DNA from: Synechococcus sp. WH 7803
GTDB lineage: Bacteria; Cyanobacteriota; Cyanobacteriia; PCC-6307; Cyanobiaceae
DNA: 64,000 bases
Reading direction: 5' to 3'
NCBI GenBank assembly: GCA_000063505.1
Contig: CT971583.1
Coordinates: forward strand, 1,209,918-1,273,917
The notes below the pieces were generated by a model. It made no database searches. It was not told the DNA's origin and saw only the letters and a list, made by a program, of their open reading frames with translations. Shown in pieces: positions 1 to 64,000 of the stretch. The number at the start of each line of letters is the position of its first letter. The first letter of the stretch is position 1. Both the position numbers and the translations under genes were made by a program.

Positions 1-134
1 ACGCAGGTGGGAACGGCCTCGTTATCCCGGAAGATGCCCGACTGGGCCAGCAGAGAGTCGACCAAGGTCGTTTTGCCGTGGTCAACGTGGGCGATGATCG
101 CGATATTGCGGATCGCCTTTTGCTGGGCGCTCAT
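1..134 (-). CDS. typA: Translational GTPase TypA/BipA, N-terminal 44 residues (runs off the window)
   Basis: Only the first 44 codons are present, read leftwards from an ATG at 134. The translation contains the G1 P-loop region [16 protein letters not shown] followed by SGIFRDNE, the typical start of the TypA/BipA family of ribosome-associated GTPases rather than EF-G or LepA. The family assists 50S assembly and stress and cold adaptation. The rest lies outside the window, so domain completeness cannot be judged. Confidence 0.85.
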
Positions 135-198
135 GGGGGGTCCGTGTTGGGTCGAGAGGTCGCTGGGACGCCCGCAGGCGCAGCCGGTGAAGACTATC

Positions 199-2763
199 TC
201 AACGTGAGATCGATGGAGTTCCCTGCGCACGATCTGCGCGAAGACTGCCCCGCGTGACGCCGAGGCGATGTTCAATCTGCTCGCGGCGCCACACCTCAGC
301 AGAGGGCATGCGTCCACCCAGGGCCTCGCCATAAAGCCGCACGCGCCGCTTGGCATCCTCGGCATCTTCATCAAGCAGGTCCAGCCGGAAATGCCTCAAT
401 CCGCGCGAGCGCATGGCTGGGAAGGCTTCGATTCCGGTTTGCGCGGTTCCGTTGAACAATGTGTTGCGACATCCGAGGTCTGCGCGCAAGGGGTGTTCAA
501 CACCGCTGCGGTCTTTCAGCAGAACGGTGTGGGACTCACAGGGTCTGCCGCAATCCGTGTGATCATGCCCATCCGAAAGCAAGGCGCAGAACAGGCAATG
601 CTCCATGTGAAAGAGGGGCATGTGCTGGTGCAGCACGACCTCCAGCCGATCAGAGGGCGAGTTTTCGGCTAAATCCAGAAGCTGCTGAAGATTTAAGTCA
701 CAACTTGCTGTGACCCGTTGCAGTCCCCAGTGCTCGAGAAACCACAAAAGACTGAGAGGGTTGGCCACATTCAGACTGAAGTCCCCCCGGCAGGGGGCTG
801 ACTCGCAGAGACGTTCAAGCTGATCGGCGTTGCGCACAAGGAACCCGTCAGGTTTGGCACGCAGGAGCGGGTCCAACGTCCATCCCTCATTGGGACGCGT
901 GACTTTGGGACCGGTTAGCCAAATGCCATCACTCCAGCAACCCCGTGCGATGGCAACAGCCTCCTTGAGCTCACGGGGTTGCTCCAAGTCGGCGATGACC
1001 CCTTCAATCGGCGTGTCATCGCCTAGCTCGATCAACCCCTTGAGTTGATCGAGACTTCGTACCAACACCGTGAGTCTTGCGGCCTGAGTGTGATCGGCCG
1101 TGTTGGCAGGAAAACGCCCATAGCAGCTGCGAATCAGCTGCTGACGTTCAGCACGACTCGGTATTGCCCCACAGCGTCGTTGTGACTTCAAGCGATTTAC
1201 AGGCGACAGTCCGGCGTCAGCCATCGCTTGGAGCAGGGCTCGTCGGAGACGGTTGAGATCGCCGATTGGCAGGAAAAGCGACCCAGAGAGGTCCAAGTGC
1301 AGAGTCTCAAGTCGCCAGCCTGTGCCCCCAAGACGGCCTAACTGAGCCTCCAGGCGCTCCCGATCTAATCCGTGATCCTTGGCTGGCTCGAGCAAGCGTT
1401 CACTGACAACGGCGAGGGGTTGGCCCCCAGAGCTATGGGCGCCTTCAAGCTCAAGAACCAGTGGTTCACCGATTCGGCCGCGAACGACCAGAGAAAGGGG
1501 AGCCTCTTGCGGAGGCGTCTGTCGACCAGCTCGGCGAGTCCAGGTGGAGTGCCACTGAGGATCGCTTGTGAGCCACACCGGAGCGCCAGGGAGCAGTCCC
1601 CTTGCATCAACGCGACTCGGGCCAAGCTTCAGTCGCCAGCAGGCTGGTCCTGAACGCTCAGATTCCATGATTCGGCCCCCCACCTCCCGTGGAATCTGAA
1701 AAGCTCCGCCCTCGCCTGCAGCCACTTCCAACACAATGCCCTGACCGCGCTGAGGCTCAATCTCCGCCTCAACTTCGATCCAACCCCGGGGATGGACTTT
1801 GACGAGGCATCCGAAGGACGGCCCACGCTTTTTGCTCCAACGGCCATCCACGAGTTCTGCATGGTCAATGCCTTCAAGCCAACCCGTGCCCAGTCCCCGG
1901 GAAAAACCAAGTTCCAGCTGTAAACGAACGGACTCTGGATCATCGAGAACTCCGTCGAGGGCGCGGCGATACACGTCGGTCACCGCGGCGACGTACGTGG
2001 CACTTTTCAACCTCCCTTCAATCTTGAGGCTGCTGATGCCGATCCTTGCGAGTTCTGGAATCACAGACCAGGCTGCGAGGTCTTGTGGTGAAAGCAAATA
2101 ACGTTGAGCGCCTAAATCACGCTCCTCACCATCAACAATGAATTGATAAGGAAGTCGACATGCCTGGGCGCATTCTCCTCGGTTGGCACTGCGTTGGCCC
2201 AACGATTCGCTCGTTAGGCACTGGCCTGAGTAGGCCACACACAGCGCACCATGAACAAACACTTCAAGTGGAACATCAAGCTGCCGCTGCTTGAGTTGAT
2301 GCTGAACCCGTTCCAGATCGTTCAGCGTGAGCTCGCGCGCCATCACAACCCGCTCGCAACCAGCGGCGGCGGCCTGTGCAACACCAGCGCTGCTGGTCAC
2401 CGACATCTGGGTTGAGGCATGCAAGGCCAGATTGGGCACCAGCTCTTGAGCGAGAAGGCACAGACCAAGGTCCTGAACAATTAAGGCATCAACCTCGGCT
2501 GACCAGCACTTCACCAGCAGTTCAGAGACTTGCTCAAGCTCATCGGTGAAAACCAAGACGTTCAGGGTGAGAAAGCCCTTGACACCTCGCGCATGCAACC
2601 AATTCATCACCTCGGGAAGATCTTGCACGCTGAAATTTTCAGCACGCAACCGGGCGTTGAAGAGTTCTACCCCGAAATAAACCGCATCAGCTCCACTGGC
2701 GACGGCAGCTTTGAGGGCGTCCCAGTCGCCTGCAGGTGCCAAGAGTTCGGGTCGGCAGGCCAT
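199..2763 (-). CDS. U32 family peptidase (collagenase-like, DUF3656-type long form)
   Basis: Protein of 854 residues. It opens with the U32 N-terminal pattern ([26 protein letters not shown]). Near residue 170 it carries the family signature EVFVHGALC...GQCLTS followed by a cysteine-rich [13 protein letters not shown], matching the cysteines conserved in U32 proteins (YhbU/RlhA-like). The long C-terminal half fits the extended form with a DUF3656-type segment. E. coli relatives take part in 23S rRNA hydroxylation (RlhA) or ubiquinone hydroxylation (UbiU/V), so peptidase activity is a family label, not something seen here. The stop lies 64 bp from typA. The next upstream gene, a VanY-like carboxypeptidase, ends 2 bp before this start, so the two are probably co-transcribed. 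Confidence 0.85.
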
Positions 2764-2765
2764 CG

Positions 2766-3518
2766 TTACCGACCGTCAGCCAATTGTCGCGCCGGTTCGA
2801 ACGCACGCAGAGCCTCTGACGTTCCTTCAAAACGCCAATGCCACGGTTCGTAGCTCACCCCCTGGGGATTGACGGTGGGAAATGAAAGTGTGAAGTGATA
2901 ACTCGCCGCATGATCTTGCAACCAACGGAAGGCGCTCGTGTTTTCAAACGATTGCGACAGGTTGGTGGCGGGATCGTCGCCATCTCCGAGATCAACGGCG
3001 TAGCCGGTGCTGTGCTCTGAATAGCCAGGTGGTGCAGACACCTTGGCCCGTTCCGCTGCGGATTGGTTGCGCTCCGACTTCACATCAAAAAAGATACTTT
3101 TCTGTAAATCGTGGGAGCGATAACCGCTGAGAAGGCGTAGATCCACCCCATCCGCTGCTGCTGATCGACGCATGGCATCGAGTGCACGCGCTGCATCACG
3201 GTGCAGTTCAATCCCAGCTTCCACCGGTACGAGAACGTCAACACCAGCCTCGGGGTAAGGAAAGTGTCCGAGCAAACGCCCATCGCCTGAAGGGCGAGCA
3301 TCGATCCCCTCAATCGGTGCCGGAGAACGTTTGGCGTTCAACAACTCCGGGACAAACAGAACCGTGGCAAGGGATGCGGAGAAAACCAGTCCACAGGCCA
3401 ACAGCAGACCTAAACCACTGCGACGCTTGGGAACTGCCGATCGGCTGCGACGCGCCACCGGAATATCGTCGCGGTTGAGATCGCGGGATCTGCTGCGGCT
3501 GGCGACAGCCCGTGACAC
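2766..3518 (-). CDS. D-alanyl-D-alanine carboxypeptidase, VanY/M15B family, membrane anchored
   Basis: Protein of 250 residues with a basic N-terminus, one membrane segment at about residues 38-57, then a periplasmic M15B domain. The zinc motif SEHSTGYAVDLGDGD (SxHxxGxAxD) and the later EPWHW (ExxHW) supply the expected two histidines, aspartate and catalytic glutamate. The family trims the terminal D-Ala from peptidoglycan stem peptides. It sits immediately upstream of the U32 gene. A separate VanX-like dipeptidase lies 6 kb away; no VanS/VanR/VanH ligase set is present, so wall recycling or maturation is more likely than glycopeptide resistance. The start is the first ATG; a shorter start is possible because the N-terminus is low complexity. 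Confidence 0.85.
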   Translation of the reverse strand: MSRAVASRSRSRDLNRDDIPVARRSRSAVPKRRSGLGLLLACGLVFSASLATVLFVPELLNAKRSPAPIEGIDARPSGDGRLLGHFPYPEAGVDVLVPVEAGIELHRDAARALDAMRRSAAADGVDLRLLSGYRSHDLQKSIFFDVKSERNQSAAERAKVSAPPGYSEHSTGYAVDLGDGDDPATNLSQSFENTSAFRWLQDHAASYHFTLSFPTVNPQGVSYEPWHWRFEGTSEALRAFEPARQLADGR

Positions 3519-3627
3519 GACGCTTCTTGCAGTGTTGTTTCGATCGTAAGGGGGGGCGCCAGTGCAGCCCTCACTCGCGCCTCAACGGTGATAGCTTTTT
3601 ATCAACAATCCAGCGGAGTGAGCTGAG

Positions 3628-5001
3628 ATGCTGAGAGTTGCCGTCGTCGGAGGTGGTCCGAGCGGATCCTGCGCAGCCGAGATTCTGGCCAAGGCTGGCA
3701 TCAGCACCTGGTTGTTCGAGCGAAAGCTCGACAACGCCAAACCTTGTGGTGGAGCGATTCCTCTCTGCATGGTCGAGGAATTCGATCTGCCGGAATCGAT
3801 CATCGACCGCAAGGTGCGGAACATGAAAATGATCTCCCCCTCCAACAAGGAGGTGGATATCAAGCTTGATCCGCTCGGGTACGACGACAACGCTTATATC
3901 GGGATGTGCCGCCGTGAGGTTTTCGATGCCTTCATGCGCAACCGTGCCGCTGACCTTGGCACAACCCTGGTCAATGGTCTTGTTCAGAAGATCGACACCG
4001 GCAATGCACGTCAGGGTCCTTACACCCTGCATTACGCCGACTACAGCTCGGGGGGTCCGACCGGCGAACTGAAAACCCTTGAGGTGGACCTGATCATCGG
4101 AGCCGACGGTGCCAATTCCCGTGTGGCCAAAGCAATGGATGCTGGTGATTACAACGTGGCCATCGCATTTCAGGAACGCATCAAACTGCCTCCTGAAGAG
4201 ATGACTTACTACGAAGATCTCGCCGAGATGTACGTCGGGACCGACGTCTCTCCCGATTTTTACGCCTGGGTCTTTCCGAAATACGACCATGTGGCCGTGG
4301 GAACAGGGACCATGCAACAGAACCAGTCCCTGATCAAGGGGTTGCAAAAGGGAATCCGTGAGCGCGCCCGCAAGCGCTTGTTCAAAGGTGAAGTGATCAA
4401 AGTTGAAGCCCATCCGATTCCGGAACATCCCAGACCGCGTCGTGTCGTTGGGCGAATGGCTCTGGTGGGTGATGCTGCCGGTTACGTCACCAAGAGCTCC
4501 GGTGAAGGCATCTACTTTGCTGCCAAAAGTGGGCGGATGTGCGCTGAAGCCATTGTTGAGATTTCAGCGAACGGCAGCCGCGTCCCCACTGAAAAGGAGA
4601 TCAAGTCCACCTATCTCAAGCGTTGGGATCGTAAGTACGGAGCCACCTACGCCGTTCTCGACATTCTTCAACGGATTTTCTATCGCAACGATGCGGCCCG
4701 CGAAGCATTCGTCGAAATGTGTGACGACCGGGATGTGCAGAAACTCACGTTTGACAGCTATCTGTACAAGAGGGTGGTGTTGATGAATCCCTGGCAGCAA
4801 ATCAAACTCACCCTGCGTACCCTTGGCAGCCTGCTTCGTGGTGAAGCCCTTGCTCCTGCTGGTTACGACGCTGTTCCCTCCGCTGTGGGGCGGTCAGAGG
4901 GAGATTTCCTGGCCGATGAAGCAGCCCAGGCCATTAAGGCGCAGGCTCACAACGAATCCACCGCAGAGCCGAAAGAGCGCCCCACCGTCACCACAGGCTG
5001 A
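3628..5001 (+). CDS. chlP: Geranylgeranyl diphosphate/geranylgeranyl-chlorophyll reductase ChlP
   Basis: Protein of 457 residues, normal for the family. It begins with a flavoprotein dinucleotide-binding motif (VAVVGGGPSGSCAAE), then the KPCGGAIP stretch typical of geranylgeranyl reductases, DLIIGADGANS in the middle and GDAAGYVTKSSGEGI near residue 290, the second FAD-contact region. ChlP reduces the geranylgeranyl chain to phytyl for chlorophyll a and tocopherol. It is convergent with glyS; a perfect inverted repeat sits between the two stops. Confidence 0.96.
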   Translation: MLRVAVVGGGPSGSCAAEILAKAGISTWLFERKLDNAKPCGGAIPLCMVEEFDLPESIIDRKVRNMKMISPSNKEVDIKLDPLGYDDNAYIGMCRREVFDAFMRNRAADLGTTLVNGLVQKIDTGNARQGPYTLHYADYSSGGPTGELKTLEVDLIIGADGANSRVAKAMDAGDYNVAIAFQERIKLPPEEMTYYEDLAEMYVGTDVSPDFYAWVFPKYDHVAVGTGTMQQNQSLIKGLQKGIRERARKRLFKGEVIKVEAHPIPEHPRPRRVVGRMALVGDAAGYVTKSSGEGIYFAAKSGRMCAEAIVEISANGSRVPTEKEIKSTYLKRWDRKYGATYAVLDILQRIFYRNDAAREAFVEMCDDRDVQKLTFDSYLYKRVVLMNPWQQIKLTLRTLGSLLRGEALAPAGYDAVPSAVGRSEGDFLADEAAQAIKAQAHNESTAEPKERPTVTTG

Positions 5002-5010
5002 ATCTCTGAG

Positions 5011-5041
5011 CAGCTGAATCTGCATGATGCAGATTCAGCTG
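5011..5041. terminator. Perfect 14-bp inverted repeat between convergent chlP and glyS
   Basis: The 14 bases at 5011-5024 are exactly reverse-complementary to 5028-5041, with a 3-base loop (tga). The hairpin starts 9 bp after the chlP stop and ends 11 bp before the glyS stop, so it is placed to stop transcription from both sides. Neither side has a clear T-run, so it is a terminator-like or RNA 3'-end-stabilising hairpin rather than a canonical intrinsic terminator. Confidence 0.65.
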
Positions 5042-5052
5042 CAATCTCATCT

Positions 5053-7212
5053 TTAGCTTTGGATATGGTCGAATCGAGCCAAAACTGAGGCTTGATTGCG
5101 CAGCACTCCCAGCAGGTTGAGGCGATTTCGCCTCACTGATGGGTCTTCAGCCATCACCATCACGCTGTCGGAGCCATCAAAGAACGCTTCAAGCGCACGG
5201 GCTGCTCCTTGAAGTCTCTGAGCCAAACGCTCGTAGTCTTTCGCTTGGGCCAGGGGGCTCAAGGCTTCGAGTTCCACAAGCAGCGCAGCTTCACTCGGTG
5301 AATCAAAGAGGAAGGCATCCACGATGCCTTCAACAGAGAGCTTCGACGGAGGCAAGTCGCCTTTTTCAGCCAGACGGGATGCACGCTGGACAACAGCTTG
5401 AAGGTCTTGCAGTCGGCCAGATTCTCGCAGTGTCTTCAACAGCAGAAGGCGATCCCGTGCATCCACCGGATCCTCCAGCAAGCGCTCGGTGCTCACCCCT
5501 TCCCCACAGACGGCCTGCACCAGATCGATCGCAAATCCATCGTCTTCGAATTGGGACACCATGCGCTGACAGAGCAGCTGTCCGAGATCGTTGGCGAGGG
5601 CTTCAGCTTCAACATTGAAGGCTGGAAAACGCTCAGCCCAGTGCGTTGATGCGGTTGTGAAGAGTGACTGCAGAGGCAGTTGCCAACCCCGATTCCAGAG
5701 GATCTGAACAATTCCATTGCCGGCTCTGCGAAGGGCATAGGGATCAGAGGATCCCGTCGGTCGCTGACCTTTGGCAAAAATGCTCAGCAGCAATTCGATG
5801 CGTTCCGCTAAAGCCAACAGGGCACCAGCGTCACTGGCAGGGAGCGCATCACCGGAACCAGCAGGCAGATAGTGCTCTGCAACCGCAAGAGCCACGCCTC
5901 TGGGCTCTCCTTCTTCAAGCAGATACTTGCCGCCCATCAATCCCTGCAGTTCAGGGAATTCTCCAACCATCTGACAGACAAGATCGTGCTTGCAAAGGTG
6001 GGCGGCACGTCTGGCATGGCTGGCGACCGTCCCTTCGAGCTGAAGCGCAAGCAGCAATTGGTCCATGACCCAACTGATGCGTTCACTTCGATCGAGAAGC
6101 GACCCCAAACCCTCAGCAAAGGTGACACGCTCCAGGCTTTGCCGTCGCTGCTCACTGGACTGACGCCGATCAACATTGAGGAAGAACTCAGCATCGGCTA
6201 GCCGGGCCCCAAGAACGCGTTGATTTCCGCTGACAATGGTGTCTGAAGCGGACTCCACTCCATTGCTAACCAGCAGGAATTCAGGCTTCAGAACGTTTCG
6301 GGCCTGAAGCTGCAAAGGGTCTGAAACAGCCTGCGGGATCCGCAAAGGCACGTAACGCTGATGGGCTTGCATCACCGTGACAATCACTTCGGGTGGCAGC
6401 TCTAAAAAGCGATCCGCAATCCGGCCTTTCAGCACCGATGGGCTTTCAACTAGATCAACAAGTTCCTGAAACAGCGACTCTGGGCAATCAGCTTGTCCAT
6501 CACAGCGCTCGGATTCCGAGACGATCGCCGCGCGAATGGTTTCAGCCCGTTGCTCACGGTTCACCATCACCCCGGCGTCGTTGAGTTGCCTCAGAAGGTC
6601 CTCGGCAGAGTTCACCTCCTGAAGCTGTTCATGCAAACGATGACCACGGCTTGTGCGTCCGCTGGTCACCACAGGGTCTGCAGTATCAAGAGTCACAGGA
6701 ATGACGGCATCCCCCAGCATCACCACCAGCCAACGCACCGGTCGACTGAAGCGCTGCTCTCCACAGCCCCAACGCATGAATCGACGACCCTGCAGTGCAT
6801 CGATCCATCGGGGAACACACTCTCCAAGCAGTGCGGAACTGGGTTGGCCTGGAGTCTTGACCCGTGCAAATAGACAAGGGCCTTTCGGCGTGTCCTTGGG
6901 CTGGAGATCTTCTGGATCGACGCCACAGCGCTTGGCAAAACCGATGGCAGCGGGTCCAGGTCGGCCATCCACTAAGGCCTGGGAAACTGGTGGACCTTTG
7001 CGGTCTTCTTCCAGATCGGGCTGAGAATCGATCAGTTCCCTGACGACCACAAGTAGTCGACGCGGTGTTCCCGTCACGGACAGTTCCCCGTGGGCCAGGC
7101 GCAGATCCTTGAGATCGCTACGAATCCTCTGCTCCAATTGCCGAAGAGCCGAGGGAACGAAATCGGCGGGAAGTTCTTCAGTGCCGATCTCAAGAAGGAA
7201 CGTGTTCGCCAC
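5053..7212 (-). CDS. glyS: Glycyl-tRNA synthetase beta subunit
   Basis: Protein of 719 residues starting TFLLEIGTEELPADFVPSAL, the characteristic opening of the beta chain of the heterotetrameric bacterial enzyme. Later landmarks are QHQRYVPLR-like (MQAHQRYVPLRI), GNQRVLGARLADAEFF, and the ARG/HD-like C-terminal region (SDPYALRRAGNGI). The beta chain binds tRNA-Gly and works with the alpha chain (glyQ), which is not in this window. Monocistronic and convergent with chlP. Confidence 0.96.
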   Translation of the reverse strand: MANTFLLEIGTEELPADFVPSALRQLEQRIRSDLKDLRLAHGELSVTGTPRRLLVVVRELIDSQPDLEEDRKGPPVSQALVDGRPGPAAIGFAKRCGVDPEDLQPKDTPKGPCLFARVKTPGQPSSALLGECVPRWIDALQGRRFMRWGCGEQRFSRPVRWLVVMLGDAVIPVTLDTADPVVTSGRTSRGHRLHEQLQEVNSAEDLLRQLNDAGVMVNREQRAETIRAAIVSESERCDGQADCPESLFQELVDLVESPSVLKGRIADRFLELPPEVIVTVMQAHQRYVPLRIPQAVSDPLQLQARNVLKPEFLLVSNGVESASDTIVSGNQRVLGARLADAEFFLNVDRRQSSEQRRQSLERVTFAEGLGSLLDRSERISWVMDQLLLALQLEGTVASHARRAAHLCKHDLVCQMVGEFPELQGLMGGKYLLEEGEPRGVALAVAEHYLPAGSGDALPASDAGALLALAERIELLLSIFAKGQRPTGSSDPYALRRAGNGIVQILWNRGWQLPLQSLFTTASTHWAERFPAFNVEAEALANDLGQLLCQRMVSQFEDDGFAIDLVQAVCGEGVSTERLLEDPVDARDRLLLLKTLRESGRLQDLQAVVQRASRLAEKGDLPPSKLSVEGIVDAFLFDSPSEAALLVELEALSPLAQAKDYERLAQRLQGAARALEAFFDGSDSVMVMAEDPSVRRNRLNLLGVLRNQASVLARFDHIQS

Positions 7213-7270
7213 AGCACGCGGATATCCAAGAAGAGACTGTATTGGAAGCCGCTAATAGGAGTCGCTAGAG

Positions 7271-9097
7271 GTGGCCGCTTCGCTAGCTTCGAGAGGTTGC
7301 TGCAGCTCTTTGCCGGTGAGTCAGTCCAGTGTGGAATCCGCCACGGAATCAACCACTACCAGGCTGCCGAAGGCTGAGCAACGCAAGCTCGACAGTCATC
7401 ACCTGCGGGACCCCCTGCTGGATGAACTCGCGAACGATCTTCCCTTCTTCAGTGAGGATGCCCTTCAACTGCTGAAGTTCCACGGGAGCTACCAGCAAGA
7501 TGATCGCGATAAAAGGGAGAAGGGAAAAGACAAGACCTGGCAAATGATGCTGCGCCTGCGCAGTCCTGCCGGTCGCATCCCTGCCCAGTTGTTCCTGGCC
7601 ATGGATGACCTGTCCAACCGCCTCGGTGATGGATCCCTGCGCGCCACGACGCGACAGGCCTTTCAAATGCATGGCATCCCGAAAGGGGACCTGAAAGAAG
7701 TCATTGGAACCATCGTGGAAAACATGGGTTCCACCTTGGCGGCCTGTGGAGACATCAACCGCAATGTCATGGCACCGGCTGCTCCTTACGCCAAAGGGGC
7801 TTATCCAGCGGCTCGCCAATTGGCCGACGAGATTGCCGATGTTCTCAGCCCCGAAGCCGCTGAATCCTCATACCTCGACTTGTGGATCGATGGCGACCTC
7901 AGTTACCGCATTCGTCCTTCACGATCGGTGAAGGCAGCACGCCTCCGTCAACGCGATGCCGGCGTGTTCTCCGGCAGCGACGACGAGCCTCTCTACGGAG
8001 ACACCTATCTCCCCAGAAAGTTCAAAGTGGCCGTGACGGTCCCTGGGGACAACTCCGTCGACCTTCTGACCCAGGACATTGGCCTTGTGGCGTTCACCGA
8101 TGCCGCAGGTGCTCTGCTCGGCTGCAATGTGTATGTGGGCGGCGGCATGGGCCGCACCCACAACAAAGAAGAGACTTTCGCGAGGGTTGCTGATCCCCTT
8201 GGCTACGTCGCAGCAGGCGATGTGCTCGATCTCGTGCAGTCGATCCTGGCCCTGCAGCGCGATCACGGTGATCGTCAGATCCGGCGTCATGCCCGGATGA
8301 AATATCTTCTTCACGACAAAGGCGTGTCCTGGTTCAGGACCGAACTCACGCAGAACTATTTCCGCGGTGAGCTCAAAGGTCTTCGCAACGAGCCGAAAGC
8401 CAAGCTCAGTGATTACCTCGGCTGGCACCGACAGCAGCCCGGTGTTTGGTTTGTTGGCATTCCATTGCTGTGCGGACGCCTTGAGGGATCCTTCAAGGCA
8501 GGGCTCCGCGACATCGTGGATCGCTACCAGCTCGAGCTGCGTTTAACACCCAATCAAGACGTGCTCCTCTGCAACATCGGCAGTGCTCAGCGCAATTCCG
8601 TGCGTGACGCGTTGTCGGATCTTGGAATGCAAATGCCGGAAGCACCCCCACCGCTGGCTCGTCACGCCATTGCTTGCCCTGCCTTACCCACATGCGGATT
8701 AGCCATTACTGAATCCGAACGCATCCTTCCCAAGGTGCTCGAGCGGCTGGATGCCCAACTCAGCAGGCTTGAAATCGAGAAGTCACTCCTGTTCCGCATG
8801 ACGGGATGTCCCAATGGTTGTGCCCGTCCATACATGGCAGAGCTCGCACTGGTCGGCAGCGGTGTGAATCAGTATCAGCTGTGGCTTGGTGGCAGCGCCA
8901 ATCTTCAGCGCTTAGCGAAACCCTTTCTGCAACGCATGCCATTGGATGAACTTGAAAGCACGCTGGAACCGCTGCTTGTGAGCTGGAAGCAGGCTGGTGG
9001 TCGGAGAGGTTTTGGTGATCACGTGAACCGGCTCGGTGATGAGCGCGTGGCTGAACTGCTCGCCGCAGCGCACGCGTCACCATCCACGCGGCCGTAA
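7271..9097 (+). CDS. sir: Ferredoxin-dependent assimilatory sulfite reductase
   Basis: Protein of up to 608 residues. The N-terminal siroheme domain contains the substrate-site region RATTRQAFQMHGI and GDINRNVMAP. The C-terminal half has the two cysteine pairs that bind the 4Fe-4S/siroheme centre, CPALPTC and CPNGC. The pattern is sulfite, not nitrite, reductase (SIRHP family). It reduces sulfite to sulfide with six electrons from ferredoxin. The longest start is a GTG at 7271 with AGGAG 9 bases upstream; an internal GTG at 7316 would remove 15 poorly conserved residues. The last 79 bp overlap the 3' end of the convergent dipeptidase gene. Confidence 0.93.
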   Translation: MAASLASRGCCSSLPVSQSSVESATESTTTRLPKAEQRKLDSHHLRDPLLDELANDLPFFSEDALQLLKFHGSYQQDDRDKREKGKDKTWQMMLRLRSPAGRIPAQLFLAMDDLSNRLGDGSLRATTRQAFQMHGIPKGDLKEVIGTIVENMGSTLAACGDINRNVMAPAAPYAKGAYPAARQLADEIADVLSPEAAESSYLDLWIDGDLSYRIRPSRSVKAARLRQRDAGVFSGSDDEPLYGDTYLPRKFKVAVTVPGDNSVDLLTQDIGLVAFTDAAGALLGCNVYVGGGMGRTHNKEETFARVADPLGYVAAGDVLDLVQSILALQRDHGDRQIRRHARMKYLLHDKGVSWFRTELTQNYFRGELKGLRNEPKAKLSDYLGWHRQQPGVWFVGIPLLCGRLEGSFKAGLRDIVDRYQLELRLTPNQDVLLCNIGSAQRNSVRDALSDLGMQMPEAPPPLARHAIACPALPTCGLAITESERILPKVLERLDAQLSRLEIEKSLLFRMTGCPNGCARPYMAELALVGSGVNQYQLWLGGSANLQRLAKPFLQRMPLDELESTLEPLLVSWKQAGGRRGFGDHVNRLGDERVAELLAAAHASPSTRP

Positions 9098-9798
9098 ACA
9101 GCGATCGACTCCGCAACCGTCCAGGCCCACAGCTGATCCCCGTGGCTGAAATGCCACCACTCATTGGGATGACGCACAAAACCCGCTTGTTTCATGGCGG
9201 CATGCAAGCTGCACCGTCTCTGGTGCCAGAGAGCTTCTGGGCTGTTGGGATTGGCCTTCGCAGCGGATGCATGGTGGTCTGGCAGGGATTCAGAGCCGAT
9301 GGCATCGAAGGCTCCCCCCATGTTCAAAGCCGCTCCACGCTGATCGGCCAGCGTTAAATCGATCGCTGCACCCGTGCTGTGGGGAGGCGGCATGGAGCGA
9401 TCCTCGCTGGGTGGCGCCCAGAACCGTGAAACCTCGCGCTTAACCTCATCCAGTGCCGTCTGCCATTGGGGCTTCGACGGATTGAGGCCACGACGTCCAC
9501 ATTCCTCCTCAATCGCGTGCTCGATCATGAAGGCTTGAACACTGACTGGACGCCAGGCATCCAACACAAGGAGCTGAAGCGGGCCGACCTCGGGGTCCGG
9601 ATGCTGAATGAGTTGGTTCTGCGCTCGCACCAGTCGCGCGATCACACTTGCGCGCAGCCTGAAGGGATCACCCTGATCTCCGTAGGGGGCACCGAGTTTT
9701 GCGTAGGGATGGGGCTCAAGACAGAGGAACGTCCCTCTGAGCGACTGCAGCGGTTCACCGCACTCCTTGATGGCCACATCACTCCAAGGCCGGCGCAT
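9019..9798 (-). CDS. D-alanyl-D-alanine dipeptidase, VanX/DdpX family
   Basis: Protein of 259 residues. It has VLDAWRPVSVQ (the VanX arginine loop), the zinc motif PHSTGAAIDLTL (HxxxxxxD) and NEWWHFSHG with the catalytic Glu and third ligand His. Members hydrolyse free D-Ala-D-Ala. Without vanA/vanH neighbours, a role in peptidoglycan turnover or D-Ala recovery is likely. The gene runs against sir and shares 79 bp with its coding end; the C-terminal tail (rich in Ala and Ser) lies entirely in the overlap and is probably not essential for catalysis. Confidence 0.88.
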   Translation of the reverse strand: MRRPWSDVAIKECGEPLQSLRGTFLCLEPHPYAKLGAPYGDQGDPFRLRASVIARLVRAQNQLIQHPDPEVGPLQLLVLDAWRPVSVQAFMIEHAIEEECGRRGLNPSKPQWQTALDEVKREVSRFWAPPSEDRSMPPPHSTGAAIDLTLADQRGAALNMGGAFDAIGSESLPDHHASAAKANPNSPEALWHQRRCSLHAAMKQAGFVRHPNEWWHFSHGDQLWAWTVAESIAVYGRVDGDACAAASSSATRSSPSRFT

Positions 9799-9838
9799 CG
9801 TTGATCTTGCAATCAGACGAACTCTATTGATCAGCTCC

Positions 9839-12370
9839 TTAATTCAACTGCGCCGCAGACGTCACCCGGTTGCGTTGCGCATCCAGCAGGCTGCGCAGCA
9901 CAGAGTGATCGATCAGATCAGGATCGTTGCGGAGAATATCGGCCGCTTCTTCCCGAGCTTCCTCCAAAACGGAGCCATCATCAGCCAGGCTGGCCAAAGC
10001 CAGGTCCGGCAACCCGGACTGGCGAGTCCCCAGCACCTGGCCGGGACCACGAAGTCGCAAGTCCATTTCGGCGATTTCGAAACCGTCGGTTGAGCGCACA
10101 AGCACTTCAAGCCTTTGCCGGGCCAGGGGGTTGCGACTGTCGTTGATCAGCAAGCATCGGGATGCGGCCGCACCTCTGCCAACCCGCCCACGGAGCTGGT
10201 GAAGTTGGGCCAATCCGAAACGATCGGCATGATCAATCATCATCACGCTGGCTTCCGGAACATCCACACCAACCTCCACAACGGTTGTGGACACCAGAAC
10301 CTGCGTCTCACCTTTCGCGAACGCCTGAATCACCGCCTGCTTGTCCACACTTGGCAACCGTCCATGCAGGAGTCCGACCTTGAGATCTGGAAACACCTCA
10401 TCCTCAAGCTGACGATGCACATCAACGGCTGAGCGCAAGTCCATTTTTTCTGACTCTTCCACCAGGGGAAGCACCACATAGGCTCTCTGACCTTTCTCCA
10501 CCTCTTCGCGGATCAAGCTGTAGGCCTGATCGCGCTCAGAGCCGGCCAGCATTGTGGTCATGATCGGCGTGCGGCCAGGGGGGAGCTCATCGATCTGACT
10601 GACGTCGAGATCACCATGAAGCGACAACGCCAGCGTCCGCGGAATCGGTGTCGCCGTCATCGTGAGCAGATGGGGTTGCAGCCCTTTTCCAAGAAGTCGA
10701 TTGCGCTGACGCACCCCAAAGCGGTGCTGTTCATCGACAACCACCAATCCAAGACGTTCGAAGGCCACGGGATCTTCGAGAAGGGCGTGAGTCCCCACGA
10801 GAACCTTGCAGGCCCCGGAAGCCACATCGGCGAGAAGGCGCCGACGCTTCTTCAGCGGCGTGGAACCGGTGAGCAACTCAACCGTGACATGCAAAGGGGG
10901 GAGCCATTGGCAGAGACTGCGGTAGTGCTGTTCAGCTAGCACCTCGGTGGGGGCCATCATGGCTCCCTGTAATCCAGCCTGAATGGCCTTGAGCAAGGCA
11001 GCGACCGCAACAACGGTTTTGCCGCTGCCCACATCACCCTGCACCAACCGTGCCATGGGTTCCGAGCGCTCGAGATCGGCATCAATTTCTGCCAGCACTC
11101 TGGTTTGAGCGTTTGTGAACTGGAACGGAAGATTGTTCAGGAATCGACTCAGGAGACCGTCTCGATCCGACGTGATCTTCAGGGATGGCGCTGTTCGTTG
11201 GCGCAGTGCCGCCCTGCGCTGCATCAATCCAAGCTGGAGCAGCAGAAATTCATCAAAGACAAGCCGGTGACGGGCCTGTTGGAGTTGCTCGGATGACTCC
11301 GGTCGATGGATCGCCGTCATGGCCTGGTGCCGATGCAGCAGCTGCCTGGCCTGGCGTCGTTGAGCCGGCAGTGGCTCGGGCCACAAACGGATGGATGGCA
11401 GGGTTGCCTCCACCAAGCTCCTGAAACGATCCGCTGTCAGTCCTTCGGTCAGGGAATACACCGGTAGAAGCCGGCCGATGCGTTTGGATTGCAAAGGAGC
11501 CTGGGGACTCTCCATCACCTCAATCAGCGGATCCTGAAAGCTGCGGCCGTAAGGCCCGTCCTTGACCAGTCCGCTCACTGCGACGGTGGCTCCATTCGGA
11601 TAGAGCCTGGTCTGTCCATGGAGATAGGAGGGGTTGCTAAAGCGGCGACCGGCGAGGAAGCGGCTGACTTTGATCCGTCCGGTGGGATCTTGCAGCTGCA
11701 GTTCGATGATCGACAGATTGGGGTTTCTCGGACTTGTGAAACCGTGACAGCGACGGACCGTGGCCACGATGGTGGCCGTTTCCCCAGGAACTAAGGCCTC
11801 AATCCGGCGTAAAGCGGAATAGTCCACATAGTCCCTGGGGTAGTGCAGCAATAAATCTCTGACCACCAGCAGCCCGAGGCTGGCCAAGCGTTCCGCCTGC
11901 TTGGGACCAATGCCTCGAACCCGTGACAGCGGTGCGTCGAGAGAGAGATCTCCCTGCTGATTGGCTGCAGCCGCCGTGCTGCGAGTGGCAACCTTCAATT
12001 TGGGAGGTGCCATCGGTCGCGTGGGTTCTAGGCGCTGACGCAGGGCGTGAAGCCACTGCCTCACCGTTGTGACAAGGCGCCGACGCGCAGCATCACTGAG
12101 GGAGGGATAAGACTGAAATTCATGGCAGAACGCCTGAAGGCGCTCCTCGCAATCGGGCGGGAACGCGCCTGCTGGTGGAGCACCCAACTCACGGCTCATG
12201 AATCCGTGAAAGGTGTCCTGACGGCCTTGAACATTGACGAATCCACGATCCGCCTCAAGCGCCAGCGCTTGTTGAAGCGGGCGTAGCCAAATATGAAAAC
12301 GTTCTAGGGACTGATGATCCAGCCCAGAACTCAATGATGCGGAGGACTCTCCGTTTGGTTGGGCCACCAA
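9839..12370 (-). CDS. recG: ATP-dependent DNA helicase RecG
   Basis: Protein of 843 residues, with the N-terminal extension usual in cyanobacterial RecG. A helix-hairpin region (LSRVRGIGPKQAERLASLGL) precedes the OB/wedge domain. Helicase motifs follow: GDVGSGKT (Walker A), VVDEQHRFGVRQR (DEQH box), MTATPIPRTLA (motif III) and QLRGRVGRG (motif VI). RecG reverses stalled forks and migrates Holliday junctions. Translation can start at TTG 12370 or the adjacent GTG 12367; there is no in-frame ATG nearby. The first 99 codons lie in a 373-bp block repeated at 14244-14616. Upstream of the start is the fragmentary C-terminus of the protein encoded intact at 14500-15666, showing that the two genes once overlapped. 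Confidence 0.96.
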   Translation of the reverse strand: MVAQPNGESSASLSSGLDHQSLERFHIWLRPLQQALALEADRGFVNVQGRQDTFHGFMSRELGAPPAGAFPPDCEERLQAFCHEFQSYPSLSDAARRRLVTTVRQWLHALRQRLEPTRPMAPPKLKVATRSTAAAANQQGDLSLDAPLSRVRGIGPKQAERLASLGLLVVRDLLLHYPRDYVDYSALRRIEALVPGETATIVATVRRCHGFTSPRNPNLSIIELQLQDPTGRIKVSRFLAGRRFSNPSYLHGQTRLYPNGATVAVSGLVKDGPYGRSFQDPLIEVMESPQAPLQSKRIGRLLPVYSLTEGLTADRFRSLVEATLPSIRLWPEPLPAQRRQARQLLHRHQAMTAIHRPESSEQLQQARHRLVFDEFLLLQLGLMQRRAALRQRTAPSLKITSDRDGLLSRFLNNLPFQFTNAQTRVLAEIDADLERSEPMARLVQGDVGSGKTVVAVAALLKAIQAGLQGAMMAPTEVLAEQHYRSLCQWLPPLHVTVELLTGSTPLKKRRRLLADVASGACKVLVGTHALLEDPVAFERLGLVVVDEQHRFGVRQRNRLLGKGLQPHLLTMTATPIPRTLALSLHGDLDVSQIDELPPGRTPIMTTMLAGSERDQAYSLIREEVEKGQRAYVVLPLVEESEKMDLRSAVDVHRQLEDEVFPDLKVGLLHGRLPSVDKQAVIQAFAKGETQVLVSTTVVEVGVDVPEASVMMIDHADRFGLAQLHQLRGRVGRGAAASRCLLINDSRNPLARQRLEVLVRSTDGFEIAEMDLRLRGPGQVLGTRQSGLPDLALASLADDGSVLEEAREEAADILRNDPDLIDHSVLRSLLDAQRNRVTSAAQLN

Positions 12371-12447
12371 TGGGTTTGAACCTCTCTGGCGCTGCTGCGA
12401 CGTTGCCAGTGTCGCTCCTTCACCACAAGAGTGGAGAGTGCTCGCCG
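12075..12447. repeat. Direct repeat copy A (373 bp), continuous with functional recG
   Basis: Matches 14244-14616 in the same orientation with five substitutions and no indels (offset 2169). It holds the first ~99 codons of recG and the last 39 codons (with stop) of the conserved protein encoded upstream. Copy A is native on its left side (it runs into the rest of recG) and abruptly joins a ROK-kinase fragment at 12448 on its right. Relative to copy B, three of the five differences change recG residues (Arg-Gln to Pro-Lys, Ser to Pro). Confidence 0.97.
12331..12447 (-). pseudogene. Duplicated 3' end of the conserved protein gene at 14500-15666
   Basis: This stretch codes for the last 38 residues plus stop of the 388-residue protein encoded intact downstream (ending WWPNQTESPPHH). 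It has no start or upstream part: the frame is cut at 12447 where the ROK fragment begins. It is a by-product of the 373-bp duplication and overlaps the recG start, as the intact gene must have done before the insertion. Confidence 0.85.
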
Positions 12448-12608
12448 ATCATTTTCTTCCGGAGGCCCGTCGCGAGGTGGAGCAACGGGTGCAGGCGGTC
12501 TCGCGTGAAGGCTTGAGGATCGAGGCCTGTACTCTCGGCAATGGAGCCGGTCGGCTGGGAGCAGCCAAGCTCGCTCTGCAACGGCTGGCTTTAAACCATT
12601 CGACTTGA
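12448..12608 (+). pseudogene. C-terminal fragment of a ROK-family sugar kinase/repressor
   Basis: Read rightwards, about 53 codons end at TGA 12606. The translation (EARREVEQRV...EACTLGNGAGRLGAAKLAL) resembles the C-terminus of ROK proteins, where a conserved Leu-Gly-Asn-x-Ala-Gly-x-x-Gly-Ala-Ala stretch closes the kinase fold. There is no start codon or N-terminal part; the frame begins exactly at the end of direct repeat A. It is the 5' edge of the inserted segment and cannot encode a working kinase. Confidence 0.7.
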
Positions 12609-12638
12609 TCTGATCCGAGCGGTCAGATCGAGACTTTT
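12607..12638 (+). terminator. Hairpin plus short T-run after the ROK fragment
   Basis: GATCTGA at 12607-12613 pairs with TCAGATC at 12623-12629, and an inner CC/GG pair extends the stem. GAGACTTTT follows on the + strand. It overlaps the ROK stop and the 3' end of the convergent gene, as expected for the original terminator of the ROK gene, carried in with the fragment. The T-run is only four long. Confidence 0.45.
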
Positions 12639-13426
12639 AGCCCAATGAGTTTCCAGCTGAAACCTTCCATGACGTAAGAGTACGTGAATGTATAAGGCGG
12701 ATCGATCGTGTAACGGCCTTTGATGATCAACACGTTTTGATCATTGATGATGGCTTCTTCTGTGAAGGCAGGAGTGCTTCTCGTTAGGTTATTGAGATAA
12801 GTAAGTGATTGTTTGTTTTTGCTGAGCTTTAAAAATGGTTTGAATGCTTGTTCGAGTTGATCTGGTGAGGCTTCATTTTGCCAAGTCTTTGAAATGGCAT
12901 TGTAGAGCTTTTGAAAATTATTTTCTTTGATGGATGACGCAAAAAGGTCTGTTGTTTCAGCTGTAATCGCAAGAAGTTCTTTTTCGCTTGGCACGCCTTC
13001 TGACGCGCTGGAAATCACGCCAGATCGTTTTTCTTTAATTGAAAAAATTAACCAGTCAGAACCGCTTTTTTGGAACGAAATGGTGACTGGGATGGTGGTG
13101 CCATTTTCAAGGTTAATACTCCCTTCCAGTGTTCCGGTATTCGTGGAAATGGAGCGATTGCTCCAGGACGTGTTCTTGAAATCGTCTAAGGAATTTGCGC
13201 GTGCAAAGGTTTTTAGCTCTCTTTCTAGTGTTTGATCATCAACTTGTTGTGAGAATAATTGCATGGCGGCCTTTGTGTTCCCTTCTTTGAGCTCGCTGAA
13301 GAGTTTGTCTGCGGCTGCGGTTAGACCTGATGTTGCCTGAAAGATAATAGCGACTAAAATTGCAATAATGGCTGCCAGACTTCCCAGTCCGATCAAAAGG
13401 ATTTGAAAGAATTTGGGCATTTTCAT
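12623..13426 (-). CDS. AT-rich membrane-anchored protein with two NTF2-like (DUF4878/DUF4864-type) repeats
   Basis: Protein of 267 residues, unrecognised by name. Residues ~7-31 form one hydrophobic segment (FFQILLIGLGSLAAIIAIL). Two similar alpha+beta units follow, about 37-130 and 155-267. Each starts with a helix of the type 'FxxxLKxxNxxxAxxLF' and ends in a hydrophobic strand containing a Trp (SDWLIFSIK; FSWKLIGLKV), as in small NTF2-like lipoprotein domains. The gene is visibly AT-rich with abundant AAA/TTT codons, unlike all neighbours, which suggests foreign origin. It is the only intact gene in the repeat-flanked insertion and lies between ROK and proA remnants. It is read on the recG strand, so it could drive recG transcription. 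Function unknown. Confidence 0.8.
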   Translation of the reverse strand: MKMPKFFQILLIGLGSLAAIIAILVAIIFQATSGLTAAADKLFSELKEGNTKAAMQLFSQQVDDQTLERELKTFARANSLDDFKNTSWSNRSISTNTGTLEGSINLENGTTIPVTISFQKSGSDWLIFSIKEKRSGVISSASEGVPSEKELLAITAETTDLFASSIKENNFQKLYNAISKTWQNEASPDQLEQAFKPFLKLSKNKQSLTYLNNLTRSTPAFTEEAIINDQNVLIIKGRYTIDPPYTFTYSYVMEGFSWKLIGLKVSI

Positions 13427-13534
13427 TGTTTAACAATCGTTCTGCAAAGATGATTTGTTGATTGGATCATTGTAGGGCAAAGTTTGGTCCTGGTTGAATG
13501 TTATTGATTGGGTTTGTCTGGCGGGCAAAGTGTC

Positions 13535-14243
13535 ATGAGTTCCATTCCTGTGCCCTCCGCTGACTTGCTGCAACGGACGGGGGCTGTCCAGCTTGAAGCG
13601 GTCGCGCTGGGACAGACCTCTGATGAGCAGCGCGCTCATGCCCTGCAGGCGATGGCCGACGCCCTGGCTGCAGAGGCGGATGTGATTGTTGCGGCCAACC
13701 GGGAGGATCTGGAGCACTCAGCTGCCGAGGGCCTTGCCCCTGCGCTGATGGCACGCCTGAAGCTCGATCGGACGAAGCTGGCCGCAGCGATCGACGGTGT
13801 ACGCAAAGTGGCGGCGCTCGAGGACCCCCATGGCCGCAGGGCGCTGCACCGGGAGCTGGACGAAGGGTTGGTGTTGGAGCGGCTGACCGTGCCCCTCGAG
13901 GTGGTGAGTGTGATTTTTGAAGCGCGGCCCGATGCAGTGGTGCAGATTGCCTTTCTGGCGATTCGATCCGGGAAAGGGGCCATCCTCAAAGGCGGCAGTG
14001 AAGCCCGCTGCACCAACAATGCTGTGATCCTGGCTCTGTAGCGCCTCGGTGGTCTCGTAGATCTGATCATGCCCCGCGGCAGCAATGAACTGGTCCGCTT
14101 CATCCAGGACAACATCCGGATTCCCGTGCTCGGGCATCCCGATGGCATCTGTGATCTGTACGTGGATGCAGCGGCCGACACGGACCTGGCGCTGCGGGTC
14201 GCTCTCGACAGCAAGACCCAGGACCCGGCCTGTAATGCCATCG
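13535..14243 (+). pseudogene. proA: Gamma-glutamyl phosphate reductase (proline synthesis), decayed 5' part
   Basis: From ATG 13535 the translation is a good ProA N-terminus ([27 protein letters not shown]). It then meets TAG at 14039. Reading resumes in the same frame with [21 protein letters not shown] and continues through [14 protein letters not shown] and [12 protein letters not shown], which includes the catalytic Cys region. Roughly 40 residues normally found between the two parts are missing, one Ala codon near the catalytic Cys seems lost, and the gene stops at 14243 where direct repeat B begins. About a third of the protein (the C-terminus) is absent. A functional proA presumably exists elsewhere in the genome. 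Confidence 0.92.
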
Positions 14244-14539
14244 AGGCGCCGACGCGCAGCATCACTGAGGGAGGGATAAGACTGAAATTCATGGCAGAAC
14301 GCCTGAAGGCGCTCCTCGCAATCGGGCGGGAACGCGCCTGCTGGTGGAGCACCCAATTCACGGCTCATGAATCCGTGAAAGGTGTCCTTAGGGCCTTGAA
14401 CATTGACGAATCCACGATCCGCCTCAAGCGCCAGCGCTTGTTGAAGCGGGCGTAGCCAAATGTGAAAACGTTCTAGGGACTGATGATCCAGCCCAGAACT
14501 CAATGGTGCGGAGGACTCTCCGTTTGGTTGGGCCACCAA
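14244..14539 (-). pseudogene. Duplicated N-terminal fragment of recG (about 98 codons)
   Basis: Same frame and start (TTG 14539 or GTG 14536) as functional recG, with about 98 codons nearly identical to it, then cut at 14244. Beyond the junction the frame stays open leftwards through antisense proA to 13718. A gene finder may therefore report a 240-300-residue chimera with no biological parent. The fragment carries neither OB fold nor helicase motifs. Confidence 0.85.
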
Positions 14540-14616
14540 TGGGTTTGAACCTCTCTGGCGCTGCTGCGACGTTGCCAGTGTCGCTCCTTCACCACAAGAG
14601 TGGAGAGTGCTCGCCG
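14244..14616. repeat. Direct repeat copy B (373 bp), continuous with the intact upstream gene
   Basis: Second copy of the block at 12075-12447. On its right it continues into the intact 388-residue protein gene; on its left it joins the proA fragment abruptly. Of five differences from copy A, the one inside the C-terminus of the 388-residue protein (CAT versus CAC, His) is silent there but changes Ser to Pro in the recG frame, as expected if only that protein is under selection in this copy. Confidence 0.97.
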
Positions 14617-15666
14617 TTGATGCTGGAGACGTCCGCGGCAACGGCGGAGAGCGTGATCATCGAATTCCAGTTCGGAGCTGCGCAGCAGCAAGCATTGCGC
14701 TTCGTAAGACTGCTGATCACCAGCCGTTGGTAGGGGCAGCTGAAGCTTCAGAAGATTGGACTGGGTGGCTTCCGATGGAATATGACCGTTCAAGGCAGCC
14801 TCCAGAAGCTGAATAGGCAACAGGCTTCGAATGATTCCCGCACGCATCAGCTCCACGTTGAGCGCATGGGACAGGTTGCGCAAACGCCGGCTGAGAGCCG
14901 CATCAATCCCCTCCATCCAGACCAGCAGAGCGCTTGGTGAGGTGGGCATCAACTGATTCGATTCAGTGCCATCCAACCTGGGAAGGGGATCTGTCGAGTC
15001 CGTGGATTCCGTGGAAGATTCTCTGGGTTCGATGGCTTCACCAGCGAGCACAAACAACGACCGGAGCAGGTCAAGCTCTGTCGTCTCCTGAGGGGGAGGG
15101 AGGTCATCTTGGGACGGCTCATCCATCTCGCAATCAGGCGACTCCTCAACGGTCTCCTGTGCAGGGAAGAGGCCTTCAATCAGGTCTGGACGTTCCAGGG
15201 GAAGGGACAGGCCGAGATGAACTTCCTCACAAACCCCGGGTGCAGCCGGTTGTTCAGCAGAAGGCTGTTCAGCAGCAGATTGTTCAACAGATGGCTGTTC
15301 AACAGCCGTGGTCAGTGCCTGGACTTGCAGCAGCCGGTTGCGTTGCGCATCGCGACGCAGACGATCGGCCGTGACCAGAAGCTGCTCAACTGTGATCAGA
15401 GACGTGGTTCTCTGTACCAGGGCATCAACACGCCGAAGCAGATCGTCCACTCCATCCGCTCTGCGGATGGTTGGATCGACACTGCGCGCACAAACAAGGT
15501 GCTTGATGGCTGTACGCACAGCTCTGGAGAGCTGATCGCGCACGATCTGAAGGTAGAGCGCCTCTTCCCGGTAAAGAACAGGTGTAAGGGAGCGACACCG
15601 GCGACCCAGACGCTCCAACTGGAGGTCTGGGTCGTGACGATGTCGGCTCTCCGAATCAGCCCCCAA
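14500..15666 (-). CDS. Conserved cyanobacterial protein of unknown function, upstream partner of recG
   Basis: Protein of 388 residues, not recognised by name. The N-terminal ~125 residues are helical and basic (RLGRRCRSLTPVLYREEALYLQIVRDQL). A middle segment of about 125 residues is acidic, rich in Glu/Gln/Pro/Ser and probably disordered, including a short EQP-type repeat. The C-terminal ~130 residues are again helical (LLVWMEGIDAALSRRLRNLSHALNVELMRAGI). The stop lies inside the duplicated block and overlaps the duplicated recG start. It starts 2 bp after the tsf stop, so it reads from the rpsB-tsf side. Its link to RecG is positional only. Confidence 0.8.
   Translation of the reverse strand: MGADSESRHRHDPDLQLERLGRRCRSLTPVLYREEALYLQIVRDQLSRAVRTAIKHLVCARSVDPTIRRADGVDDLLRRVDALVQRTTSLITVEQLLVTADRLRRDAQRNRLLQVQALTTAVEQPSVEQSAAEQPSAEQPAAPGVCEEVHLGLSLPLERPDLIEGLFPAQETVEESPDCEMDEPSQDDLPPPQETTELDLLRSLFVLAGEAIEPRESSTESTDSTDPLPRLDGTESNQLMPTSPSALLVWMEGIDAALSRRLRNLSHALNVELMRAGIIRSLLPIQLLEAALNGHIPSEATQSNLLKLQLPLPTAGDQQSYEAQCLLLRSSELEFDDHALRRCRGRLQHQRRALSTLVVKERHWQRRSSAREVQTHWWPNQTESPPHH
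15248..15307. repeat. Four 15-bp tandem repeats in the disordered middle of the 388-residue protein
   Basis: Units beginning at 15248, 15263, 15278 and 15293 share the core tgttcarcag and encode a repeated five-residue motif (xxEQP or SxEQ) in the protein. The array is imperfect and in frame, so copy-number changes by slippage would only lengthen or shorten the linker. Confidence 0.8.
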
Positions 15667-15668
15667 AA

Positions 15669-16328
15669 TCAGCCCTTGGTCATCGAAGCCACTTCAGCGG
15701 CGAAATCATTTTCCTCAACTTCAATGCCCTCGCCGAGGGTGTAGCGCGTGAAACGGCGAACCTTCACGTTCTCGCCGATCTTGCCGGCCGTTTGCTTCAC
15801 CAGTTCAGCAACAGTGAGGGAGCTGTCTTTGATGAAAGGTTGCTCCATCAGGGCCAGTTCCTTCAGACGCTTGTTGATCCGGCCTTCGACGATCTTCTCC
15901 TTCATCTGCTCAGGCTTGCCATCGAGGTCATCGCGACCCATTTCAATGGCCTTCTCGCGTTCGCGGATCTCAGAGGGAATGTCATCGGTGTTGACGTACT
16001 CCACGCCTGGACAGGCAGCCACTTGCATGGACACGTCTCTGAGCAGTTCCTGGAACATGTCACCACGGGCGACGAAATCGGTTTCGCAGTTGATTTCGAT
16101 CAGCACGCCCACACGGGCGCCTGTGTGGATGTAACTGCCGATGGCTCCTTCAGCAGCAGTTCGGCCTGATTTTTTCTCAGCACTGGCAATACCTTTCTGG
16201 CGAAGCCATTCGATGGCTTTGTCAGCATCGCCGTCGGTGGCTGCAAGTGCTTTCTTGCAATCCATCATTCCAGCGCCGGTCTTGTCGCGCAGGTCCTTAA
16301 CGAGCTTGGCGGATACGGCAGCGGCCAT
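15669..16328 (-). CDS. tsf: Elongation factor Ts
   Basis: Protein of 219 residues from ATG 16328 ([20 protein letters not shown]). It shows the UBA-like N-terminal domain, the TDFVAR core motif ([11 protein letters not shown]) and [21 protein letters not shown] near the C-terminus. It is the short cyanobacterial/chloroplast form. EF-Ts releases GDP from EF-Tu. An in-frame ATG at 16358 lies within the hairpin region behind rpsB, so the shorter start is preferred. It follows rpsB in the usual order. Confidence 0.96.
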
Positions 16329-16356
16329 CAGAGGAGAAGGAGAGGAGTGTTTGGAC

Positions 16357-16392
16357 AAAAAGCCGCCCTTCCCGATTCATCGGAAGGGCGGC
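16357..16392 (-). terminator. Intrinsic terminator/attenuator between rpsB and tsf
   Basis: GCCGCCCTTCC at 16362-16372 pairs with GGAAGGGCGGC at 16382-16392, loop of nine bases. On the minus strand the stem is followed by TTTTT. It lies 24 bp after the rpsB stop and 29 bp before the tsf start, so part of the rpsB transcription should end here, leaving tsf to readthrough or a separate promoter. Confidence 0.8.
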
Positions 16393-16415
16393 GTGAACTT
16401 AGCGGCTCGCGGGAC

Positions 16416-17135
16416 TCAGCCTTCGCTGCCGTCACCACCACGCTGTTCATTCGAGCCGTGACGGCCTTCATTGATGGCATCGGCCAAACGGCTCAGCACC
16501 AACTGAACGGAACGCACAGCGTCGTCGTTGCAAGGAATGGGGACCTCACAGAGATCGGGATCACAGTTGGTGTCCAGCATGGACACCAGAGGAATATCCA
16601 ATTTGCGGGCCTCGAGCACCGCATTCGTTTCCCGGCGTTGATCGACCAGCACCACCACATCGGGAAGACGGCGCATGTTCTTCAGACCACCCAGATACTT
16701 CTGGAGACGATCCAGTTCACGGCGAAGAACAGCACCCTCCTTCTTGGGGCGCATGGCGATGGCTCCGCTGGCCTCCATGCGCTCCAGGTCCTTGAGACGA
16801 TCGATCCGGGCCTTCATGGTGGTCCAGTTGGTGAGCATGCCGCCCAACCAGCGTTGGTTCACGTAGGACCCACCGCAACGCAGGGCCTCCTGGGCCACAA
16901 CTTCAGACGCTTGCTTCTTGGTTCCCACGAACAGGAAACGTTTGCCGCTTCTTGCAGCAGAACGCACCCATTTGTAGGCGTTGTTCATGCAGACAGCGGT
17001 CTGCACGAGGTCAATGATGTGGACCCCGTTACGCGCGCAATAGATGTAGCGCGACATTTTGGGATTCCAACGACGGGTCTGGTGTCCAAAGTGGGCACCA
17101 GCTTCCATCATCTCAGCGAGAGTGACGACAGCCAT
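16416..17135 (-). CDS. rpsB: 30S ribosomal protein S2
   Basis: Protein of 239 residues from ATG 17135 ([26 protein letters not shown]). It contains [21 protein letters not shown] and the conserved [19 protein letters not shown], all hallmarks of S2. Length is normal. An upstream in-frame start exists at 17165 but adds non-conserved residues. First gene of the rpsB-tsf pair. The 130 bp upstream hold its promoter region; no clear motif was identified. Confidence 0.97.
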
Positions 17136-17268
17136 GATTGATTGAGGTTTCGGGTTGGCCTCCACCTGTCAGGGATCACGTGGCGGACTGAAGCCGGATC
17201 ACGATCAGCACCCGAAACAGACAGGTGTGCGGTTTGAAAGAACAGATTGAATGTATCAAATGGGCTGG

Positions 17269-18201
17269 TCAATGCAGACCCATGACCTTGGCTTCTCTGT
17301 ACAAAGCCTCCACACCAAGTCGGTTCAATGGAAGTCGCAAGAGCTCCAGAGCCAGAGAGGGCTGTCCTTGACGGATCAACCAGGAGAGAAGCGGTTTGAG
17401 TGTTTGCTCGTTGACCAATCCCCCGAGGGTTAAGACCCACCAGAGAATCCTGTGCATCCAAGTGAACTGAATGATCATGCGCACTCGGCGGCTCGGATGC
17501 TTTCTGTAGAAGACAAGCCCCATGCGGGCCCGCTCTCTCTCCACACGAATCAGATCGGGGATTTGTTCAAGCCGAAAAGCGGGATGCCAGTGATATCCCA
17601 CGGCTTCAGGGCAGCGGACGAGCGCAACACCCATTTGTCTGAGTCGTTCACCCAGCTCAAGATCCTCCCAGCCGTAGAGCCGGAATCCAGTATCGAAGAG
17701 ACCTGACTGCTCGAGAACGCCGCGATCGATGGCGACGTTACCCGTTGCGAAATAAGCCCAGGACAGGTCTCTGAGCTTGTGCCGCTCATGGGTTGGATGC
17801 TCAAAATTCGCAGTGTTGATCACTGCGCCGTAGGTAAAACAAAGGCGATGACCACTGCGATGCCACTGAGCAGCAAGGGCTCTGGCATGACTGGCCAGAA
17901 ACGTTGGCGTGACGACCAGGTCACTGTCGATAAAGACAATGACATCTCCACGGGCATGGCTGACACCCCGGTTGCGACCTTCCGCAGGCCCGCCGTGGCT
18001 TTGTTCAATCAGACGCACGCGGGGGAAGCGGCTGCTTGAAGCCCTCAACCAGTCCGTCGTTCCATCGGTGGAGCCGTCATCGACGACGACCACCTCATAA
18101 TTTTCAATCTCCCCACTGGGATTTTGCCCTTCCAGTGCAAGCAAGCACTTTTCCAGGATCGGGCGTCGGTTGTAGGTGGGAATGACGACGCTGATGAACA
18201 T
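17269..18201 (-). CDS. Family 2 glycosyltransferase (GT-A fold)
   Basis: Protein of 310 residues starting VVIPTYNRRPILEKCL, then VVVDDGSTDGT and the metal-binding VFIDSDLVV (DxD position). A later GWEDLELGERLRQMG motif resembles the ED motif of GalNAc/rhamnosyl-type GT2 enzymes. No membrane segment is evident, so it is likely a cytosolic or peripheral enzyme of surface polysaccharide synthesis. Sugar and acceptor cannot be deduced. It lies downstream of the dev cluster but behind a terminator, so it is probably its own unit. Confidence 0.88.
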   Translation of the reverse strand: MFISVVIPTYNRRPILEKCLLALEGQNPSGEIENYEVVVVDDGSTDGTTDWLRASSSRFPRVRLIEQSHGGPAEGRNRGVSHARGDVIVFIDSDLVVTPTFLASHARALAAQWHRSGHRLCFTYGAVINTANFEHPTHERHKLRDLSWAYFATGNVAIDRGVLEQSGLFDTGFRLYGWEDLELGERLRQMGVALVRCPEAVGYHWHPAFRLEQIPDLIRVERERARMGLVFYRKHPSRRVRMIIQFTWMHRILWWVLTLGGLVNEQTLKPLLSWLIRQGQPSLALELLRLPLNRLGVEALYREAKVMGLH

Positions 18202-18243
18202 CCGCGCTTCTCGGGAATCCGATTGACGTCAGCCTAAGGGCAC

Positions 18244-18267
18244 AAAAAAAGGGGGGAAGTCCCCCCC
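18244..18267 (-). terminator. Intrinsic terminator of the pcyA-dev-small protein unit
   Basis: On the minus strand a GC-only stem (GGGGGG, loop ACTT, CCCCCC) is followed by seven T. It lies 20 bp after the stop of the 51-residue basic protein. This is the strongest canonical terminator in the window and closes the leftward run of genes that begins with pcyA. Confidence 0.88.
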
Positions 18268-18287
18268 GCTCTGGAAAGAGCACGCGC

Positions 18288-18443
18288 TTAATCGGCGGCT
18301 CCGCCGTTGTTGGCGGTTCCTGTCACACCGTTGCCGGCACCCTCGCCACGGCCGTCATTGCGCATCTTGCGCTTTTTGAACTTGCGCGCATAGGCGCGGT
18401 TGCGCTCTTGCTTTTCCTTCTTGAGATTTCTGCGCTTGGCCAT
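18288..18443 (-). CDS. Small, very basic conserved protein (51 residues)
   Basis: From ATG 18443 the frame codes MAKRRNLKKEKQERNRAYA, then KFKKRKMRN and a glycine/asparagine-rich tail ending GGAAD. The first 35 residues are more than half Lys/Arg, like a nucleic-acid-binding or ribosome-associated peptide. It starts 35 bp after the devA stop and ends at a strong terminator, supporting a real gene at the end of this operon. Function unknown. Confidence 0.75.
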   Translation of the reverse strand: MAKRRNLKKEKQERNRAYARKFKKRKMRNDGRGEGAGNGVTGTANNGGAAD

Positions 18444-18478
18444 GCGTAGGTTGCAACTTTGGCGGTTGTCTTCCCAAC

Positions 18479-19210
18479 TTACTCAATGGCCTGAAAGAGG
18501 CGCCCATCTTCCATGCGCACCAGCCGATCGGCAACATCAAGAATCCTCGGGTCGTGGGTGACCATGAGCACGGAGCAAGACTGTTCTCGCGCTAGACGCT
18601 TCAACAGTTCCACCACTTCTCGACCCGTCGCGCTGTCGAGGGCAGCCGTGGGTTCATCAGCCAGCAGGAGCTTGGGCCGTGCGGCAAGGGCACGGGCGAT
18701 GGCCACACGCTGTTTCTGACCTCCCGAGAGATCGTGGGGAAGCTTGCTGAGCTCAGCATCGAGACCTACAGCACGCAACCACTCCCTGGCTTGATCGCGA
18801 CGGGCCCGGTAGCTGAATCCAGGGAGAAGATCGGAGCCCATCTGAACGTTCTGTTCAGCCGTGAGGCAACGAAGAAGGTTATGGCCCTGAAAAATCATGC
18901 CAATCCGGCGGCGAAGCTTCTGTCGCTGCCCCCGCCCAGCTCCCTTCAACTGTTGTCCGAACACGCGAACATCACCGTCCTGCACCTGGCGTAGGGCTCC
19001 GATCAGTGTGAGAAGGGTGGTTTTCCCACATCCAGAGGGCCCCGTCAGCAGAACCACTTCACCAGCGGCAATCTGCAAGTCCACACCTTGCAACACCTGG
19101 CGACGGGTCGCCCCCTTGCCATACCAATGGCTCAAGCCGCTGATGCTCACACTCAGCTCCTGTCGTGAGCCTTGCCTGGAATGGCTTTCTGAGAGGGTGG
19201 TGCTCGACAT
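18479..19210 (-). CDS. devA: DevA-type ABC exporter ATPase
   Basis: Protein of 243 residues from ATG 19210. It has Walker A GPSGCGKTT, Q-loop MIFQGHNLL, signature LSGGQKQR, Walker B LLLADEPTAALD and the H-loop VTHD. It belongs to the MacB/LolD-like family and pairs with the adjacent permease and membrane-fusion protein. Its ATG overlaps the devC stop (TGATG), implying translational coupling. In heterocystous cyanobacteria DevBCA exports envelope glycolipids; the substrate in a unicellular picocyanobacterium is unknown. Confidence 0.9.
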   Translation of the reverse strand: MSSTTLSESHSRQGSRQELSVSISGLSHWYGKGATRRQVLQGVDLQIAAGEVVLLTGPSGCGKTTLLTLIGALRQVQDGDVRVFGQQLKGAGRGQRQKLRRRIGMIFQGHNLLRCLTAEQNVQMGSDLLPGFSYRARRDQAREWLRAVGLDAELSKLPHDLSGGQKQRVAIARALAARPKLLLADEPTAALDSATGREVVELLKRLAREQSCSVLMVTHDPRILDVADRLVRMEDGRLFQAIE

Positions 19211-20382
19211 CAAAAGATCTCCGCCGGATCGGCATCGACAAGGCGTCGCATGGCCAACCCCGCTGACGCCATGCACATGATCAGGATCATCGTGAATACA
19301 GTGAATGCTCGGCTGAAATCCATGGCAACAGGGAGTTGGGTTGCATTGCGCACAAGCAGATACAAACCTTGGCCAGCGGCATAAGCAGGAAGATATCCAA
19401 ACAGGGCCAGTAGTAAGCCTTCACGCACGACAACCCCGAGCAGGTTGAAAAGCCGATATCCCATCGCCATCAACGTGGCGTATTCAGGCAGGTGATCGCT
19501 GACATCGGAATAAAGAACCTGATAAACGATCACGCAGCCAACCACGAACCCCATGGCAGCTCCGAGGGTGAAGATGAAGCCAATCGAGGTGCCGGTTTTC
19601 CAATAGTTCTGCTCGAAATCAATGAACCCTTGTTTTGTCAGAACCGTGACATCGTCAGGTAGCAAGGTCTTCAGACGCATAACCACCTCCTCAGCGTCGG
19701 CATCAGCATTGAGGCGGATCAACCCAACCTCGATGCTTCCTGGAGGCGTGTTGGGGAGCAGTTCACGGAATGTTTCGCTGCTGGTGAGCAGGTTTCCATC
19801 GGCGCCAAACGATGTACCAAGCTCAATTAAGCCAGCAACGCGAACACGTTTACCGGCAATTTCGCTTTCAACAACGCGACCTTCGCGAAACCACTCAGCA
19901 ACTGGCCCGAATTCCGGTCGCGATCGTTCGTCAAAGAGAACACGGCCCTTTTGGGTGAGCTGTTTGGCTTTGGGTGCCAGGGTTGCATCCGTAAACAGAG
20001 GATCACCGGGCTCAAACCCAAGGGCCAAAATGGAGCGAGTTCCTCGGGTTTCCGGATTTCTCCAGAGGAGAAGATTCCAATTCACAGGGGTGATCCCTTC
20101 CACTTCAGGAAGGGCCATGGCCTGGACTAAACGCCTTTTCGGAAAGCCAGCCATACTGACCGAACTGGTCGATCGCGGGCTGATTAAAACAATATCGGTA
20201 TCAAATAACCGATGCACAGTGACACTGGCATCAAACAATCCATCTCGAAAACCGAGCTGCATGAACATCAGAATTCCAGCGAAACTGATGCCTGCCAGAG
20301 CGACAGCCAAGCGCACAGGCTGTCGAATCAACATCAAAGAGGCCAGAGGAATGCCTCTGTTGCTCCAGAACCCACCACTCAT
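19210..20382 (-). CDS. devC: DevC-type ABC exporter permease
   Basis: Protein of 390 residues with the MacB/FtsX layout: one N-terminal membrane helix (~residues 22-45, VALAGISFAGILMFMQLGF), a large periplasmic domain, then three C-terminal helices (around FIFTLGAAMGFVVGCVIVY, LLLALFGYLPAYAAG, FTMILIMCMASAGLA). The motif FRDGLFDASV after the first helix is typical of DevC. Its start overlaps the devB stop by 4 bp and its end overlaps the devA start. Confidence 0.92.
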   Translation of the reverse strand: MSGGFWSNRGIPLASLMLIRQPVRLAVALAGISFAGILMFMQLGFRDGLFDASVTVHRLFDTDIVLISPRSTSSVSMAGFPKRRLVQAMALPEVEGITPVNWNLLLWRNPETRGTRSILALGFEPGDPLFTDATLAPKAKQLTQKGRVLFDERSRPEFGPVAEWFREGRVVESEIAGKRVRVAGLIELGTSFGADGNLLTSSETFRELLPNTPPGSIEVGLIRLNADADAEEVVMRLKTLLPDDVTVLTKQGFIDFEQNYWKTGTSIGFIFTLGAAMGFVVGCVIVYQVLYSDVSDHLPEYATLMAMGYRLFNLLGVVVREGLLLALFGYLPAYAAGQGLYLLVRNATQLPVAMDFSRAFTVFTMILIMCMASAGLAMRRLVDADPAEIF

Positions 20383-21287
20383 GAGGTTTTGAAGCGAGCG
20401 ATCACCTTCAGCCCCGCTAAGGATTCAACCCGTCGGGCCGAATCACGATCAAGGCTGACCTGAACCTCCACCACCCTGGCATCGGCGTCACCGGTTGGAT
20501 TGGTTGACAACACCTCGCGCTGCCTCACCTGGGGGCTGATGCGTTCAACGCGCCCCATCAGACGCCCATCAAATCCACCGTTTTCGCTGACGAGCGTCAC
20601 AGGATCACCGACGGCGATCCTGTTGATGTCGGATTCATACACTTCAATCAGCGCTTCCATCGATTGGCTGGCGCCCACTTCGAGCACGCCATCAGCACCG
20701 GGGCGCTCACCGACTCGGGTGTGCAGCCTGAGCACAGTGCCGTCAATCGGTGATCGCAGCTCACTGTCGACGAGATCAGCCTCGAGGGCGCGGCGCTCAG
20801 CAATCAACTCGATGCGCTTGCGCTCCACCAATGTCAAATCTTTCTGTTTCTCTTCGAGAATCACCATCGAAGCGGCACCAACCTTGGCTGCTTCTGCGTA
20901 GCGAGCCACTTCTCGACGTCTCAGGGGGATTTCCGTATCAACCGTGCGGATCTGAGCATCAAGAGACTTCAGATCAGCTTCGATCTGAGGTCGGCTATCA
21001 AAAACAGACAGCACCTGACCGCGCGTGACCGTGTCGCCCTCATCCACCAGAAGTTTCGAGACGCGCGGGGTGCCCCCGAACCTGCTCATCGGTGCGGCGA
21101 GCCGGCGAATCTCTCCGAGAGGTCGAAGCCGCCCCAAGGCAGCCACGGCCTCCGGAGGGCGCGGTGATTCGGTCTGAGGGGCTTTGGCAACAACGCGAGC
21201 AGGGCGTTGGAGAAACGCAACACCGCCAGCAATCACCAGGATCGTGAGCGTCCCTGCCCCAATCCATAGACCACGTTTGGACATCAT
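20379..21287 (-). CDS. devB: DevB-type membrane fusion protein (HlyD family)
   Basis: Protein of 302 residues from ATG 21287. It has one N-terminal helix ([21 protein letters not shown]), a lipoyl/barrel-sandwich half ([17 protein letters not shown]), a central coiled coil (~residues 95-160, rich in Arg/Glu/Leu) and the returning half [19 protein letters not shown]. This is the periplasmic adaptor linking DevC to an outer-membrane TolC-like channel. The start overlaps the pcyA stop (ATGATG with TGA inside). A longer frame to 21449 lies wholly inside pcyA and is not used. Confidence 0.9.
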
Positions 21288-22021
21288 GGACTCACCGGCT
21301 CGTCGAACAGCAGCTGTTCGATGTAGCGATCGGCCCAGTCCGTCCCGAAGGCTTTCTCCAGAACCCGGCGAGTTTTGTCGTTGCGTTTCTGTTGCTGGCA
21401 ATACGACACCTGCCCGTGGTATCTGGCAATCGTAAACGGGTCGTTGCATGCCATTGGTTGGGCACGCTGCACAGCGCGGCTCAGGATATTGAGGTAGCTC
21501 TCAACCAGCTCCACAAACCATTCCTCCTCCTGGCCATTGGCAGGACGGATGAAGCGAACGAAGGGCGAAAAAATTGTGGCCCAAGCAGGGAGATCACGGA
21601 CCTGTTCAAAAGCAGGCATGCCGATGCTGCTGAGGTCGGCCTCGATCGCAGCTGGCAGGTGCTCACCCACTGGCGAAAGATCAACGATGGCCGCAGAGAT
21701 TCCCGCTGGACTCGCAACAATATCGGCTCCAAAAATGGGCAGATCGAAGCGTGGGTCGGGAAAGAACACGCAGTGGAGAATTTGCAGGCCCACGCCGAGT
21801 CGCGCGGTTTCGAGATGCAATTTGCGCAAACCACGGCAGCGGTGCACTTCATTGCTGATGCTCAACGCCTCACCATCAAGACTGCCGATGATCTCCTCAA
21901 GATCGGCCTGAACCGCAAGGTCCTGCAGTTCGGGAAGGCCCTCGCGACACTGACGGATGCGAGCGGCGAGAGACACCACCAACGGATGAAGCTCCGGGCC
22001 GCTTGAGGACTCAGGCATCAA
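21284..22021 (-). CDS. pcyA: Phycocyanobilin:ferredoxin oxidoreductase
   Basis: Protein of 245 residues, the usual PcyA length. It contains the ferredoxin-dependent bilin reductase core [20 protein letters not shown] with the catalytic Asp in the FGADIV stretch, and the C-terminal region FDEPVSP. PcyA reduces biliverdin IX-alpha by four electrons to phycocyanobilin for phycobilisome proteins. Its stop overlaps the devB start, so pigment synthesis is tied to a DevBCA exporter. It is divergent from the M16 peptidase pair with only 12 bp between the frames. Confidence 0.93.
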
Positions 22022-22033
22022 TCCGATCCGTCA

Positions 22034-23350
22034 TTGCACAGAATGGGACTTTGCCACGGGACCCTGACAGCGATCTCCTCCGGTCCTGCACTGGATTACC
22101 TCACTCTCCCGAACCAAAGCACTCTGGTCTCTGCAGAACTACCGGGTGCCGGTCTGACCTGCCTTGATTTCTGGTGTCGGGGAGGAAGCTTCTGGGAACA
22201 GGCAGGCGAGGAGGGCATCGCTCACTTTCTCGAGCACATGGTGTTCAAAGGCAGTGAGCTATTGCAACCAGGAGAGTTTGATCGCCAAATCGAAGCCCTT
22301 GGCGGCAGCAGCAATGCTGCAACCGGCTTCGATGACGTGCACTTTCACGTTCTCGTTCCACCCAAGGAAACACCAGCAGCGCTCAAGCTGCTGCTTGATC
22401 TGGTCCTGCGTCCATCCCTGGAACAGGACTCGTTCGCCATGGAGCGCGAGGTGGTTCTCGAGGAAATCTCTCAGTACCGCGATCAACCCGATGATCTCGT
22501 TTTCCAAAAAGTGCTGGAACTCGCGTTCCCCAACCATCCCTACGGCCGGCCGATCCTCGGAATCGACACCAGCTTGAAGGCGATGAATCCCTCGGGAATG
22601 CGTCAATACCACCATCGCCGTTACCAGGGGCCGAACTGCTGCCTTGCTGTCGCCGGTGCGATCCCTGGTGATCTCATCAACCACGTGAGAGACAGCGCGC
22701 TTTCCGCATTGAGCGAAGGGGGTCAAAGCGCAGCACAACACCCACCTGCCGGTGAGTCCCCCTCTGCCAATCCGCTTCCCTTTCAAAAGGGAAGGGACTG
22801 CCAAAGCTTTGCCAGGCTTGAGTCAGCGCGCCTTCTCATGGTCTGGCCAACCGCCGCGGCGGCGGATCCCATCGCGGTAGCGGGCGCTGATCTGGCGACA
22901 ACAATTCTGTCCGAGGGACGTCGGAGCCGACTGGTGCAACGGCTGCGCGAAGATCTTCAGATCGTTGAATCCATCGATATGGATGTGACGACCCTTGAGC
23001 AGGGAAGCCTGGTGATGCTTGAGGCATGTTGCCCGGAAGAGCAACTGGAACGGGTTGAACTGGAGATTCGACAGGAACTGCAGCGCAGCGCTGAAGCCCC
23101 CGTTCTCGAGGAGGAGCGACAGCGAGCTCTTCATTTGGTGGGCAATGGACTGCGCTTCAGCCTTGAAGCCCCCGGTGCGGTTGCTGCCTGTGCGGGCTCC
23201 CAAGCCGTTTGGGGACGGCAGCGGCAACTGCTCGACCCTCTCAACGATCTCGAACAGTGGACCCCGGAGGCCCTGAAGGACGATGTCATGCAGACACTGC
23301 AGCCCGACCAGGCCTTCACGTTGATCGCCCGCCCTGCGGAATCAGCATGA
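22034..23350 (+). CDS. M16 (insulinase/processing-peptidase-like) zinc peptidase, catalytic subunit
   Basis: Protein of up to 438 residues. The inverted zinc motif HFLEH (HxxEH) is followed ~75 residues later by an EEISQYRDQP stretch supplying the third ligand glutamate. The C-terminal inactive-domain fold (M16_C) follows. The start is uncertain: the first residues are not conserved and another start around residue 10 is possible. Its stop overlaps the next M16 gene (ATGA), so the two are coupled, like the alpha/beta pairing of processing peptidases. Confidence 0.9.
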   Translation: MHRMGLCHGTLTAISSGPALDYLTLPNQSTLVSAELPGAGLTCLDFWCRGGSFWEQAGEEGIAHFLEHMVFKGSELLQPGEFDRQIEALGGSSNAATGFDDVHFHVLVPPKETPAALKLLLDLVLRPSLEQDSFAMEREVVLEEISQYRDQPDDLVFQKVLELAFPNHPYGRPILGIDTSLKAMNPSGMRQYHHRRYQGPNCCLAVAGAIPGDLINHVRDSALSALSEGGQSAAQHPPAGESPSANPLPFQKGRDCQSFARLESARLLMVWPTAAAADPIAVAGADLATTILSEGRRSRLVQRLREDLQIVESIDMDVTTLEQGSLVMLEACCPEEQLERVELEIRQELQRSAEAPVLEEERQRALHLVGNGLRFSLEAPGAVAACAGSQAVWGRQRQLLDPLNDLEQWTPEALKDDVMQTLQPDQAFTLIARPAESA

Positions 23351-24600
23351 ACGGCACTACTGAAGTGGTCATCGACCCGGTCGCTACCACCGGGGTTCTT
23401 TCCGCGAAGCTCTGGATCTGCCGAGGAAGCGGCGCAGATCCTTTCGGTCAGCGGGGTGGACATCAGCTCCTTGGTTCCGTGCTCAGTCGTGGCTGCGGAC
23501 CTCTCGACCATCTCCAGCTGGCTGATTTGGTGGAAGGCTGCGGTGCAGGACTGCGTTGCGACACCCACGAAGACGGGATTCTGGTGAGCCTGAAGTGCGC
23601 GCAGAACGATGCCGACAGGTTGCTGCCAATCCTTGGCTGGATGCTGCAGCGCCCCCATTTGAACCCAGCTCAGATCTCTTTGGAAAAGGATCTCAGCCTG
23701 CAAGCGCTGCAGCGACAGCAGGAAGATCCATTCCAACGTGCCTTTGACAGCTGGCGGCAACTTGCTTTTGCCCAGGGTCCCTACGGGCACGACCCCCTTG
23801 GAGTCGCTGGTGACTTAGAGGGCCTTCATCACCACCACCTGGTGGACCTTGCCGCTGCACTGAACGTCGACGGTTCCGTCCTGGCTCTCTCCGGAACGAT
23901 TCCCGAAACGCTCCCAGACATTCTCGAAGGTTGGGGGGATGACCCCGTGGAATCTCGCTCCCAGAGCCGCCCCCGTTGGAGCAAGGCAGAGGGAGCGGGT
24001 GACTCATCAACTCTGAACAGCGTGGAGACCGAACAGGTGGTGCTGATGCTTGGTCAGGCCACGCTCCCCCATGGTCATCCGGATGATCTGGCCTTGAGAG
24101 TGCTGCAGGCCCATCTGGGATCAGGGATGTCGAGCCTTCTGTTCAGACGTTTACGGGAAGAGCATGGCGTTGCTTACGACGTGGGACTTCACCATCCGGC
24201 AAGACAGCATGCGGCGCCCTTTGTGATGCATGCGTCCACCGGAGTGGATCGGGCTCGGCTCAGTCTCGAATTGTTGATGCGGAGCTGGGACGATCTGCTG
24301 AACACAGTGATTGACCCAGCGGACCTCGAGTTGGCGATGGCCAAATTCAGAGGGCAGCTGGCCCATGCATCCCAGACCACAGGACAGAGGGCGGAGCGTC
24401 GCGCCCAGCTCCGCGCGCTTGGCCTACCCGACGACCACGATCGCCACTGTCTCGATCAGCTCAGCAGCCTCAGCGGTGATGCACTCAAGGCCGTAGCGCA
24501 GCAACACCTGACCCAGCCGATGCTCAGCCTGTGTGGGCCAGCTGACTCCCTCAGCATGCTCAAATCAGTTTGGAACAACGGGCCGTTCGCGTCAGCTTGA
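23347..24600 (+). CDS. M16 peptidase-like partner lacking the zinc motif
   Basis: Protein of 417 residues with overall M16 architecture (LLGSVLSRGCGPLD at the first helix, HLGSGMSSLLFRRLREEHGVAYDV in the C-terminal domain) but with GGHQLLG where HxxEH is expected, so it cannot bind catalytic zinc. It starts inside the stop of the active M16 gene. The natural reading is a non-catalytic subunit forming a heterodimer that holds the substrate. The RLREEHGVAYDV motif is the conserved substrate-binding arginine/tyrosine region of such subunits. Confidence 0.9.
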   Translation: MNGTTEVVIDPVATTGVLSAKLWICRGSGADPFGQRGGHQLLGSVLSRGCGPLDHLQLADLVEGCGAGLRCDTHEDGILVSLKCAQNDADRLLPILGWMLQRPHLNPAQISLEKDLSLQALQRQQEDPFQRAFDSWRQLAFAQGPYGHDPLGVAGDLEGLHHHHLVDLAAALNVDGSVLALSGTIPETLPDILEGWGDDPVESRSQSRPRWSKAEGAGDSSTLNSVETEQVVLMLGQATLPHGHPDDLALRVLQAHLGSGMSSLLFRRLREEHGVAYDVGLHHPARQHAAPFVMHASTGVDRARLSLELLMRSWDDLLNTVIDPADLELAMAKFRGQLAHASQTTGQRAERRAQLRALGLPDDHDRHCLDQLSSLSGDALKAVAQQHLTQPMLSLCGPADSLSMLKSVWNNGPFASA

Positions 24601-24819
24601 GGCCTTGTCGTCACTGGGGGTCAGCGCATCGGTTCCCAACAGAAAAGTCCCTCGCGAAAAACGCACCGCCACGGTCTCTCCGGGATGCAGAGCGGTCACG
24701 GTTCCCACCTCATCAAGGTCCACCAGATCGGGTGGACGCAGCATCGGCATCGGATCCGCTGATTTCAGATAGGGCTGAGCACGAAGCAGTCGTACTTGGT
24801 CACCAATGGAAACGGCCAT
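24592..24819 (-). CDS. SipA/CRR42-type small protein (DUF3148)
   Basis: Protein of 75 residues from ATG 24819. The sequence IGDQVRLLRAQPYLKSADPMPMLRPPDLV fits the cyanobacterial/plastid DUF3148 family with an SH3-like barrel. Members include the NblS-interacting protein SipA in cyanobacteria and CRR42 of the chloroplast NDH complex; which function applies here is inference. It converges on the M16 gene with a 9-bp overlap and faces away from bioY. Confidence 0.72.
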   Translation of the reverse strand: MAVSIGDQVRLLRAQPYLKSADPMPMLRPPDLVDLDEVGTVTALHPGETVAVRFSRGTFLLGTDALTPSDDKASS

Positions 24820-24875
24820 AGGAGCTGGGCAATGCCTCCCTCTTACAGCAGGATGGCTCCAGCTGACGACTGTCC

Positions 24876-25448
24876 GTGAGGGCTCTGGCCACATGGAGCG
24901 GCGCTGTCGCCGGTCTGTTTCTGATTTTGGTGGGCAGCTTGATTCAGGCGGCCCTCGTGGTTCCTCTCCCTGAGCAACCTGGAGCCGTGCTGCCATTGCC
25001 CAGCACCTGGCAGGTTCCGGCATTGCTTTTGTGCGCCCTGGTTGCAGGCCCCCGTGCCGGTGTCATTGCCTCGGTCGCCTATCTCACCATCGGCCTTGTG
25101 GATCTGCCGGTTTTTTACGGGGGCGGCGGCTTTGCCTATGTGCTCACCCCTGGGTTCGGGTACTTAGCCGGATTCATTCCTGCCGCGTGGCTGACCGGTC
25201 GGTTAGCGATGCAGAGCGGCATGAATGACATTCCACGGCTCACGCTGGCTGCCATGGCCGGTCTGCTGATTATTCAGCTCTGTGGCTTGCTCAATCTCCT
25301 CTTGGGAGCCGCACTCGGTCGCTGGCAGCAACCCCTGGCAGAACTGTTGTTTAGCTACAGCCTTGGTCCCCTGGTGGCGCAACTCGCTCTTTGCTGCGCT
25401 GCAGGCCTCTTGGCACGTTGGCTGCGGAGTCTGTTGTGGGTGGAATGA
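24876..25448 (+). CDS. bioY: Biotin transporter BioY (ECF S-component)
   Basis: Protein of 190 residues with about six hydrophobic segments. It shows the BioY hallmark GPRAGVIASVAYLTIGLVDLPVF followed by GGGGFAYVLTPGFGYLAGFIPAAW. It binds biotin in the membrane and may work alone or with an ECF energising module, which is not seen here. The start is GTG 24876. The stop overlaps the lspA start (ATG inside GAATGA), so the genes are coupled. Confidence 0.92.
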   Translation: MRALATWSGAVAGLFLILVGSLIQAALVVPLPEQPGAVLPLPSTWQVPALLLCALVAGPRAGVIASVAYLTIGLVDLPVFYGGGGFAYVLTPGFGYLAGFIPAAWLTGRLAMQSGMNDIPRLTLAAMAGLLIIQLCGLLNLLLGAALGRWQQPLAELLFSYSLGPLVAQLALCCAAGLLARWLRSLLWVE

Positions 25449-25951
25449 ATCCAGCCGGTCGCGCAGGGCAACGAACCCGTCGGTCGCTGCGGCGCGAAGC
25501 ATTGCTCCTGATCAGCGTTGCAATGGTGATCCTGGATCAGTGGAGCAAGCACTGGGCGCACTCCGCTTTGATTCTTGGCAGGCCAATGCCGTGGATTCCT
25601 GGATTGCTGCAGCTTCGCCTGGTGAAGAACACAGGCGCAGCCTTCAGTTTGTTCACAGACTCCACCCTGTTTCTCGGTGTTCTCAGCCTGCTGGTCACCC
25701 TTGGCGTTGGCGCCTGGATCTGGCGTCAACCCAAGAGAGATGTCTGGATGGGTCTTGCGTTGGCATGTCTCCTTGGAGGAACCCTGGGCAACGGCATCGA
25801 TCGTTGGCGCCTCGGATATGTCACCGATTTCCTGGAATTGGTGCCCATCCAGTTCCCCATTTTCAACTGGGCTGATGTCGTGATTAATGTCGCCGTCGTC
25901 TGCTTTGCCATCGACGCCTTCCGCGAACGCCGTGGCCATGACGAATCCTGA
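25445..25951 (+). CDS. lspA: Lipoprotein signal peptidase (signal peptidase II)
   Basis: Protein of 168 residues from ATG 25445 with four membrane helices. Family motifs are DQWSKHW near the N-terminus, LRLVKNTGAAFS, GNGIDRWRLGYVTDFL and FNWADVVIN, the last two carrying the catalytic aspartates. It cleaves the signal peptide of prolipoproteins after lipidation. The stop overlaps the PBP start by 14 bp, so bioY-lspA-PBP are likely translated from one transcript. Confidence 0.96.
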   Translation: MNPAGRAGQRTRRSLRREALLLISVAMVILDQWSKHWAHSALILGRPMPWIPGLLQLRLVKNTGAAFSLFTDSTLFLGVLSLLVTLGVGAWIWRQPKRDVWMGLALACLLGGTLGNGIDRWRLGYVTDFLELVPIQFPIFNWADVVINVAVVCFAIDAFRERRGHDES

Positions 25952-28091
25952 TCTGAAGGGCGCAGCCCGGCTCACAATCCATCAGCACGATCGGCCTGAT
26001 CAAATCCTTGTGCTGCACGGGGAGGGATACCGAATTGGTCGCGACCAAGGTCTGGAGATCTACATCGAGCATCCCGCCGTCAGCCGTCAACACGCTGTGC
26101 TGCAGAAGCGCAAACAGCAGTGGTGTCTCGTTGATCAAGGCTCAACCAATGGCCTCTGGTGGAAGGGCCGCAGGGTCAGGGAAATCGAATTGAAAGACGG
26201 TGACCAGATCAGCCTGGCTCCCGCCAGCGAAGCCGGAGCCCCCTCCCTGCGGTTTGAAAACCCAGCAAATCGGGTTGCACAACGCATCCGGCGCTGGTTT
26301 GGCCTCGGACTTGTGCTGGCACTGGGGGGATCGGGTGCTCTTCTTGTTCTTGCTGGTCTGAATGTGCCCGTCCGTGGCCGCCTGGCCACAGTGCGTGGCC
26401 CGGTGGCCATCTACGACGGCAACAACAAACCGCTCGATTCCGTTGACTCCAGTCGTCACCGGGAACTGGACTCTCTTGCTGAGTTTTCACCGTCACTGAT
26501 TAACGCCCTACTCAGCAGTGAAGACAACCGTTTCTGGTGGCACCCAGGGGTTGATCCCATCGGCACCATCCGTGCGTTCGCCACCAACATCACCGGCGGA
26601 CGGGTTCTGGAGGGGGGAAGCAGCCTCACCCAGCAGCTGGCCAGAAGCCTTTACCCGGATCTGGTGGGCGAAGGAGACACCCTGGGCCGGAAATGGAGAG
26701 AACTGCTGGTCGCCCTTCAGTTAGAGAGTCGCTTCAGCAAGGGTGAGCTGCTGTTGAGTTATCTCAACAGGGTGTACCTCGGAGTGGGCTGGGGGTTTGA
26801 CGATGCCTCCCGAATCTTTTTCAACAAATCAGCTGGATCACTCTCGGTGGAGGAAGCGGCGCTGTTGGTGGGCCTGTTGCCCTCGCCCAATGGCCACGAC
26901 CCTTGTCAATTCCCGCAACGCGCTCTCGAAGCACGCAACAGGGTTCTCAACAAGATGGCGGACGCCGGGCGGCTCTCCCTCGATGCAGCGCGCGCGGCTC
27001 GTCGTCAGCCCATTCAGCTGGCCCAAAATGCATGCAGCAAAGAGGCCACCCGTCGCTCAGCGCCCTTCTACACCGATCAGGTGAAAAGGGACCTCACCGC
27101 TCTCGTGGGCCCTGAGGTGGCAGCTGAAGGGAACTTCCTGATCGAAACCCACCTCGATCCGGTGCTTCAAAACGTGATTGAACGACGACTGCGCAACCTG
27201 ATTAGGACTGCTGGCGGTTTGGGAGTCACAGAGGGTGCTGCGGTGGTGATCGACAGTCGCAGTGGAGGCGTGCTCGCGATTGCCGGTGGACGCGACTACC
27301 GCTTCAGTCAGTTCAACCGTGCCTCCATGGCCATGCGTCAGCCAGGAAGCACCTTCAAGCTAATGACTTACCTGGCTGCTTTGGACAAGGGGATCAAGCC
27401 CACTGAGAGCATTGACTGCAGCGCCATGGAATGGGGCGGACAGCGGTTTGAAAGTCCCTGCAAGGGGCGTCTGACGCTCACCAGTGCTTTTGCATCAAGC
27501 AGCAACACAGCAGCCCTGCGCCTGGCCAAGCGCGTGGGATTGGAGCAAGTGGTCCGTCAGGCAAGGGCCCTGGGCATCACCACCCCTCTTGATCCCGTGC
27601 CTGGATTGGCGCTTGGACAGAGTGAAGTGCGCTTGATCGAGCTCACCAGTGCCTATGCCGCCGTGGTCAACAAAGGGCAATGGAAACCAGCCACAACGAT
27701 CCGTCGGCTGATGGATGCTGAAACCTGCCGCCAGAACAATCTGCGTGGATGCGGCAGTCTCACTGGACCACAAGCAAACAGCCTGAATGGCGGACGTCAG
27801 GCCATCCGTCCGGACGTTGCCAAACAAATGCAGGCGATGCTGCGCGCGGTGGTGAGAAGCGGCACTGGAACCGGAGCGTCTCTCGGAGGACAGGAAGGTG
27901 GCAAGACCGGAACCACCAATGACGGGCGCGATCTCCTGTTCATCGGCTATGAACCAAGCCGTCACTGGGTGCTTGGAATCTGGCTCGGCAATGACGACAA
28001 CAGCCCCTCGGCCAGCTCGAGTGCCCTGGCGGCGTCTCTTTGGGGAGAGATCATGCGTTCAGCAGGACGGGGCGGGCTGAATACGCGATAA
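25938..28091 (+). CDS. Class A penicillin-binding protein with N-terminal FHA domain
   Basis: Protein of 717 residues from ATG 25938. Residues ~10-105 form an FHA domain: YRIGRDQG, HPAVSRQHA, DQGSTNGLW are the phosphothreonine-binding loops. A membrane helix follows (~residues 130-152, LGLVLALGGSGALLVLAGL). Then comes a GT51 glycosyltransferase (SSEDNRFWWHPGVDPIG, GGSSLTQQLARSL) and a transpeptidase with PGSTFK (SxxK), SSN and KTGTTND (KTG). It polymerises and crosslinks peptidoglycan in the periplasm. The FHA domain would face the cytosol, so Ser/Thr-kinase signalling to wall growth is plausible. Confidence 0.93.
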   Translation: MTNPDLKGAARLTIHQHDRPDQILVLHGEGYRIGRDQGLEIYIEHPAVSRQHAVLQKRKQQWCLVDQGSTNGLWWKGRRVREIELKDGDQISLAPASEAGAPSLRFENPANRVAQRIRRWFGLGLVLALGGSGALLVLAGLNVPVRGRLATVRGPVAIYDGNNKPLDSVDSSRHRELDSLAEFSPSLINALLSSEDNRFWWHPGVDPIGTIRAFATNITGGRVLEGGSSLTQQLARSLYPDLVGEGDTLGRKWRELLVALQLESRFSKGELLLSYLNRVYLGVGWGFDDASRIFFNKSAGSLSVEEAALLVGLLPSPNGHDPCQFPQRALEARNRVLNKMADAGRLSLDAARAARRQPIQLAQNACSKEATRRSAPFYTDQVKRDLTALVGPEVAAEGNFLIETHLDPVLQNVIERRLRNLIRTAGGLGVTEGAAVVIDSRSGGVLAIAGGRDYRFSQFNRASMAMRQPGSTFKLMTYLAALDKGIKPTESIDCSAMEWGGQRFESPCKGRLTLTSAFASSSNTAALRLAKRVGLEQVVRQARALGITTPLDPVPGLALGQSEVRLIELTSAYAAVVNKGQWKPATTIRRLMDAETCRQNNLRGCGSLTGPQANSLNGGRQAIRPDVAKQMQAMLRAVVRSGTGTGASLGGQEGGKTGTTNDGRDLLFIGYEPSRHWVLGIWLGNDDNSPSASSSALAASLWGEIMRSAGRGGLNTR

Positions 28092-28098
28092 CTGGCGC

Positions 28099-29694
28099 AT
28101 GAAACAACAGACCCGCTTGCTCTTGGCAGGAACTGCGGCTCTGATCGCACTGATGGTGGTTGGCCTGGTGCTTCAGGCTATTCGCAACCTGCTTTGGGAT
28201 CTCAGTTATTGGCTGCCTCCCTGGCTTGTTGGGCCCGTGCTTCTCATCGGCGCTGTGCTTCTGGTGGCTGCGTTGGTCCAATTCGGTGTTCCGTTGGTTC
28301 AACGCTGGAAGCAGGGACGCCGGGCCCAGGGCATGGGGGCATCCAATCCAGTCCCGCCGAGCAATCGACGGGACGCCGCCCGTCAGAGCCTTGAGAGTGT
28401 GGATCGACTTCTGGCTCGACTACAAGACGATGTCGCTCGCCAATCGTTGCTGGAGGAGCGGGAACGCGTGGCCCGACAGCTTCACCGTGGCGACCTGGAA
28501 GTGGTGGTGTTCGGCACCGGATCAAGTGGAAAAACCTCACTGATCCGTGCCCTCCTGCGGGACATCGTGGGCGAAGTGGGGGCATCGATGGGATCCACCA
28601 GTGAAAGCCGCTCGTATCGCTTGAGGCTGAAAGGATTGGAGCGAGGCGTGCTTCTTGTGGATACGCCTGGAATCCTTGAAGGTGGCCAGGACGGACGCAC
28701 CCGCGAGCAACAGGCCAGACAACGGGCGTCGCGCGCTGATCTGATGCTGGTGGTCGTGGATGGTGATCTGCGCAGCCAGGAACTGGCCATCGTTCAGAGC
28801 CTCTCAGGTCTTGGCAAGAGGCTTCTCCTCGTGCTCAACAAGTGCGACCTCCGAGGGGAGGACGAGGAGCGACGGCTCCTGCAGCTTCTGCGTGAACGCT
28901 GTCTGGGATGGCTTTCCCCTGAGGATGTCGTGGGGACCAGCGCGGCACCACAATCGTTGCCGAGGCCAGGGCAAAACCCTTGGCAACCTCCACCAGAGGT
29001 GGGGGCGTTGCTCACACGACTCGCCGTCGTTCTGCATCAAGACGGCGAGGAGTTGCTTGCCGACAACATCCTTCTCCAATGCCGATCGCTTGGTGAAACG
29101 GGCCGCACGCTGCTCGATCAGCAACGCGAACAGGAAGCCCGACGCATCGTTGATCGCTACACGTGGATCAGTGCAGGGGTGGTGGCAGCCACTCCCTTGC
29201 CGGGTGTGGATCTACTCGGCACAGCCGCGGTCAATGCCCAGATGGTGATGGAAGTGGCGGGTGTTTACGGCATTCAGCTCACCCGCGACAGGGCTCAGAA
29301 CCTCGCGCTTTCCGTTGGGCGAACCTTGGCAGGGCTCGGTGTGGTGAAAGGAGGAGTGACTCTCATTGGCACAGCACTGAGCGTGAACCTTCCCACGCTT
29401 CTGCTCGGACGAGCCGTGCAGGGAGTCGCCGCTGGATGGCTCACCAGAATTGCAGGGGCCAGCTTCATCACGTTCTTTCAGCAGGATCAAGACTGGGGCG
29501 ATGGCGGCGTCCAGGACGTCGTTCAGAGGCATTACGACCTCAACCGACGCGATCGCTCACTTCGGGAGTTTCTTGAGACGGCGCTCCGGCGGGTTGTGGA
29601 CCCACTTCAGCAGGAAGCGAAGAAACGACTGCCGCCCCGACCAGGGCCTCGGGCGGAGGCGGACGCATGGGACCGCGGCTATCGAGAACCGTGA
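28099..29694 (+). CDS. Membrane GTPase with C-terminal DUF697
   Basis: Protein of 531 residues. Two hydrophobic segments lie in residues ~7-68. A dynamin/Era-like GTPase domain follows: GTGSSGKTSLI (G1), DTPGIL (G3) and NKCD (G4). The C-terminal ~190 residues have a DUF697-type domain with hydrophobic stretches (TPLPGVDLLGTAAVNAQMV, LARAVQGVAAGWL). Relatives are YcjF-like and cyanobacterial GTPases thought to act in membrane or envelope homeostasis; the client is unknown. It follows the PBP gene after 7 bp. Its last 155 bp are overlapped on the other strand by a small gene. Confidence 0.9.
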   Translation: MKQQTRLLLAGTAALIALMVVGLVLQAIRNLLWDLSYWLPPWLVGPVLLIGAVLLVAALVQFGVPLVQRWKQGRRAQGMGASNPVPPSNRRDAARQSLESVDRLLARLQDDVARQSLLEERERVARQLHRGDLEVVVFGTGSSGKTSLIRALLRDIVGEVGASMGSTSESRSYRLRLKGLERGVLLVDTPGILEGGQDGRTREQQARQRASRADLMLVVVDGDLRSQELAIVQSLSGLGKRLLLVLNKCDLRGEDEERRLLQLLRERCLGWLSPEDVVGTSAAPQSLPRPGQNPWQPPPEVGALLTRLAVVLHQDGEELLADNILLQCRSLGETGRTLLDQQREQEARRIVDRYTWISAGVVAATPLPGVDLLGTAAVNAQMVMEVAGVYGIQLTRDRAQNLALSVGRTLAGLGVVKGGVTLIGTALSVNLPTLLLGRAVQGVAAGWLTRIAGASFITFFQQDQDWGDGGVQDVVQRHYDLNRRDRSLREFLETALRRVVDPLQQEAKKRLPPRPGPRAEADAWDRGYREP

Positions 29695-29791
29695 TCAGCC
29701 CGAGGTAAAGCAGGCCAATCAGGATCGAGACCGCTCCTGTGAGCACTGCAATCCATCGGCCTCGCTGTTGCTGCGAGTCAGAGCCTGACAT
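29540..29791 (-). CDS. Small single-span membrane protein
   Basis: Protein of 83 residues: hydrophilic start, one helix at ~residues 13-34 (IAVLTGAVSILIGLLYLGL), then a Pro/Ala/Val-rich tail. The ATG at 29791 overlaps the stop of the upstream decarboxylase gene (TGATG), a strong hint of translational coupling. Its last ~155 bp run antisense through the GTPase C-terminus, so the tail may be constrained by that gene. Not recognised by name. Confidence 0.65.
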   Translation of the reverse strand: MSGSDSQQQRGRWIAVLTGAVSILIGLLYLGLITVLDSRGPMRPPPPEALVGAAVVSSLPAEVGPQPAGAPSQETPEVSDRVG

Positions 29792-31236
29792 CAGTGCTCA
29801 CTCCGTGCGATCGATTGGTTGATGCACATCCCCAGATGATCGATCAGAGCATTGGAGGTATGGGGATTTCCGAGCACCATTTTGATGTGGTGGAGCCCTT
29901 GGTATTGGGGTCTTGACACCATGATCTGTTCATCAAGGAGACGCTGACGCAGTTGTGCGGACCAACGTTCACTGGAATCGCAGTCAGCATTTTTCGGCGC
30001 ACAGCTCAGGAGGTGGAGCGGGCCGGAACGCACATCAAGGGCTTGATCGTCGAGGCATCGTTGCAGGCGCTCCCTGCGAGCCAGAGCATTGAACAAAAGC
30101 GAATGAATCCCTTCCATTCCCAGTTGACGCAATCCAAGCCAGAGCTTGAGGATTTCCGCCGGTCTGCTTCCTTGCAATCCCATTTCGCCACCGTGAGCAC
30201 CAAACGCGGCAGGCTCCATGTAGGGAAGTCCAGTTCCGAAGGCAGCTTCGAGCTTTGACACATCGCGAACCAGCAACAGCGAGGAGGTCTTGGCGATCCC
30301 GAGCAGCTTCTGCGGATTCACGGTGATTGAGTCGGCTTCACCCGATCCGTCCACCAGGGAACGGGTTTTCTCAGAGAGAGCAAAAACAGCGCCGATGGCA
30401 CCATCCACGTGCAGCCAGGTGCCATGGGTTTTGGCCATTTTGGCGATCGCCCTCAGGGGGTCGATCGCACCACGCACCGTCGTACCGGCCGTGGCGACGA
30501 TGGCCAAACAGGGACGTTGCTCAGTCGCGAGATTGTTGAGCTCCTGTTGCAGAACATCCACCCTTAGACATCCATGCCCATCCACGGGGATCCGCCGCAG
30601 ACCATCGGCGTGAAGCCCCATCACCCTGCAAGCTTTGGCCAAGGACACGTGAGCGTCGTCGCTTGTTAAGACGACAGCGTTGGACACAGCATCCAGACCA
30701 AGAGAATGGCGGGCGGTGACCAAGGCGGTGAGGTTGCTGAGCGTGCCACCACTGGCAGCGACCCCGCCTGCTCCCTCGGGGAGATCGAGACGGGAGGCAA
30801 ACCATCCACAAAGTTGACGCTCCAGCTGGGAAAGGCTGGGTGAGAGTTCCTCCGCCAAAAGGTTGTTGTTCAGTCCTGCACAGATGAGCTCTGCGGCAAT
30901 CGAGGCTGTATTCGGAGGAGGATCCAGATGGGCTAAGGCTCCCGGATGGGATGGCTGGTAAGCACCATCCATCACCTGCTGAAGATCATCCAGAAGATGT
31001 TGTGCTCCAAGGCCTTCCGTCTCCGGGAAAGCATGGGGGAGTAAACGCAGCGATGGCAATGGTGATCGCTGGTTCGCAGAACCAAACCAACGGCAAAGTT
31101 GCGCGCTGGCCTCCTCCAGAAACGTCTGCAACTGAGGGTCCAGGCCATCAGGTGAAGCGAAGGGGGCCAATCGGTCCAATGCTTCCGAAGATGACCGAGC
31201 GGAGCCGTGCAAGAAACAGTCGCGATCAAAAACCAT
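29791..31236 (-). CDS. PLP-dependent group II decarboxylase
   Basis: Protein of 481 residues from ATG 31236. It has the fold-type I core: AHLDPPPNTASIAAELI near the N-terminus, GAGGVAASGGTLSNLTAL, LHVDGAIGAVFALSEK with the conserved Asp, and ITVNPQKLLGIAKTSSLLLV where the lysine should form the Schiff base. It is closest in style to glutamate/cysteine-sulfinate/diaminobutyrate decarboxylases; the substrate cannot be read. The 14 extra residues from a start at 31278 overlap tadA and are probably not used. Divergent from tadA. Confidence 0.85.
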   Translation of the reverse strand: MVFDRDCFLHGSARSSSEALDRLAPFASPDGLDPQLQTFLEEASAQLCRWFGSANQRSPLPSLRLLPHAFPETEGLGAQHLLDDLQQVMDGAYQPSHPGALAHLDPPPNTASIAAELICAGLNNNLLAEELSPSLSQLERQLCGWFASRLDLPEGAGGVAASGGTLSNLTALVTARHSLGLDAVSNAVVLTSDDAHVSLAKACRVMGLHADGLRRIPVDGHGCLRVDVLQQELNNLATEQRPCLAIVATAGTTVRGAIDPLRAIAKMAKTHGTWLHVDGAIGAVFALSEKTRSLVDGSGEADSITVNPQKLLGIAKTSSLLLVRDVSKLEAAFGTGLPYMEPAAFGAHGGEMGLQGSRPAEILKLWLGLRQLGMEGIHSLLFNALARRERLQRCLDDQALDVRSGPLHLLSCAPKNADCDSSERWSAQLRQRLLDEQIMVSRPQYQGLHHIKMVLGNPHTSNALIDHLGMCINQSIARSEH

Positions 31237-31255
31237 TGTCACCTTTGGTGGCACA

Positions 31256-31804
31256 TTGGATGTCAGGCAGCGATGCATGGCCGTGCGGGCGGACCCGGTT
31301 CATCTCACTCCCCAGGCGATGAGGGCTTGGATGCAGCGGCTGCTCAACAGGGCTGAGCGCGTGGGCGCCACTGGCGAGATTCCAGTAGCGGCTGTTCTCC
31401 TCGATGAAGCAGGGCGGTGTATCGGCCATGGATCCAATCGCAGGGAATGCCTCAACGATCCCCTGGGACATGCGGAGTTGATGGCCTTACGACAGGGCGC
31501 CTGGCTGCTCGGCGATTGGCGCATGAACCACTGCACCCTGCTGGTGACCCTGGAGCCATGCCCCATGTGTGCTGGAGCCCTGGTTCAGGCCAGAGTTGGT
31601 CAGGTGATTTTCGCTGCCCGAGACAGCAAACGCGGCGGGCTAGGGAGCACGATCAATCTCGCTGAACATCAAAGTGCTCACCACCACATGCGCGTGGTGA
31701 GCGGAGTGCTGGAAGAGCAGGCATCGGCACTGCTGGCGGGCTGGTTCAGGCAGCGACGCAGGAACCTTCGCGGAAACGAGGAAGCTCAGTCTCAAACAAA
31801 TTGA
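31256..31804 (+). CDS. tadA: tRNA-specific adenosine deaminase (A34 to I)
   Basis: Protein of up to 182 residues. It carries the CDA zinc site HAELMAL (HAE) and PCPMCAGA (PCxxC), plus DSKRGGLGS, typical of TadA rather than cytosine or guanine deaminases. It edits the wobble adenosine of tRNA-Arg(ACG). The start is uncertain: ATG 31275 or 31319 would also fit the family. The last 59 bp overlap the convergent aminotransferase. Confidence 0.92.
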   Translation: MDVRQRCMAVRADPVHLTPQAMRAWMQRLLNRAERVGATGEIPVAAVLLDEAGRCIGHGSNRRECLNDPLGHAELMALRQGAWLLGDWRMNHCTLLVTLEPCPMCAGALVQARVGQVIFAARDSKRGGLGSTINLAEHQSAHHHMRVVSGVLEEQASALLAGWFRQRRRNLRGNEEAQSQTN

Positions 31805-32942
31805 GCAGACGATTCACGTTTTCAGGGGTGGAGTTGTAGCCCATCAGGCCAACTCTCCAAATCTTTCCTGCCAGAGCGCCAAGACCACCGCCCACCTCAA
31901 TGCCATGGGTGTTCAACAGATAAGACGAGAAGGCCTTGCCGTCCACGTCATCTGGGATGCGCACGGTCGTGAGTGTGGGCAATCGCAAGGCCTCGGGGAC
32001 ATGCATCTCAAGGCCAAGAGATTCCAATCCTTTCCAGAGCGCTTCCGCATTGCAGCGATGCCTTGACCAGGCGTTGTCCAATCCTTCGTCGGCAAGAAGC
32101 CGGAGGGCTTCACGCATACCGAAATTCATATTCACCGGAGCGGTGTGGTGATAAACCCTGTCGCTTCCCCAGTACTGATTCAGCAAGGAGACATCCAGAT
32201 ACCAGTTTGGGACTTTGTCCTTTCTCGCAGCAAGCTTGGCTTCAGCACGAGGGCCCATGGTGAACGGTCCAAGGCCTGGAGGACAGCTCAAACCCTTCTG
32301 GCTGCAGCTGTAGGCCATGTCCACCTTCCACTCATCGAGGTAGAGGGGAACACCTCCAAGAGATGTGACCGTGTCGAGCAGAAGCAGACAGTCGTGCTTG
32401 CGGCAGAGGTCACCAACACCCTCCATGGGTTGGCAAACCCCTGTGGAGGTTTCTGCATGCACCATGGCCAGAATCGCCGGCTTGTGATGCTGGAGTGCAG
32501 AGTCCAGCTCGTCGAGCGTGAACGCCTCCCCCCAGGGTTTTTCAATCACGCGAACATCGGCTCTGTAACGGCCGGCCATATCCGCCAGGCGATTGCCGAA
32601 ATAGCCCTTGACTGCGACCAACACGCGATCGCCGGGCTCAACTGTGTTGGCCAGGGTGGCTTCCATCGCCGCGCTTCCTGTACCGCTCATGGGCAAGGTG
32701 AGGCGATTGTCGGTCTGCCAGGCGTAACGCAGCAATTCCTGCACCTCGCCCATCAGATCCACATACAAGGGATCGAGGTGACCGATCGGCGTTCTTGCCA
32801 GTGCAGACAGAACAGTGGGATGGGCATTCGAGGGGCCTGGGCCCAGCAGGAGGCGGTCAGGCGTACTGATGGGCTCTACAGAACGGCGATGGCGCGAATC
32901 AATCTGGGGAAGAGAGTGCGTCATCGGCAGGCCGGAAACCAT
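31746..32942 (-). CDS. Class V aminotransferase, alanine/serine-glyoxylate type
   Basis: Protein of 398 residues (ATG 32942; ATG 32924 is an alternative). It has LLLGPGPSNAHPTVLSAL, the HAETSTGVCQP loop, the cofactor aspartate in LLLDTVTSLGGVPL, and CSQKGLSCPPG with the PLP lysine. This is the alanine-glyoxylate aminotransferase family, which in cyanobacteria detoxifies photorespiratory glyoxylate to glycine; some relatives use other keto acids. Monocistronic, overlapping tadA at the 3' ends. Confidence 0.9.
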   Translation of the reverse strand: MVSGLPMTHSLPQIDSRHRRSVEPISTPDRLLLGPGPSNAHPTVLSALARTPIGHLDPLYVDLMGEVQELLRYAWQTDNRLTLPMSGTGSAAMEATLANTVEPGDRVLVAVKGYFGNRLADMAGRYRADVRVIEKPWGEAFTLDELDSALQHHKPAILAMVHAETSTGVCQPMEGVGDLCRKHDCLLLLDTVTSLGGVPLYLDEWKVDMAYSCSQKGLSCPPGLGPFTMGPRAEAKLAARKDKVPNWYLDVSLLNQYWGSDRVYHHTAPVNMNFGMREALRLLADEGLDNAWSRHRCNAEALWKGLESLGLEMHVPEALRLPTLTTVRIPDDVDGKAFSSYLLNTHGIEVGGGLGALAGKIWRVGLMGYNSTPENVNRLLNLFETELPRFREGSCVAA

Positions 32943-33039
32943 TAATCAGTGGTGAAAGCCTACGCATCAATCGAGCCGGTTTGAGCTGGAAAGCCCTGTT
33001 CCGATGCCGCTTGAAACGAACAGACACTCCCTAAGAAAT

Positions 33040-33564
33040 TCAGCGCTGACGAACATCGCTGGCGGCGAGGCCCGATGCCATGTGCTCAAAAGGAGCTCGA
33101 ACCAAATCCAGACTCTTGGAGGGGACACCCTCTTCCAGGAGACGTTCGCAGAGAACATCAGCAAGCAGAACCATGCTTCTCACCGTCGGTCCGGTGGGGA
33201 CGCCCAAACTTTTATAGGTATCGTCCAATCCGTTCAGAACCCGCTCATTGAGAATCGTGCTGTCACCTGCAATCAAGGCGTAGCTGGCGTAGCGAAGGAA
33301 ATAATCCATGTCGCGCAAGCAGGCAGCAAGACGCCGTGTGGTGTAAGCGTTGCCTCCGGGAAGCAGCAGTTCTGGATCACCCTGAAACAGACGCTGACTC
33401 GCTTCACGCACAAGTTCTGCCGCTTCACGGTTGATCAACTCAACGGCCTTCAGCCTGATGGCGGACTCATCGAGATAGCTCTCGATCCGATCGATGGCGG
33501 AGCGATCGAGGTATCGGCCGAGCTGGTCGTACCGACCGATCAATCCGGTGATGGCATCACGCAT
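33040..33564 (-). CDS. apcF: Allophycocyanin beta-18 subunit of the phycobilisome core
   Basis: Protein of 174 residues. The bilin site LRDMDYFLRYASYALIAGD with its Cys (ACLRDMD) and GNAYTTRR match the beta-type allophycocyanin fold. Compared with ApcB the opening MRDAITGLIGRYDQLGRYLD and longer C-terminus fit ApcF. It sits with ApcE/ApcD in core cylinders and helps pass energy to photosystem II. Divergent from glnA; the 213 bp between them hold the glnA promoter and presumably that of apcF. Confidence 0.93.
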   Translation of the reverse strand: MRDAITGLIGRYDQLGRYLDRSAIDRIESYLDESAIRLKAVELINREAAELVREASQRLFQGDPELLLPGGNAYTTRRLAACLRDMDYFLRYASYALIAGDSTILNERVLNGLDDTYKSLGVPTGPTVRSMVLLADVLCERLLEEGVPSKSLDLVRAPFEHMASGLAASDVRQR

Positions 33565-33704
33565 GCAGAACTCTGGCCACGTTGGCCGGAAGCTAACACC
33601 AACATCGATCCGAAACCGCTTCCAGCGCGTGGGATCCCGGGAACTTGACAGAAACGGTTACCAAGAAAGCTGTCGATCCAGCTCAACGCAGGCTAGAGAA
33701 AAAA

Positions 33705-33747
33705 TGTACCCATTGATACAAAACCATCCCACGGCGATCCCTACGGT
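33705..33747 (+). promoter_or_regulatory. NtcA-activated promoter of glnA
   Basis: TGTACCCATTGATACA at 33705-33720 is a perfect GTA-N8-TAC. Exactly 22 bases after the TAC comes TACGGT (33742-33747), matching the TAN3T -10 box. This is the canonical class II NtcA promoter (GTAN8TAC-N22-TAN3T). Its -10 lies 30 bp before the glnA ATG, so the leader is short. It predicts induction under nitrogen limitation when 2-oxoglutarate rises. Confidence 0.93.
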
Positions 33748-33777
33748 CATGCGGTGACCGAAGACTCACTAACGCCA

Positions 33778-35199
33778 ATGGCTAGCACCGCCCAGGATGT
33801 ACTCCGGCAGATCAAGGATGAAGGCATTGAGCTGATTGACCTCAAGTTCACTGATCTCCACGGGAAGTGGCAGCACCTCACCATCTGCTCTGACCTTCTG
33901 GAAGCGGACTCTTTCGAGGAAGGACTGGCCTTCGACGGATCCTCAATCCGTGGCTGGAAGACCATTGACGCCTCAGACATGGCGATGGTTCCCGACCCAT
34001 CGACAGCCTGGATCGATCCGTTTTACAGCCATAAAACGCTGAGCATGATCTGCTCGATCCAGGATCCGCGGACGGGCACCCTGTACGACCGCTGCCCCCG
34101 CGCCCTGGCGCAGAGAGCATTGGCTTATTTATCTGGCAGCGGTTTGGCAGATAAGGCCTTTTTCGGCCCGGAGCCAGAATTTTTTCTCTTTGACGACGTT
34201 CGTTACAACTCCAGCGAGGGAGGAAGCTTTTACAGCGTTGACACCATTGAAGCGTCTTGGAATAGCGGACGCCTGGAGGAAGGTGGCAACCTCGGCTACA
34301 AGATTCAGCTCAAGGAAGGTTATTTCCCTGTTGCACCCAACGACACAGCGCAGGACATCCGTTCCGAGATGCTGTTGATGATGGCCCAACTGGGAATCCC
34401 CATCGAAAAGCATCACCATGAAGTGGCGGGTGCTGGCCAACACGAACTGGGCATGAAATTCGCCGAGCTGATCAAGGCGGCCGACAACACCATGACCTAC
34501 AAGTACGTGGTTCGCAATGTGGCCAAAAAATACGGCAAAACCGCCACGTTCATGCCCAAACCCGTTTTCAACGACAACGGCAGTGGCATGCACGTGCACC
34601 AAAGTCTTTGGAAAGCCGGCCAACCGCTGTTTTTCGGAGAAGGCACAGACGCCAACCTGTCTCAAACCGCCCGCTGGTACATCGGCGGAATCCTGAAACA
34701 CGCTCCGTCATTCCTGGCATTCACCAATCCCACCACCAACAGTTACAAGCGCTTGGTGCCTGGATTTGAAGCCCCGGTCAATCTCGTTTATTCAGAGGGC
34801 AATCGCTCAGCGGCGGTGCGCATTCCGCTAACTGGACCGAACCCCAAGGCCAAGCGCCTGGAGTTCCGCTCCGGTGATGCCCTTGCCAATCCCTACTTGG
34901 CCTTCTCCGCGATGATGATGGCTGGCATTGATGGCATCAAGAATCAGATCGACCCGGGTGCACCCACCAATGAGGACCTGTTCGAGCTTTCAGCCGAACG
35001 CTTGAGCGCGATCGACACGGTGCCTGCCTCCCTCAATGGTGCCCTTGAAGCCCTGAATGCTGATCACCACTACCTCATGGAGGGCGGCGTCTTCAGCAAG
35101 GACTTCATCAATAACTGGATCGACCTGAAGTACGAGGAGGTGCAGCAGCTGCGTCAGCGTCCACACCCCCACGAGTTCACCATGTACTACGACGCCTGA
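33778..35199 (+). CDS. glnA: Glutamine synthetase type I
   Basis: Protein of 473 residues from ATG 33778 ([15 protein letters not shown]), the normal GSI length. It has DGSSIRGW, the ATP/metal motifs [11 protein letters not shown] and [14 protein letters not shown], and NRSAAVRIP. The residue aligned with the adenylylated Tyr of enteric GS is Phe ([11 protein letters not shown] instead of NLYDLPPEE), so this enzyme cannot be regulated that way; cyanobacterial GS is controlled by NtcA and small inactivating factors. It assimilates ammonium. An upstream in-frame start at 33754 lies close to the -10 and is less likely. Confidence 0.97.
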
Positions 35200-35208
35200 A
35201 CCCAGGCT

Positions 35209-35478
35209 TCAGCGGTGCCGCAGCTGGGCGATGGCGCTGTCATGGAGATGCTTCTCGTGCAGTCTCCGACGCGCCCACACTTTCTGCTGAGCAGCGGCAC
35301 TGCGTCGTTCCACTGGCTGTGGATGGTCATGCTGCACAAGGGTTGCCTGTGTGCGTGCAACCTCATGGGCATGGCGATCAGCCCAGATCATGTACTCAGC
35401 GGCTGCGCGCTGACGCCTCTCCAGAACGTTGTTGGAATAATCCAGGCTGAATGCGGCAGCTTGCGTTTGTTGTCCCAT
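35209..35478 (-). CDS. Small soluble protein of unknown function
   Basis: Protein of 89 residues, polar and helical, rich in Ala, Gln, Arg and His (VLERRQRAAAEYMIWADRHAHEV). No membrane segment or cysteine motif. It is the only credible frame between glnA and the methyltransferase and ends 9 bp from the glnA stop, convergent with it. An NtcA-like palindrome lies about 30 bp upstream of its start. Not recognised by name. Confidence 0.6.
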   Translation of the reverse strand: MGQQTQAAAFSLDYSNNVLERRQRAAAEYMIWADRHAHEVARTQATLVQHDHPQPVERRSAAAQQKVWARRRLHEKHLHDSAIAQLRHR

Positions 35479-35508
35479 CCCGTGCGCTCCGTCTCAACGG
35501 ATTAATTC

Positions 35509-35524
35509 TGTAGCAACAGCTACC
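35509..35524. promoter_or_regulatory. NtcA-like palindrome TGTA-N8-TACC
   Basis: The bases at 35510-35523 read GTA, eight bases, TAC, and the wider sequence is a 5-bp dyad (GTAGC-AACA-GCTAC). It lies between the divergent 89-residue gene and the methyltransferase. Neither direction shows a TAN3T at the expected 22-base spacing. A T-run follows on the + strand, so a weak terminator hairpin is an alternative reading. Confidence 0.35.
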
Positions 35525-35627
35525 ATTTTTTCTTGTTCTTCACAGTTCTTTCCCTGGAGGCCCGAGCCACGGCCACGGCGAGCCTCAGGATCGGCTGAAA
35601 TAAACCTGCTTGATCAGGCTCTTTCGC

Positions 35628-36698
35628 ATGGCGCCCAGCTTCACCGAGATCGCGTATCGGACCCTTCAGCAGGGTCGGAGCCTCGCTGGGCTGGTGCACA
35701 AGGAGTTGAGCACCAAGGTGATGGAAGTGGTGGCACCGGACGTCGTTCCGCAGACCGAACCCGTTCCGACTGAAATGATGGCAGCTCTCCGCCAGTCGCT
35801 CAACACGCTCCACGACCGCGACTGGCTGGACGCTGAAGAAGGTCTGTACCCGCAATCGCTTCTCTTTGATATTCCATGGCTGGACTGGGCTGAGCGCTAT
35901 CCCCGTGTCTGGCTCGATCTTCCTTCCAATTGGGCCCGTCGCAGAGCTAGAGACGTCCAGGATTTACCAGATCTGTCGGATCGCGACTTCTATCCCGACT
36001 ACTACCTCCAGAATTTTCACCATCAAACGGATGGTTACCTGTCAGATCACTCAGCGGAGCTCTACGACCTGCAGGTTGACATTCTGTTCAACGGCGCCGC
36101 CGATGCCATGCGCCGCAGAATCCTTCCCGCCTTGCTGGATGGCTTGAAGCACTTCTCCAACCGCTCCCAGGCCAATCTGCGCATCCTCGATGTCGCCACC
36201 GGAACGGGGCGCACACTCCACCAGATTCGTGCTGCACTTCCCCAAGCCACCCTTGTCGGGGTGGATTTGTCTGAGGCTTACCTGCGTCAAGCCAACCGTT
36301 GGCTGAACCAAGGGCGATGCAGCCTCGTGCAGCTCGTGCAAGGCAATGCTGAACGCATGCCCTTTGATCAAGGCGGTTTTCAAGCCTTGACCTGTGTGTT
36401 CTTGATGCATGAATTGCCCGCTGATGCCAGGCAAGCCGTTTTGCAGGACTGCTACCGCCTTCTCGAACCCGGCGGTGTGCTCGTTCTCGCCGACTCTGTG
36501 CAATTGAAGGATTCGCCCCAGTTCGATGTGGCTATGGACAATTTCCGGCGGGTGTTCCATGAGCCTTACTACCGCGATTACATCAGTGATGACATCGATC
36601 AGCGGCTTCTGGATGCTGGATTCTGCAACGTGCAAGCCGAATCTCATTTCATGGCCCGCGTTTGGAGTGCCACCAAACCCGACTCCGGCACGAAGTGA
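35628..36698 (+). CDS. SAM-dependent class I methyltransferase
   Basis: Protein of 356 residues from ATG 35628. The first ~160 residues are specific to cyanobacterial relatives (DRDFYPDYYLQNFHHQTDGYL). The methyltransferase fold follows with motif I LRILDVATGTGRTL, motif II VGVDLSEAYL, QGNAERMPF and FLMHELPADAR, VLQDCYRLLEPGGVLV. It resembles the UbiE/MenG type, but the substrate is unknown; a membrane quinone or lipid is possible. Confidence 0.85.
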   Translation: MAPSFTEIAYRTLQQGRSLAGLVHKELSTKVMEVVAPDVVPQTEPVPTEMMAALRQSLNTLHDRDWLDAEEGLYPQSLLFDIPWLDWAERYPRVWLDLPSNWARRRARDVQDLPDLSDRDFYPDYYLQNFHHQTDGYLSDHSAELYDLQVDILFNGAADAMRRRILPALLDGLKHFSNRSQANLRILDVATGTGRTLHQIRAALPQATLVGVDLSEAYLRQANRWLNQGRCSLVQLVQGNAERMPFDQGGFQALTCVFLMHELPADARQAVLQDCYRLLEPGGVLVLADSVQLKDSPQFDVAMDNFRRVFHEPYYRDYISDDIDQRLLDAGFCNVQAESHFMARVWSATKPDSGTK

Positions 36699-36765
36699 TT
36701 CCCTGACAGACGGCCTTGCGTTGGGGGTGGAACCCCATAAGGTGCAAACACTTGAATGTCCGCCG

Positions 36766-37083
36766 ATGACGAATCCGTTCAGGATCCGCTGGTTGCAAGG
36801 CTGGACTTTTCAGCTGGTGCTCATGGAAGGCAAGGTGCAGGTCGAAGCCCATGGCTTCGGTATTTGCCTGAGAACTGCAGTGCATCCTGGTGAAAGTCCC
36901 AGATCCGCGGCAGATCGCCTTGTCCTTGCTGAAGACCGCCGGCGTCGAGCGCTGCACCAAGCCTGGATCAAAGGCCAGATGCTTCCAGACAGCAGTGCCT
37001 CGGAACTTCCTCCCCTTGATGGAGCTCAGCCTGAACCCCCCGATTCGTTGGTGGTTGTCCAGCAGTCTCCTGTCGCAGCCTGA
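36766..37083 (+). CDS. Small conserved protein of unknown function
   Basis: Protein of 105 residues from ATG 36766, starting MTNPFRIRWLQGWTFQLVLMEG, with a beta-rich opening (VQVEAHGFGICL), a helical arginine-rich middle (AEDRRRRALHQAW) and a Pro-rich, probably disordered tail. The frame is open further upstream but overlaps the methyltransferase. It converges with the next small gene, 2 bp apart. No function can be given. Confidence 0.6.
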   Translation: MTNPFRIRWLQGWTFQLVLMEGKVQVEAHGFGICLRTAVHPGESPRSAADRLVLAEDRRRRALHQAWIKGQMLPDSSASELPPLDGAQPEPPDSLVVVQQSPVAA

Positions 37084-37084
37084 T

Positions 37085-37345
37085 TCAGCTTCGCCCTAGC
37101 CACCACCCGATCAGAAGCCCTGGTCCACCCCAGCGCAGGGCTTTCCAAAGGAGTTGTCCCCGTTCCGGGATGAACAGCCATTGCAAGGCTGCAGGGTCTG
37201 CTTCGATGCACTGCTGAATCAAACGGCGCTGCTGCTTCCGCCGTTTTGATCTGCGATCCGAACCCTCCCAGGTTTTGGGCTGCAACCCTGCAAGCCCACC
37301 CAACTGGTGGAGATAACGCTGATGAAACCGCCCCGGTTTGGTCAC
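37085..37345 (-). CDS. Small conserved protein, basic with C-terminal hydrophobic segment
   Basis: Protein of about 86 residues from GTG 37345 (TKPGRFHQRYLHQLGGLAGL). The middle is strongly basic (RRSKRRKQQRRLI), and the C-terminus (LLWKALRWGGPGLLIGWWL) is short and hydrophobic, possibly a membrane anchor. A longer frame reaching 37441 would overlap the divergent neighbour. Not recognised. Confidence 0.6.
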   Translation of the reverse strand: MTKPGRFHQRYLHQLGGLAGLQPKTWEGSDRRSKRRKQQRRLIQQCIEADPAALQWLFIPERGQLLWKALRWGGPGLLIGWWLGRS

Positions 37346-37397
37346 CGTCGTTATGCGTTGTTCATTCAGATTAGAAAGGGTTCGCGTAGATATCGGC

Positions 37398-37646
37398 GTG
37401 ACTGTGAATCTCTGGCCTGACGGTGCGGTGGAGCAAGCCAAAGCGTTGCATCAATCGCTGACTATTGGGGATCGGGAGTGGCACAAGCTCAAGTCCAATG
37501 CGGATCGTCGGGGAGCCGAGCTTCTTGCAGCAGCACTCACCCAGCTTCTACAGGATGGTGAGAAGCGCGATGTGGAAGCGATGACCGAGCAAGCGTTGGG
37601 ATGGATCAGACGAGAACTGAAAGATCCTGGTTGCCCCCATCGCTGA
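37398..37646 (+). CDS. Small helical conserved cyanobacterial protein (possibly DUF6439)
   Basis: Protein of 82 residues from GTG 37398, all helical: AVEQAKALHQSLTIGDREWHKLKSNADRRGAELLAAALTQLL. The 'DREWHKLK...RAAEQLAAAL' pattern recalls a small cyanobacteria-specific family (possibly DUF6439). No catalytic motif. Its 3' end overlaps the convergent RsbW-like gene by 41 bp. Confidence 0.65.
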   Translation: MTVNLWPDGAVEQAKALHQSLTIGDREWHKLKSNADRRGAELLAAALTQLLQDGEKRDVEAMTEQALGWIRRELKDPGCPHR

Positions 37647-38070
37647 GCGTTCCTGCAGGCTGTCCTGGACGGCGACAGGCCAGCTGCACGCGATTGCCCC
37701 GCGAGCTCCAGCGAATGTCATCAAAACATTGATGCATCAAGAACAAGCCACGTCCATGGTTGGCATCGAGCTGTTCAGGCAAACAAGCGAGCCGTGCAGA
37801 ACCAGGCAAACCCTTGCCCTCATCTTGAATCTGCCAAATCAACCAATTGGGAGTGAGAATCCGCCGGATGCGCAAACATTTGCCGGGGTCACCGGCATTG
37901 CCATGACGCACGGCATTCACGATCGCTTCTTGCAACCCAAGCTGAAGCCTGCAGGAGGTTTCCTGGCAATCCACCGGTTCAAGCAGCAACTCCAAAAGAG
38001 GACTCAGCTGCAGCGTGGAGGGGAGGATGAAATCAGCCCACCGAAAGATGGGTCGATAGCGGCTGAGCAT
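37606..38070 (-). CDS. RsbW/SpoIIAB-like anti-sigma regulatory ATPase
   Basis: Protein of 154 residues with a GHKL ATPase fold: N-box LGLQEAIVNAVRHGN, G1 IQDEGKGLP and G2 GRGLFLMHQCFDDI. This matches the HATPase_c_2 class of serine kinases that bind sigma or anti-anti-sigma factors. No sigma factor or STAS antagonist lies next to it, so its partner is unknown. It is read in the same direction as gun4, 82 bp downstream of it. Confidence 0.85.
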   Translation of the reverse strand: MLSRYRPIFRWADFILPSTLQLSPLLELLLEPVDCQETSCRLQLGLQEAIVNAVRHGNAGDPGKCLRIRRILTPNWLIWQIQDEGKGLPGSARLACLPEQLDANHGRGLFLMHQCFDDIRWSSRGNRVQLACRRPGQPAGTLSDGGNQDLSVLV

Positions 38071-38152
38071 TCGGACTGAACCATCCTGCTTCGACCATAA
38101 CGAGGGGAGTCGGCCCTGCCAAACACAAGCGCTCCCGTGAACTCCCAGGGGT

Positions 38153-38869
38153 TCATCCCCTTGGCTGAAGACCTGGATGGGACAGCAGCGCGTCCATCAA
38201 CCGCACACCACGGAGTTGATTGACCAAGGGCATGTGCCCTTCCGGTGCCTCCATGGACCATTGGAATGCACCTGGATAACGGGTCCAGGCGCCATCGATT
38301 TTCCAGCCGATCCGAGGCCAGAGCCTGTCGTAGCGACCGTCCAAAGCCTTCAGGAGTCGTGCTTGAACAGTGAATCCGAAACGACCCTGCGAGTAGGCGA
38401 CCCAGAGACGATCCAACGTGCACAGATCGACTCCCTCCATGGGGGGGACCTCGCTGAAATACACGTAACCGCGCTTCACGGCCTGCTCTCCGGCCAACTC
38501 ACGCAGCACACAGCTGGTCAAACGATCAGCCTCTTCGAAGTCCTCGTCCAGCAACGCCTGCTGCATGGCGCTGTAATCAATGCCTCGCGCTGATGGCGTC
38601 TCGAACCAGCCACCCGCAGAAATGCCCGGAATCTGAGCCAAAGCGTCGGGCTGATGTCGGCGCAAAACCTGCAGAATCCACCCGGCGGCCCAATCGTCAC
38701 CACTGGCTTGATAAGGCTTCAGAGCTTCAGATCCAACAGAAGCCAGGGCATCGGCTGCTTTCTCCAAGGCAACCGCTGTGGTGCGCCGCTGCCGGGCTGA
38801 CCCGCTAGCGAGGCGTTCGAGGAGCTTGTCGATGCTGAGATCTTGAGCTGGAGTTCTTCCGGAGAGCAT
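38153..38869 (-). CDS. gun4: GUN4-domain tetrapyrrole-binding protein
   Basis: Protein of 238 residues. The N-terminal ~85 residues are a helical bundle, then the GUN4 core: IDYSAMQQALLDEDFEEADRLTSCVL, DLCTLDRLWVAYSQGRFGFTVQARLL and IGWKIDGAWTRYPGAFQWSMEAPEGHMP. GUN4 binds protoporphyrin IX and Mg-protoporphyrin and stimulates Mg-chelatase. Divergent from mnmH. The domain is shared by several cyanobacterial paralogues, but the two-domain form is that of the chlorophyll-synthesis GUN4. Confidence 0.88.
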   Translation of the reverse strand: MLSGRTPAQDLSIDKLLERLASGSARQRRTTAVALEKAADALASVGSEALKPYQASGDDWAAGWILQVLRRHQPDALAQIPGISAGGWFETPSARGIDYSAMQQALLDEDFEEADRLTSCVLRELAGEQAVKRGYVYFSEVPPMEGVDLCTLDRLWVAYSQGRFGFTVQARLLKALDGRYDRLWPRIGWKIDGAWTRYPGAFQWSMEAPEGHMPLVNQLRGVRLMDALLSHPGLQPRG

Positions 38870-38908
38870 GTCGTCCTGCCGGCTCGACAGGGTCGGCGTT
38901 GGCCCACT

Positions 38909-39964
38909 ATGTCAGGCATGGGCATCACGACCGCAGCCAGTGTCGAGACATTCCGAGCAGCGGCAGGTCCGCTGGTTGACGTTCGCACCCCTCAAGAGTT
39001 CCGTCAGGGACATTGGCCAGGCGCCATCAACATTCCACTTTTCACAGACGAGCAGCGCCATGACGTTGGCCTGACCTACAAGCAGCAGGGTCGCCATGCC
39101 GCCATTCAACTCGGATTGGCCCTTTGCGGCCCACGCCTTGCTGATCTCTCGGAGACCCTCACGCAGACCGCTGGTGGCGAGGCACAACCGTTGCGCCTCT
39201 ACTGCTGGCGCGGCGGGATGCGCTCCAACAGCATGGCCTGGCTGGCGGGCCTGCGTGATCATCCGGTGTCCTTACTGGAAGGCGGATACAAGCGCTACCG
39301 GCAGTGGGTGCTGCAGAGCTTTGAGAGTCCTTGGCCCCTCATGGTGCTTGGAGGACGGACAGGCACCGGCAAGACGGATCTGCTTCTGGAGCTGGAGAGC
39401 CTGAACGTGGCCGTGGTGGACCTCGAAGGACTGGCCCATCACCGAGGTAGCAGCTTCGGCAATCTCGGTCTGCCTGAGCAACCAAGCACGGAGCATTACG
39501 AGAATCGACTGGCAGAGATCCTTGAAGAGCATGCGCGCCGGCGAGCCTCGGAAATCTGGCTCGAAGCCGAAAGTTCTCAGGTGGGCCGCTGCAGAATTCC
39601 CAGGGCCCTGTTTCAGCAGATGCAGATGGCCCCTGTTCTTGAGATCCGCCGTAGTGATCAGGAGCGGGTGGATCGTCTCGTGGATGTGTACGCCGTGCAC
39701 GACGCAACCGCACTGCGGGAGGCGACTGAACGAATCCAGCGACGCCTTGGACCTCAGCGCACCCGGGAGGCCCTTTTGGCGATCGACCAACAGCGCTGGA
39801 GCGATGCCTGCATGGCGATGCTCGCGTACTACGACAGCTGCTACGACCGAGAGCTGGAACGCAAGCCAGCCTTGAGAACCATTGACCTGGAGGGAGTGGA
39901 TCCCAAAGGAGCAGCCAAACTTCTGGTTGAAGAAGGCATCGTGAGAGCCATGGTCTGCTCTTAA
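38909..39964 (+). CDS. mnmH: tRNA 2-selenouridine/geranyl-2-thiouridine synthase
   Basis: Protein of 351 residues from ATG 38909. Residues 1-125 form a rhodanese domain ([35 protein letters not shown] with the active Cys). Residues ~140-345 form a P-loop domain ([12 protein letters not shown]). The family (YbbB/SelU) geranylates 2-thiouridine and exchanges sulfur for selenium at tRNA position 34. No selD is in the window. Divergent from gun4 with 39 bp between starts. Confidence 0.9.
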
Positions 39965-39992
39965 GATCGCGTCTTGCGCGGACGATCGATCC

Positions 39993-40382
39993 ATGGCAGA
40001 CGGCGACAAGGCAGCGATTCAGTTTTTCCGCGGTACAGATGAACCCGTCGTACCTGATATTCGACTCACCCGCAGCCGTGATGGACGGACCGGCCAGGCC
40101 ACATTCATTTTTGAGCAGCCTGAGGCACTGGCTCCGGAAACGTTGGGCAATATCGCCGGAATGTGGATGGTGGATGAGGAAGGTGAATTGGTGACCCGTG
40201 AGGTCAATGGCAAGTTCGTGAACGGCAAGCCCTCAGCTCTGGAGGCCACCTACACCTGGAAAACAGAGCAGGATTTTGAACGCTTCATGCGTTTTGCTGA
40301 ACGCTATGCCGAAACCAAAGGACTGGGTTATTCCAATAACTCGGGTAACAATGAGGGTGCCGACGAAGCGTCTGAAGGGTGA
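39993..40382 (+). CDS. psb28: Photosystem II assembly factor Psb28
   Basis: Protein of 129 residues. It contains [25 protein letters not shown] and the C-terminal motif [23 protein letters not shown] that define Psb28. It binds the RC47 assembly intermediate of photosystem II on the cytosolic side. The tail after residue ~112 is low complexity. Its stop overlaps the GTG of the following permease (GTGA), so they are coupled. Confidence 0.96.
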
Positions 40383-41458
40383 AATTTCAGCACTGGCTCG
40401 GGTTTGCAGCATTGCTGATTTCCGGGCTACTGCTCTGGAGCCTTCGCGACGTCCTGATTCACCTGTTCGCGGGTGTTGTGCTGGCAATGGCTCTCTGCAC
40501 GTTGGTGGGGGCTCTGCGTGAGCGCTGGACCTTGCCCAGGCCTCTGGCGCTTCTGGTGTGCTTGCTCGGGTTGGCGTCGGTGGTGGCCATCGCCGTGGCC
40601 GTGATTCTTCCTCCGTTTTTCAGCCAGTTTCAGCAGCTCCTGATCCAACTCCCCACTGCCGCCAGGGAACTGCAGCAGATCATCACCGGATGGATCAGTT
40701 CGGCTTCAATGCTTGTTTACGGCCAGAACACACAGCCGGCGATCACCCCATCGGATCTCTCCAATGGCCTCTCAGCGCTCCCAAGCGGCTCCGCGCTCGC
40801 TTCTGGTGTGTCCGGGAGTCTGAAGGGATTGCTCGGATTGGCAGGCAACCTCGGCAACGGTCTTGTTCAGCTGTTGTTCGTGTTCGCCGTGACTCTGATG
40901 GTGAGCATCCAGCCAATGGCGTACCGCGAGGTGGGTATTCAGCTGGTGCCTTCGTTCTATCGACGCAGAGCAAGAACCATTCTTCTCCAGTGCGGCGATG
41001 CCCTCAGCAGCTGGATGATCGGCGTGTTGATCAGCTCCTTCTGCGTTGCCGTGCTTGCTGGCATCGGACTGACGCTGCTCGGCGTGAAATTGGTTGTGGC
41101 GAATGCACTCCTGGCAGGGCTGCTGAATGTGATTCCCAACGTGGGCCCCACACTCAGCACGGTGTTTCCAATGTCTGTTGCCCTGGTGGATGCCCCTTGG
41201 AAAGCACTTGCTGTTCTGGTGCTCTACGTGGTGATTCAGAACGTTGAAAGCTATGTGATCACCCCATCAGTGATGCAGCACCAGGTGAATCTCCTGCCTG
41301 GTCTCACACTCACAGCTCAATTCATCTTCACCGTGCTGTTCGGCCCCCTGGGGCTTCTGATGGCGCTGCCGCTTGCCGTTGTACTGCAGGTGCTGATCCG
41401 TGAAATCGTGATTCACGACCTTCTCGACCCCTGGAAAAAGCGACGGGTTAACGCATGA
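40379..41458 (+). CDS. AI-2E family membrane permease (first of a tandem pair)
   Basis: Protein of 359 residues with about eight membrane helices in two groups around a central soluble loop, the layout of the AI-2E/PerM family. Features are [22 protein letters not shown], the conserved 'G.l...P..G' segment, and [20 protein letters not shown]. Substrates differ among members; some export autoinducer-2, others act as sodium/proton antiporters, so none is assigned. GTG start overlaps psb28; stop overlaps the next permease. Confidence 0.88.
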
Positions 41459-42456
41459 GTCCCCGTAACCTTCTGGCAGCCCTCACCCTGGTGGTGCTGG
41501 CCCTGCTGGTCTGGCAGTTGCGCTGGGTTCTGTTGGTCCTCTTCGGTGCTGTGGTTCTGGCCGTCGCCCTGGACGTCCCAGTGCACGGGCTGATCAAACG
41601 CTTCAAGATCCAGCGCCCCTTGGCACTCCTGGTTGTGGTGCTGGCGCTGATGGTTGGTGGACTGGTGGTCATCCGCCTGCTTCTTCCAGAGCTGATCACG
41701 CAGTTCGGACAGCTCACATCTCTTCTGCCAAGCCTTCTTGGCAAAATTCGCACGATTCTGGCCAGCCAGCCTCAACTGGCGGAACTGAATCAAACCATTC
41801 CTGACCAGATCAGTTGGGACAAAGTTCAACCTGTGGGATCCCAGCTGCTGGGATTCGCCGGAGGAGCGGCCAATGGTGTCATCCAGGTTCTGCTGATGAG
41901 CCTGCTTGCAGTTCTCCTTGCACTCGATCCCCAGGCCCATCGGGGCATGCTGATCGCTGCAACACCGAGGCCCGCAAGGGCCGCAATGGCTGAAGTGCTC
42001 AATTCCTGCAGGGCCGCTCTCGGAGGTTGGCTGGCAGGCATGACCCTGTCGGCGACCGCCGTGTTTCTTCTGACCTGGGCCGGTCTAGCAGCACTGAAGG
42101 TGCCATTGGCTCTGCTCAGCGCCTTGCTCTGCGGTGTGCTCACCTTCGTTCCCACGATCGGTCCGACCGCTGCCACCTTGCTCCCCCTGGGGATCGCTCT
42201 GCTGATCTCCCCAGCACTGATGGTGCAGGTGCTCGTCCTGCGGTTGGTGATTCAGAACCTCGAAGCCTTCCTGCTCACACCCCTGCTTCTGCGCCGAACG
42301 GTGAATCTGTTGCCAACGGTGGCGCTTACGTCCCAGCTCAGCCTGGGCGCGTTGCTGGGTCTTCCTGGGGTGTTACTCGCACTCCCTCTCGTTGTTGTGC
42401 TTCAAGTGGGCATGCAGCAGGTCGTGGTTCAGCGAATCATGGATCGCTGGACTTAG
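41455..42456 (+). CDS. AI-2E family membrane permease (second of a tandem pair)
   Basis: Protein of 333 residues, same architecture as its neighbour, with LCGVLTFVPTIGPTAATLLPLGIAL and AFLLTPLLLRRTVNLLPTVAL aligning with the equivalent motifs. The two are homologous but clearly divergent, so the duplication is old. Its ATG lies in the stop of the first gene (ATGA). A heteromeric transporter is possible but not shown. Confidence 0.87.
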   Translation: MSPRNLLAALTLVVLALLVWQLRWVLLVLFGAVVLAVALDVPVHGLIKRFKIQRPLALLVVVLALMVGGLVVIRLLLPELITQFGQLTSLLPSLLGKIRTILASQPQLAELNQTIPDQISWDKVQPVGSQLLGFAGGAANGVIQVLLMSLLAVLLALDPQAHRGMLIAATPRPARAAMAEVLNSCRAALGGWLAGMTLSATAVFLLTWAGLAALKVPLALLSALLCGVLTFVPTIGPTAATLLPLGIALLISPALMVQVLVLRLVIQNLEAFLLTPLLLRRTVNLLPTVALTSQLSLGALLGLPGVLLALPLVVVLQVGMQQVVVQRIMDRWT

Positions 42457-42467
42457 AAACGTGTGCT

Positions 42468-42491
42468 CCCCGCAGCTCCAGTGCTGCGGGG
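42468..42491. terminator. GC-rich hairpin after the permease pair
   Basis: CCCCGCAGC at 42468-42476 pairs perfectly with GCTGCGGGG at 42483-42491 around a 6-base loop, 11 bp after the second permease stop. No T-run follows, so it is more likely an RNA 3'-end-stabilising or Rho-independent-like hairpin than a classical terminator. The remaining ~65 bp to the next stop hold nothing recognisable. Confidence 0.5.
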
Positions 42492-42557
42492 ACGCCTCTC
42501 GGGTTGATTGCGGAGAGTTCGTTTAAGAGGGCTATGGAGACGTTCGCGGAACCACGA

Positions 42558-43040
42558 TCAACCGCCGTATTGCCATCCCGTTGGTCCCAGTTCAAGAGCA
42601 GGGGCATCGCGATGCAGCACTGAAGACTTCACTTCCCCAATGAACACTGTGTGATCACCATGGGCGAGCTGGCCAACCAGCTCACACTCCACGCCCCCTA
42701 AGCCATCGTTGAGGATCGGTAAGCCAAGAGGCCCAAGCTCATAAGGTGCTGCTTCAAAGCGGCCACCCACGGCTGCCTGGGGCTTGAAGAACACAGCAGC
42801 CAGATCCTTCTGGTCGCTGGCGAGCACGTTGAGTGAAAAACGGCCTGTGCGCTGAATCATTCCGTTGCTGGTGCTGTCTGCTTTGACAGCCATCACCACG
42901 AGGGGTGGCTCAAAGGACCCCTGGGTGACCCAGCTCGCCGTGAATCCATTCACCACATCTCCCTCGGCAACTCCGCAAATGAAGAGTCCATGGGGAATTT
43001 TGCGTAGCAGCGTTTTCTTGGCCTCGAGATCAAGAGTCAT
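42558..43040 (-). CDS. Flavin reductase-like FMN-binding protein
   Basis: Protein of 160 residues with the split-barrel flavin reductase pattern: VVNGFTASWVTQGSFEPPLVVMAVK (phosphate and flavin binding), FSLNVLASDQ, and GGRFEAAPYELGPLGLPIL. Similar domains occur at the C-terminus of cyanobacterial flavodiiron proteins, but here it stands alone. The client (oxygenase partner or oxygen itself) is unknown. Confidence 0.87.
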   Translation of the reverse strand: MTLDLEAKKTLLRKIPHGLFICGVAEGDVVNGFTASWVTQGSFEPPLVVMAVKADSTSNGMIQRTGRFSLNVLASDQKDLAAVFFKPQAAVGGRFEAAPYELGPLGLPILNDGLGGVECELVGQLAHGDHTVFIGEVKSSVLHRDAPALELGPTGWQYGG

Positions 43041-43155
43041 GGCTGTCCCTCCGTTCTGTCTGAAACCACCCTAGGGGGAGCAAATTCACTGCTTAACGGC
43101 AGACGGGTGAGTTATCCGCACTGAACTGCTAGCTTTCCGCTTCATTCAGGCTCAA

Positions 43156-43773
43156 GTGTTGGAGAGGCCCTCCTCCCTCGTTGTATTCGCGACAGTGGCG
43201 GGAAGTGCCGTGATTGGACTCCTCCTCTACGCCGGTCTCTTCTACGCCAACGCCCGACGCTCAACATCCGGGCCTGACGCTGAGACAGTCCTCCCTGACT
43301 ATCCCTCCAAGGAAGCTGCCCAGGCCGAATCCGAACGCTGGATTATGGAGGGTGGAGACATCGTCGTGAGAACGACACAACGGACCCGCCGGTCCGTCCC
43401 TCTGAGCAAGCAGGAGCGGCTCAAATTGGAAATGCTTGCCGATGAGCGCCGTCGCGCGCGCATCGAAGCGGACTATGCCGAATGCCTCGACTCAGCTGAC
43501 AACGACCTAGCCAAAGAACTCTGCTCATTCCAACAGAGCAGCGAACCGGCCCAAGGTTTAACATCTGCCAGCGATGGCGGCAAGATTCCCAAAACAAAGA
43601 TCATTGAAGATGTTGATGTAGTCACCAACAAAGAGCCAAGGAGAACATGCACATTTGTCGAAGATTACCGTCGATTCAATTGTGTCGAACTGGCCATTGA
43701 TCGAGACGAAGTAATTGATGCCTCTCAGAAAGATTCTTTAGAAATAAAAACCTACAAGCAATTCAGATACTAA
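43156..43773 (+). CDS. Membrane-anchored protein of unknown function
   Basis: Protein of 205 residues from GTG 43156 (TTG 43159 is an alternative). One N-terminal helix (VVFATVAGSAVIGLLLYAGLFYA), then a long charged region with an Arg-rich helix (LADERRRARIEADYAECLDS) and four cysteines (ECLDS, ELCSF, RTCTF, FNCVE) that could form disulfides if the domain is exported. Not recognised by name. The last third turns more AT-rich than the surroundings. Confidence 0.7.
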   Translation: MLERPSSLVVFATVAGSAVIGLLLYAGLFYANARRSTSGPDAETVLPDYPSKEAAQAESERWIMEGGDIVVRTTQRTRRSVPLSKQERLKLEMLADERRRARIEADYAECLDSADNDLAKELCSFQQSSEPAQGLTSASDGGKIPKTKIIEDVDVVTNKEPRRTCTFVEDYRRFNCVELAIDRDEVIDASQKDSLEIKTYKQFRY

Positions 43774-43817
43774 TTTTTTCGAGCAATCGTTCGCGCGGTG
43801 AGGTGAGTCCAGCGCGA

Positions 43818-44069
43818 TTATTCGACAGATCGATGTTGGATTCGGGTGCGTCGATAATGGAACCAGAGAGATGGTTGAAGCATGAGCACAACCACCGCAA
43901 GCGTGTGCTGTCGAATGGTGTAGATCAGGGCTGTCAACGTGATGTGATCCAGAAGCAGCCGGAGTTCGATCCGTAGATCGAGGAAAGCCAGGATCAGGAG
44001 TAACAGTGGAACCCACTGCTGAGACGGCTCTCGCTGGCCTTTTGTCACCTCAGGCACTGGCCTGGGCAC
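43818..44069 (-). CDS. Small membrane protein downstream of secF
   Basis: Up to 83 residues (GTG 44069; GTG 44048 would give about 76). Two hydrophobic stretches (WVPLLLLILAFLDLRIELRLLLDHITLTALIY and TLAVVVLMLQPSLW). It overlaps the secF 3' end on the same strand, so it may be translated by coupling with secF. The order secD-secF-small membrane protein suggests a conserved tail gene, but its function is unknown. Confidence 0.6.
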   Translation of the reverse strand: MPRPVPEVTKGQREPSQQWVPLLLLILAFLDLRIELRLLLDHITLTALIYTIRQHTLAVVVLMLQPSLWFHYRRTRIQHRSVE

Positions 44070-45042
44070 CGCTACGCGAGGGCCAGAGGCTCAGCAGCGA
44101 CGGGGCCAAGGCGATGCTGGACCAGCTACCCACCACAACACCGAGAGCCAGGGCGACCGCGAACCAATAGAGGGTTGACCCCCCAAAAAGAATCAGAGCA
44201 ATGAGAGGCAGCAAGGTGGTTCCACTGGTGTACAGCGTGCGCGTCAGCGTTGCGGATACAGCACGGTCCACTTGCACCGTCAAAGGAAGATCACCGTCCT
44301 CTCGCTGACGTTCGCGAATGCGATCGAACACCACCACGGTGTCATTCACCGAATAGCCCGCAATCGTTAGCAGAGCAACAGCAAACAGACTGTCAACCTC
44401 AAGCCCCGTGAGCAGTCCAAGCCAAGCGAAGACGCCGCAAACAATCACAATGTCGTGAGCGAGTGCCACAAGGGCCAAAAACGCAAAGCGGCGGTCGTAG
44501 CGGATTGTGATGTAAAGAGCAATCCCTGTAAAAGCAACCAGAAGCGAAATCAAGCTGCTGCGCAGCAACTGAACGCCCAGACTGGGTCCAATCGTGTCGA
44601 CCGATTGGCCTCCAGCTTCAAGGGGCCCGGCAACGGGTTCAAGAGCCTGGATCACCGCCTGACCCTGGGATGCCGTTAAAGCTGGCATGCGCAGAACAAC
44701 CGACTGGCCACGATCAAGAAGCTGAACCCTTGCAGTGTCCAGATTGGGAGCCCGACGGCCCGGTTCCACAGGCAGCTGAAGGGAGGTCAGCGTGTTGTTG
44801 ATGGAGCTGACGCTCAGATCAGGACAGGCATCCGCACAGCGGCGCTCCAACTGAATCTTGGTCCCACCAGTGAAATCAAGCCCAGGTTTGAGGGGGGAAC
44901 GGATCTGGGGGTTGGTCCAGCTCAGGGCAATGCCAGACACGCTCAACAGAACCACCAGCACTGAGATCCACCAAACCTGCCGCCTGCGACTCGTGAGTGG
45001 CAGGCGAAGAGAACGATCCGGATTGAGGTTGGAATTGGCCAT
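44050..45042 (-). CDS. secF: Protein translocase subunit SecF
   Basis: Protein of 330 residues with six membrane helices and the periplasmic P4 domain after the first. It has LDFTGGTKIQ (D1 motif), SINNTLTSL, then GYSVNDTVVVFDRIRE, the diagnostic SecF/SecD D5 motif, and TLYTSGTTLLPLIALILFGG. SecDF uses the proton gradient to help complete protein export. It begins 3 bp after the secD stop. Confidence 0.95.
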   Translation of the reverse strand: MANSNLNPDRSLRLPLTSRRRQVWWISVLVVLLSVSGIALSWTNPQIRSPLKPGLDFTGGTKIQLERRCADACPDLSVSSINNTLTSLQLPVEPGRRAPNLDTARVQLLDRGQSVVLRMPALTASQGQAVIQALEPVAGPLEAGGQSVDTIGPSLGVQLLRSSLISLLVAFTGIALYITIRYDRRFAFLALVALAHDIVIVCGVFAWLGLLTGLEVDSLFAVALLTIAGYSVNDTVVVFDRIRERQREDGDLPLTVQVDRAVSATLTRTLYTSGTTLLPLIALILFGGSTLYWFAVALALGVVVGSWSSIALAPSLLSLWPSRSGAQASA

Positions 45043-45045
45043 GGC

Positions 45046-46518
45046 TCAGGCGGCAGACGTCGGAAGTTGCCCGGCGGGCAGAAAATTAGTGGGTTTACGC
45101 AGACCCTGATAACTCATCAGGAAACGCAGAAGGGTGCGCGTGCAGGTGAGGGCCGTGAACAGGCTGAGAACAACACCGATGCCGAGGGTGGCCGCAAAAC
45201 CTTTCACCAGGCCAGTGCCAAGAAAAAACAGCGCCCCACAACTAATCAAGGTTGTGATGTGACCATCGAGGATCGACGAAACGGCCTCTTTGAAGCCGTT
45301 ATCGATGGAACGGATCAACGTGTTGCCTCGCCGCAACTCGTCCTTGATTCGCTCAAAAATCAAAACGTTGGCGTCCACCGCCATGCCGATGCTGAGGATG
45401 AACCCCGCGATCCCCGGAAGCGTGAGTGTGACTGGGATGAGGGCATAGGCCGCCAGGTTGAACAGGGCGTAAAGGCCGAGAGCCATCACGGCCACAAGGC
45501 CGGCAAGGCGATAGGTCACCACCATGAACACACCGACCAGGAGAAGACCTGACAAGGCAGCGATCAGGCTGCGCCGTACGTTTTCGGCACCAAGGGTGGG
45601 GCCAATGGTGCGGACCTCAAGGATCTCCACAGGCAGCGGCAAGGAACCACCGCGAAGCTGAACTTCGAGGTCTCTGGCTTCCTCAGCAGTGAAATTGCCA
45701 GTGATTGTGGCGGCTCCACCAGCGATTCCAGCGGCCTTGAACTCAGGCCCCACACTGGCTTCACTGATCGGACGTCCATCGAGAACGATGCCAAGGAGTC
45801 GATCGGTTCCGGCAATGGATTGGGTGAGCTTGGCGAAGCGATCTCCGCCTTCAGCATTGAACCCCAAGGTGACCTCCCATCCGGTCGAGTTCTGGCGTTG
45901 CTGACGCCCTGCTGTAACCAGATCTTTGCCTGTGAGAGCCGCAGGTTCAAAACGATCGACGATCTCAGCATTGGTGCGCTCGAGCAGCTGCTCCAACTGC
46001 TCCTTTTCACTGCTGGCGCTTCCGTCAAGGCCAAGGGCCTCTTGAACCTTGGCCAGTTCTTCGGAATCGATGGAAGCGTCATCGGTTTCGGATGACTCAG
46101 CCTTGGCAGCCAACACACTCCTGAGCTGGGCGCGGAGCTGCAGAAGGCTGCGCATCTCTTCTTCAGTGCCAGGTTTCTGCGCCCTGAACTCAAGCAGCGC
46201 CGTGCTGCCGAGAACACGGGCAGCACGGCTTGGATCGGTCACTCCCGGCAACTGCAGAAGCAACTGGTCGTCCCCGACGGTTTGCAGGGTGGATTCAGCC
46301 ACACCCAAGCCGTTGACGCGACGCTCCAGCACAAGCTTCACCGCATCCAGTTGTTCAGGCTTGATCGCAGTGATCGCCCCAGCGGGTTGCACTTCCAGAG
46401 TGAGTTGGCTGCCGCCGCGCAAATCAAGACCGAGTTGCAGAGGGAAGCTGGTCAGAACAGACGCTGCCGCGATCGTCAGCGCGAGAATGAGGGCAAACCA
46501 GCCCTGTTGGCGGGCCAT
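45046..46518 (-). CDS. secD: Protein translocase subunit SecD
   Basis: Protein of 490 residues with six membrane helices. The N-terminal helix precedes LDLRGGSQLTLEV (D1), the large P1 domain includes LEFRAQKPG and NFTAEEARDLEVQLRGGSLP, and the C-terminal module carries SIGMAVDANVLIFERIKDELRRG (D4/D5). Length is normal for cyanobacteria. Partner of SecF, with pdhB starting upstream of it on the same strand (3 bp gap), so export genes follow a pyruvate dehydrogenase gene. Confidence 0.96.
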   Translation of the reverse strand: MARQQGWFALILALTIAAASVLTSFPLQLGLDLRGGSQLTLEVQPAGAITAIKPEQLDAVKLVLERRVNGLGVAESTLQTVGDDQLLLQLPGVTDPSRAARVLGSTALLEFRAQKPGTEEEMRSLLQLRAQLRSVLAAKAESSETDDASIDSEELAKVQEALGLDGSASSEKEQLEQLLERTNAEIVDRFEPAALTGKDLVTAGRQQRQNSTGWEVTLGFNAEGGDRFAKLTQSIAGTDRLLGIVLDGRPISEASVGPEFKAAGIAGGAATITGNFTAEEARDLEVQLRGGSLPLPVEILEVRTIGPTLGAENVRRSLIAALSGLLLVGVFMVVTYRLAGLVAVMALGLYALFNLAAYALIPVTLTLPGIAGFILSIGMAVDANVLIFERIKDELRRGNTLIRSIDNGFKEAVSSILDGHITTLISCGALFFLGTGLVKGFAATLGIGVVLSLFTALTCTRTLLRFLMSYQGLRKPTNFLPAGQLPTSAA

Positions 46519-46521
46519 CGA

Positions 46522-47505
46522 TCAGAGCCCCTGACGAACGATGGTCTGGGCTGCCTCAACGATCTGATGGGGCTGAATGATCGTGAGGTTCTCGAGATTG
46601 CCGTTGTATGGCGTTGGGATGTCTTGGCTCGACAGGCGAATCGGCCTGGCGTCGAGATCATCGAAACAGTGCTCGGTGATCAGTGCGATCAACTCGGCTC
46701 CGATACCGCCGGTCTTCATGCACTCCTCCACCACGATCACGCGATGGGTCTTGCGAATCGACCGGGCGATCGTCTCCATGTCGAAGGGCTTGAGGCTGAT
46801 CAGATCAATCAGTTCCGCATTGATCCCATCGGCATCAAGCTGTTCCACAGCCTTGAGGCAATGGTGGCGCATGCGTGAGTAGGTGAGAATCGTGACGTCG
46901 CTCCCTTCCTTCACGAGGTCGGCCTGATCAAGGGCGCAGGTGTAATCGCCTGCTGGGAGCTCCTCGCTGAGGTTGTAGAGGAGCACGTGCTCAAAAAACA
47001 GCACGGGGTTGTTGTCGCGGATCGCGGCTTTCATCAACCCCTTGGCGTTGGTCGGGGTGCTGCAAGCCACGATCTTGATGCCTGGCACAGCGTGGAAGTA
47101 AGCCTCAAGACGCTGGCTGTGTTCGGCTCCAAGCTGGCGACCCACACCACCGGGCCCGCGAACCACTGTGGGGATCGTGAAATTGCCTCCACTGGTGTAG
47201 CGCAGCATCCCCATGTTGTTGGAGATCTGATTGAAGGCGAGGAGCAGAAACCCCATGTTCATGCCTTCAACAATCGGCCGAAGACCCGTCATGGCTGCTC
47301 CGACGGCCATGCCCGTGAAACTGTTTTCAGCGATTGGGGTGTCCAACACCCGGAGTTCGCCGTACTTCTCGTAAAGATCCTTGGTGACCTTGTAGGAGCC
47401 GCCGTACTGGCCGACGTCCTCACCCATCACACACACATGGGGATCCCGAGCCATTTCTTCATCGATGGCTTCACGAAGTGCATTGAAGAGAAGCGTCCCT
47501 GCCAC
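46522..47505 (-). CDS. pdhB: Pyruvate dehydrogenase E1 component, beta subunit
   Basis: Protein of 327 residues, typical length. Conserved TPP-half features are [46 protein letters not shown] and [22 protein letters not shown]; the transketolase C-terminal domain follows ([19 protein letters not shown]). With the alpha subunit (not in this window) it decarboxylates pyruvate to feed acetyl-CoA. secD starts 3 bp downstream. Confidence 0.95.
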
Positions 47506-47567
47506 GGCGTTGCTGCAATCCCGGCCATGCCGGCGTCAGCGGCCAAGCTATCTCAATCCAGGCAACT

Positions 47568-47663
47568 TCACCCTCCGGCCGCGAAAGTGGTCAGCAGGAG
47601 CACGGACAAAAGCAAGCCGGGAGACAGCAGCAGAATCAGCTGACCAAGATCGTGAAGGGTCAT
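47568..47663 (-). CDS. 31-residue hydrophobic mini-protein upstream of pdhB
   Basis: From ATG 47663 the frame reads MTLHDLGQLILLLSPGLLL and continues SVLLLTTFAAGG to a TGA at 47568. It is almost entirely one membrane helix with a short polar start. It fills most of the 182-bp gap between DUF3082 and pdhB on the same strand and a GGAG lies upstream. Size and shape resemble the small single-span subunits of photosynthetic complexes, but the sequence matches none I recognise. Confidence 0.5.
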   Translation of the reverse strand: MTLHDLGQLILLLSPGLLLSVLLLTTFAAGG

Positions 47664-47687
47664 CGAAAGACCTGTTCTCCACCGACG

Positions 47688-48038
47688 CTAGGCAGCGTCA
47701 CCATCGGGTCTTGTGAAAAGACTGCGAAGAAACACCAGGAAAAGGCCAAGGCCGATGAACGCGAAACTGAACGTGGCCAGAAAACACATTCCCGTGAACA
47801 AGGTCTTCAACGCTGAAGCAATGCTCTGGGCGATGGCATTGCTGAACGAGGGGGGATGGGCCGCGAAATAAGCCACCATCCCCTTGCTGAGACCAAGGCT
47901 GAGCCAGGCCAGCAGGAGACTGGTGAGTGACCCAGAGAGAAAACTCAATGGCCCCTTGCGGGGTCCGGGTTCAACCACCGACTCAGAACTGTTGTTGATG
48001 GACGATTGGGCCTGTTCGGCCGGCTGGCGCTCGGTCAT
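47688..48038 (-). CDS. DUF3082 membrane protein
   Basis: Protein of 116 residues from ATG 48038. A polar, Ser-rich N-terminus of ~35 residues precedes two helices ([22 protein letters not shown] and [25 protein letters not shown]). The pattern and its place between ispE and pdhB match the cyanobacterial/plastid DUF3082 family, function unknown. The start overlaps the ispE stop by 4 bp. Confidence 0.78.
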
Positions 48039-48964
48039 GCCATCAGCTTGACCCCGTGGGGGATCAACGAGCAACTCCAACTGCGTAAACCCAACTGATC
48101 CAATTGGGTCTGCACCTGGTCCTTGGCACGATCCGCCTCACCCCGGTTGTGAAACAGCGCAAAACAACTGGGCCCCGAACCGCTCATCGCCGCCTGAAGG
48201 CAGTTTGGTAAGGACGCAAGACACTGCAACGCATCGCGCACAGAGGGCGTGAGGGGCTCCACCACGGTTTGGAGATCGTTGCGCAATGGCGGCGCCTCCC
48301 CACCGAGGGGATGCAGCCACTGCGCCGCCCTGAGCGCTTCACGACGTGCTTCAAATGCAGCTTCATCTTGGAGATAGGTGCTGCCACGTTGGCGGCGGCA
48401 CTCGCTGTACGCCCAGGGAGTCGACACACTCACGTCGGGATCTTTCACAAGAAGAATCCCTAGCTGAGCCTCCAAAGGCGGCAGAGGTTCCAGTCGTTCA
48501 CCGCGTCCAAAGCACAGTTGTGTCCCACCGGCAACGCAAAACGGCATATCAGAGCCCAGCTCAGCAGCAAAACGCTCCAGTTGGCTTGCATCCAGGCTCA
48601 ACCCCCAGAGCTCATTGAGTGCCACAAGAGCCGCCGCTCCATCGCTGGAACCACCCGCCAGTCCTGCACCGATTGGAATGTGCTTTTTCAGATGCATCCG
48701 TGCTCCCAGTTCACTGAAACCTGACCGTTCCCTGAGCAATCGGGCAGCGCGGACAATCAGGTTGTCTTCACCACAACTGAGTTCAGAAGCATCACACCGC
48801 AGGGAAATGCTTCCGTCTGAGGTGTTTTCGCAATGCAGCTGATCCTGAAGGTCGATGCTCTGCATCACCATGGCCAGCTCGTGAAAACCATCGGCACGCA
48901 GGCCAAGCACCTCAAGATGCAAATTGATCTTGGCGGGTGCAGTGACGCAGACCGGAGCCGTCAT
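48035..48964 (-). CDS. ispE: 4-diphosphocytidyl-2-C-methyl-D-erythritol kinase
   Basis: Protein of 309 residues, GHMP kinase: [26 protein letters not shown], the ATP loop [19 protein letters not shown], and the C-terminal [14 protein letters not shown]. It performs the fourth step of the MEP isoprenoid pathway, feeding carotenoid and phytol synthesis. Overlaps both neighbours by 4 bp (rsmA upstream, DUF3082 downstream). Confidence 0.96.
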
Positions 48965-49806
48965 AAAGAGGACGCAGCGGAGTCGGCTTGATTCAAACCC
49001 CTGGCGAGCTCCACCCAGGCATGGGGTGCCACCTCTTGGGGACGCTGGCGTAGATCAATACCGGCCTGCTGCGTGATCGTTTCCAGCTCACTGAGGGGCT
49101 GGGACACCGTGAGAGTGTTGCGCAACATTTTCCTGCGCGCCAGGAAAGCTTGCTTGAGCAAACGTTCCACCCGTCGACAGATGACTGGATCCGGCCGTTG
49201 TTCCAGGGGGAGGGGATCAAGGCGGATCACCTCTGAATGCACTTTTGGTGGAGGTTGAAAACAGCGAGGGGGAACGGGACAAACGCTGCTGCACTTGGCA
49301 AGCAATTGCATGCGAACACTGAGAGCGCTGAAACTGCTCGCTCCAGGTCGGGCACGGATCCGTTCAGCGACTTCCTTCTGCACAAGCAGCACCAGGCGCT
49401 GGTAAGGAGGATCAACGGGCTGATCCAGCCGACCGATCAGGCGCTCGAGAAGAGGACCTGTGATGTTGTACGGAATGTTGGCAACGACCTTGGTGGCGCG
49501 TTGACCATCGGGAAGGGTCAGCGGCACCGCAAGCACATCGCCTTCGCGTAGCGAGAACCGCGGGGAGTCACCAAACCGATCCTGAAGTCCTGCGACAAGG
49601 TCACGATCCAGTTCAACGGCATGCACCGCAGCAGCTGAAGAGGCGAGAAGTCTCTCTGTGAGTGCTCCACGCCCTGGACCAACCTCCAGGACACGATCGT
49701 CGTCTCCAAGGTCGGATGCGTCAAGAATTCGATCAAGCACCCGTTCATCGCGCAACCAGTGCTGCCCGAAACGCTTGCGTGGCGTGTGGCCTCCGAAACT
49801 CATCAC
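48961..49806 (-). CDS. rsmA: 16S rRNA dimethyladenosine transferase
   Basis: Protein of 281 residues. It has [18 protein letters not shown], motif [19 protein letters not shown], the target-adenine pocket [11 protein letters not shown] and late QKEVAERI. This is the KsgA family that dimethylates A1518/A1519 of 16S rRNA. First gene of the rsmA-ispE-DUF3082 run. Two adjacent ATGs make the exact start uncertain by one residue. Confidence 0.96.
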
Positions 49807-49917
49807 ATCGCTGCCATCCCATCACTGTGCATCAGCAGGCCTGCCGCTCCTGACGGTCCTAGGGCGAGCCTTCACAATGAGCATCAGCCGCTCTGAGATC
49901 CGCTGAAGGGATCGCTG

Positions 49918-50523
49918 TTGCCTTTGATCTGTATCTGCGGGCCGTCGGCTGCAGGCAAAACGCTGTTTGCCGGTTTGCTGGCTTCAGCCCTGCAAAACGC
50001 AGACATCAAAGCGATCGTGATTGGCTGCGACGACTACTACCGCGAACACTGGACACCCGACCCCTTCTTTGGTTTCGACACCGTTGAGGCCATCGACTCC
50101 GAAAGCTTGATCAACGACTTGAGAGCCCTGCGATCGGGGGAGCTCAAGCGCCTTCGCCGTTACGACATGGGCACACGGGCCGTGCATTGGACCCGTCTCG
50201 AGGCGGAAGCCGATGTGGTGCTTCTGGAGGGCGCGTTTGGACCTCAACTGCTTCTGAACAGCTGTCCTCCTGATCTCCTGATCTACTTGGAGGAGTCCCT
50301 GGCGGTCAGGGCACTGCGCCGACTACGCCGAGACATCCGAGAGCGGCAACGCACGGTGCTTTCTGTGCTTAAACAGATGTTCAAGCAGATGATTCCTGGC
50401 GAACGGCGTTTCATCCAACCGTTGAGGGAGGAGGCGGATGTGGTGGTGAGGCACGGCGCTAGGGACTTGTCTGAAGCCCTTGAGCCAATCATCAGCCTCT
50501 GCTCGTCTAGGCGCGCACAGTGA
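49918..50523 (+). CDS. Uridine kinase/phosphoribulokinase-like P-loop protein
   Basis: Protein of 201 residues from TTG 49918. Walker A is CGPSAAGKT; GCDDYYREHWTPDPFFGFDTVEAID resembles the nucleoside/substrate loop of uridine kinases. VVLLEGAFG corresponds to the Walker B region and LRRLRRDIRERQRT to the arginine-rich lid. The substrate may be uridine or another small alcohol; true cyanobacterial Udk is usually longer. Divergent from rsmA. Confidence 0.75.
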   Translation: MPLICICGPSAAGKTLFAGLLASALQNADIKAIVIGCDDYYREHWTPDPFFGFDTVEAIDSESLINDLRALRSGELKRLRRYDMGTRAVHWTRLEAEADVVLLEGAFGPQLLLNSCPPDLLIYLEESLAVRALRRLRRDIRERQRTVLSVLKQMFKQMIPGERRFIQPLREEADVVVRHGARDLSEALEPIISLCSSRRAQ

Positions 50524-50560
50524 GGCATTGTCGCCTCGTTAGCGTGGTGTAGAGCCTGCT

Positions 50561-50848
50561 GTGAATGGCGTGCTGGTCTGGACCTTGGTCACGGGTTTGC
50601 CCCTGCAAATAGCGTCCCACCCCGTGGCGCCGCCTCCGGTGCCCATCGAGCCGAATCGAACCGAGCGGATTCAGGAACAAAGCATCAATTTGGAGGACTT
50701 CTCCCTTGAGATCGACGGTCGCAATGTTGAGTGCGGTGCGGCTGAATTAGGAACTGGCCGCAGGGCCCCCTTCGCGTACAACCCTGAGAGTTCAGACCGC
50801 AGCCGAGAAGTGACATTTCAGGCGACCACCTGTCGCTTTCGCTTTTGA
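50561..50848 (+). CDS. Short exported protein of unknown function
   Basis: Protein of 95 residues from GTG 50561. A weak signal-like N-terminus (VLVWTLVTGLPLQIASH) is followed by a Pro-rich linker and a small domain with two cysteines (VECGA and ATTCRF) that could form a disulfide. Unrecognised; it fills the gap between the kinase and yraN, and its reading is supported only by an open frame and plausible composition. Confidence 0.55.
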   Translation: MNGVLVWTLVTGLPLQIASHPVAPPPVPIEPNRTERIQEQSINLEDFSLEIDGRNVECGAAELGTGRRAPFAYNPESSDRSREVTFQATTCRFRF

Positions 50849-50862
50849 CGTCAGGCCTCGCT

Positions 50863-51291
50863 TCAGCGATTGGGTTCAACGAGATCAGGCACTTTGAGCC
50901 AACGCACAGGTCGATGATTGGGCGGAAGGGGAACCAGGGCCAGAACCACCTCAAGCTGACAGCAGGCGTGTCGCGGATTGAGAGCGATCCAATAATTCAG
51001 TGTCAGGGCCAATCGCTGGCGCTTGCGGGCATCAAAAGCGGCAAGCCCCCAGCCATCCGGCCCACAACGCCGGCGACCTTTCACCTCAACGGCCAGTAAC
51101 CGGGGAACGGGCGCATTCGCTTTGCACAGCAGAAGGTCGATCTCTCCATAGCGGCATGACCATCGCTTCTCCAGCAGGGTCCACCCCCTGCCTTGCAACA
51201 GACGCAGAGCTTTCGCCTCAGCCCAGAGTCCGGTTGTCGCCGTCGTCAACTTTGCGTTCACCCACTGATGACGTTCCTGCTCCCTGAGCAT
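50863..51291 (-). CDS. YraN/UPF0102 family nuclease-like protein
   Basis: Protein of 142 residues. It shows the family pattern AEAKALRLLQGRGWTLLEKRWSCRYGEIDLLL...LLAVEVKGRRRCGPDG, i.e. the restriction-endonuclease-like E...D...ExK active-site arrangement (GEIDLL, VEVK). YraN proteins are implicated in DNA uptake or repair but have no settled role. Convergent with the small gene before it. Confidence 0.92.
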   Translation of the reverse strand: MLREQERHQWVNAKLTTATTGLWAEAKALRLLQGRGWTLLEKRWSCRYGEIDLLLCKANAPVPRLLAVEVKGRRRCGPDGWGLAAFDARKRQRLALTLNYWIALNPRHACCQLEVVLALVPLPPNHRPVRWLKVPDLVEPNR

Positions 51292-51309
51292 TCCCCGAAA
51301 GCACCCAGA

Positions 51310-51534
51310 TCACCAGGGATCATCGTTGTAAAGCGCATCATCAGGACAGGGATCCTGACCACGACCTCCAGGAAGATCCTCATCGGTGACGATGTCGTCG
51401 AGGTAGGCAGCGCACAACTGCTCGGGCGTGAGGCTGTACACCCAAGACTCCCAGCCACCGCCTGCATCAGCTCGACCTGGCAAACCGTGCCAGAACGCGA
51501 TCAACATCAGCGCGGTGCAGGCATGGGAGCGCAT
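51310..51534 (-). CDS. Short exported protein, acidic
   Basis: Protein of 74 residues with a signal peptide (CTALMLIAFWHGLPGRADA, probable cut after ADA). The ~50-residue mature part is acidic with two cysteines (QLCAAY, DPCPDD). Unrecognised; it sits in the yraN-pdxJ run, 18 bp upstream of yraN. Confidence 0.6.
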   Translation of the reverse strand: MRSHACTALMLIAFWHGLPGRADAGGGWESWVYSLTPEQLCAAYLDDIVTDEDLPGGRGQDPCPDDALYNDDPW

Positions 51535-51572
51535 GGGCGTTGCGTCGCGGACAAACCCAGTGTGAATGCTCT

Positions 51573-51893
51573 TCAGTTCAAAGAGGCCAAGGGATCGGGG
51601 ATGCTTTCACTCGGAGCTTCAAAACGCCCTTGCAGGACGTATTCAAGGCGCAGCTTCATGAACGTGATGAAGGTGGAATCAGTGGATACCACAGCAGCAA
51701 AGGGTTCAGGCAGCTCACGCTTGATGGCCGAGAGCTCCGGGCTGTTGAGAAATGCAGGGCTGCGAATCAGCCAGAAGTCAATGTCCTTCCCTTCCTCCGC
51801 GTAATGACGCCGGCGTTCCTTCAGCACTTCTTCAAGCGGCTCCTCTTCGGTGAGAAACCGCTCGCTGGCCGCAACGAAGTGATAGGTCGTCAT
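51573..51893 (-). CDS. Mg-protoporphyrin monomethyl ester cyclase-associated protein (DUF2488/Ycf58-like)
   Basis: Protein of 106 residues from ATG 51893 (TTYHFVAASERFL); the ATG at 51899 is an alternative. Conserved features are ERRRHYAEEGKDIDFWLI, ALFLN-type (SPAFLNSPEL) and AAVVSTDSTFITFMKLRLEYVLQGRF, which characterise the family reported as part of the MgPME-cyclase complex. It may tune chlorophyll ring E formation. It overlaps the pdxJ stop if the longer start is used, so the two are adjacent in one unit. Confidence 0.82.
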   Translation of the reverse strand: MTTYHFVAASERFLTEEEPLEEVLKERRRHYAEEGKDIDFWLIRSPAFLNSPELSAIKRELPEPFAAVVSTDSTFITFMKLRLEYVLQGRFEAPSESIPDPLASLN

Positions 51894-51895
51894 GA

Positions 51896-52654
51896 TCAAT
51901 AGCTTCCGAACAGTGGATCCCGTCGGGGATTCTGAACCAAGGCCTTCATCTCCCGAACAGCCTGCTGCAGGCCCACGGCCACGGCCCTGGCCACGATCGT
52001 GTGACCGATATTCAGCTCCTCCATCCCTTCAATCGCCGCAACCGGCTCAACGTTTTGATAGGTGAGGCCATGGCCGGCATTCACCCGTAAACCCATGGCA
52101 CGGGCCAGGGCTGTTGCTTCGGTGAGGCGTGCCAGTTCAGACGGTTGATCAGTCCATTTGGCCTCCGCATAGGTGCCGGTATGCAACTCAACCCAACGGG
52201 CACGGCAGTCTCGGCAAGCCTCGAGCTGCCCCCTCTCCGGATCCACGAACAGGCTGACGGGAATCCCCGCATCCTGCAGGCGACTGATTTTGGACGTGAG
52301 ATCGACGCGCTGGCTGGAGACATCCAGTCCCCCTTCCGTCGTGACCTCCTCCCGCCGTTCAGGAACCAGCGTGACCATGTCGGGCTGCACCCGCAGCGCA
52401 ATCAAGACCATGTCCTCAGTGGCTGCCATCTCCAGATTCAGGCGGGAACGCACCGTCTGACGCAACAGATCCACATCCCGGTCTTGGATGTGACGACGAT
52501 CTTCGCGGAGATGAACCGTAATCCCGTCCGCTCCACCGAGCTCCGCCAGAAGTGCCATGGGCACTGGATCGGGTTCCACTGTTCGCCGTGCCTGACGCAC
52601 GTTGGCGATGTGATCGATATTGACCCCGAGGCTGGCCACGGCGGGACGTTCCAA
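51896..52654 (-). CDS. pdxJ: Pyridoxine 5'-phosphate synthase
   Basis: Protein of 252 residues, TIM-barrel: [18 protein letters not shown] at the start, [21 protein letters not shown], and the C-terminal [18 protein letters not shown] and [14 protein letters not shown]. PdxJ condenses 3-amino-2-oxopropyl phosphate with deoxyxylulose 5-phosphate in vitamin B6 synthesis. The first five residues are optional; a start at the Ala-Ser-Leu-Gly is possible. The 118 bp to the divergent acyltransferase hold no credible gene apart from a 24-codon frame with a CPACG motif. Confidence 0.96.
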
Positions 52655-52772
52655 AACTGAATCCTATGGAGGCAAGCCAGGAGATCGGCCGCAGTATTAA
52701 CTGCCCTGCCTGTGGCGACGGACTGCAAGCCAAGACCTAGCTTTTTCCTCAGATGATCTGCGGCTCAAGGCG

Positions 52773-53471
52773 GTGCCCAGCAGCCTGGCAACAAGAGCGA
52801 CAGCCCTACAGACGGGAATCCAACCCTTCTGGGCTGCCTTGGCCATGGTGGCCACGCAGGACCTCGCGTTGCCTGGATACTTTCGGAAACGCTTGGTGCT
52901 CGGAGGCGAACACCTGCCGATGAAGGGTCCAGTCCTGTTGGCCCCAACCCATCGCGCCCGCTGGGACGCCCTCATGCTCCCCATGGCAGCGGGACGTCGC
53001 ATCTCCGGACGCGACTGTCGCTTCATGGTGACGCGGACGGAAATGACTGGACTCCAGGGATGGTTCCTCCATCGCCTGGGATGTTTTGCCGTTGACCAGG
53101 ACAAACCGTCGCTCACCACGCTGCGATTTGCGCTGGATCTTCTCGCCAGTGATCAGCAGCTAGTTGTTTTTCCTGAGGGACGGATCAATCGCGACGACGA
53201 TTCAATCGTTCTGGAGCCAGGCCTAGCCCGCTTGGCCCAAATGGCTTTGAGACAAGGGGTGCAGGTGCCCGTTGTCCCGGTGGGTCTGGCCTACAACCCG
53301 GCTCGTCCCGGTCCCCGCAGCCGAGCTGCGATCTGTTTTGGACCGGCACTGCACGTTGCAGGGAGGGGGCGAGATCACACCGATCACTTCAACCAACGTC
53401 TTGTGGAGGGGATGCAGGCGGCTGAACAAGCGGCAAGGAGGGCCGTTGGTCGGCCCATGGAATGCCTTTAA
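52773..53471 (+). CDS. PlsC-type 1-acylglycerol-3-phosphate acyltransferase
   Basis: Protein of 232 residues. The acyltransferase motif HxxxxD is THRARWD, and FPEGRINRDDDS is the substrate-binding block III; PVVPVGLAYNPARPG is block IV. It makes phosphatidic acid from lyso-PA. A weak N-terminal hydrophobic stretch may contact the membrane. Start GTG 52773 is the longest; downstream starts cannot be excluded. Confidence 0.87.
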   Translation: MPSSLATRATALQTGIQPFWAALAMVATQDLALPGYFRKRLVLGGEHLPMKGPVLLAPTHRARWDALMLPMAAGRRISGRDCRFMVTRTEMTGLQGWFLHRLGCFAVDQDKPSLTTLRFALDLLASDQQLVVFPEGRINRDDDSIVLEPGLARLAQMALRQGVQVPVVPVGLAYNPARPGPRSRAAICFGPALHVAGRGRDHTDHFNQRLVEGMQAAEQAARRAVGRPMECL

Positions 53472-53484
53472 AGTCCGCCCACTA

Positions 53485-54039
53485 ATGATCAAAGTCATGC
53501 GCTCCCGCCTCATCTGCTCGGCGCTCGCTCTGACGGCCGGACTGTTCGTCAGCCCAGCGATGGGTCAGACCGCGACGGACGCAAATTCGACGTCTGTCAA
53601 TAAGGTTCTCGCCTCAAGCGGTGCAGGATTCAATGTTGCAGCAGTTGAGTCCCTGATCCAACGCGGTGACTCCGCCGTGTCGGCAGGAAATCTCGACCAA
53701 GCCAAGAAGGACTACGACAGTGCTCGCACTGCCGCGAAGCAGCTGCTGGCGTTCTATCGCGATCTGAGTGGTGCCTTCCGTGGTCTTGACGCCAGGATTC
53801 CCCGCGAAATGGATGCCAAAGGGCGTCAAGCTCTCTCGCTTGTGGCTCAAGCGAACCTGAGGCTGGCTGCCCTGTTCCGCCGCCAGAACCAACCCGAAGT
53901 GGCCGTGCCCGTCCTCGTTGAAGTGGTTCGGTTGATGACACCGGCAAAACCGGAGGGCCAGAAGGCCTATCAGAGCTTGGTTGAGCTCGGGTTTGTTGAC
54001 ACGCCGTTTCGTGGTGGTCAGAGCACACCAGGTAGCTGA
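53485..54039 (+). CDS. Exported protein, helical, with TPR-like character
   Basis: Protein of 184 residues from ATG 53485. Signal peptide ([20 protein letters not shown], cleavage after MG/Q likely), then helices with repeated patterns ([54 protein letters not shown]), like degenerate TPRs. Not recognised. It follows plsC after 13 bp and precedes bolA. The frame is open upstream within plsC, but that part lacks a signal peptide. Confidence 0.75.
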
Positions 54040-54094
54040 CCCGTCCAAGAGCGTCATTGATCTGCCAGCATCATTGTTGTTGTTTTTGGACCTC

Positions 54095-54328
54095 ATGGTT
54101 CAGCCCGACGCCGTTGGCGCTGCCATACGCCGTGCCCTCCCCGATGCACAAGTGAGCGTGGAAGATCTCACCGGCGGGGGGGATCATCTCCAGGTGAGTG
54201 TGGTGTCGTCCGCTTTCAACGGATTGAACCGCATTCGTCAGCACCAGCTCGTCTACAAAGCTCTGAAAGATGAACTGGAGAGCGAAGCAATCCACGCCTT
54301 AGCGCTCAACACCTCCACACCAGCCTGA
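54095..54328 (+). CDS. BolA family protein
   Basis: Protein of 77 residues from ATG 54095. It carries the BolA pattern: a helix, then [36 protein letters not shown] with the conserved His that ligates the 2Fe-2S cluster in Grx-BolA complexes. The frame extends upstream to 53981, but that part overlaps the previous gene. It is 27 bp upstream of grxD, the classic partner. Confidence 0.92.
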
Positions 54329-54355
54329 TCTCTACACCCCCTACACCGTCGACCC

Positions 54356-54679
54356 ATGGATGCTCAGACCAAATCCCGCATCGAGGCTCTTATCAGTTCC
54401 AGCCCCGTTTTTGTGTTCATGAAGGGCACGAAGTTGATGCCTCAGTGTGGTTTCTCGAACAACGTTGTTCAAATCCTCAACGCTCTCGGGATCACCTTTG
54501 AAACCTTCGATGTGTTGTCTGACATGGATGTGCGCCAGGGCATCAAGGAATTTTCTGATTGGCCAACGATTCCCCAGGTCTATGTCAAAGGAGAGTTCAT
54601 GGGTGGCTCAGACATCCTGATCGAGATGTACAACAACGGTGAACTGAAAGAAAAGCTCGAAATCGCTCTCGCCAGCTGA
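54356..54679 (+). CDS. grxD: Monothiol glutaredoxin (Grx4/GrxD, CGFS type)
   Basis: Protein of 107 residues. The active site is CGFSNNVVQILN (CGFS), preceded by VFMKGTKLMPQ. WPTIPQVYVKGEFMGGSDILIEMY forms the glutathione-binding region. CGFS glutaredoxins bind a glutathione-ligated 2Fe-2S cluster and pair with BolA for iron sensing and Fe-S delivery. Immediately downstream of bolA. Confidence 0.96.
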   Translation: MDAQTKSRIEALISSSPVFVFMKGTKLMPQCGFSNNVVQILNALGITFETFDVLSDMDVRQGIKEFSDWPTIPQVYVKGEFMGGSDILIEMYNNGELKEKLEIALAS

Positions 54680-54681
54680 TT

Positions 54682-54951
54682 TCAATACTGCTGAGGATGT
54701 TCATAGAGCGTTCGGAGATCTCCATCAGGCCCGATAAAGCTTGAAGGATCCATAATCCAACGCTCAACGAGCATTTCCAATTTGGCAAGCTCCCTTGAAT
54801 CCAAATCAGCGGCCCGACGCAACGCGTGCAGGTAACCGTCCGCATAAAGACGCAACTCAGATGGGCTGTGGAAGCGAGTGGTCAATTCCTGACAGGCATC
54901 ACACAGCGATTGGAAATGACGGATGGCCTCCGGATGCTGAAGGGATGTCAT
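54682..54951 (-). CDS. DUF6761-like small conserved protein
   Basis: Protein of 89 residues: AIRHFQSLCDACQELTTRFHSPSELRLYADGYLHALRRAADLDSRELAKLEMLVERWIMDPS. The 'ELRxYxDGYLxALR' helix and the terminal acidic/Pro part resemble the cyanobacterial DUF6761 family. All helical, no catalytic motif. Convergent with grxD, 2 bp apart. Confidence 0.7.
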   Translation of the reverse strand: MTSLQHPEAIRHFQSLCDACQELTTRFHSPSELRLYADGYLHALRRAADLDSRELAKLEMLVERWIMDPSSFIGPDGDLRTLYEHPQQY

Positions 54952-55028
54952 CTTTCTTGAGGTCGGCAGCCTCTGCTACCAGATTGCCAGAGAATTGGTC
55001 CTAGCGTAGATGGGCCTGACGATCGCGT

Positions 55029-55820
55029 GTGACTCCCCCTTCCAGAGATCTGATCGCCAAAGCATCCGGACTCGTGCCGGCTCAGCAGACTCCCCCAGCG
55101 GCCTCGCCGGCGAAGGAGCCTGCGCGCGTGCTGGTTGTTGAGCCCCATCCAACCTTGCGGACCGTTCTTGTTCAAAGACTCCGCCAGGATGGCCATCTCA
55201 CGGCAGCTGTCGCCTCCTCGTCTGAGGCCATTGAGCTTTGCCAGGAACAAACTCCTGATCTTCTAATCAGCGCAGAGCTGCTCGAAAAGAGTTCGGCGCT
55301 CCGGCTCGGCCAACAGCTGCGCTGCCCTGTGATCGTTCTCACGGCCCGGAACGGAGCAGAGCCTGTGGTGGGCCTGCTCGATGACGGAGCCGACGACGTG
55401 CTTCGTAAGCCCTTCGGCCTTGAGGAACTCGCCGCAAGGTGCCGAACCCTGCTCAAACGCGAACGCAGTGGCCTTCAAGAACGGGTGAAGGTGGGGCCGC
55501 TTGAGGTCCACCTCCTGCTTCGCCAGGTCACCCTGCGCGAAAAGCCCGTTGAACTCAGTCCCCGTGAGTTCGCACTCCTTTGCGCCCTCTTGATGCCTCC
55601 AGGGATGGTGCGCAGTCGTCAGGAGTTGTTGAGAATGGCGTGGCCCCCCTTCAGCGGTGGGCCACGCTCCGTGGACACCCAAGTGCTCACGCTCCGGCGC
55701 AAACTTGAACAGGCCGGCCTGGGCGACGGAGGGGGGATCACAACCGTTCGGCAACAGGGCTATCGATTCAGCCTGGATACGCTGCCGGAAGAGTCATCCA
55801 GTTCATCTGAACTGCCGTAG
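55029..55820 (+). CDS. OmpR/PhoB-family regulator with a degenerate receiver domain
   Basis: Protein of 263 residues: a ~30-residue Pro/Ala-rich leader, a receiver (~32-150) and a winged-helix DNA-binding domain (~160-252, LSPREFALLCALL, GPRSVDTQVLTLRRKLEQ, TTVRQQGYRF). The receiver has lost key residues: the acidic pair is EP instead of E/D-D, and the phospho-acceptor site reads PDLLISAEL (Ala where Asp should be). The switch Thr (VLTARN) and Lys (RKPFG) remain. It should therefore not be phosphorylated in the normal way. No kinase is adjacent. Confidence 0.87.
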   Translation: MTPPSRDLIAKASGLVPAQQTPPAASPAKEPARVLVVEPHPTLRTVLVQRLRQDGHLTAAVASSSEAIELCQEQTPDLLISAELLEKSSALRLGQQLRCPVIVLTARNGAEPVVGLLDDGADDVLRKPFGLEELAARCRTLLKRERSGLQERVKVGPLEVHLLLRQVTLREKPVELSPREFALLCALLMPPGMVRSRQELLRMAWPPFSGGPRSVDTQVLTLRRKLEQAGLGDGGGITTVRQQGYRFSLDTLPEESSSSSELP

Positions 55821-56316
55821 CGATCGCCAATTCGGTAAGGAGCATCAGCACAGCGAGGGCTGCAAGCAACTGGTAAGTCCAGGGAGGCGTCAGCCTGCCG
55901 ATGGCACTGGTATCAATCCCGGTTCGTTCCTGAAGGATGGACAAAAATTGATCGAAACGTTCCAAGCGTTGGGGAAGCAGACGATGTCCGTCATTGGCTG
56001 TTTTGAGGTAGTAAACCGACCCCCCCTGACTTGTCCCCACAGGGACCACACGGCGAATCTGATCCCAACGCAGCTGCCATCCGCGACGCAACAACCAACG
56101 GCACCATGGGGGATGACCGACCACGAGCCCCGATTCGTCCACCGAAACCTGCTCGCTCAACATCGCCAAAACCACGAAAAGACCCAGCGGAGCGGCAATC
56201 CAAAGGGTGATCCGTAGGGAAGGAGGAGCCATCAAAGGCAGTGGCACCACAAGGGCCAGGTACACGCAGATCAGGGTTCCCCGAATCAGGCTCGAAAGGC
56301 GGAAGCAGTCACGCAT
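55768..56316 (-). CDS. Membrane protein with a central PH-like domain
   Basis: Protein of 182 residues: two N-terminal helices (LIRGTLICVYLALVVPLPLM, LWIAAPLGLFVVLAML), a soluble beta-rich domain with SVDESGLVVGHPPW, WQLRWDQIRRVVPV and GSVYYLKT, and one C-terminal helix (LLAALAVLMLLTELAIATAV). It overlaps the convergent regulator by 53 bp. Resembles small bacterial PH-domain membrane proteins; no function can be stated. Confidence 0.68.
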   Translation of the reverse strand: MRDCFRLSSLIRGTLICVYLALVVPLPLMAPPSLRITLWIAAPLGLFVVLAMLSEQVSVDESGLVVGHPPWCRWLLRRGWQLRWDQIRRVVPVGTSQGGSVYYLKTANDGHRLLPQRLERFDQFLSILQERTGIDTSAIGRLTPPWTYQLLAALAVLMLLTELAIATAVQMNWMTLPAAYPG

Positions 56317-56319
56317 GGT

Positions 56320-56610
56320 TCAGCGATCTTCAGGGGAGCCCGGCAGGGGTTCGATCACATCCGAAGGGCTGTAACCACCGGAGAAAACCTCGGCTTCACG
56401 GCCCTTCCAGAATTCTCCAAGGCGCATCAAATCGGCGTGAGCCTCTTGCAGGCTTTCGATGTAGGACTCAGGCGACATCGAGGCTTTTGCTTCTTTGAGC
56501 TTGGCCAAGCGCAGCATCTGCAGCATCCAGGGCTTGCCGATCTCCCCGCGCTGCTCAATGTACCGAGCCAGATCCGCTGCGCTTGGTTGGGGCGCCGAGG
56601 CCATGATCAT
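56320..56610 (-). CDS. Small helical conserved protein
   Basis: Protein of 96 residues: AADLARYIEQRGEIGKPWMLQMLRLAKLKEAKASMSPESYIESLQEAHADLMRLGEFWKGREAEVF, then an acidic/Pro tail. Entirely helical and polar, no cysteines or membrane segment. It ends 4 bp before the next gene on the same strand (the PH-like membrane protein), so the two are likely co-transcribed. Not recognised. Confidence 0.65.
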   Translation of the reverse strand: MIMASAPQPSAADLARYIEQRGEIGKPWMLQMLRLAKLKEAKASMSPESYIESLQEAHADLMRLGEFWKGREAEVFSGGYSPSDVIEPLPGSPEDR

Positions 56611-56658
56611 TCAGTGAGAGCTTTAAACCTTAAGCAGCGGCAAAAAACTCCGTGGTTT

Positions 56659-58209
56659 TTAGGCCGGCAGCGCCCAGGCGTTCAGGCCTAAATCAGCGCC
56701 GATGCGATGGCTGCAGGCATAACCACTGAACGCCACAGCATTGAGACCCTGACCTGGGAAACAGGAATCACCCACGCAGTAAAGACCTTTGAGTCCGGTT
56801 CTGTTGAACGGCATCGGCAACAATCCCGGTAGGCGCATGGAAGGAATCGGGCCATAGCTTCCTCCCATCCGTCCAAGAAAACGTCGATGGGTTCGTGGTG
56901 TTCCCACCTCCCGAAGCTCAATAGCCGCTTCAAGTCCCGGAAGAAGCGCCTCCAAACGCTCAATCAACCTGGCGGCATCAGCCTCTTTTTTGGCTTTGTA
57001 CTGCGCAGGAGACAAGCCAGACCAGGCGGAGATCTCGCTCATGGTGAAGGTGTGCACGATGTGGCGACCTTCAGGCGCCAGAGATGGATCCAGCAAGCTG
57101 GGGATCGATACGAAAATCACCCCCTGTTCCGACTCGAGCTCATTCCAGTCTTCAAGAAGAAGGTGATGACAGTGCAAGCCGTTGGGAATGACATCAGCCC
57201 TCACGCCGAGATGCAACGACAAAAATGAACTCGAGGGTTGATAACGACGGCGCCAGGTTGCCTCTCGAGCGGGCGTATGGTCCGCATCCACAAGCGTTGT
57301 TGAAGGAGACCCATCCCCTGAGAACGTGTCCCAGCGTGTGGCGTTGCTCACCACGCGCCGGGCAAAGAGCTCCTCTCCATCAGCGAGACGTACGCCAACG
57401 GCTTGACCAGCTTCGATGATGACGTCAGTCACGCGCGATCGGTAGCGAATCTCACCGCCATGGCTTTGGAGGCCGGCCACCAGTTTCTCCGCGATTGTGC
57501 CGACACCACCCTTCGGATAATTGATTCCCCCGGCGTGACGGTCTGAGAACACCATGCCTGCGTTGATCATCGGTGTGCGATCGGCAGGCATCACAGACCA
57601 GCAGAAACATTCCATGTCAATCAAACGCAGAAGCTCCTCGTCGCGGATGTGCTGACGGGCCACATCTCCAACGTTGAATGGAAGCCAGCGAGCAAGACCG
57701 AGGCAGGCCAGAGGAGCACGAAAAAACACTTTGGCCAGGTAGGCAGGATCCTCGAGCGACAACAGCGGCATCGCATCGAGACAACGAAACACCTGCCAGC
57801 AGGTGTCGTAAAACGCACGGATGCCCTTGGCTTCGTGCGGGAACCGCGCCGCCATCCGATCCATGAATCCGCCGTAATCCCGGTCCACCTGCATGGTGAG
57901 ACCGTCGGGCAGGTGGTATTCAAGCTGTACGGGATCGGGCACTGTGTCGCAGCTCTGGCCCACATCCGCCAAAGCCCGAGTCAGCAGATTCGTATGGCCG
58001 TGCTCTCCGAAGCCGAAAATCATCGAGGCGCCCACATCGAAGGTGTAGCCGTCCCGTTTGAAGCTTCCCCCAGACCCACCTGGAATCAGATAGCGCTCAA
58101 GAACGAGCGTCTTTGCTCCTTTCACAGCCAGCTGGGACGCTGTAACCAGGCCACCGATTCCAGAGCCGATCACGATCACATCCCAACCTGGCTTGGACCT
58201 TGAGACCAC
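56659..58209 (-). CDS. crtH: Carotene isomerase CrtH (prolycopene isomerase)
   Basis: Protein of 516 residues. FAD motif DVIVIGSGIGGLVTASQLA, then LERYLIPGGSGGSFKRDGYTFDVGASMIFG, MINAGMVFSDRHAGGINYPKGG in the middle, and the CrtI-family C-terminal GLYCVGDSCFPGQGLNAVAFSG. It converts poly-cis-lycopene made by the CrtP/CrtQ pathway to all-trans-lycopene. Normal length. Confidence 0.94.
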   Translation of the reverse strand: MVSRSKPGWDVIVIGSGIGGLVTASQLAVKGAKTLVLERYLIPGGSGGSFKRDGYTFDVGASMIFGFGEHGHTNLLTRALADVGQSCDTVPDPVQLEYHLPDGLTMQVDRDYGGFMDRMAARFPHEAKGIRAFYDTCWQVFRCLDAMPLLSLEDPAYLAKVFFRAPLACLGLARWLPFNVGDVARQHIRDEELLRLIDMECFCWSVMPADRTPMINAGMVFSDRHAGGINYPKGGVGTIAEKLVAGLQSHGGEIRYRSRVTDVIIEAGQAVGVRLADGEELFARRVVSNATRWDTFSGDGSPSTTLVDADHTPAREATWRRRYQPSSSFLSLHLGVRADVIPNGLHCHHLLLEDWNELESEQGVIFVSIPSLLDPSLAPEGRHIVHTFTMSEISAWSGLSPAQYKAKKEADAARLIERLEALLPGLEAAIELREVGTPRTHRRFLGRMGGSYGPIPSMRLPGLLPMPFNRTGLKGLYCVGDSCFPGQGLNAVAFSGYACSHRIGADLGLNAWALPA

Positions 58210-58236
58210 GTTCAGGATTCGCGTCAGCGTTCAAAC

Positions 58237-59190
58237 TTAGGAGGGCTCGCCCGATGTGAAGGGCGGTGTTGCCGTCAAAATCACTTCAGTCCGCACAGGC
58301 CGAGCCAGCAAGTCGCCGCAGCGCTCATCAATTCGGTGACGGATGAGATCAAGGGCGGCTCCATCCATGGGCTGGCTGGGATTCAGATACACCACCACAA
58401 AAGCCGTACGACCCACCTCATACACGGTGAGATCAAGCAACCAGCACGACAGTCCCGCGAGTAGATCCTCCAAAGCCAGACGCGTGCTTCGAATCAAATC
58501 GGATTCAGCAGAAACCCCAGCAGCCTGACCCAAGGCTGTGAGAAAGCCATCGAGAGGTTCGCGCAGCACAGCGACACTCACCACCAGCACGAGCAGTGAG
58601 TCCATGATCGGAATCAAAACCGCCAGCATCGTGCCCCGGAGCAAGGGAGTGCCCAAGAGAGCCAATCCCGTCAAGCCACTGATCAACCCATCCACACGGG
58701 CCGCTTTCGCTTCTGTGAGCAAAATCTGCGAATGCCGGCCGGTGATTGCCCAGTCGTGTTGATGACGCCAGGCCAGGCCCCAGCAGATCACCACCATCGC
58801 CAAGGAATACCAAGCCACAGGACCGAGACGCACAGGCATCACGGGTCGTCCATTGGCATAGTCCACCACCGTGCTGAGAGCCGAAATGGCGGCAAACGAC
58901 AGCACCCCGATCAGGACCAACGAGCGAAAGAGCACGTACAACGCTTCCTGACCGTCGTATCCATAGGGGTAGGCCCTGTCGGGAGGGCGCACCACATTGC
59001 GACTGACCCGTGCTGCCACAAGTCCGGACCCCACCATCACTGCGGAATAGAGGCCATCAAGCAGCAAGGCATAGGACCCGGAAATCACATGAACACCGAT
59101 CCCTGCAACGGCCATCACGGCACTCGCCATCACGCCGACTTTGAGGGAGCGACGTTCAATCAGTCGGTGTTCAGGCCGGACAGGGGACAT
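58237..59190 (-). CDS. Cation efflux (CDF)-family transporter
   Basis: Protein of 317 residues with six predicted membrane helices. The CDF motif after TM1 reads [27 protein letters not shown] (Asp retained) and [20 protein letters not shown] follows. [20 protein letters not shown] is the TM5 ligand region with Asp but no His. The C-terminal cytosolic domain is about 100 residues. Divalent metal transport (Zn, Fe or Mn) is likely, selectivity unknown. Its start overlaps the trmFO stop region by 20 bp. Confidence 0.85.
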
Positions 59191-60571
59191 TCCCGAGAGC
59201 TTGTTCCTCTCTTGCTAGCAGTAGATCCGCCAATGCCCTGTCCCGATAAGCCCCGTAGCGAGCTCGTTTGTCGCGGATGCGCTCAGGCAGCTCAGGCAGG
59301 AGGCCGAAGTTGGGGGGCATCGGCTGAAACTTGCCAGAGGGCGCTTCGCTTATGAAGTGCGTCAAGGCCCCCACCATGGTGGTGCGGGGGAGATCGATGG
59401 GGCGCTCTCCGCGAACAAGGCGCGCAGCGTTAGTACCCGCCAGCCAACCGCCGGCAACCGCAGCGGCATAACCCTCGGTACCAGTGATCTGTCCAGCAGC
59501 CAGAAGGTTCGGTCTGGAGCGGAACTGAAGCGTGGCATCGAGCAAGGCCGGAGCCTCCAGGAACGTGTTGCGATGCATCACGCCAAAGCGAACAAACTCC
59601 GCCCCCTCCAGACCGGGAATCATCTGCAGAACACGTTTCTGCTCTCCCCATTTGAGATTGGTCTGGAAGCCCACAAGGTTCCACAGCCGGCCATCTTTGT
59701 CTTCCTGACGCAGCTGCACCACGGCATAGGCGCGTTTGGCCCGGCGCACATCCCGATCATTGACATCGCCCCAGCGCGGATCCCAGAGGCCGATCGGTTT
59801 AAGGGGGCCGTAGCGCATGGTGTCTTCACCGCGCCTGGCCAATTCTTCGATCGGTAAACAGCCTTCAAAGAATGTGGCATTCCCTTGATCGAAGTCTTTG
59901 AGCTCCGCTTGTTCGGCCGCCAGTAAGGCGTCACGGAACCCCAAATACTGCTCCCGGTTCATCGGGCAGTTGATGTAATCCGCGTCTCCTTTGTCGTAGC
60001 GGCTGGCCCGAAAGGCCTGGGTCATATCGACGCTGTCACCTTCAACAATCGGGCTCGCTGCATCGAAGAAATGACAGTCAGCACGTCCGGTGAAGCGACG
60101 CAGATCCTCCGCGAGAGCGTCGCTCGTGAGCGGCCCTGTGGCGAGCACCGTGACCTGGTCGGTGGCAGGCAGCGCAATCTGCTCCTCACGTACGAATGAA
60201 ACCCGAGGGTGCTGCTCAAGCAATTGAGTCAGGGATGCGCTGTAACGGCCGCGATCCACGGCGAGGGCACCGCCCGCTGGAACCGCATGACGATCGGCCA
60301 TCTGAATCACAACGGATCCAAGCCGCCTCAATTCTTCCTGAAGCAGTCCAGCCGCTCTGTCACTGCTCAGTGCGCCAAAGCTGTTGCTACAAACAAGTTC
60401 AGCGCATTCCGAACTGTGATGAGCAGGGGACCGACGGATAGGTCGCATCTCCACCAACTGCACATCGAGACCGGCCTCGGCGACTTGCCAAGCAGCCTCT
60501 GTGCCGGCAAGGCCAGCACCGATCACTACAACGGATGGAGCTGCCAAATGGATCGGGGCGATGGATCTCAA
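59171..60571 (-). CDS. trmFO: Methylenetetrahydrofolate-tRNA (uracil-5-)-methyltransferase TrmFO
   Basis: Protein of 466 residues. FAD site [74 protein letters not shown]; and [34 protein letters not shown] near the C-terminus. It makes T54 of tRNA using folate. Overlaps the downstream CDF gene by 20 bp. psbY starts upstream on the same strand, 28 bp before it. Confidence 0.96.
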
Positions 60572-60599
60572 CCCTATCGATCCAAGTGGTCGCGTTGGA

Positions 60600-60722
60600 T
60601 CAGGCCCGACTGCGCTTGATCATCAACTGCAGCTGGCCCACAGCGGCACGACCGATGTTGAAACCGGCCCAGCCCAAGGCAAGCAGGATGGGTGATGCCA
60701 CGAGGACGAGCCGGAGATCCAT
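60600..60722 (-). CDS. psbY: Photosystem II protein Y
   Basis: From ATG 60722 the frame gives 40 residues: [20 protein letters not shown], then [23 protein letters not shown] at 60600. The PsbY pattern (MDxR, one membrane helix, GWAxFNIGxAAxxQ) is clear. PsbY lies at the edge of photosystem II near cytochrome b559. It is read with trmFO, 28 bp downstream. Too short for most gene finders. Confidence 0.92.
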
Positions 60723-60784
60723 GAGTCCAGACAGGAGGATTGGGAGATCTTAAGGATTGCAGAGCCAAGAGAGGCTGTGTTGCA

Positions 60785-61357
60785 TCACTCCGTTTGGATT
60801 TGCAGCATTCGAGCCCAAGTGCGTGCCAGTTCGGCGTAGCGGCGAGCATGGTCCCTCTGCGCGGCGCGAGCGTCAGCATTCAGCTCTCGTTTCACCTGCG
60901 CTGGAACACCAGCAACGAGGCTGCCGGGAGGAACATCCTTCGTGACCACGGCTCCTGCCGCCACAAGGGCGCCCTGACCGACGGTGACGCCATTCAGGAC
61001 GATGGCACCGATGCCGATCAAGCAGCCGTCCTCAAGGGTTGCACCATGCACCACGGCTCTATGACCAATGGTGACATCAGCGCCAATGGTGACGGGCGCA
61101 TCGGGATCACCATGAAGAACGGCGCCATCCTGCACGTTGCTGCCCGGGCCAATCGAGATCGGCGCCATATCCCCCCGGGCAACCGCCAACGGCCAAAGGC
61201 TTGCGTCAGCGGCCATCTGCACATCCCCCATCACCACAGCACTTTCAGCAACCCAAGCCCCAGGATCAATCTGAGGCGCAGGAAACATCGCGCTCTGCGG
61301 GCCGCTCCGGTCAGTCATCAGGCCATCTGCCGATGGAACCCATGATCCCAGCTCCAT
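60785..61357 (-). CDS. Gamma-type carbonic anhydrase-like hexapeptide protein
   Basis: Protein of 190 residues from ATG 61357, chosen for GGAGG six bases upstream; ATG 61318 is an alternative. Left-handed beta-helix repeats ([43 protein letters not shown]) carry the metal histidines ([20 protein letters not shown]). [26 protein letters not shown] continues the helix and a helical tail follows. Members range from carbonic anhydrases (CcmM-like) to acyltransferase-like carriers; activity here is unproven. Confidence 0.87.
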
Positions 61358-61463
61358 AACCATCCTCCACGGGCAGCCCCTTGGACGAAGGTTCCCCCGG
61401 GTGATACTTTTCACAGGTGCTTCACGGCACACCCTGTACCTGTCTCGATAGACCGGCACAGAA

Positions 61464-61535
61464 GGGTCGCTAGCTCAGCGGTAGAGCACTCGGCTTTTAA
61501 CCGATTGGTCCTGAGTTCGAATCTCAGGCGACCCA
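61464..61535 (+). tRNA. tRNA-Lys (anticodon TTT)
   Basis: 72 nt. Acceptor GGGTCGC/GCGACCC, D-arm GCTC...GAGC, anticodon stem CTCGG/CCGAT-like with loop CTTTTAA (anticodon TTT), T-loop TTCGAAT. CCA is not encoded. The T54 stem is CTGAG/CTCAG. No integrated element is seen at its 3' end; the two-component receiver gene starts 41 bp downstream. Confidence 0.96.
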
Positions 61536-61576
61536 TGCGTGTTTCATTTGTTTCGTTGCCTGGGCTTCCGTGAGCG

Positions 61577-61990
61577 ATGGCTGATCAATTCGTTGTTGCA
61601 GTTGTGGACGATGATCCACGCTTGCGCCAATTAATCCTCGAAGAGCTCACGGATGAGGGGGTTACGCCCATCCCCTGCGAGACAGGGCAACACCTCCTCG
61701 ATCTCCTTCAGACACAAACAGTCGACCTGGTTTTCTTGGATCTGATGATGCCAGGGATGGATGGTTTTCAATGTTTAGCGGAACTCAGAAAGCAATCAGT
61801 TCCAGTGCCTGTGATCGTCGTCACCGCACTCAACGACGAGATCAATCGCCAGAAAGTTCATGATCTCGGCGCAGTTGACTACATCCTCAAGCCCGACCTG
61901 TTTGAGCATCTTCCCGAGCTTCTGGATCAACATTTACCAGGCCCTCGCAACGTGATCAATCGGGGGCAACCACTGGAAAGCGAAGGGTGA
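61577..61990 (+). CDS. Single-domain response regulator (receiver only)
   Basis: Protein of 137 residues with an intact receiver: acidic pair VVDDDP, phospho-acceptor VFLDLMMPGMDG, switch VVTALN and KP (LKPDLF). No output domain, so it acts by protein-protein contact. It converges with the histidine kinase gene, overlapping by 35 bp at the 3' ends. Start is ATG 61577. Confidence 0.9.
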   Translation: MADQFVVAVVDDDPRLRQLILEELTDEGVTPIPCETGQHLLDLLQTQTVDLVFLDLMMPGMDGFQCLAELRKQSVPVPVIVVTALNDEINRQKVHDLGAVDYILKPDLFEHLPELLDQHLPGPRNVINRGQPLESEG

Positions 61991-63116
61991 CTGAGTCATA
62001 ACCATTGATTGAAGTCTCCATAGGCGTGGAATTGCTCAGGAGCATCCCTCCCATTCCTGCTACAAGATTGTTAACAACTGAAAATCCGAGATTACTGGCG
62101 TTCCAATCCCCTTGAGCCTGCTCTGGTTCATCCGAACTGAACCGACTCCCTTGCCTAGAGAGCTGCTGATTGCCAGCCATCTCAGCTGAATTGAAGCCAA
62201 CGACCACATCCACGAACCCAGACGAACGACACTCATCGACACAAAGAACTAGCCCCTCTGATCCATCAATCAAACTGTTTTCAAAAAGGGTATTGAGAAT
62301 TCGAGTCAGAGCAACTTGATCAAGATCGACCCAACATGTAGATATTGATTCATTGATTTGTAAAGACACACTGGGACGCTTGTCAGGCTCAAGTGAATGA
62401 AGCCATCGATCGAGAAAATCTCTAAGAGGAGCACGCTTTAGGTTCCAATGGAAATGATCAGTATCCAGTTCGGAAAGAATCAAGAGTTTGTCAACCAGCG
62501 CTGCCATCCGCTTGGTTTCGTCGATGGCGTCGCCCAAAGCACGATCCAATGGTTGCGCCAAGTCAGACTTGCGCTCAAGGCGACGCAAACTTCCGGTGAG
62601 AATGGCCAGTGGCGTGCGCAACTCATGAGCCAGGGTGTTGATGAAAGCACGCTGTTGCTGGAGCGACTTTTCGAGTGGCTCGAGATCTCTGAAAGTCAGG
62701 AGTGTGAAAACACCACCTAACTCAGAGATCGGCCGCCAAGACACCATGCGTTGAAGAACATCCGATTCATCTCCCGCAAGCGCCACAATCGCTTGCACGA
62801 GCAAGGAGGCCTGTCCCTCACCCAGCCTGGCCTGATTCAAAGGGTGCTGCGGATCAGACAATGTGAGCAAGCGTTGATCGAGATGGCGTAAGCGAAGCAG
62901 AGCCTCCAGGGGCTTTCCGACCACGCGTAAGGGAAGACCACCACCCCATAAGTCAGCGGCTGTTTGATTCACCCAGCGCACCTGATGCCCGGAATCAACA
63001 ATCAGCATCGCCTCGCCAGTGGCATCAAAAGCCACCCTCAGCAAACCCAGGGATTGACGCAGCTGCTTCACGAGTGCGGAGGTCTCGGGATGCGGCTCGA
63101 ATCCTTCAGCAGGCAT
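61956..63116 (-). CDS. PAS-containing sensor histidine kinase
   Basis: Protein of 386 residues, no membrane helix, so cytosolic. PAS-like N-terminal part (~25-150; AMLIVDSGHQVRWVNQTAADLWGG), HisKA with HELRTPLAILTGSLRRL (H-box, about residue 165), N-box LTRILNTLFENSLIDG, and a weak ATP-binding G region (LGFSVVNNLVAGMGG). The catalytic domain appears shorter or more divergent than usual, so activity is uncertain. Its start overlaps the upstream PAS gene by 11 bp; likely partner of the adjacent receiver protein. Confidence 0.85.
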   Translation of the reverse strand: MPAEGFEPHPETSALVKQLRQSLGLLRVAFDATGEAMLIVDSGHQVRWVNQTAADLWGGGLPLRVVGKPLEALLRLRHLDQRLLTLSDPQHPLNQARLGEGQASLLVQAIVALAGDESDVLQRMVSWRPISELGGVFTLLTFRDLEPLEKSLQQQRAFINTLAHELRTPLAILTGSLRRLERKSDLAQPLDRALGDAIDETKRMAALVDKLLILSELDTDHFHWNLKRAPLRDFLDRWLHSLEPDKRPSVSLQINESISTCWVDLDQVALTRILNTLFENSLIDGSEGLVLCVDECRSSGFVDVVVGFNSAEMAGNQQLSRQGSRFSSDEPEQAQGDWNASNLGFSVVNNLVAGMGGMLLSNSTPMETSINGYDSVTLRFPVVAPD

Positions 63117-63483
63117 GGGGGCCTTCCAGTGGCCTCAACGTGGCCGCAAAACTCCAGCCTTCCTTTGAATCCTTTTCCGCCACGATGAAATGTTCACTGC
63201 GGATCACCGAGCCGTCAGCACAGATCGTGGCCAGCTCCAGTGGGTGGTTCACCACCTGCGATGACTCCGTGATCTGGAAACGGGCAAATCCGGCGTGGTG
63301 AAGTTCGCGGAACTCTTCGGGAAGGATCATTCCAAGAGTCTCTCCAAGGAGGGATGAATCCCATCCATAAATCGTGCCAAATCGATCGTTGAACTCAACC
63401 ACGAGCCCTTCGCGATCGGCACGTACAAAGGGAAGGTCGAAACGCTCCCGTAGGGCCGCAACCGCTCCAGGGGTCCAGTCCAT
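63106..63483 (-). CDS. Stand-alone PAS-domain protein
   Basis: Protein of 125 residues from ATG 63483. Single PAS domain: LPFVRADREGLVVEFNDRFGTIYGWDSSLLGETLGMILPEEFRELH, then a strand pair ending RSEHFIVAEKDSKEGWSFAATL. It overlaps the histidine kinase start by 11 bp, suggesting coupled translation and that it supplies the sensing input. Ligand unknown. Confidence 0.85.
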   Translation of the reverse strand: MDWTPGAVAALRERFDLPFVRADREGLVVEFNDRFGTIYGWDSSLLGETLGMILPEEFRELHHAGFARFQITESSQVVNHPLELATICADGSVIRSEHFIVAEKDSKEGWSFAATLRPLEGPHAC

Positions 63484-63584
63484 TCAAAGGATCAGCGTCT
63501 CTTTGCAGGTTAGGCCTGAGTAGCGCTGACGAGCGTTGGCCAACAACCAGTGCACGCCCAGGTCAACAATTACAATCTCAGAAA

Positions 63585-63658
63585 CGGGGCGTGGCGCAGT
63601 TTGGTAGCGCGGGTGCTTTGGGAGCACTAGGTCGCAGGTTCGAATCCTGTCGCCCCGA
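63585..63658 (+). tRNA. tRNA-Pro (anticodon TGG)
   Basis: 74 nt. Acceptor CGGGGCG/CGCCCCG, D-arm GCGC...GCGC, anticodon loop CTTTGGG (anticodon TGG), T-loop TTCGAAT with stem CAGG/CCTG. CCA not encoded. The 3' side is followed by ~290 bp without a clear gene. Confidence 0.96.
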
Positions 63659-63743
63659 TTGTCTTGTTGTTCTGGCATCAGTAGCTGTTGAGACGGTTCC
63701 AATCGCCTCCACCGTCCAAGCTCCCGACAGTTACCAAGAACCA

Positions 63744-63836
63744 GTGGAAGTTCTCACCGCTCTGGCCATCCTTCCTTTCTTGGCCGCACTCGTCGTCGGC
63801 GCCCGAGAAGCGGAAGATGCCAGCCGCAACAGCTGA
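63744..63836 (+). CDS. Possible 30-residue hydrophobic mini-protein
   Basis: From GTG 63744: 30 residues ending REAEDASRNS with one hydrophobic stretch (LTALAILPFLAALVVGA). The frame is also open upstream through tRNA-Pro but has no other start after the tRNA. No good ribosome binding site is seen. The rest of the 63659-63947 stretch holds nothing I can identify. Confidence 0.3.
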   Translation: MEVLTALAILPFLAALVVGAREAEDASRNS

Positions 63837-63947
63837 TCGCCATCGGCCTTGACGGTTCGACTGTGAAGGATCGGCTCCAAAGGACCTTGTGTCCGTGGTG
63901 CTTGAACGACGTTCGTTGCTAAGCCGGATGCAGAGCCGGATACTGCG

Positions 63948-64000
63948 ATGCGCTGGACGCTGGTCCTAACAAGTCTTGTTTTAGGTGGTTTTGCAGCGAC
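63948..64000 (+). CDS. Start of an exported or membrane protein (runs off the window)
   Basis: ATG 63948 opens a frame reading MRWTLVLTSLVLGGFAA up to the window end: a charged start followed by a hydrophobic run, i.e. a signal peptide or first membrane helix. An in-frame TGA lies upstream, so this ATG is the first possible start. Nothing else can be said. Confidence 0.45.
   Translation, partial: MRWTLVLTSLVLGGFAA

Follow-up and report, generated by a model that had tools for sequence, protein, structure and literature searches.

Insertion between recG and its neighbour gene in Synechococcus sp. WH 7803, flanked by 373-bp direct repeats

In the genome of Synechococcus sp. WH 7803, recG is separated from the gene for a 388-residue protein by a DNA segment that lies between two long direct repeats. 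This raises the question of how the segment entered a dense gene cluster, and how the genes on both sides came through whole. The window analyzed here is a stretch of 64,000 nucleotides of this genome (contig CT971583.1), and the features of the locus are listed in Table 1. An exact comparison confirmed that the two repeat copies are the same 373 bp, as reported in the initial annotation, with five substitutions (at 12188/14357, 12220/14389, 12222/14391, 12293/14462, and 12337/14506) and no indels, and the sequence outside both copies diverges immediately. The spacing of the pair determined with a repeat finder is 2169. Since the only other direct repeat of at least 40 bp in the whole window is a single 40-bp pair at 70% identity (exact seeds of 14 bases), the 373-bp pair is far beyond chance. 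Copy A runs on into recG, and copy B runs on into the 388-residue protein gene. Both copies contain the ancestral 40-nt overlap between the TTG start of recG and the stop of its partner, and it is because the duplication covers this overlap that both target genes survive. That both had stayed whole was claimed before. The identity of tsf in the same cluster was confirmed as well.

Table 1. Positions of the features at the locus, numbered within the window
Feature	Position	Strand	Size	Remarks
recG	9839..12370	-	843 aa	TTG start common to relatives; NCBIfam RecG, 1325 bits
Repeat copy A	12075..12447	.	373 bp	Live recG 5' end plus 77 bp upstream; dead copy of the 388-aa gene 3' end
ROK-family kinase gene, 3' end (foreign)	12447..12608	+	53 codons	Cut at copy A edge; first base common to the repeat
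Whole insert (foreign)	12448..14243	.	1,796 bp	
AT-rich gene, intact	12623..13426	- (recG strand)	267 aa	Hydrophobic N-terminus; weak DUF3887-like similarity
proA 5' part, decayed (foreign)	13535..14243	+		Cut at copy B edge
Repeat copy B	14244..14616	.	373 bp	Live 388-aa gene 3' end; dead copy of recG 5' end
388-aa protein gene	14500..15666	-	388 aa	Ancestral upstream neighbour of recG; no Pfam or NCBIfam match

The empty site in related genomes

Window positions 9002-12453 and 14244-17000 align to one continuous stretch of genome G159, where the two alignments overlap by 379 bp, which is the repeat plus six. The same overlap measures 379 bp in G168 and 364 bp in G153 and G167, and in these four genomes the single copy could be seen base by base. 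One copy of the target is present in four congeners and in 16 named relatives with upstream sequence, and there a gene resembling that of the 388-residue protein runs into recG. This gene abuts or overlaps recG in 20 of the 21 recG loci examined, the 21st (L050) being uninformative because it starts inside recG. A match to the repeat was obtained in 19 of 30 congeners searched, each at one place (up to nine candidates per genome were scored). The single copy in the relatives argues that the window carries the derived state, and on these alignments the reading of the locus as an insertion with target duplication into an ancestral empty site, which had been put forward from the window sequence, holds. 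The opposite outcome considered at that time, the same layout being ancestral in all relatives, did not occur in the relatives checked.

Could the structure be an artefact of assembly or a contamination? Foreign DNA next to a repeat is a well-known reason to suspect this. However, the genome consists of a single contig, a second near-identical copy of the insert is absent, and each repeat copy has substitutions of its own that look derived; the RQ to PK change in the dead recG 5' end of copy B is derived. Also, the decayed state of the proA piece shows that it did not come from a healthy contaminant. We consider an artefact extremely unlikely.

Composition and source of the insert

The ROK 3' end is 89% identical to G208 over 141 bp, and the proA piece is up to 83% identical to G147 over about 220 bp. 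Both genomes belong to genus g5, another genus than that of the window's genome. The latter has its own open ROK (296 aa) and proA (441 aa) genes elsewhere, but compared with the insert pieces this native locus is 75% identical for ROK and 71-80% for proA. Therefore, the native ROK-proA pair was not the source, and an ectopic copy of the genome's own locus is ruled out. Judged by these identities, the 1,796-bp insert is foreign. The initial annotation had described a foreign slice made of a ROK 3' end, an AT-rich gene, and a proA 5' part, and this description is borne out by the identities to another genus. One mechanism offered with it, ectopic duplication of a ROK-proA slice with a long target duplication, survives as far as the slice and the duplicated target are concerned, but not for a copy taken from the native locus. 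Outside the window, only separate ROK and proA matches, and no donor locus with ROK, AT-rich gene, and proA together, were found among the matches listed for 400 genomes (limit 1e-45, best two candidates per genome). The affinities of the insert pieces disagree (0.88 to G208 for the ROK piece and 0.765 for the proA piece), so the slice may be a mosaic or may have arrived in two steps. At the junctions, possible identity amounts to AG (2 bp) between proA and copy B and to GCCG (up to 4 bp) between copy A and ROK; the putative junction microhomology is at most 2-4 bp, which is within chance.

The AT-rich gene has a GC content of 42%, compared to 58% for the window. Strong homologues besides the one in the window are present only in G175 and G120 among 400 family genomes, and in 31 of 31 functional loci the gap between ROK and proA is 7-115 bp, leaving no room for this gene. 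Its sporadic occurrence would fit the idea that the AT-rich gene is itself a mobile cassette that carried its flanks along. However, the insert ends fall in ROK and proA and not at the AT-rich gene, and around the G175 and G120 homologues no repeats were found beyond one 25-bp pair at 76%, so a repeat-flanked cassette was not seen there either. This makes the cassette very improbable.

Scanning the two main reading frames of the insert with Pfam and NCBIfam revealed no transposase, integrase, or other recombinase, in agreement with the initial annotation, and the repeat finder detected no inverted repeats (20 nt or longer) at the ends of the insert. A duplication of 373 bp is not the short target duplication of a transposon or insertion sequence, and the two tRNAs of the window, at 61464 and 63585, do not provide the tRNA attachment of an integrative element or tycheposon-like island. 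The whole element was absent from 72,556 plasmid records, none of 50,697 phage records, compared with the insert, carried the slice, and the AT-rich protein had no match in IMG/VR. A phage or plasmid origin was rejected on this ground; nothing with the slice turned up, and what was found was a proA-like match of 161 bp in a phage record that lacks annotation, and two proA genes on archaeal plasmids.

These searches bear on the other mechanism proposed at the outset, a Campbell-type integration, in which the 373 bp and the slice would have entered the chromosome on a non-replicating circle by a single recombination. This scheme predicts the layout exactly, a 373-bp segment is more than long enough for RecA-dependent recombination, and the five differences between the repeats could then be strain differences. 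However, the circle is chimeric and must first form by two illegitimate joins to the recG segment, which takes more steps than direct insertion. In addition, the two insert frames scanned contain no replication gene, and no such circle or mobile record was found in the plasmid and phage collections searched. The layout fits this proposal, which we consider rather unlikely.

Decay of the proA piece and relative timing

The proA piece had been described as broken, and it is indeed cut at the edge of copy B, but it is decayed too. It contains an in-frame TAG at 14039-14041, a 78-nt deletion, and a 3-nt deletion, and 12 of 120 codons that are invariant in 31 functional proA sequences are altered (39 loci were extracted and 8 identical rows dropped). 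When any functional proA was left out in turn, at most 3 of 123 invariant codons were changed. Against extra decay, the fraction of the changes in the proA piece that fall at codon positions 1 and 2 (0.32-0.46) is one that functional pairs also show, and therefore the signal of relaxed constraint comes from the altered invariant residues together with the stop and the deletions. In the 296 nt of the dead recG part of copy B, 2 changes are derived (3 at most), and the difference from the proA decay gave a Fisher p of 0.004 to 0.018, depending on the count used, with the 270 nonsynonymous sites in this test being an approximation. A looser test with all 5 differences in 373 bp resulted in p values of 0.016-0.048. 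The excess of proA decay over repeat divergence suggests that proA was probably decaying before the insertion, or that the repeats are homogenized.

Decayed proA beside young repeats would also be accounted for, if the copies were replaced, by an origin of the insertion elsewhere, in a different strain or a related species, followed by transfer of the rearranged locus through ordinary homologous exchange. Picocyanobacteria are well known to exchange core regions in this way. However, exchange accounts for the spread of the structure and not for its origin. Changes unique to the window are about as frequent in the repeat (19/258 and 4/115 sites) as in the flanks (122/2236 in recG and 42/943 in the 388-residue gene), which leaves no sign of a block from a distant species, although exchange with a near relative would escape this test. 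Overall, we regard this possibility as distinctly improbable. Faster evolution of the repeat through gene conversion was considered as well, but 19/258 versus 122/2236 sites is not convincing.

Proposed origin and comparison with known systems

The account that we consider reasonably probable is that linear DNA of another marine picocyanobacterium, consisting of the ROK 3' end, the rare AT-rich gene, and the proA 5' part, entered the tsf-388-recG cluster by illegitimate joining, with 373 bp of the target duplicated around it. We infer that template switching during replication, or the repair of a break, made this join. After copying the 373 bp, a polymerase would have switched to the foreign strand for about 1.8 kb and then returned to a point 373 bp behind; alternatively, a staggered break filled in around the captured fragment would give the same product. 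The product would have been retained because, with the 373 bp duplicated, both overlapping genes were whole again. Template switching, the filling-in of staggered ends, and integration of a chimeric circle look alike in sequence and cannot be separated.

The locus is an unusual example of a kind of insertion that has already been described, insertion with long target duplication, which reportedly goes back to Nobusato et al. 2000 (Gene 259:99). Two features by which this kind is recognized, an unoccupied single-copy site in related genomes and direct target copies much longer than transposon duplications (here 373 bp), are both present. Such insertions, with an empty site in a relative and the insert between long direct target copies, are inferred from genome comparison, and in Helicobacter pylori their cargo is frequently restriction-modification genes, which is an association and not a definition (PMC1643837, PMC3031569, PMC3154945, PMC4978471). 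The cargo in the window differs, being a slice of housekeeping genes and one rare gene, and no restriction-modification family was found in the AT-rich and proA frames (Pfam, NCBIfam) or, for the AT-rich protein, in PADLOC.

Experimental systems offer partial likenesses. In the Acinetobacter transformation experiments on illegitimate recombination, insertion was reportedly accompanied by deletion and not by a 373-bp duplication. Homology-facilitated or double illegitimate recombination during natural transformation likewise joins foreign DNA at little or no homology (PMC2884548), but no homologous anchor is visible at the locus described here. Template switching in starving E. coli produces duplications and complex joins from one event, but these events rearrange resident DNA (PMC3161906); foreign-DNA capture is an extension proposed here. 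In pneumococcus, incoming DNA can lead to duplicated resident sequence. The main mechanism there depends on a repeat common to donor and host and yields duplications of about 100-900 kb, but one clone carried a cassette next to a 3,276-bp duplication that had no flanking repeats, by a mechanism that is unclear (PMC3784515). This clone is the nearest experimental likeness found. Transposed genes of Arabidopsis are also insertions between direct target-site repeats, but this is a plant with movement within one genome, and the authors favour a circular product inserting at homologous sequence, which counts for the Campbell-type scheme (PMC2869330).

With both the empty site and a foreign origin in evidence, the locus documents cleanly that a free-living marine cyanobacterium has gained DNA across a genus boundary, with no sign of a mobile element. 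It also illustrates how closely packed genes can accommodate an insert while both overlapping genes stay whole. Because the structure is easily reversed, one can test for selection on a rare gene whose function is unknown. A wider claim, which we think unlikely, would be that insertion with long target duplication is a general picocyanobacterial route for single genes into tight clusters without breakage, not tied to restriction-modification, and that selection on the AT-rich gene or on the new position of recG maintains a structure that one step could erase, the 373-bp repeats acting as a reversible on/off site in the population.

Since the insert has detached recG from the tsf cluster and placed it downstream of the AT-rich gene, which is encoded on the same strand, recG may be read from the promoter of that gene or from one in the repeat. 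Scans of 12000-14700 revealed no terminator-like site. They gave three promoter-like sites, against 1.2 expected; all of these are on the + strand, and none is directed at recG. For the AT-rich protein, a PDB profile search gave nothing credible, and PADLOC and PHROGs returned weak matches only (E 0.032 and 0.0098), the PADLOC one being unrelated. Its structure predicted from one sequence was too poor (mean pLDDT 48), but the predicted helix/strand order consists of two helix-then-strand units, which is at most consistent with DUF3887-like domains.

The repeat pair and the undisturbed site in relatives

The source genome is a single contig of 2,366,980 bases, and the window corresponds to bases 1209918-1273917. 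A gapless base comparison of copies A and B of the direct repeat (see the table) gave five differing positions over 373 bp and flanks that are unlike directly outside, which bears out the two 373-bp blocks with five substitutions and no indels described in the initial annotation. It was also right that copy A joins recG and copy B the 388-aa gene. The sole further direct repeat of at least 40 bp found in the 64-kb window with 14-base seeds was a 40-bp pair (70%). The 388-aa gene precedes recG and is itself preceded by tsf.

Coordinates of the features discussed (window positions unless stated otherwise)
Feature	Position	Strand	Remark
recG	9839-12370	-	843 aa
Copy A	12075-12447
Insert	12448-14243		1,796 bp
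ROK piece	12447-12608	+	3'-terminal 53 codons (ROK kinase gene)
AT-rich gene	12623-13426	-	267 codons, 42% GC
proA piece	13535-14243	+	5' part
Copy B	14244-14616
388-aa gene	14500-15666	-
15-bp-period repeat	15242-15301		three overlapping 30-nt copies
recG/partner gene overlap in G159	3332-3371 of that locus		40 nt
Native ROK-proA pair	about 749-751 kb of the genome		both genes open throughout
Stretches flanking the G175 homologue, in the window's genome	735057-735807 of the genome		about 180 bp apart, no AT-rich gene
L163-L164 (G175:C13), with the AT-rich homologue and ROK-proA of G175	about 4602-6860 and 22715-23584		about 16 kb apart on one contig
AT-rich homologue, G120 (G120:C49)	L125 9276-10097
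proA-like stretch	MT838051.1:2553-2713		161 bp, 74%

The initial annotation had proposed an alignment with the tsf-recG region of relatives, and this showed that the layout is not ancestral in all of them. Four congeners (G159, G168, G153, and G167) each have a single copy of the repeat, with 78-86% identity, and both halves of the window align onto one unbroken stretch; the two half-window alignments overlap by 379 bp (G159, G168) or 364 bp (G153, G167), which is the repeat. The longest recG frame has 843 aa and the window's start in three of the four; G168 has a further open start ahead of it, which extends its listed frame to 877 aa. A 388-like gene abuts or overlaps recG in 20 of 21 loci, comprising these congeners and the closest 17 (L043-L059) of 80 recG rows from the named collection, the remaining 63 being more distant. 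These closest loci include named Synechococcus genomes; one, L050, begins within recG and is therefore uninformative on the neighbour. Among 31 genomes of the genus (our own and 30 others), the repeat was matched in 19 of the 30, always at one place per genome, with at most nine candidates scored in each. Judged from these alignments, the insertion is the derived state, because the four congeners have a single-copy empty site and a 388-like gene lies at recG in 20 of the 21 loci.

The 388-aa protein gave no match in Pfam or NCBIfam. Its relatives beside recG, present in all 20 informative loci, are 29-74% identical, and by sequence it is a conserved, unnamed cyanobacterial gene, whose short-period repeat encodes an EQ/P/A-rich stretch. 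L045 (NYVG01000013.1) is titled a Gammaproteobacteria MAG, yet it has a tsf-388-recG cluster whose RecG is 76% identical to that of the window; this contig is probably mislabelled or contaminated.

Composition and source of the insert

The insert has three parts. The ROK piece is closer to G208, a family genome from another genus (g5), than to the native gene, at 89% identity over 141 bp against 75%; the label ROK rests on this native full gene, a strong family match (E 3e-52) that lies under the naming cut-offs. NCBIfam proA models recognise the proA piece as a fragment, and it contains one stop and two deletions. In all 31 functional loci where both genes were measured, the ROK-proA gap is 7-115 bp, which indicates that the AT-rich gene was inserted between them before or during transfer. 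The search for an intact ROK-proA locus in the same genome, also proposed initially, did find one, which was rejected as source of the slice because its sequence is too divergent.

Identity to the G208 copies is 0.88 for the ROK piece and 0.765 for the proA piece. All 23 functional pairs with a ROK identity of 0.86-0.92 have a proA identity of 0.85-0.93, these pairs stemming from a few related genomes and not being independent. Tree building places the proA piece beside the copies of G208 and G284 (another of the aligned relatives), with low support (65) and on a long branch (0.28). The two pieces have either differing closest relatives or very different rates. Decay explains part of the disagreement, and the rest may reflect a mosaic donor or entry in two steps. 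A proA-like stretch also occurs in an unannotated 5.8-kb record that is titled 'Bacteriophage sp.' and derives from human faeces.

The AT-rich gene is uninterrupted. Among 400 family genomes searched, just two others have strong homologues (G175, 46%; G120, 44%), with 13 more weak matches at 19-25% identity. No second copy was found in its own genome, and an order-level search (299 genomes, limit 1e-6) matched the window's genome alone; that sample evidently lacked G175 and G120, since neither matched there. DUF3887 similarity is weak in all three proteins, and in the window's protein lies under the Pfam cut-off. Odd-one-out residues number 31 in the window, 32 in G175, and 42 in G120, from which the window's gene appears to show no visible decay, and most of its branch may predate the insertion. 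In simulations leaving out indels, a neutral frame of this length stayed stop-free in about 65% of cases at the repeat divergence, the share being 28% when the proA rate was applied; the open frame by itself is thus weak evidence for selection. The G175 homologue sits downstream of what we take to be a cytochrome-c-like gene, and that of G120 is in the vicinity of genes presumably encoding an FKBP-type isomerase, nickel superoxide dismutase and the protease that matures this dismutase.

Mode of insertion

The slice edges fall within two donor genes; on the recipient side no sequence was lost and 373 bp were added. At one edge the possible shared bases amount to AG (five aligned relatives out of six read GAG, and G284 reads GAA), and at the other they extend to GCCG at most; such identity can be obtained by chance. 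We favour, with moderate confidence, an illegitimate insertion with long target duplication. The name of this type goes back to Nobusato et al., 2000, who compared two Helicobacter genomes, and such insertions are described as often accompanied by restriction-modification genes (PMC1643837, PMC3031569, PMC3154945); our locus shows the two structural features tested, whereas its cargo is unlike those genes. In one clone from pneumococcal transformation, a cassette lies beside a 3,276-bp duplication that lacks flanking repeats and whose origin that study leaves unexplained (PMC3784515). Titles and abstract openings of the 'long target duplication' literature, with subscription papers mostly outside scope, yielded none on cyanobacteria. 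We found no report of this locus in mostly open-access literature, nor a text pairing 'WH7803' (in that spelling) with 'recG'.

The likeliest way of illegitimate insertion would be template switching, to which we assign slightly more than half of the weight of that reading: the polymerase would leave the chromosome for a foreign strand and return 373 bp behind its departure, giving the product in one event. In starving E. coli, template switching is the inferred source of rearrangements (PMC3161906). The product at our locus would also result if a fragment were captured between staggered ends that were then filled in. A circle integrating via one crossover would also leave an identical layout, and a route of this type is preferred by the authors of a study on Arabidopsis genes that are flanked by target repeats (PMC2869330); here, however, the circle requires two prior illegitimate joins, and we regard it as improbable. 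Survival is likely the filter on the outcome, because both genes stay whole only if the duplication spans their overlap. As for possible routes of entry of the DNA, marine picocyanobacteria with PilA3 have comEA and comEC, although competence is not known in them (PMC7994388), and cyanophages are described as mispackaging host DNA (PMC7852597).

Relative ages and the recG neighbourhood

Of the five positions at which the copies differ, two have the derived state in copy B, within the disused recG start (RQ to PK). Two more are probably derived in copy A, because three of four congeners show copy B's base; a polarity could thus be assigned to four of the five differences. One copy A change alters the live RecG (P to S). 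The proA piece changed faster than the disused part of copy B, so that, from these comparisons, either proA would already have been decaying at entry or the repeats would have been kept alike by gene conversion. The former fits a young insertion, with roughly one percent divergence.

The recG gene is now separated from the tsf cluster, which it no longer directly follows. Since the AT-rich gene lies upstream of recG on the same strand, and no terminator-like site was found between them, read-through into recG is possible.
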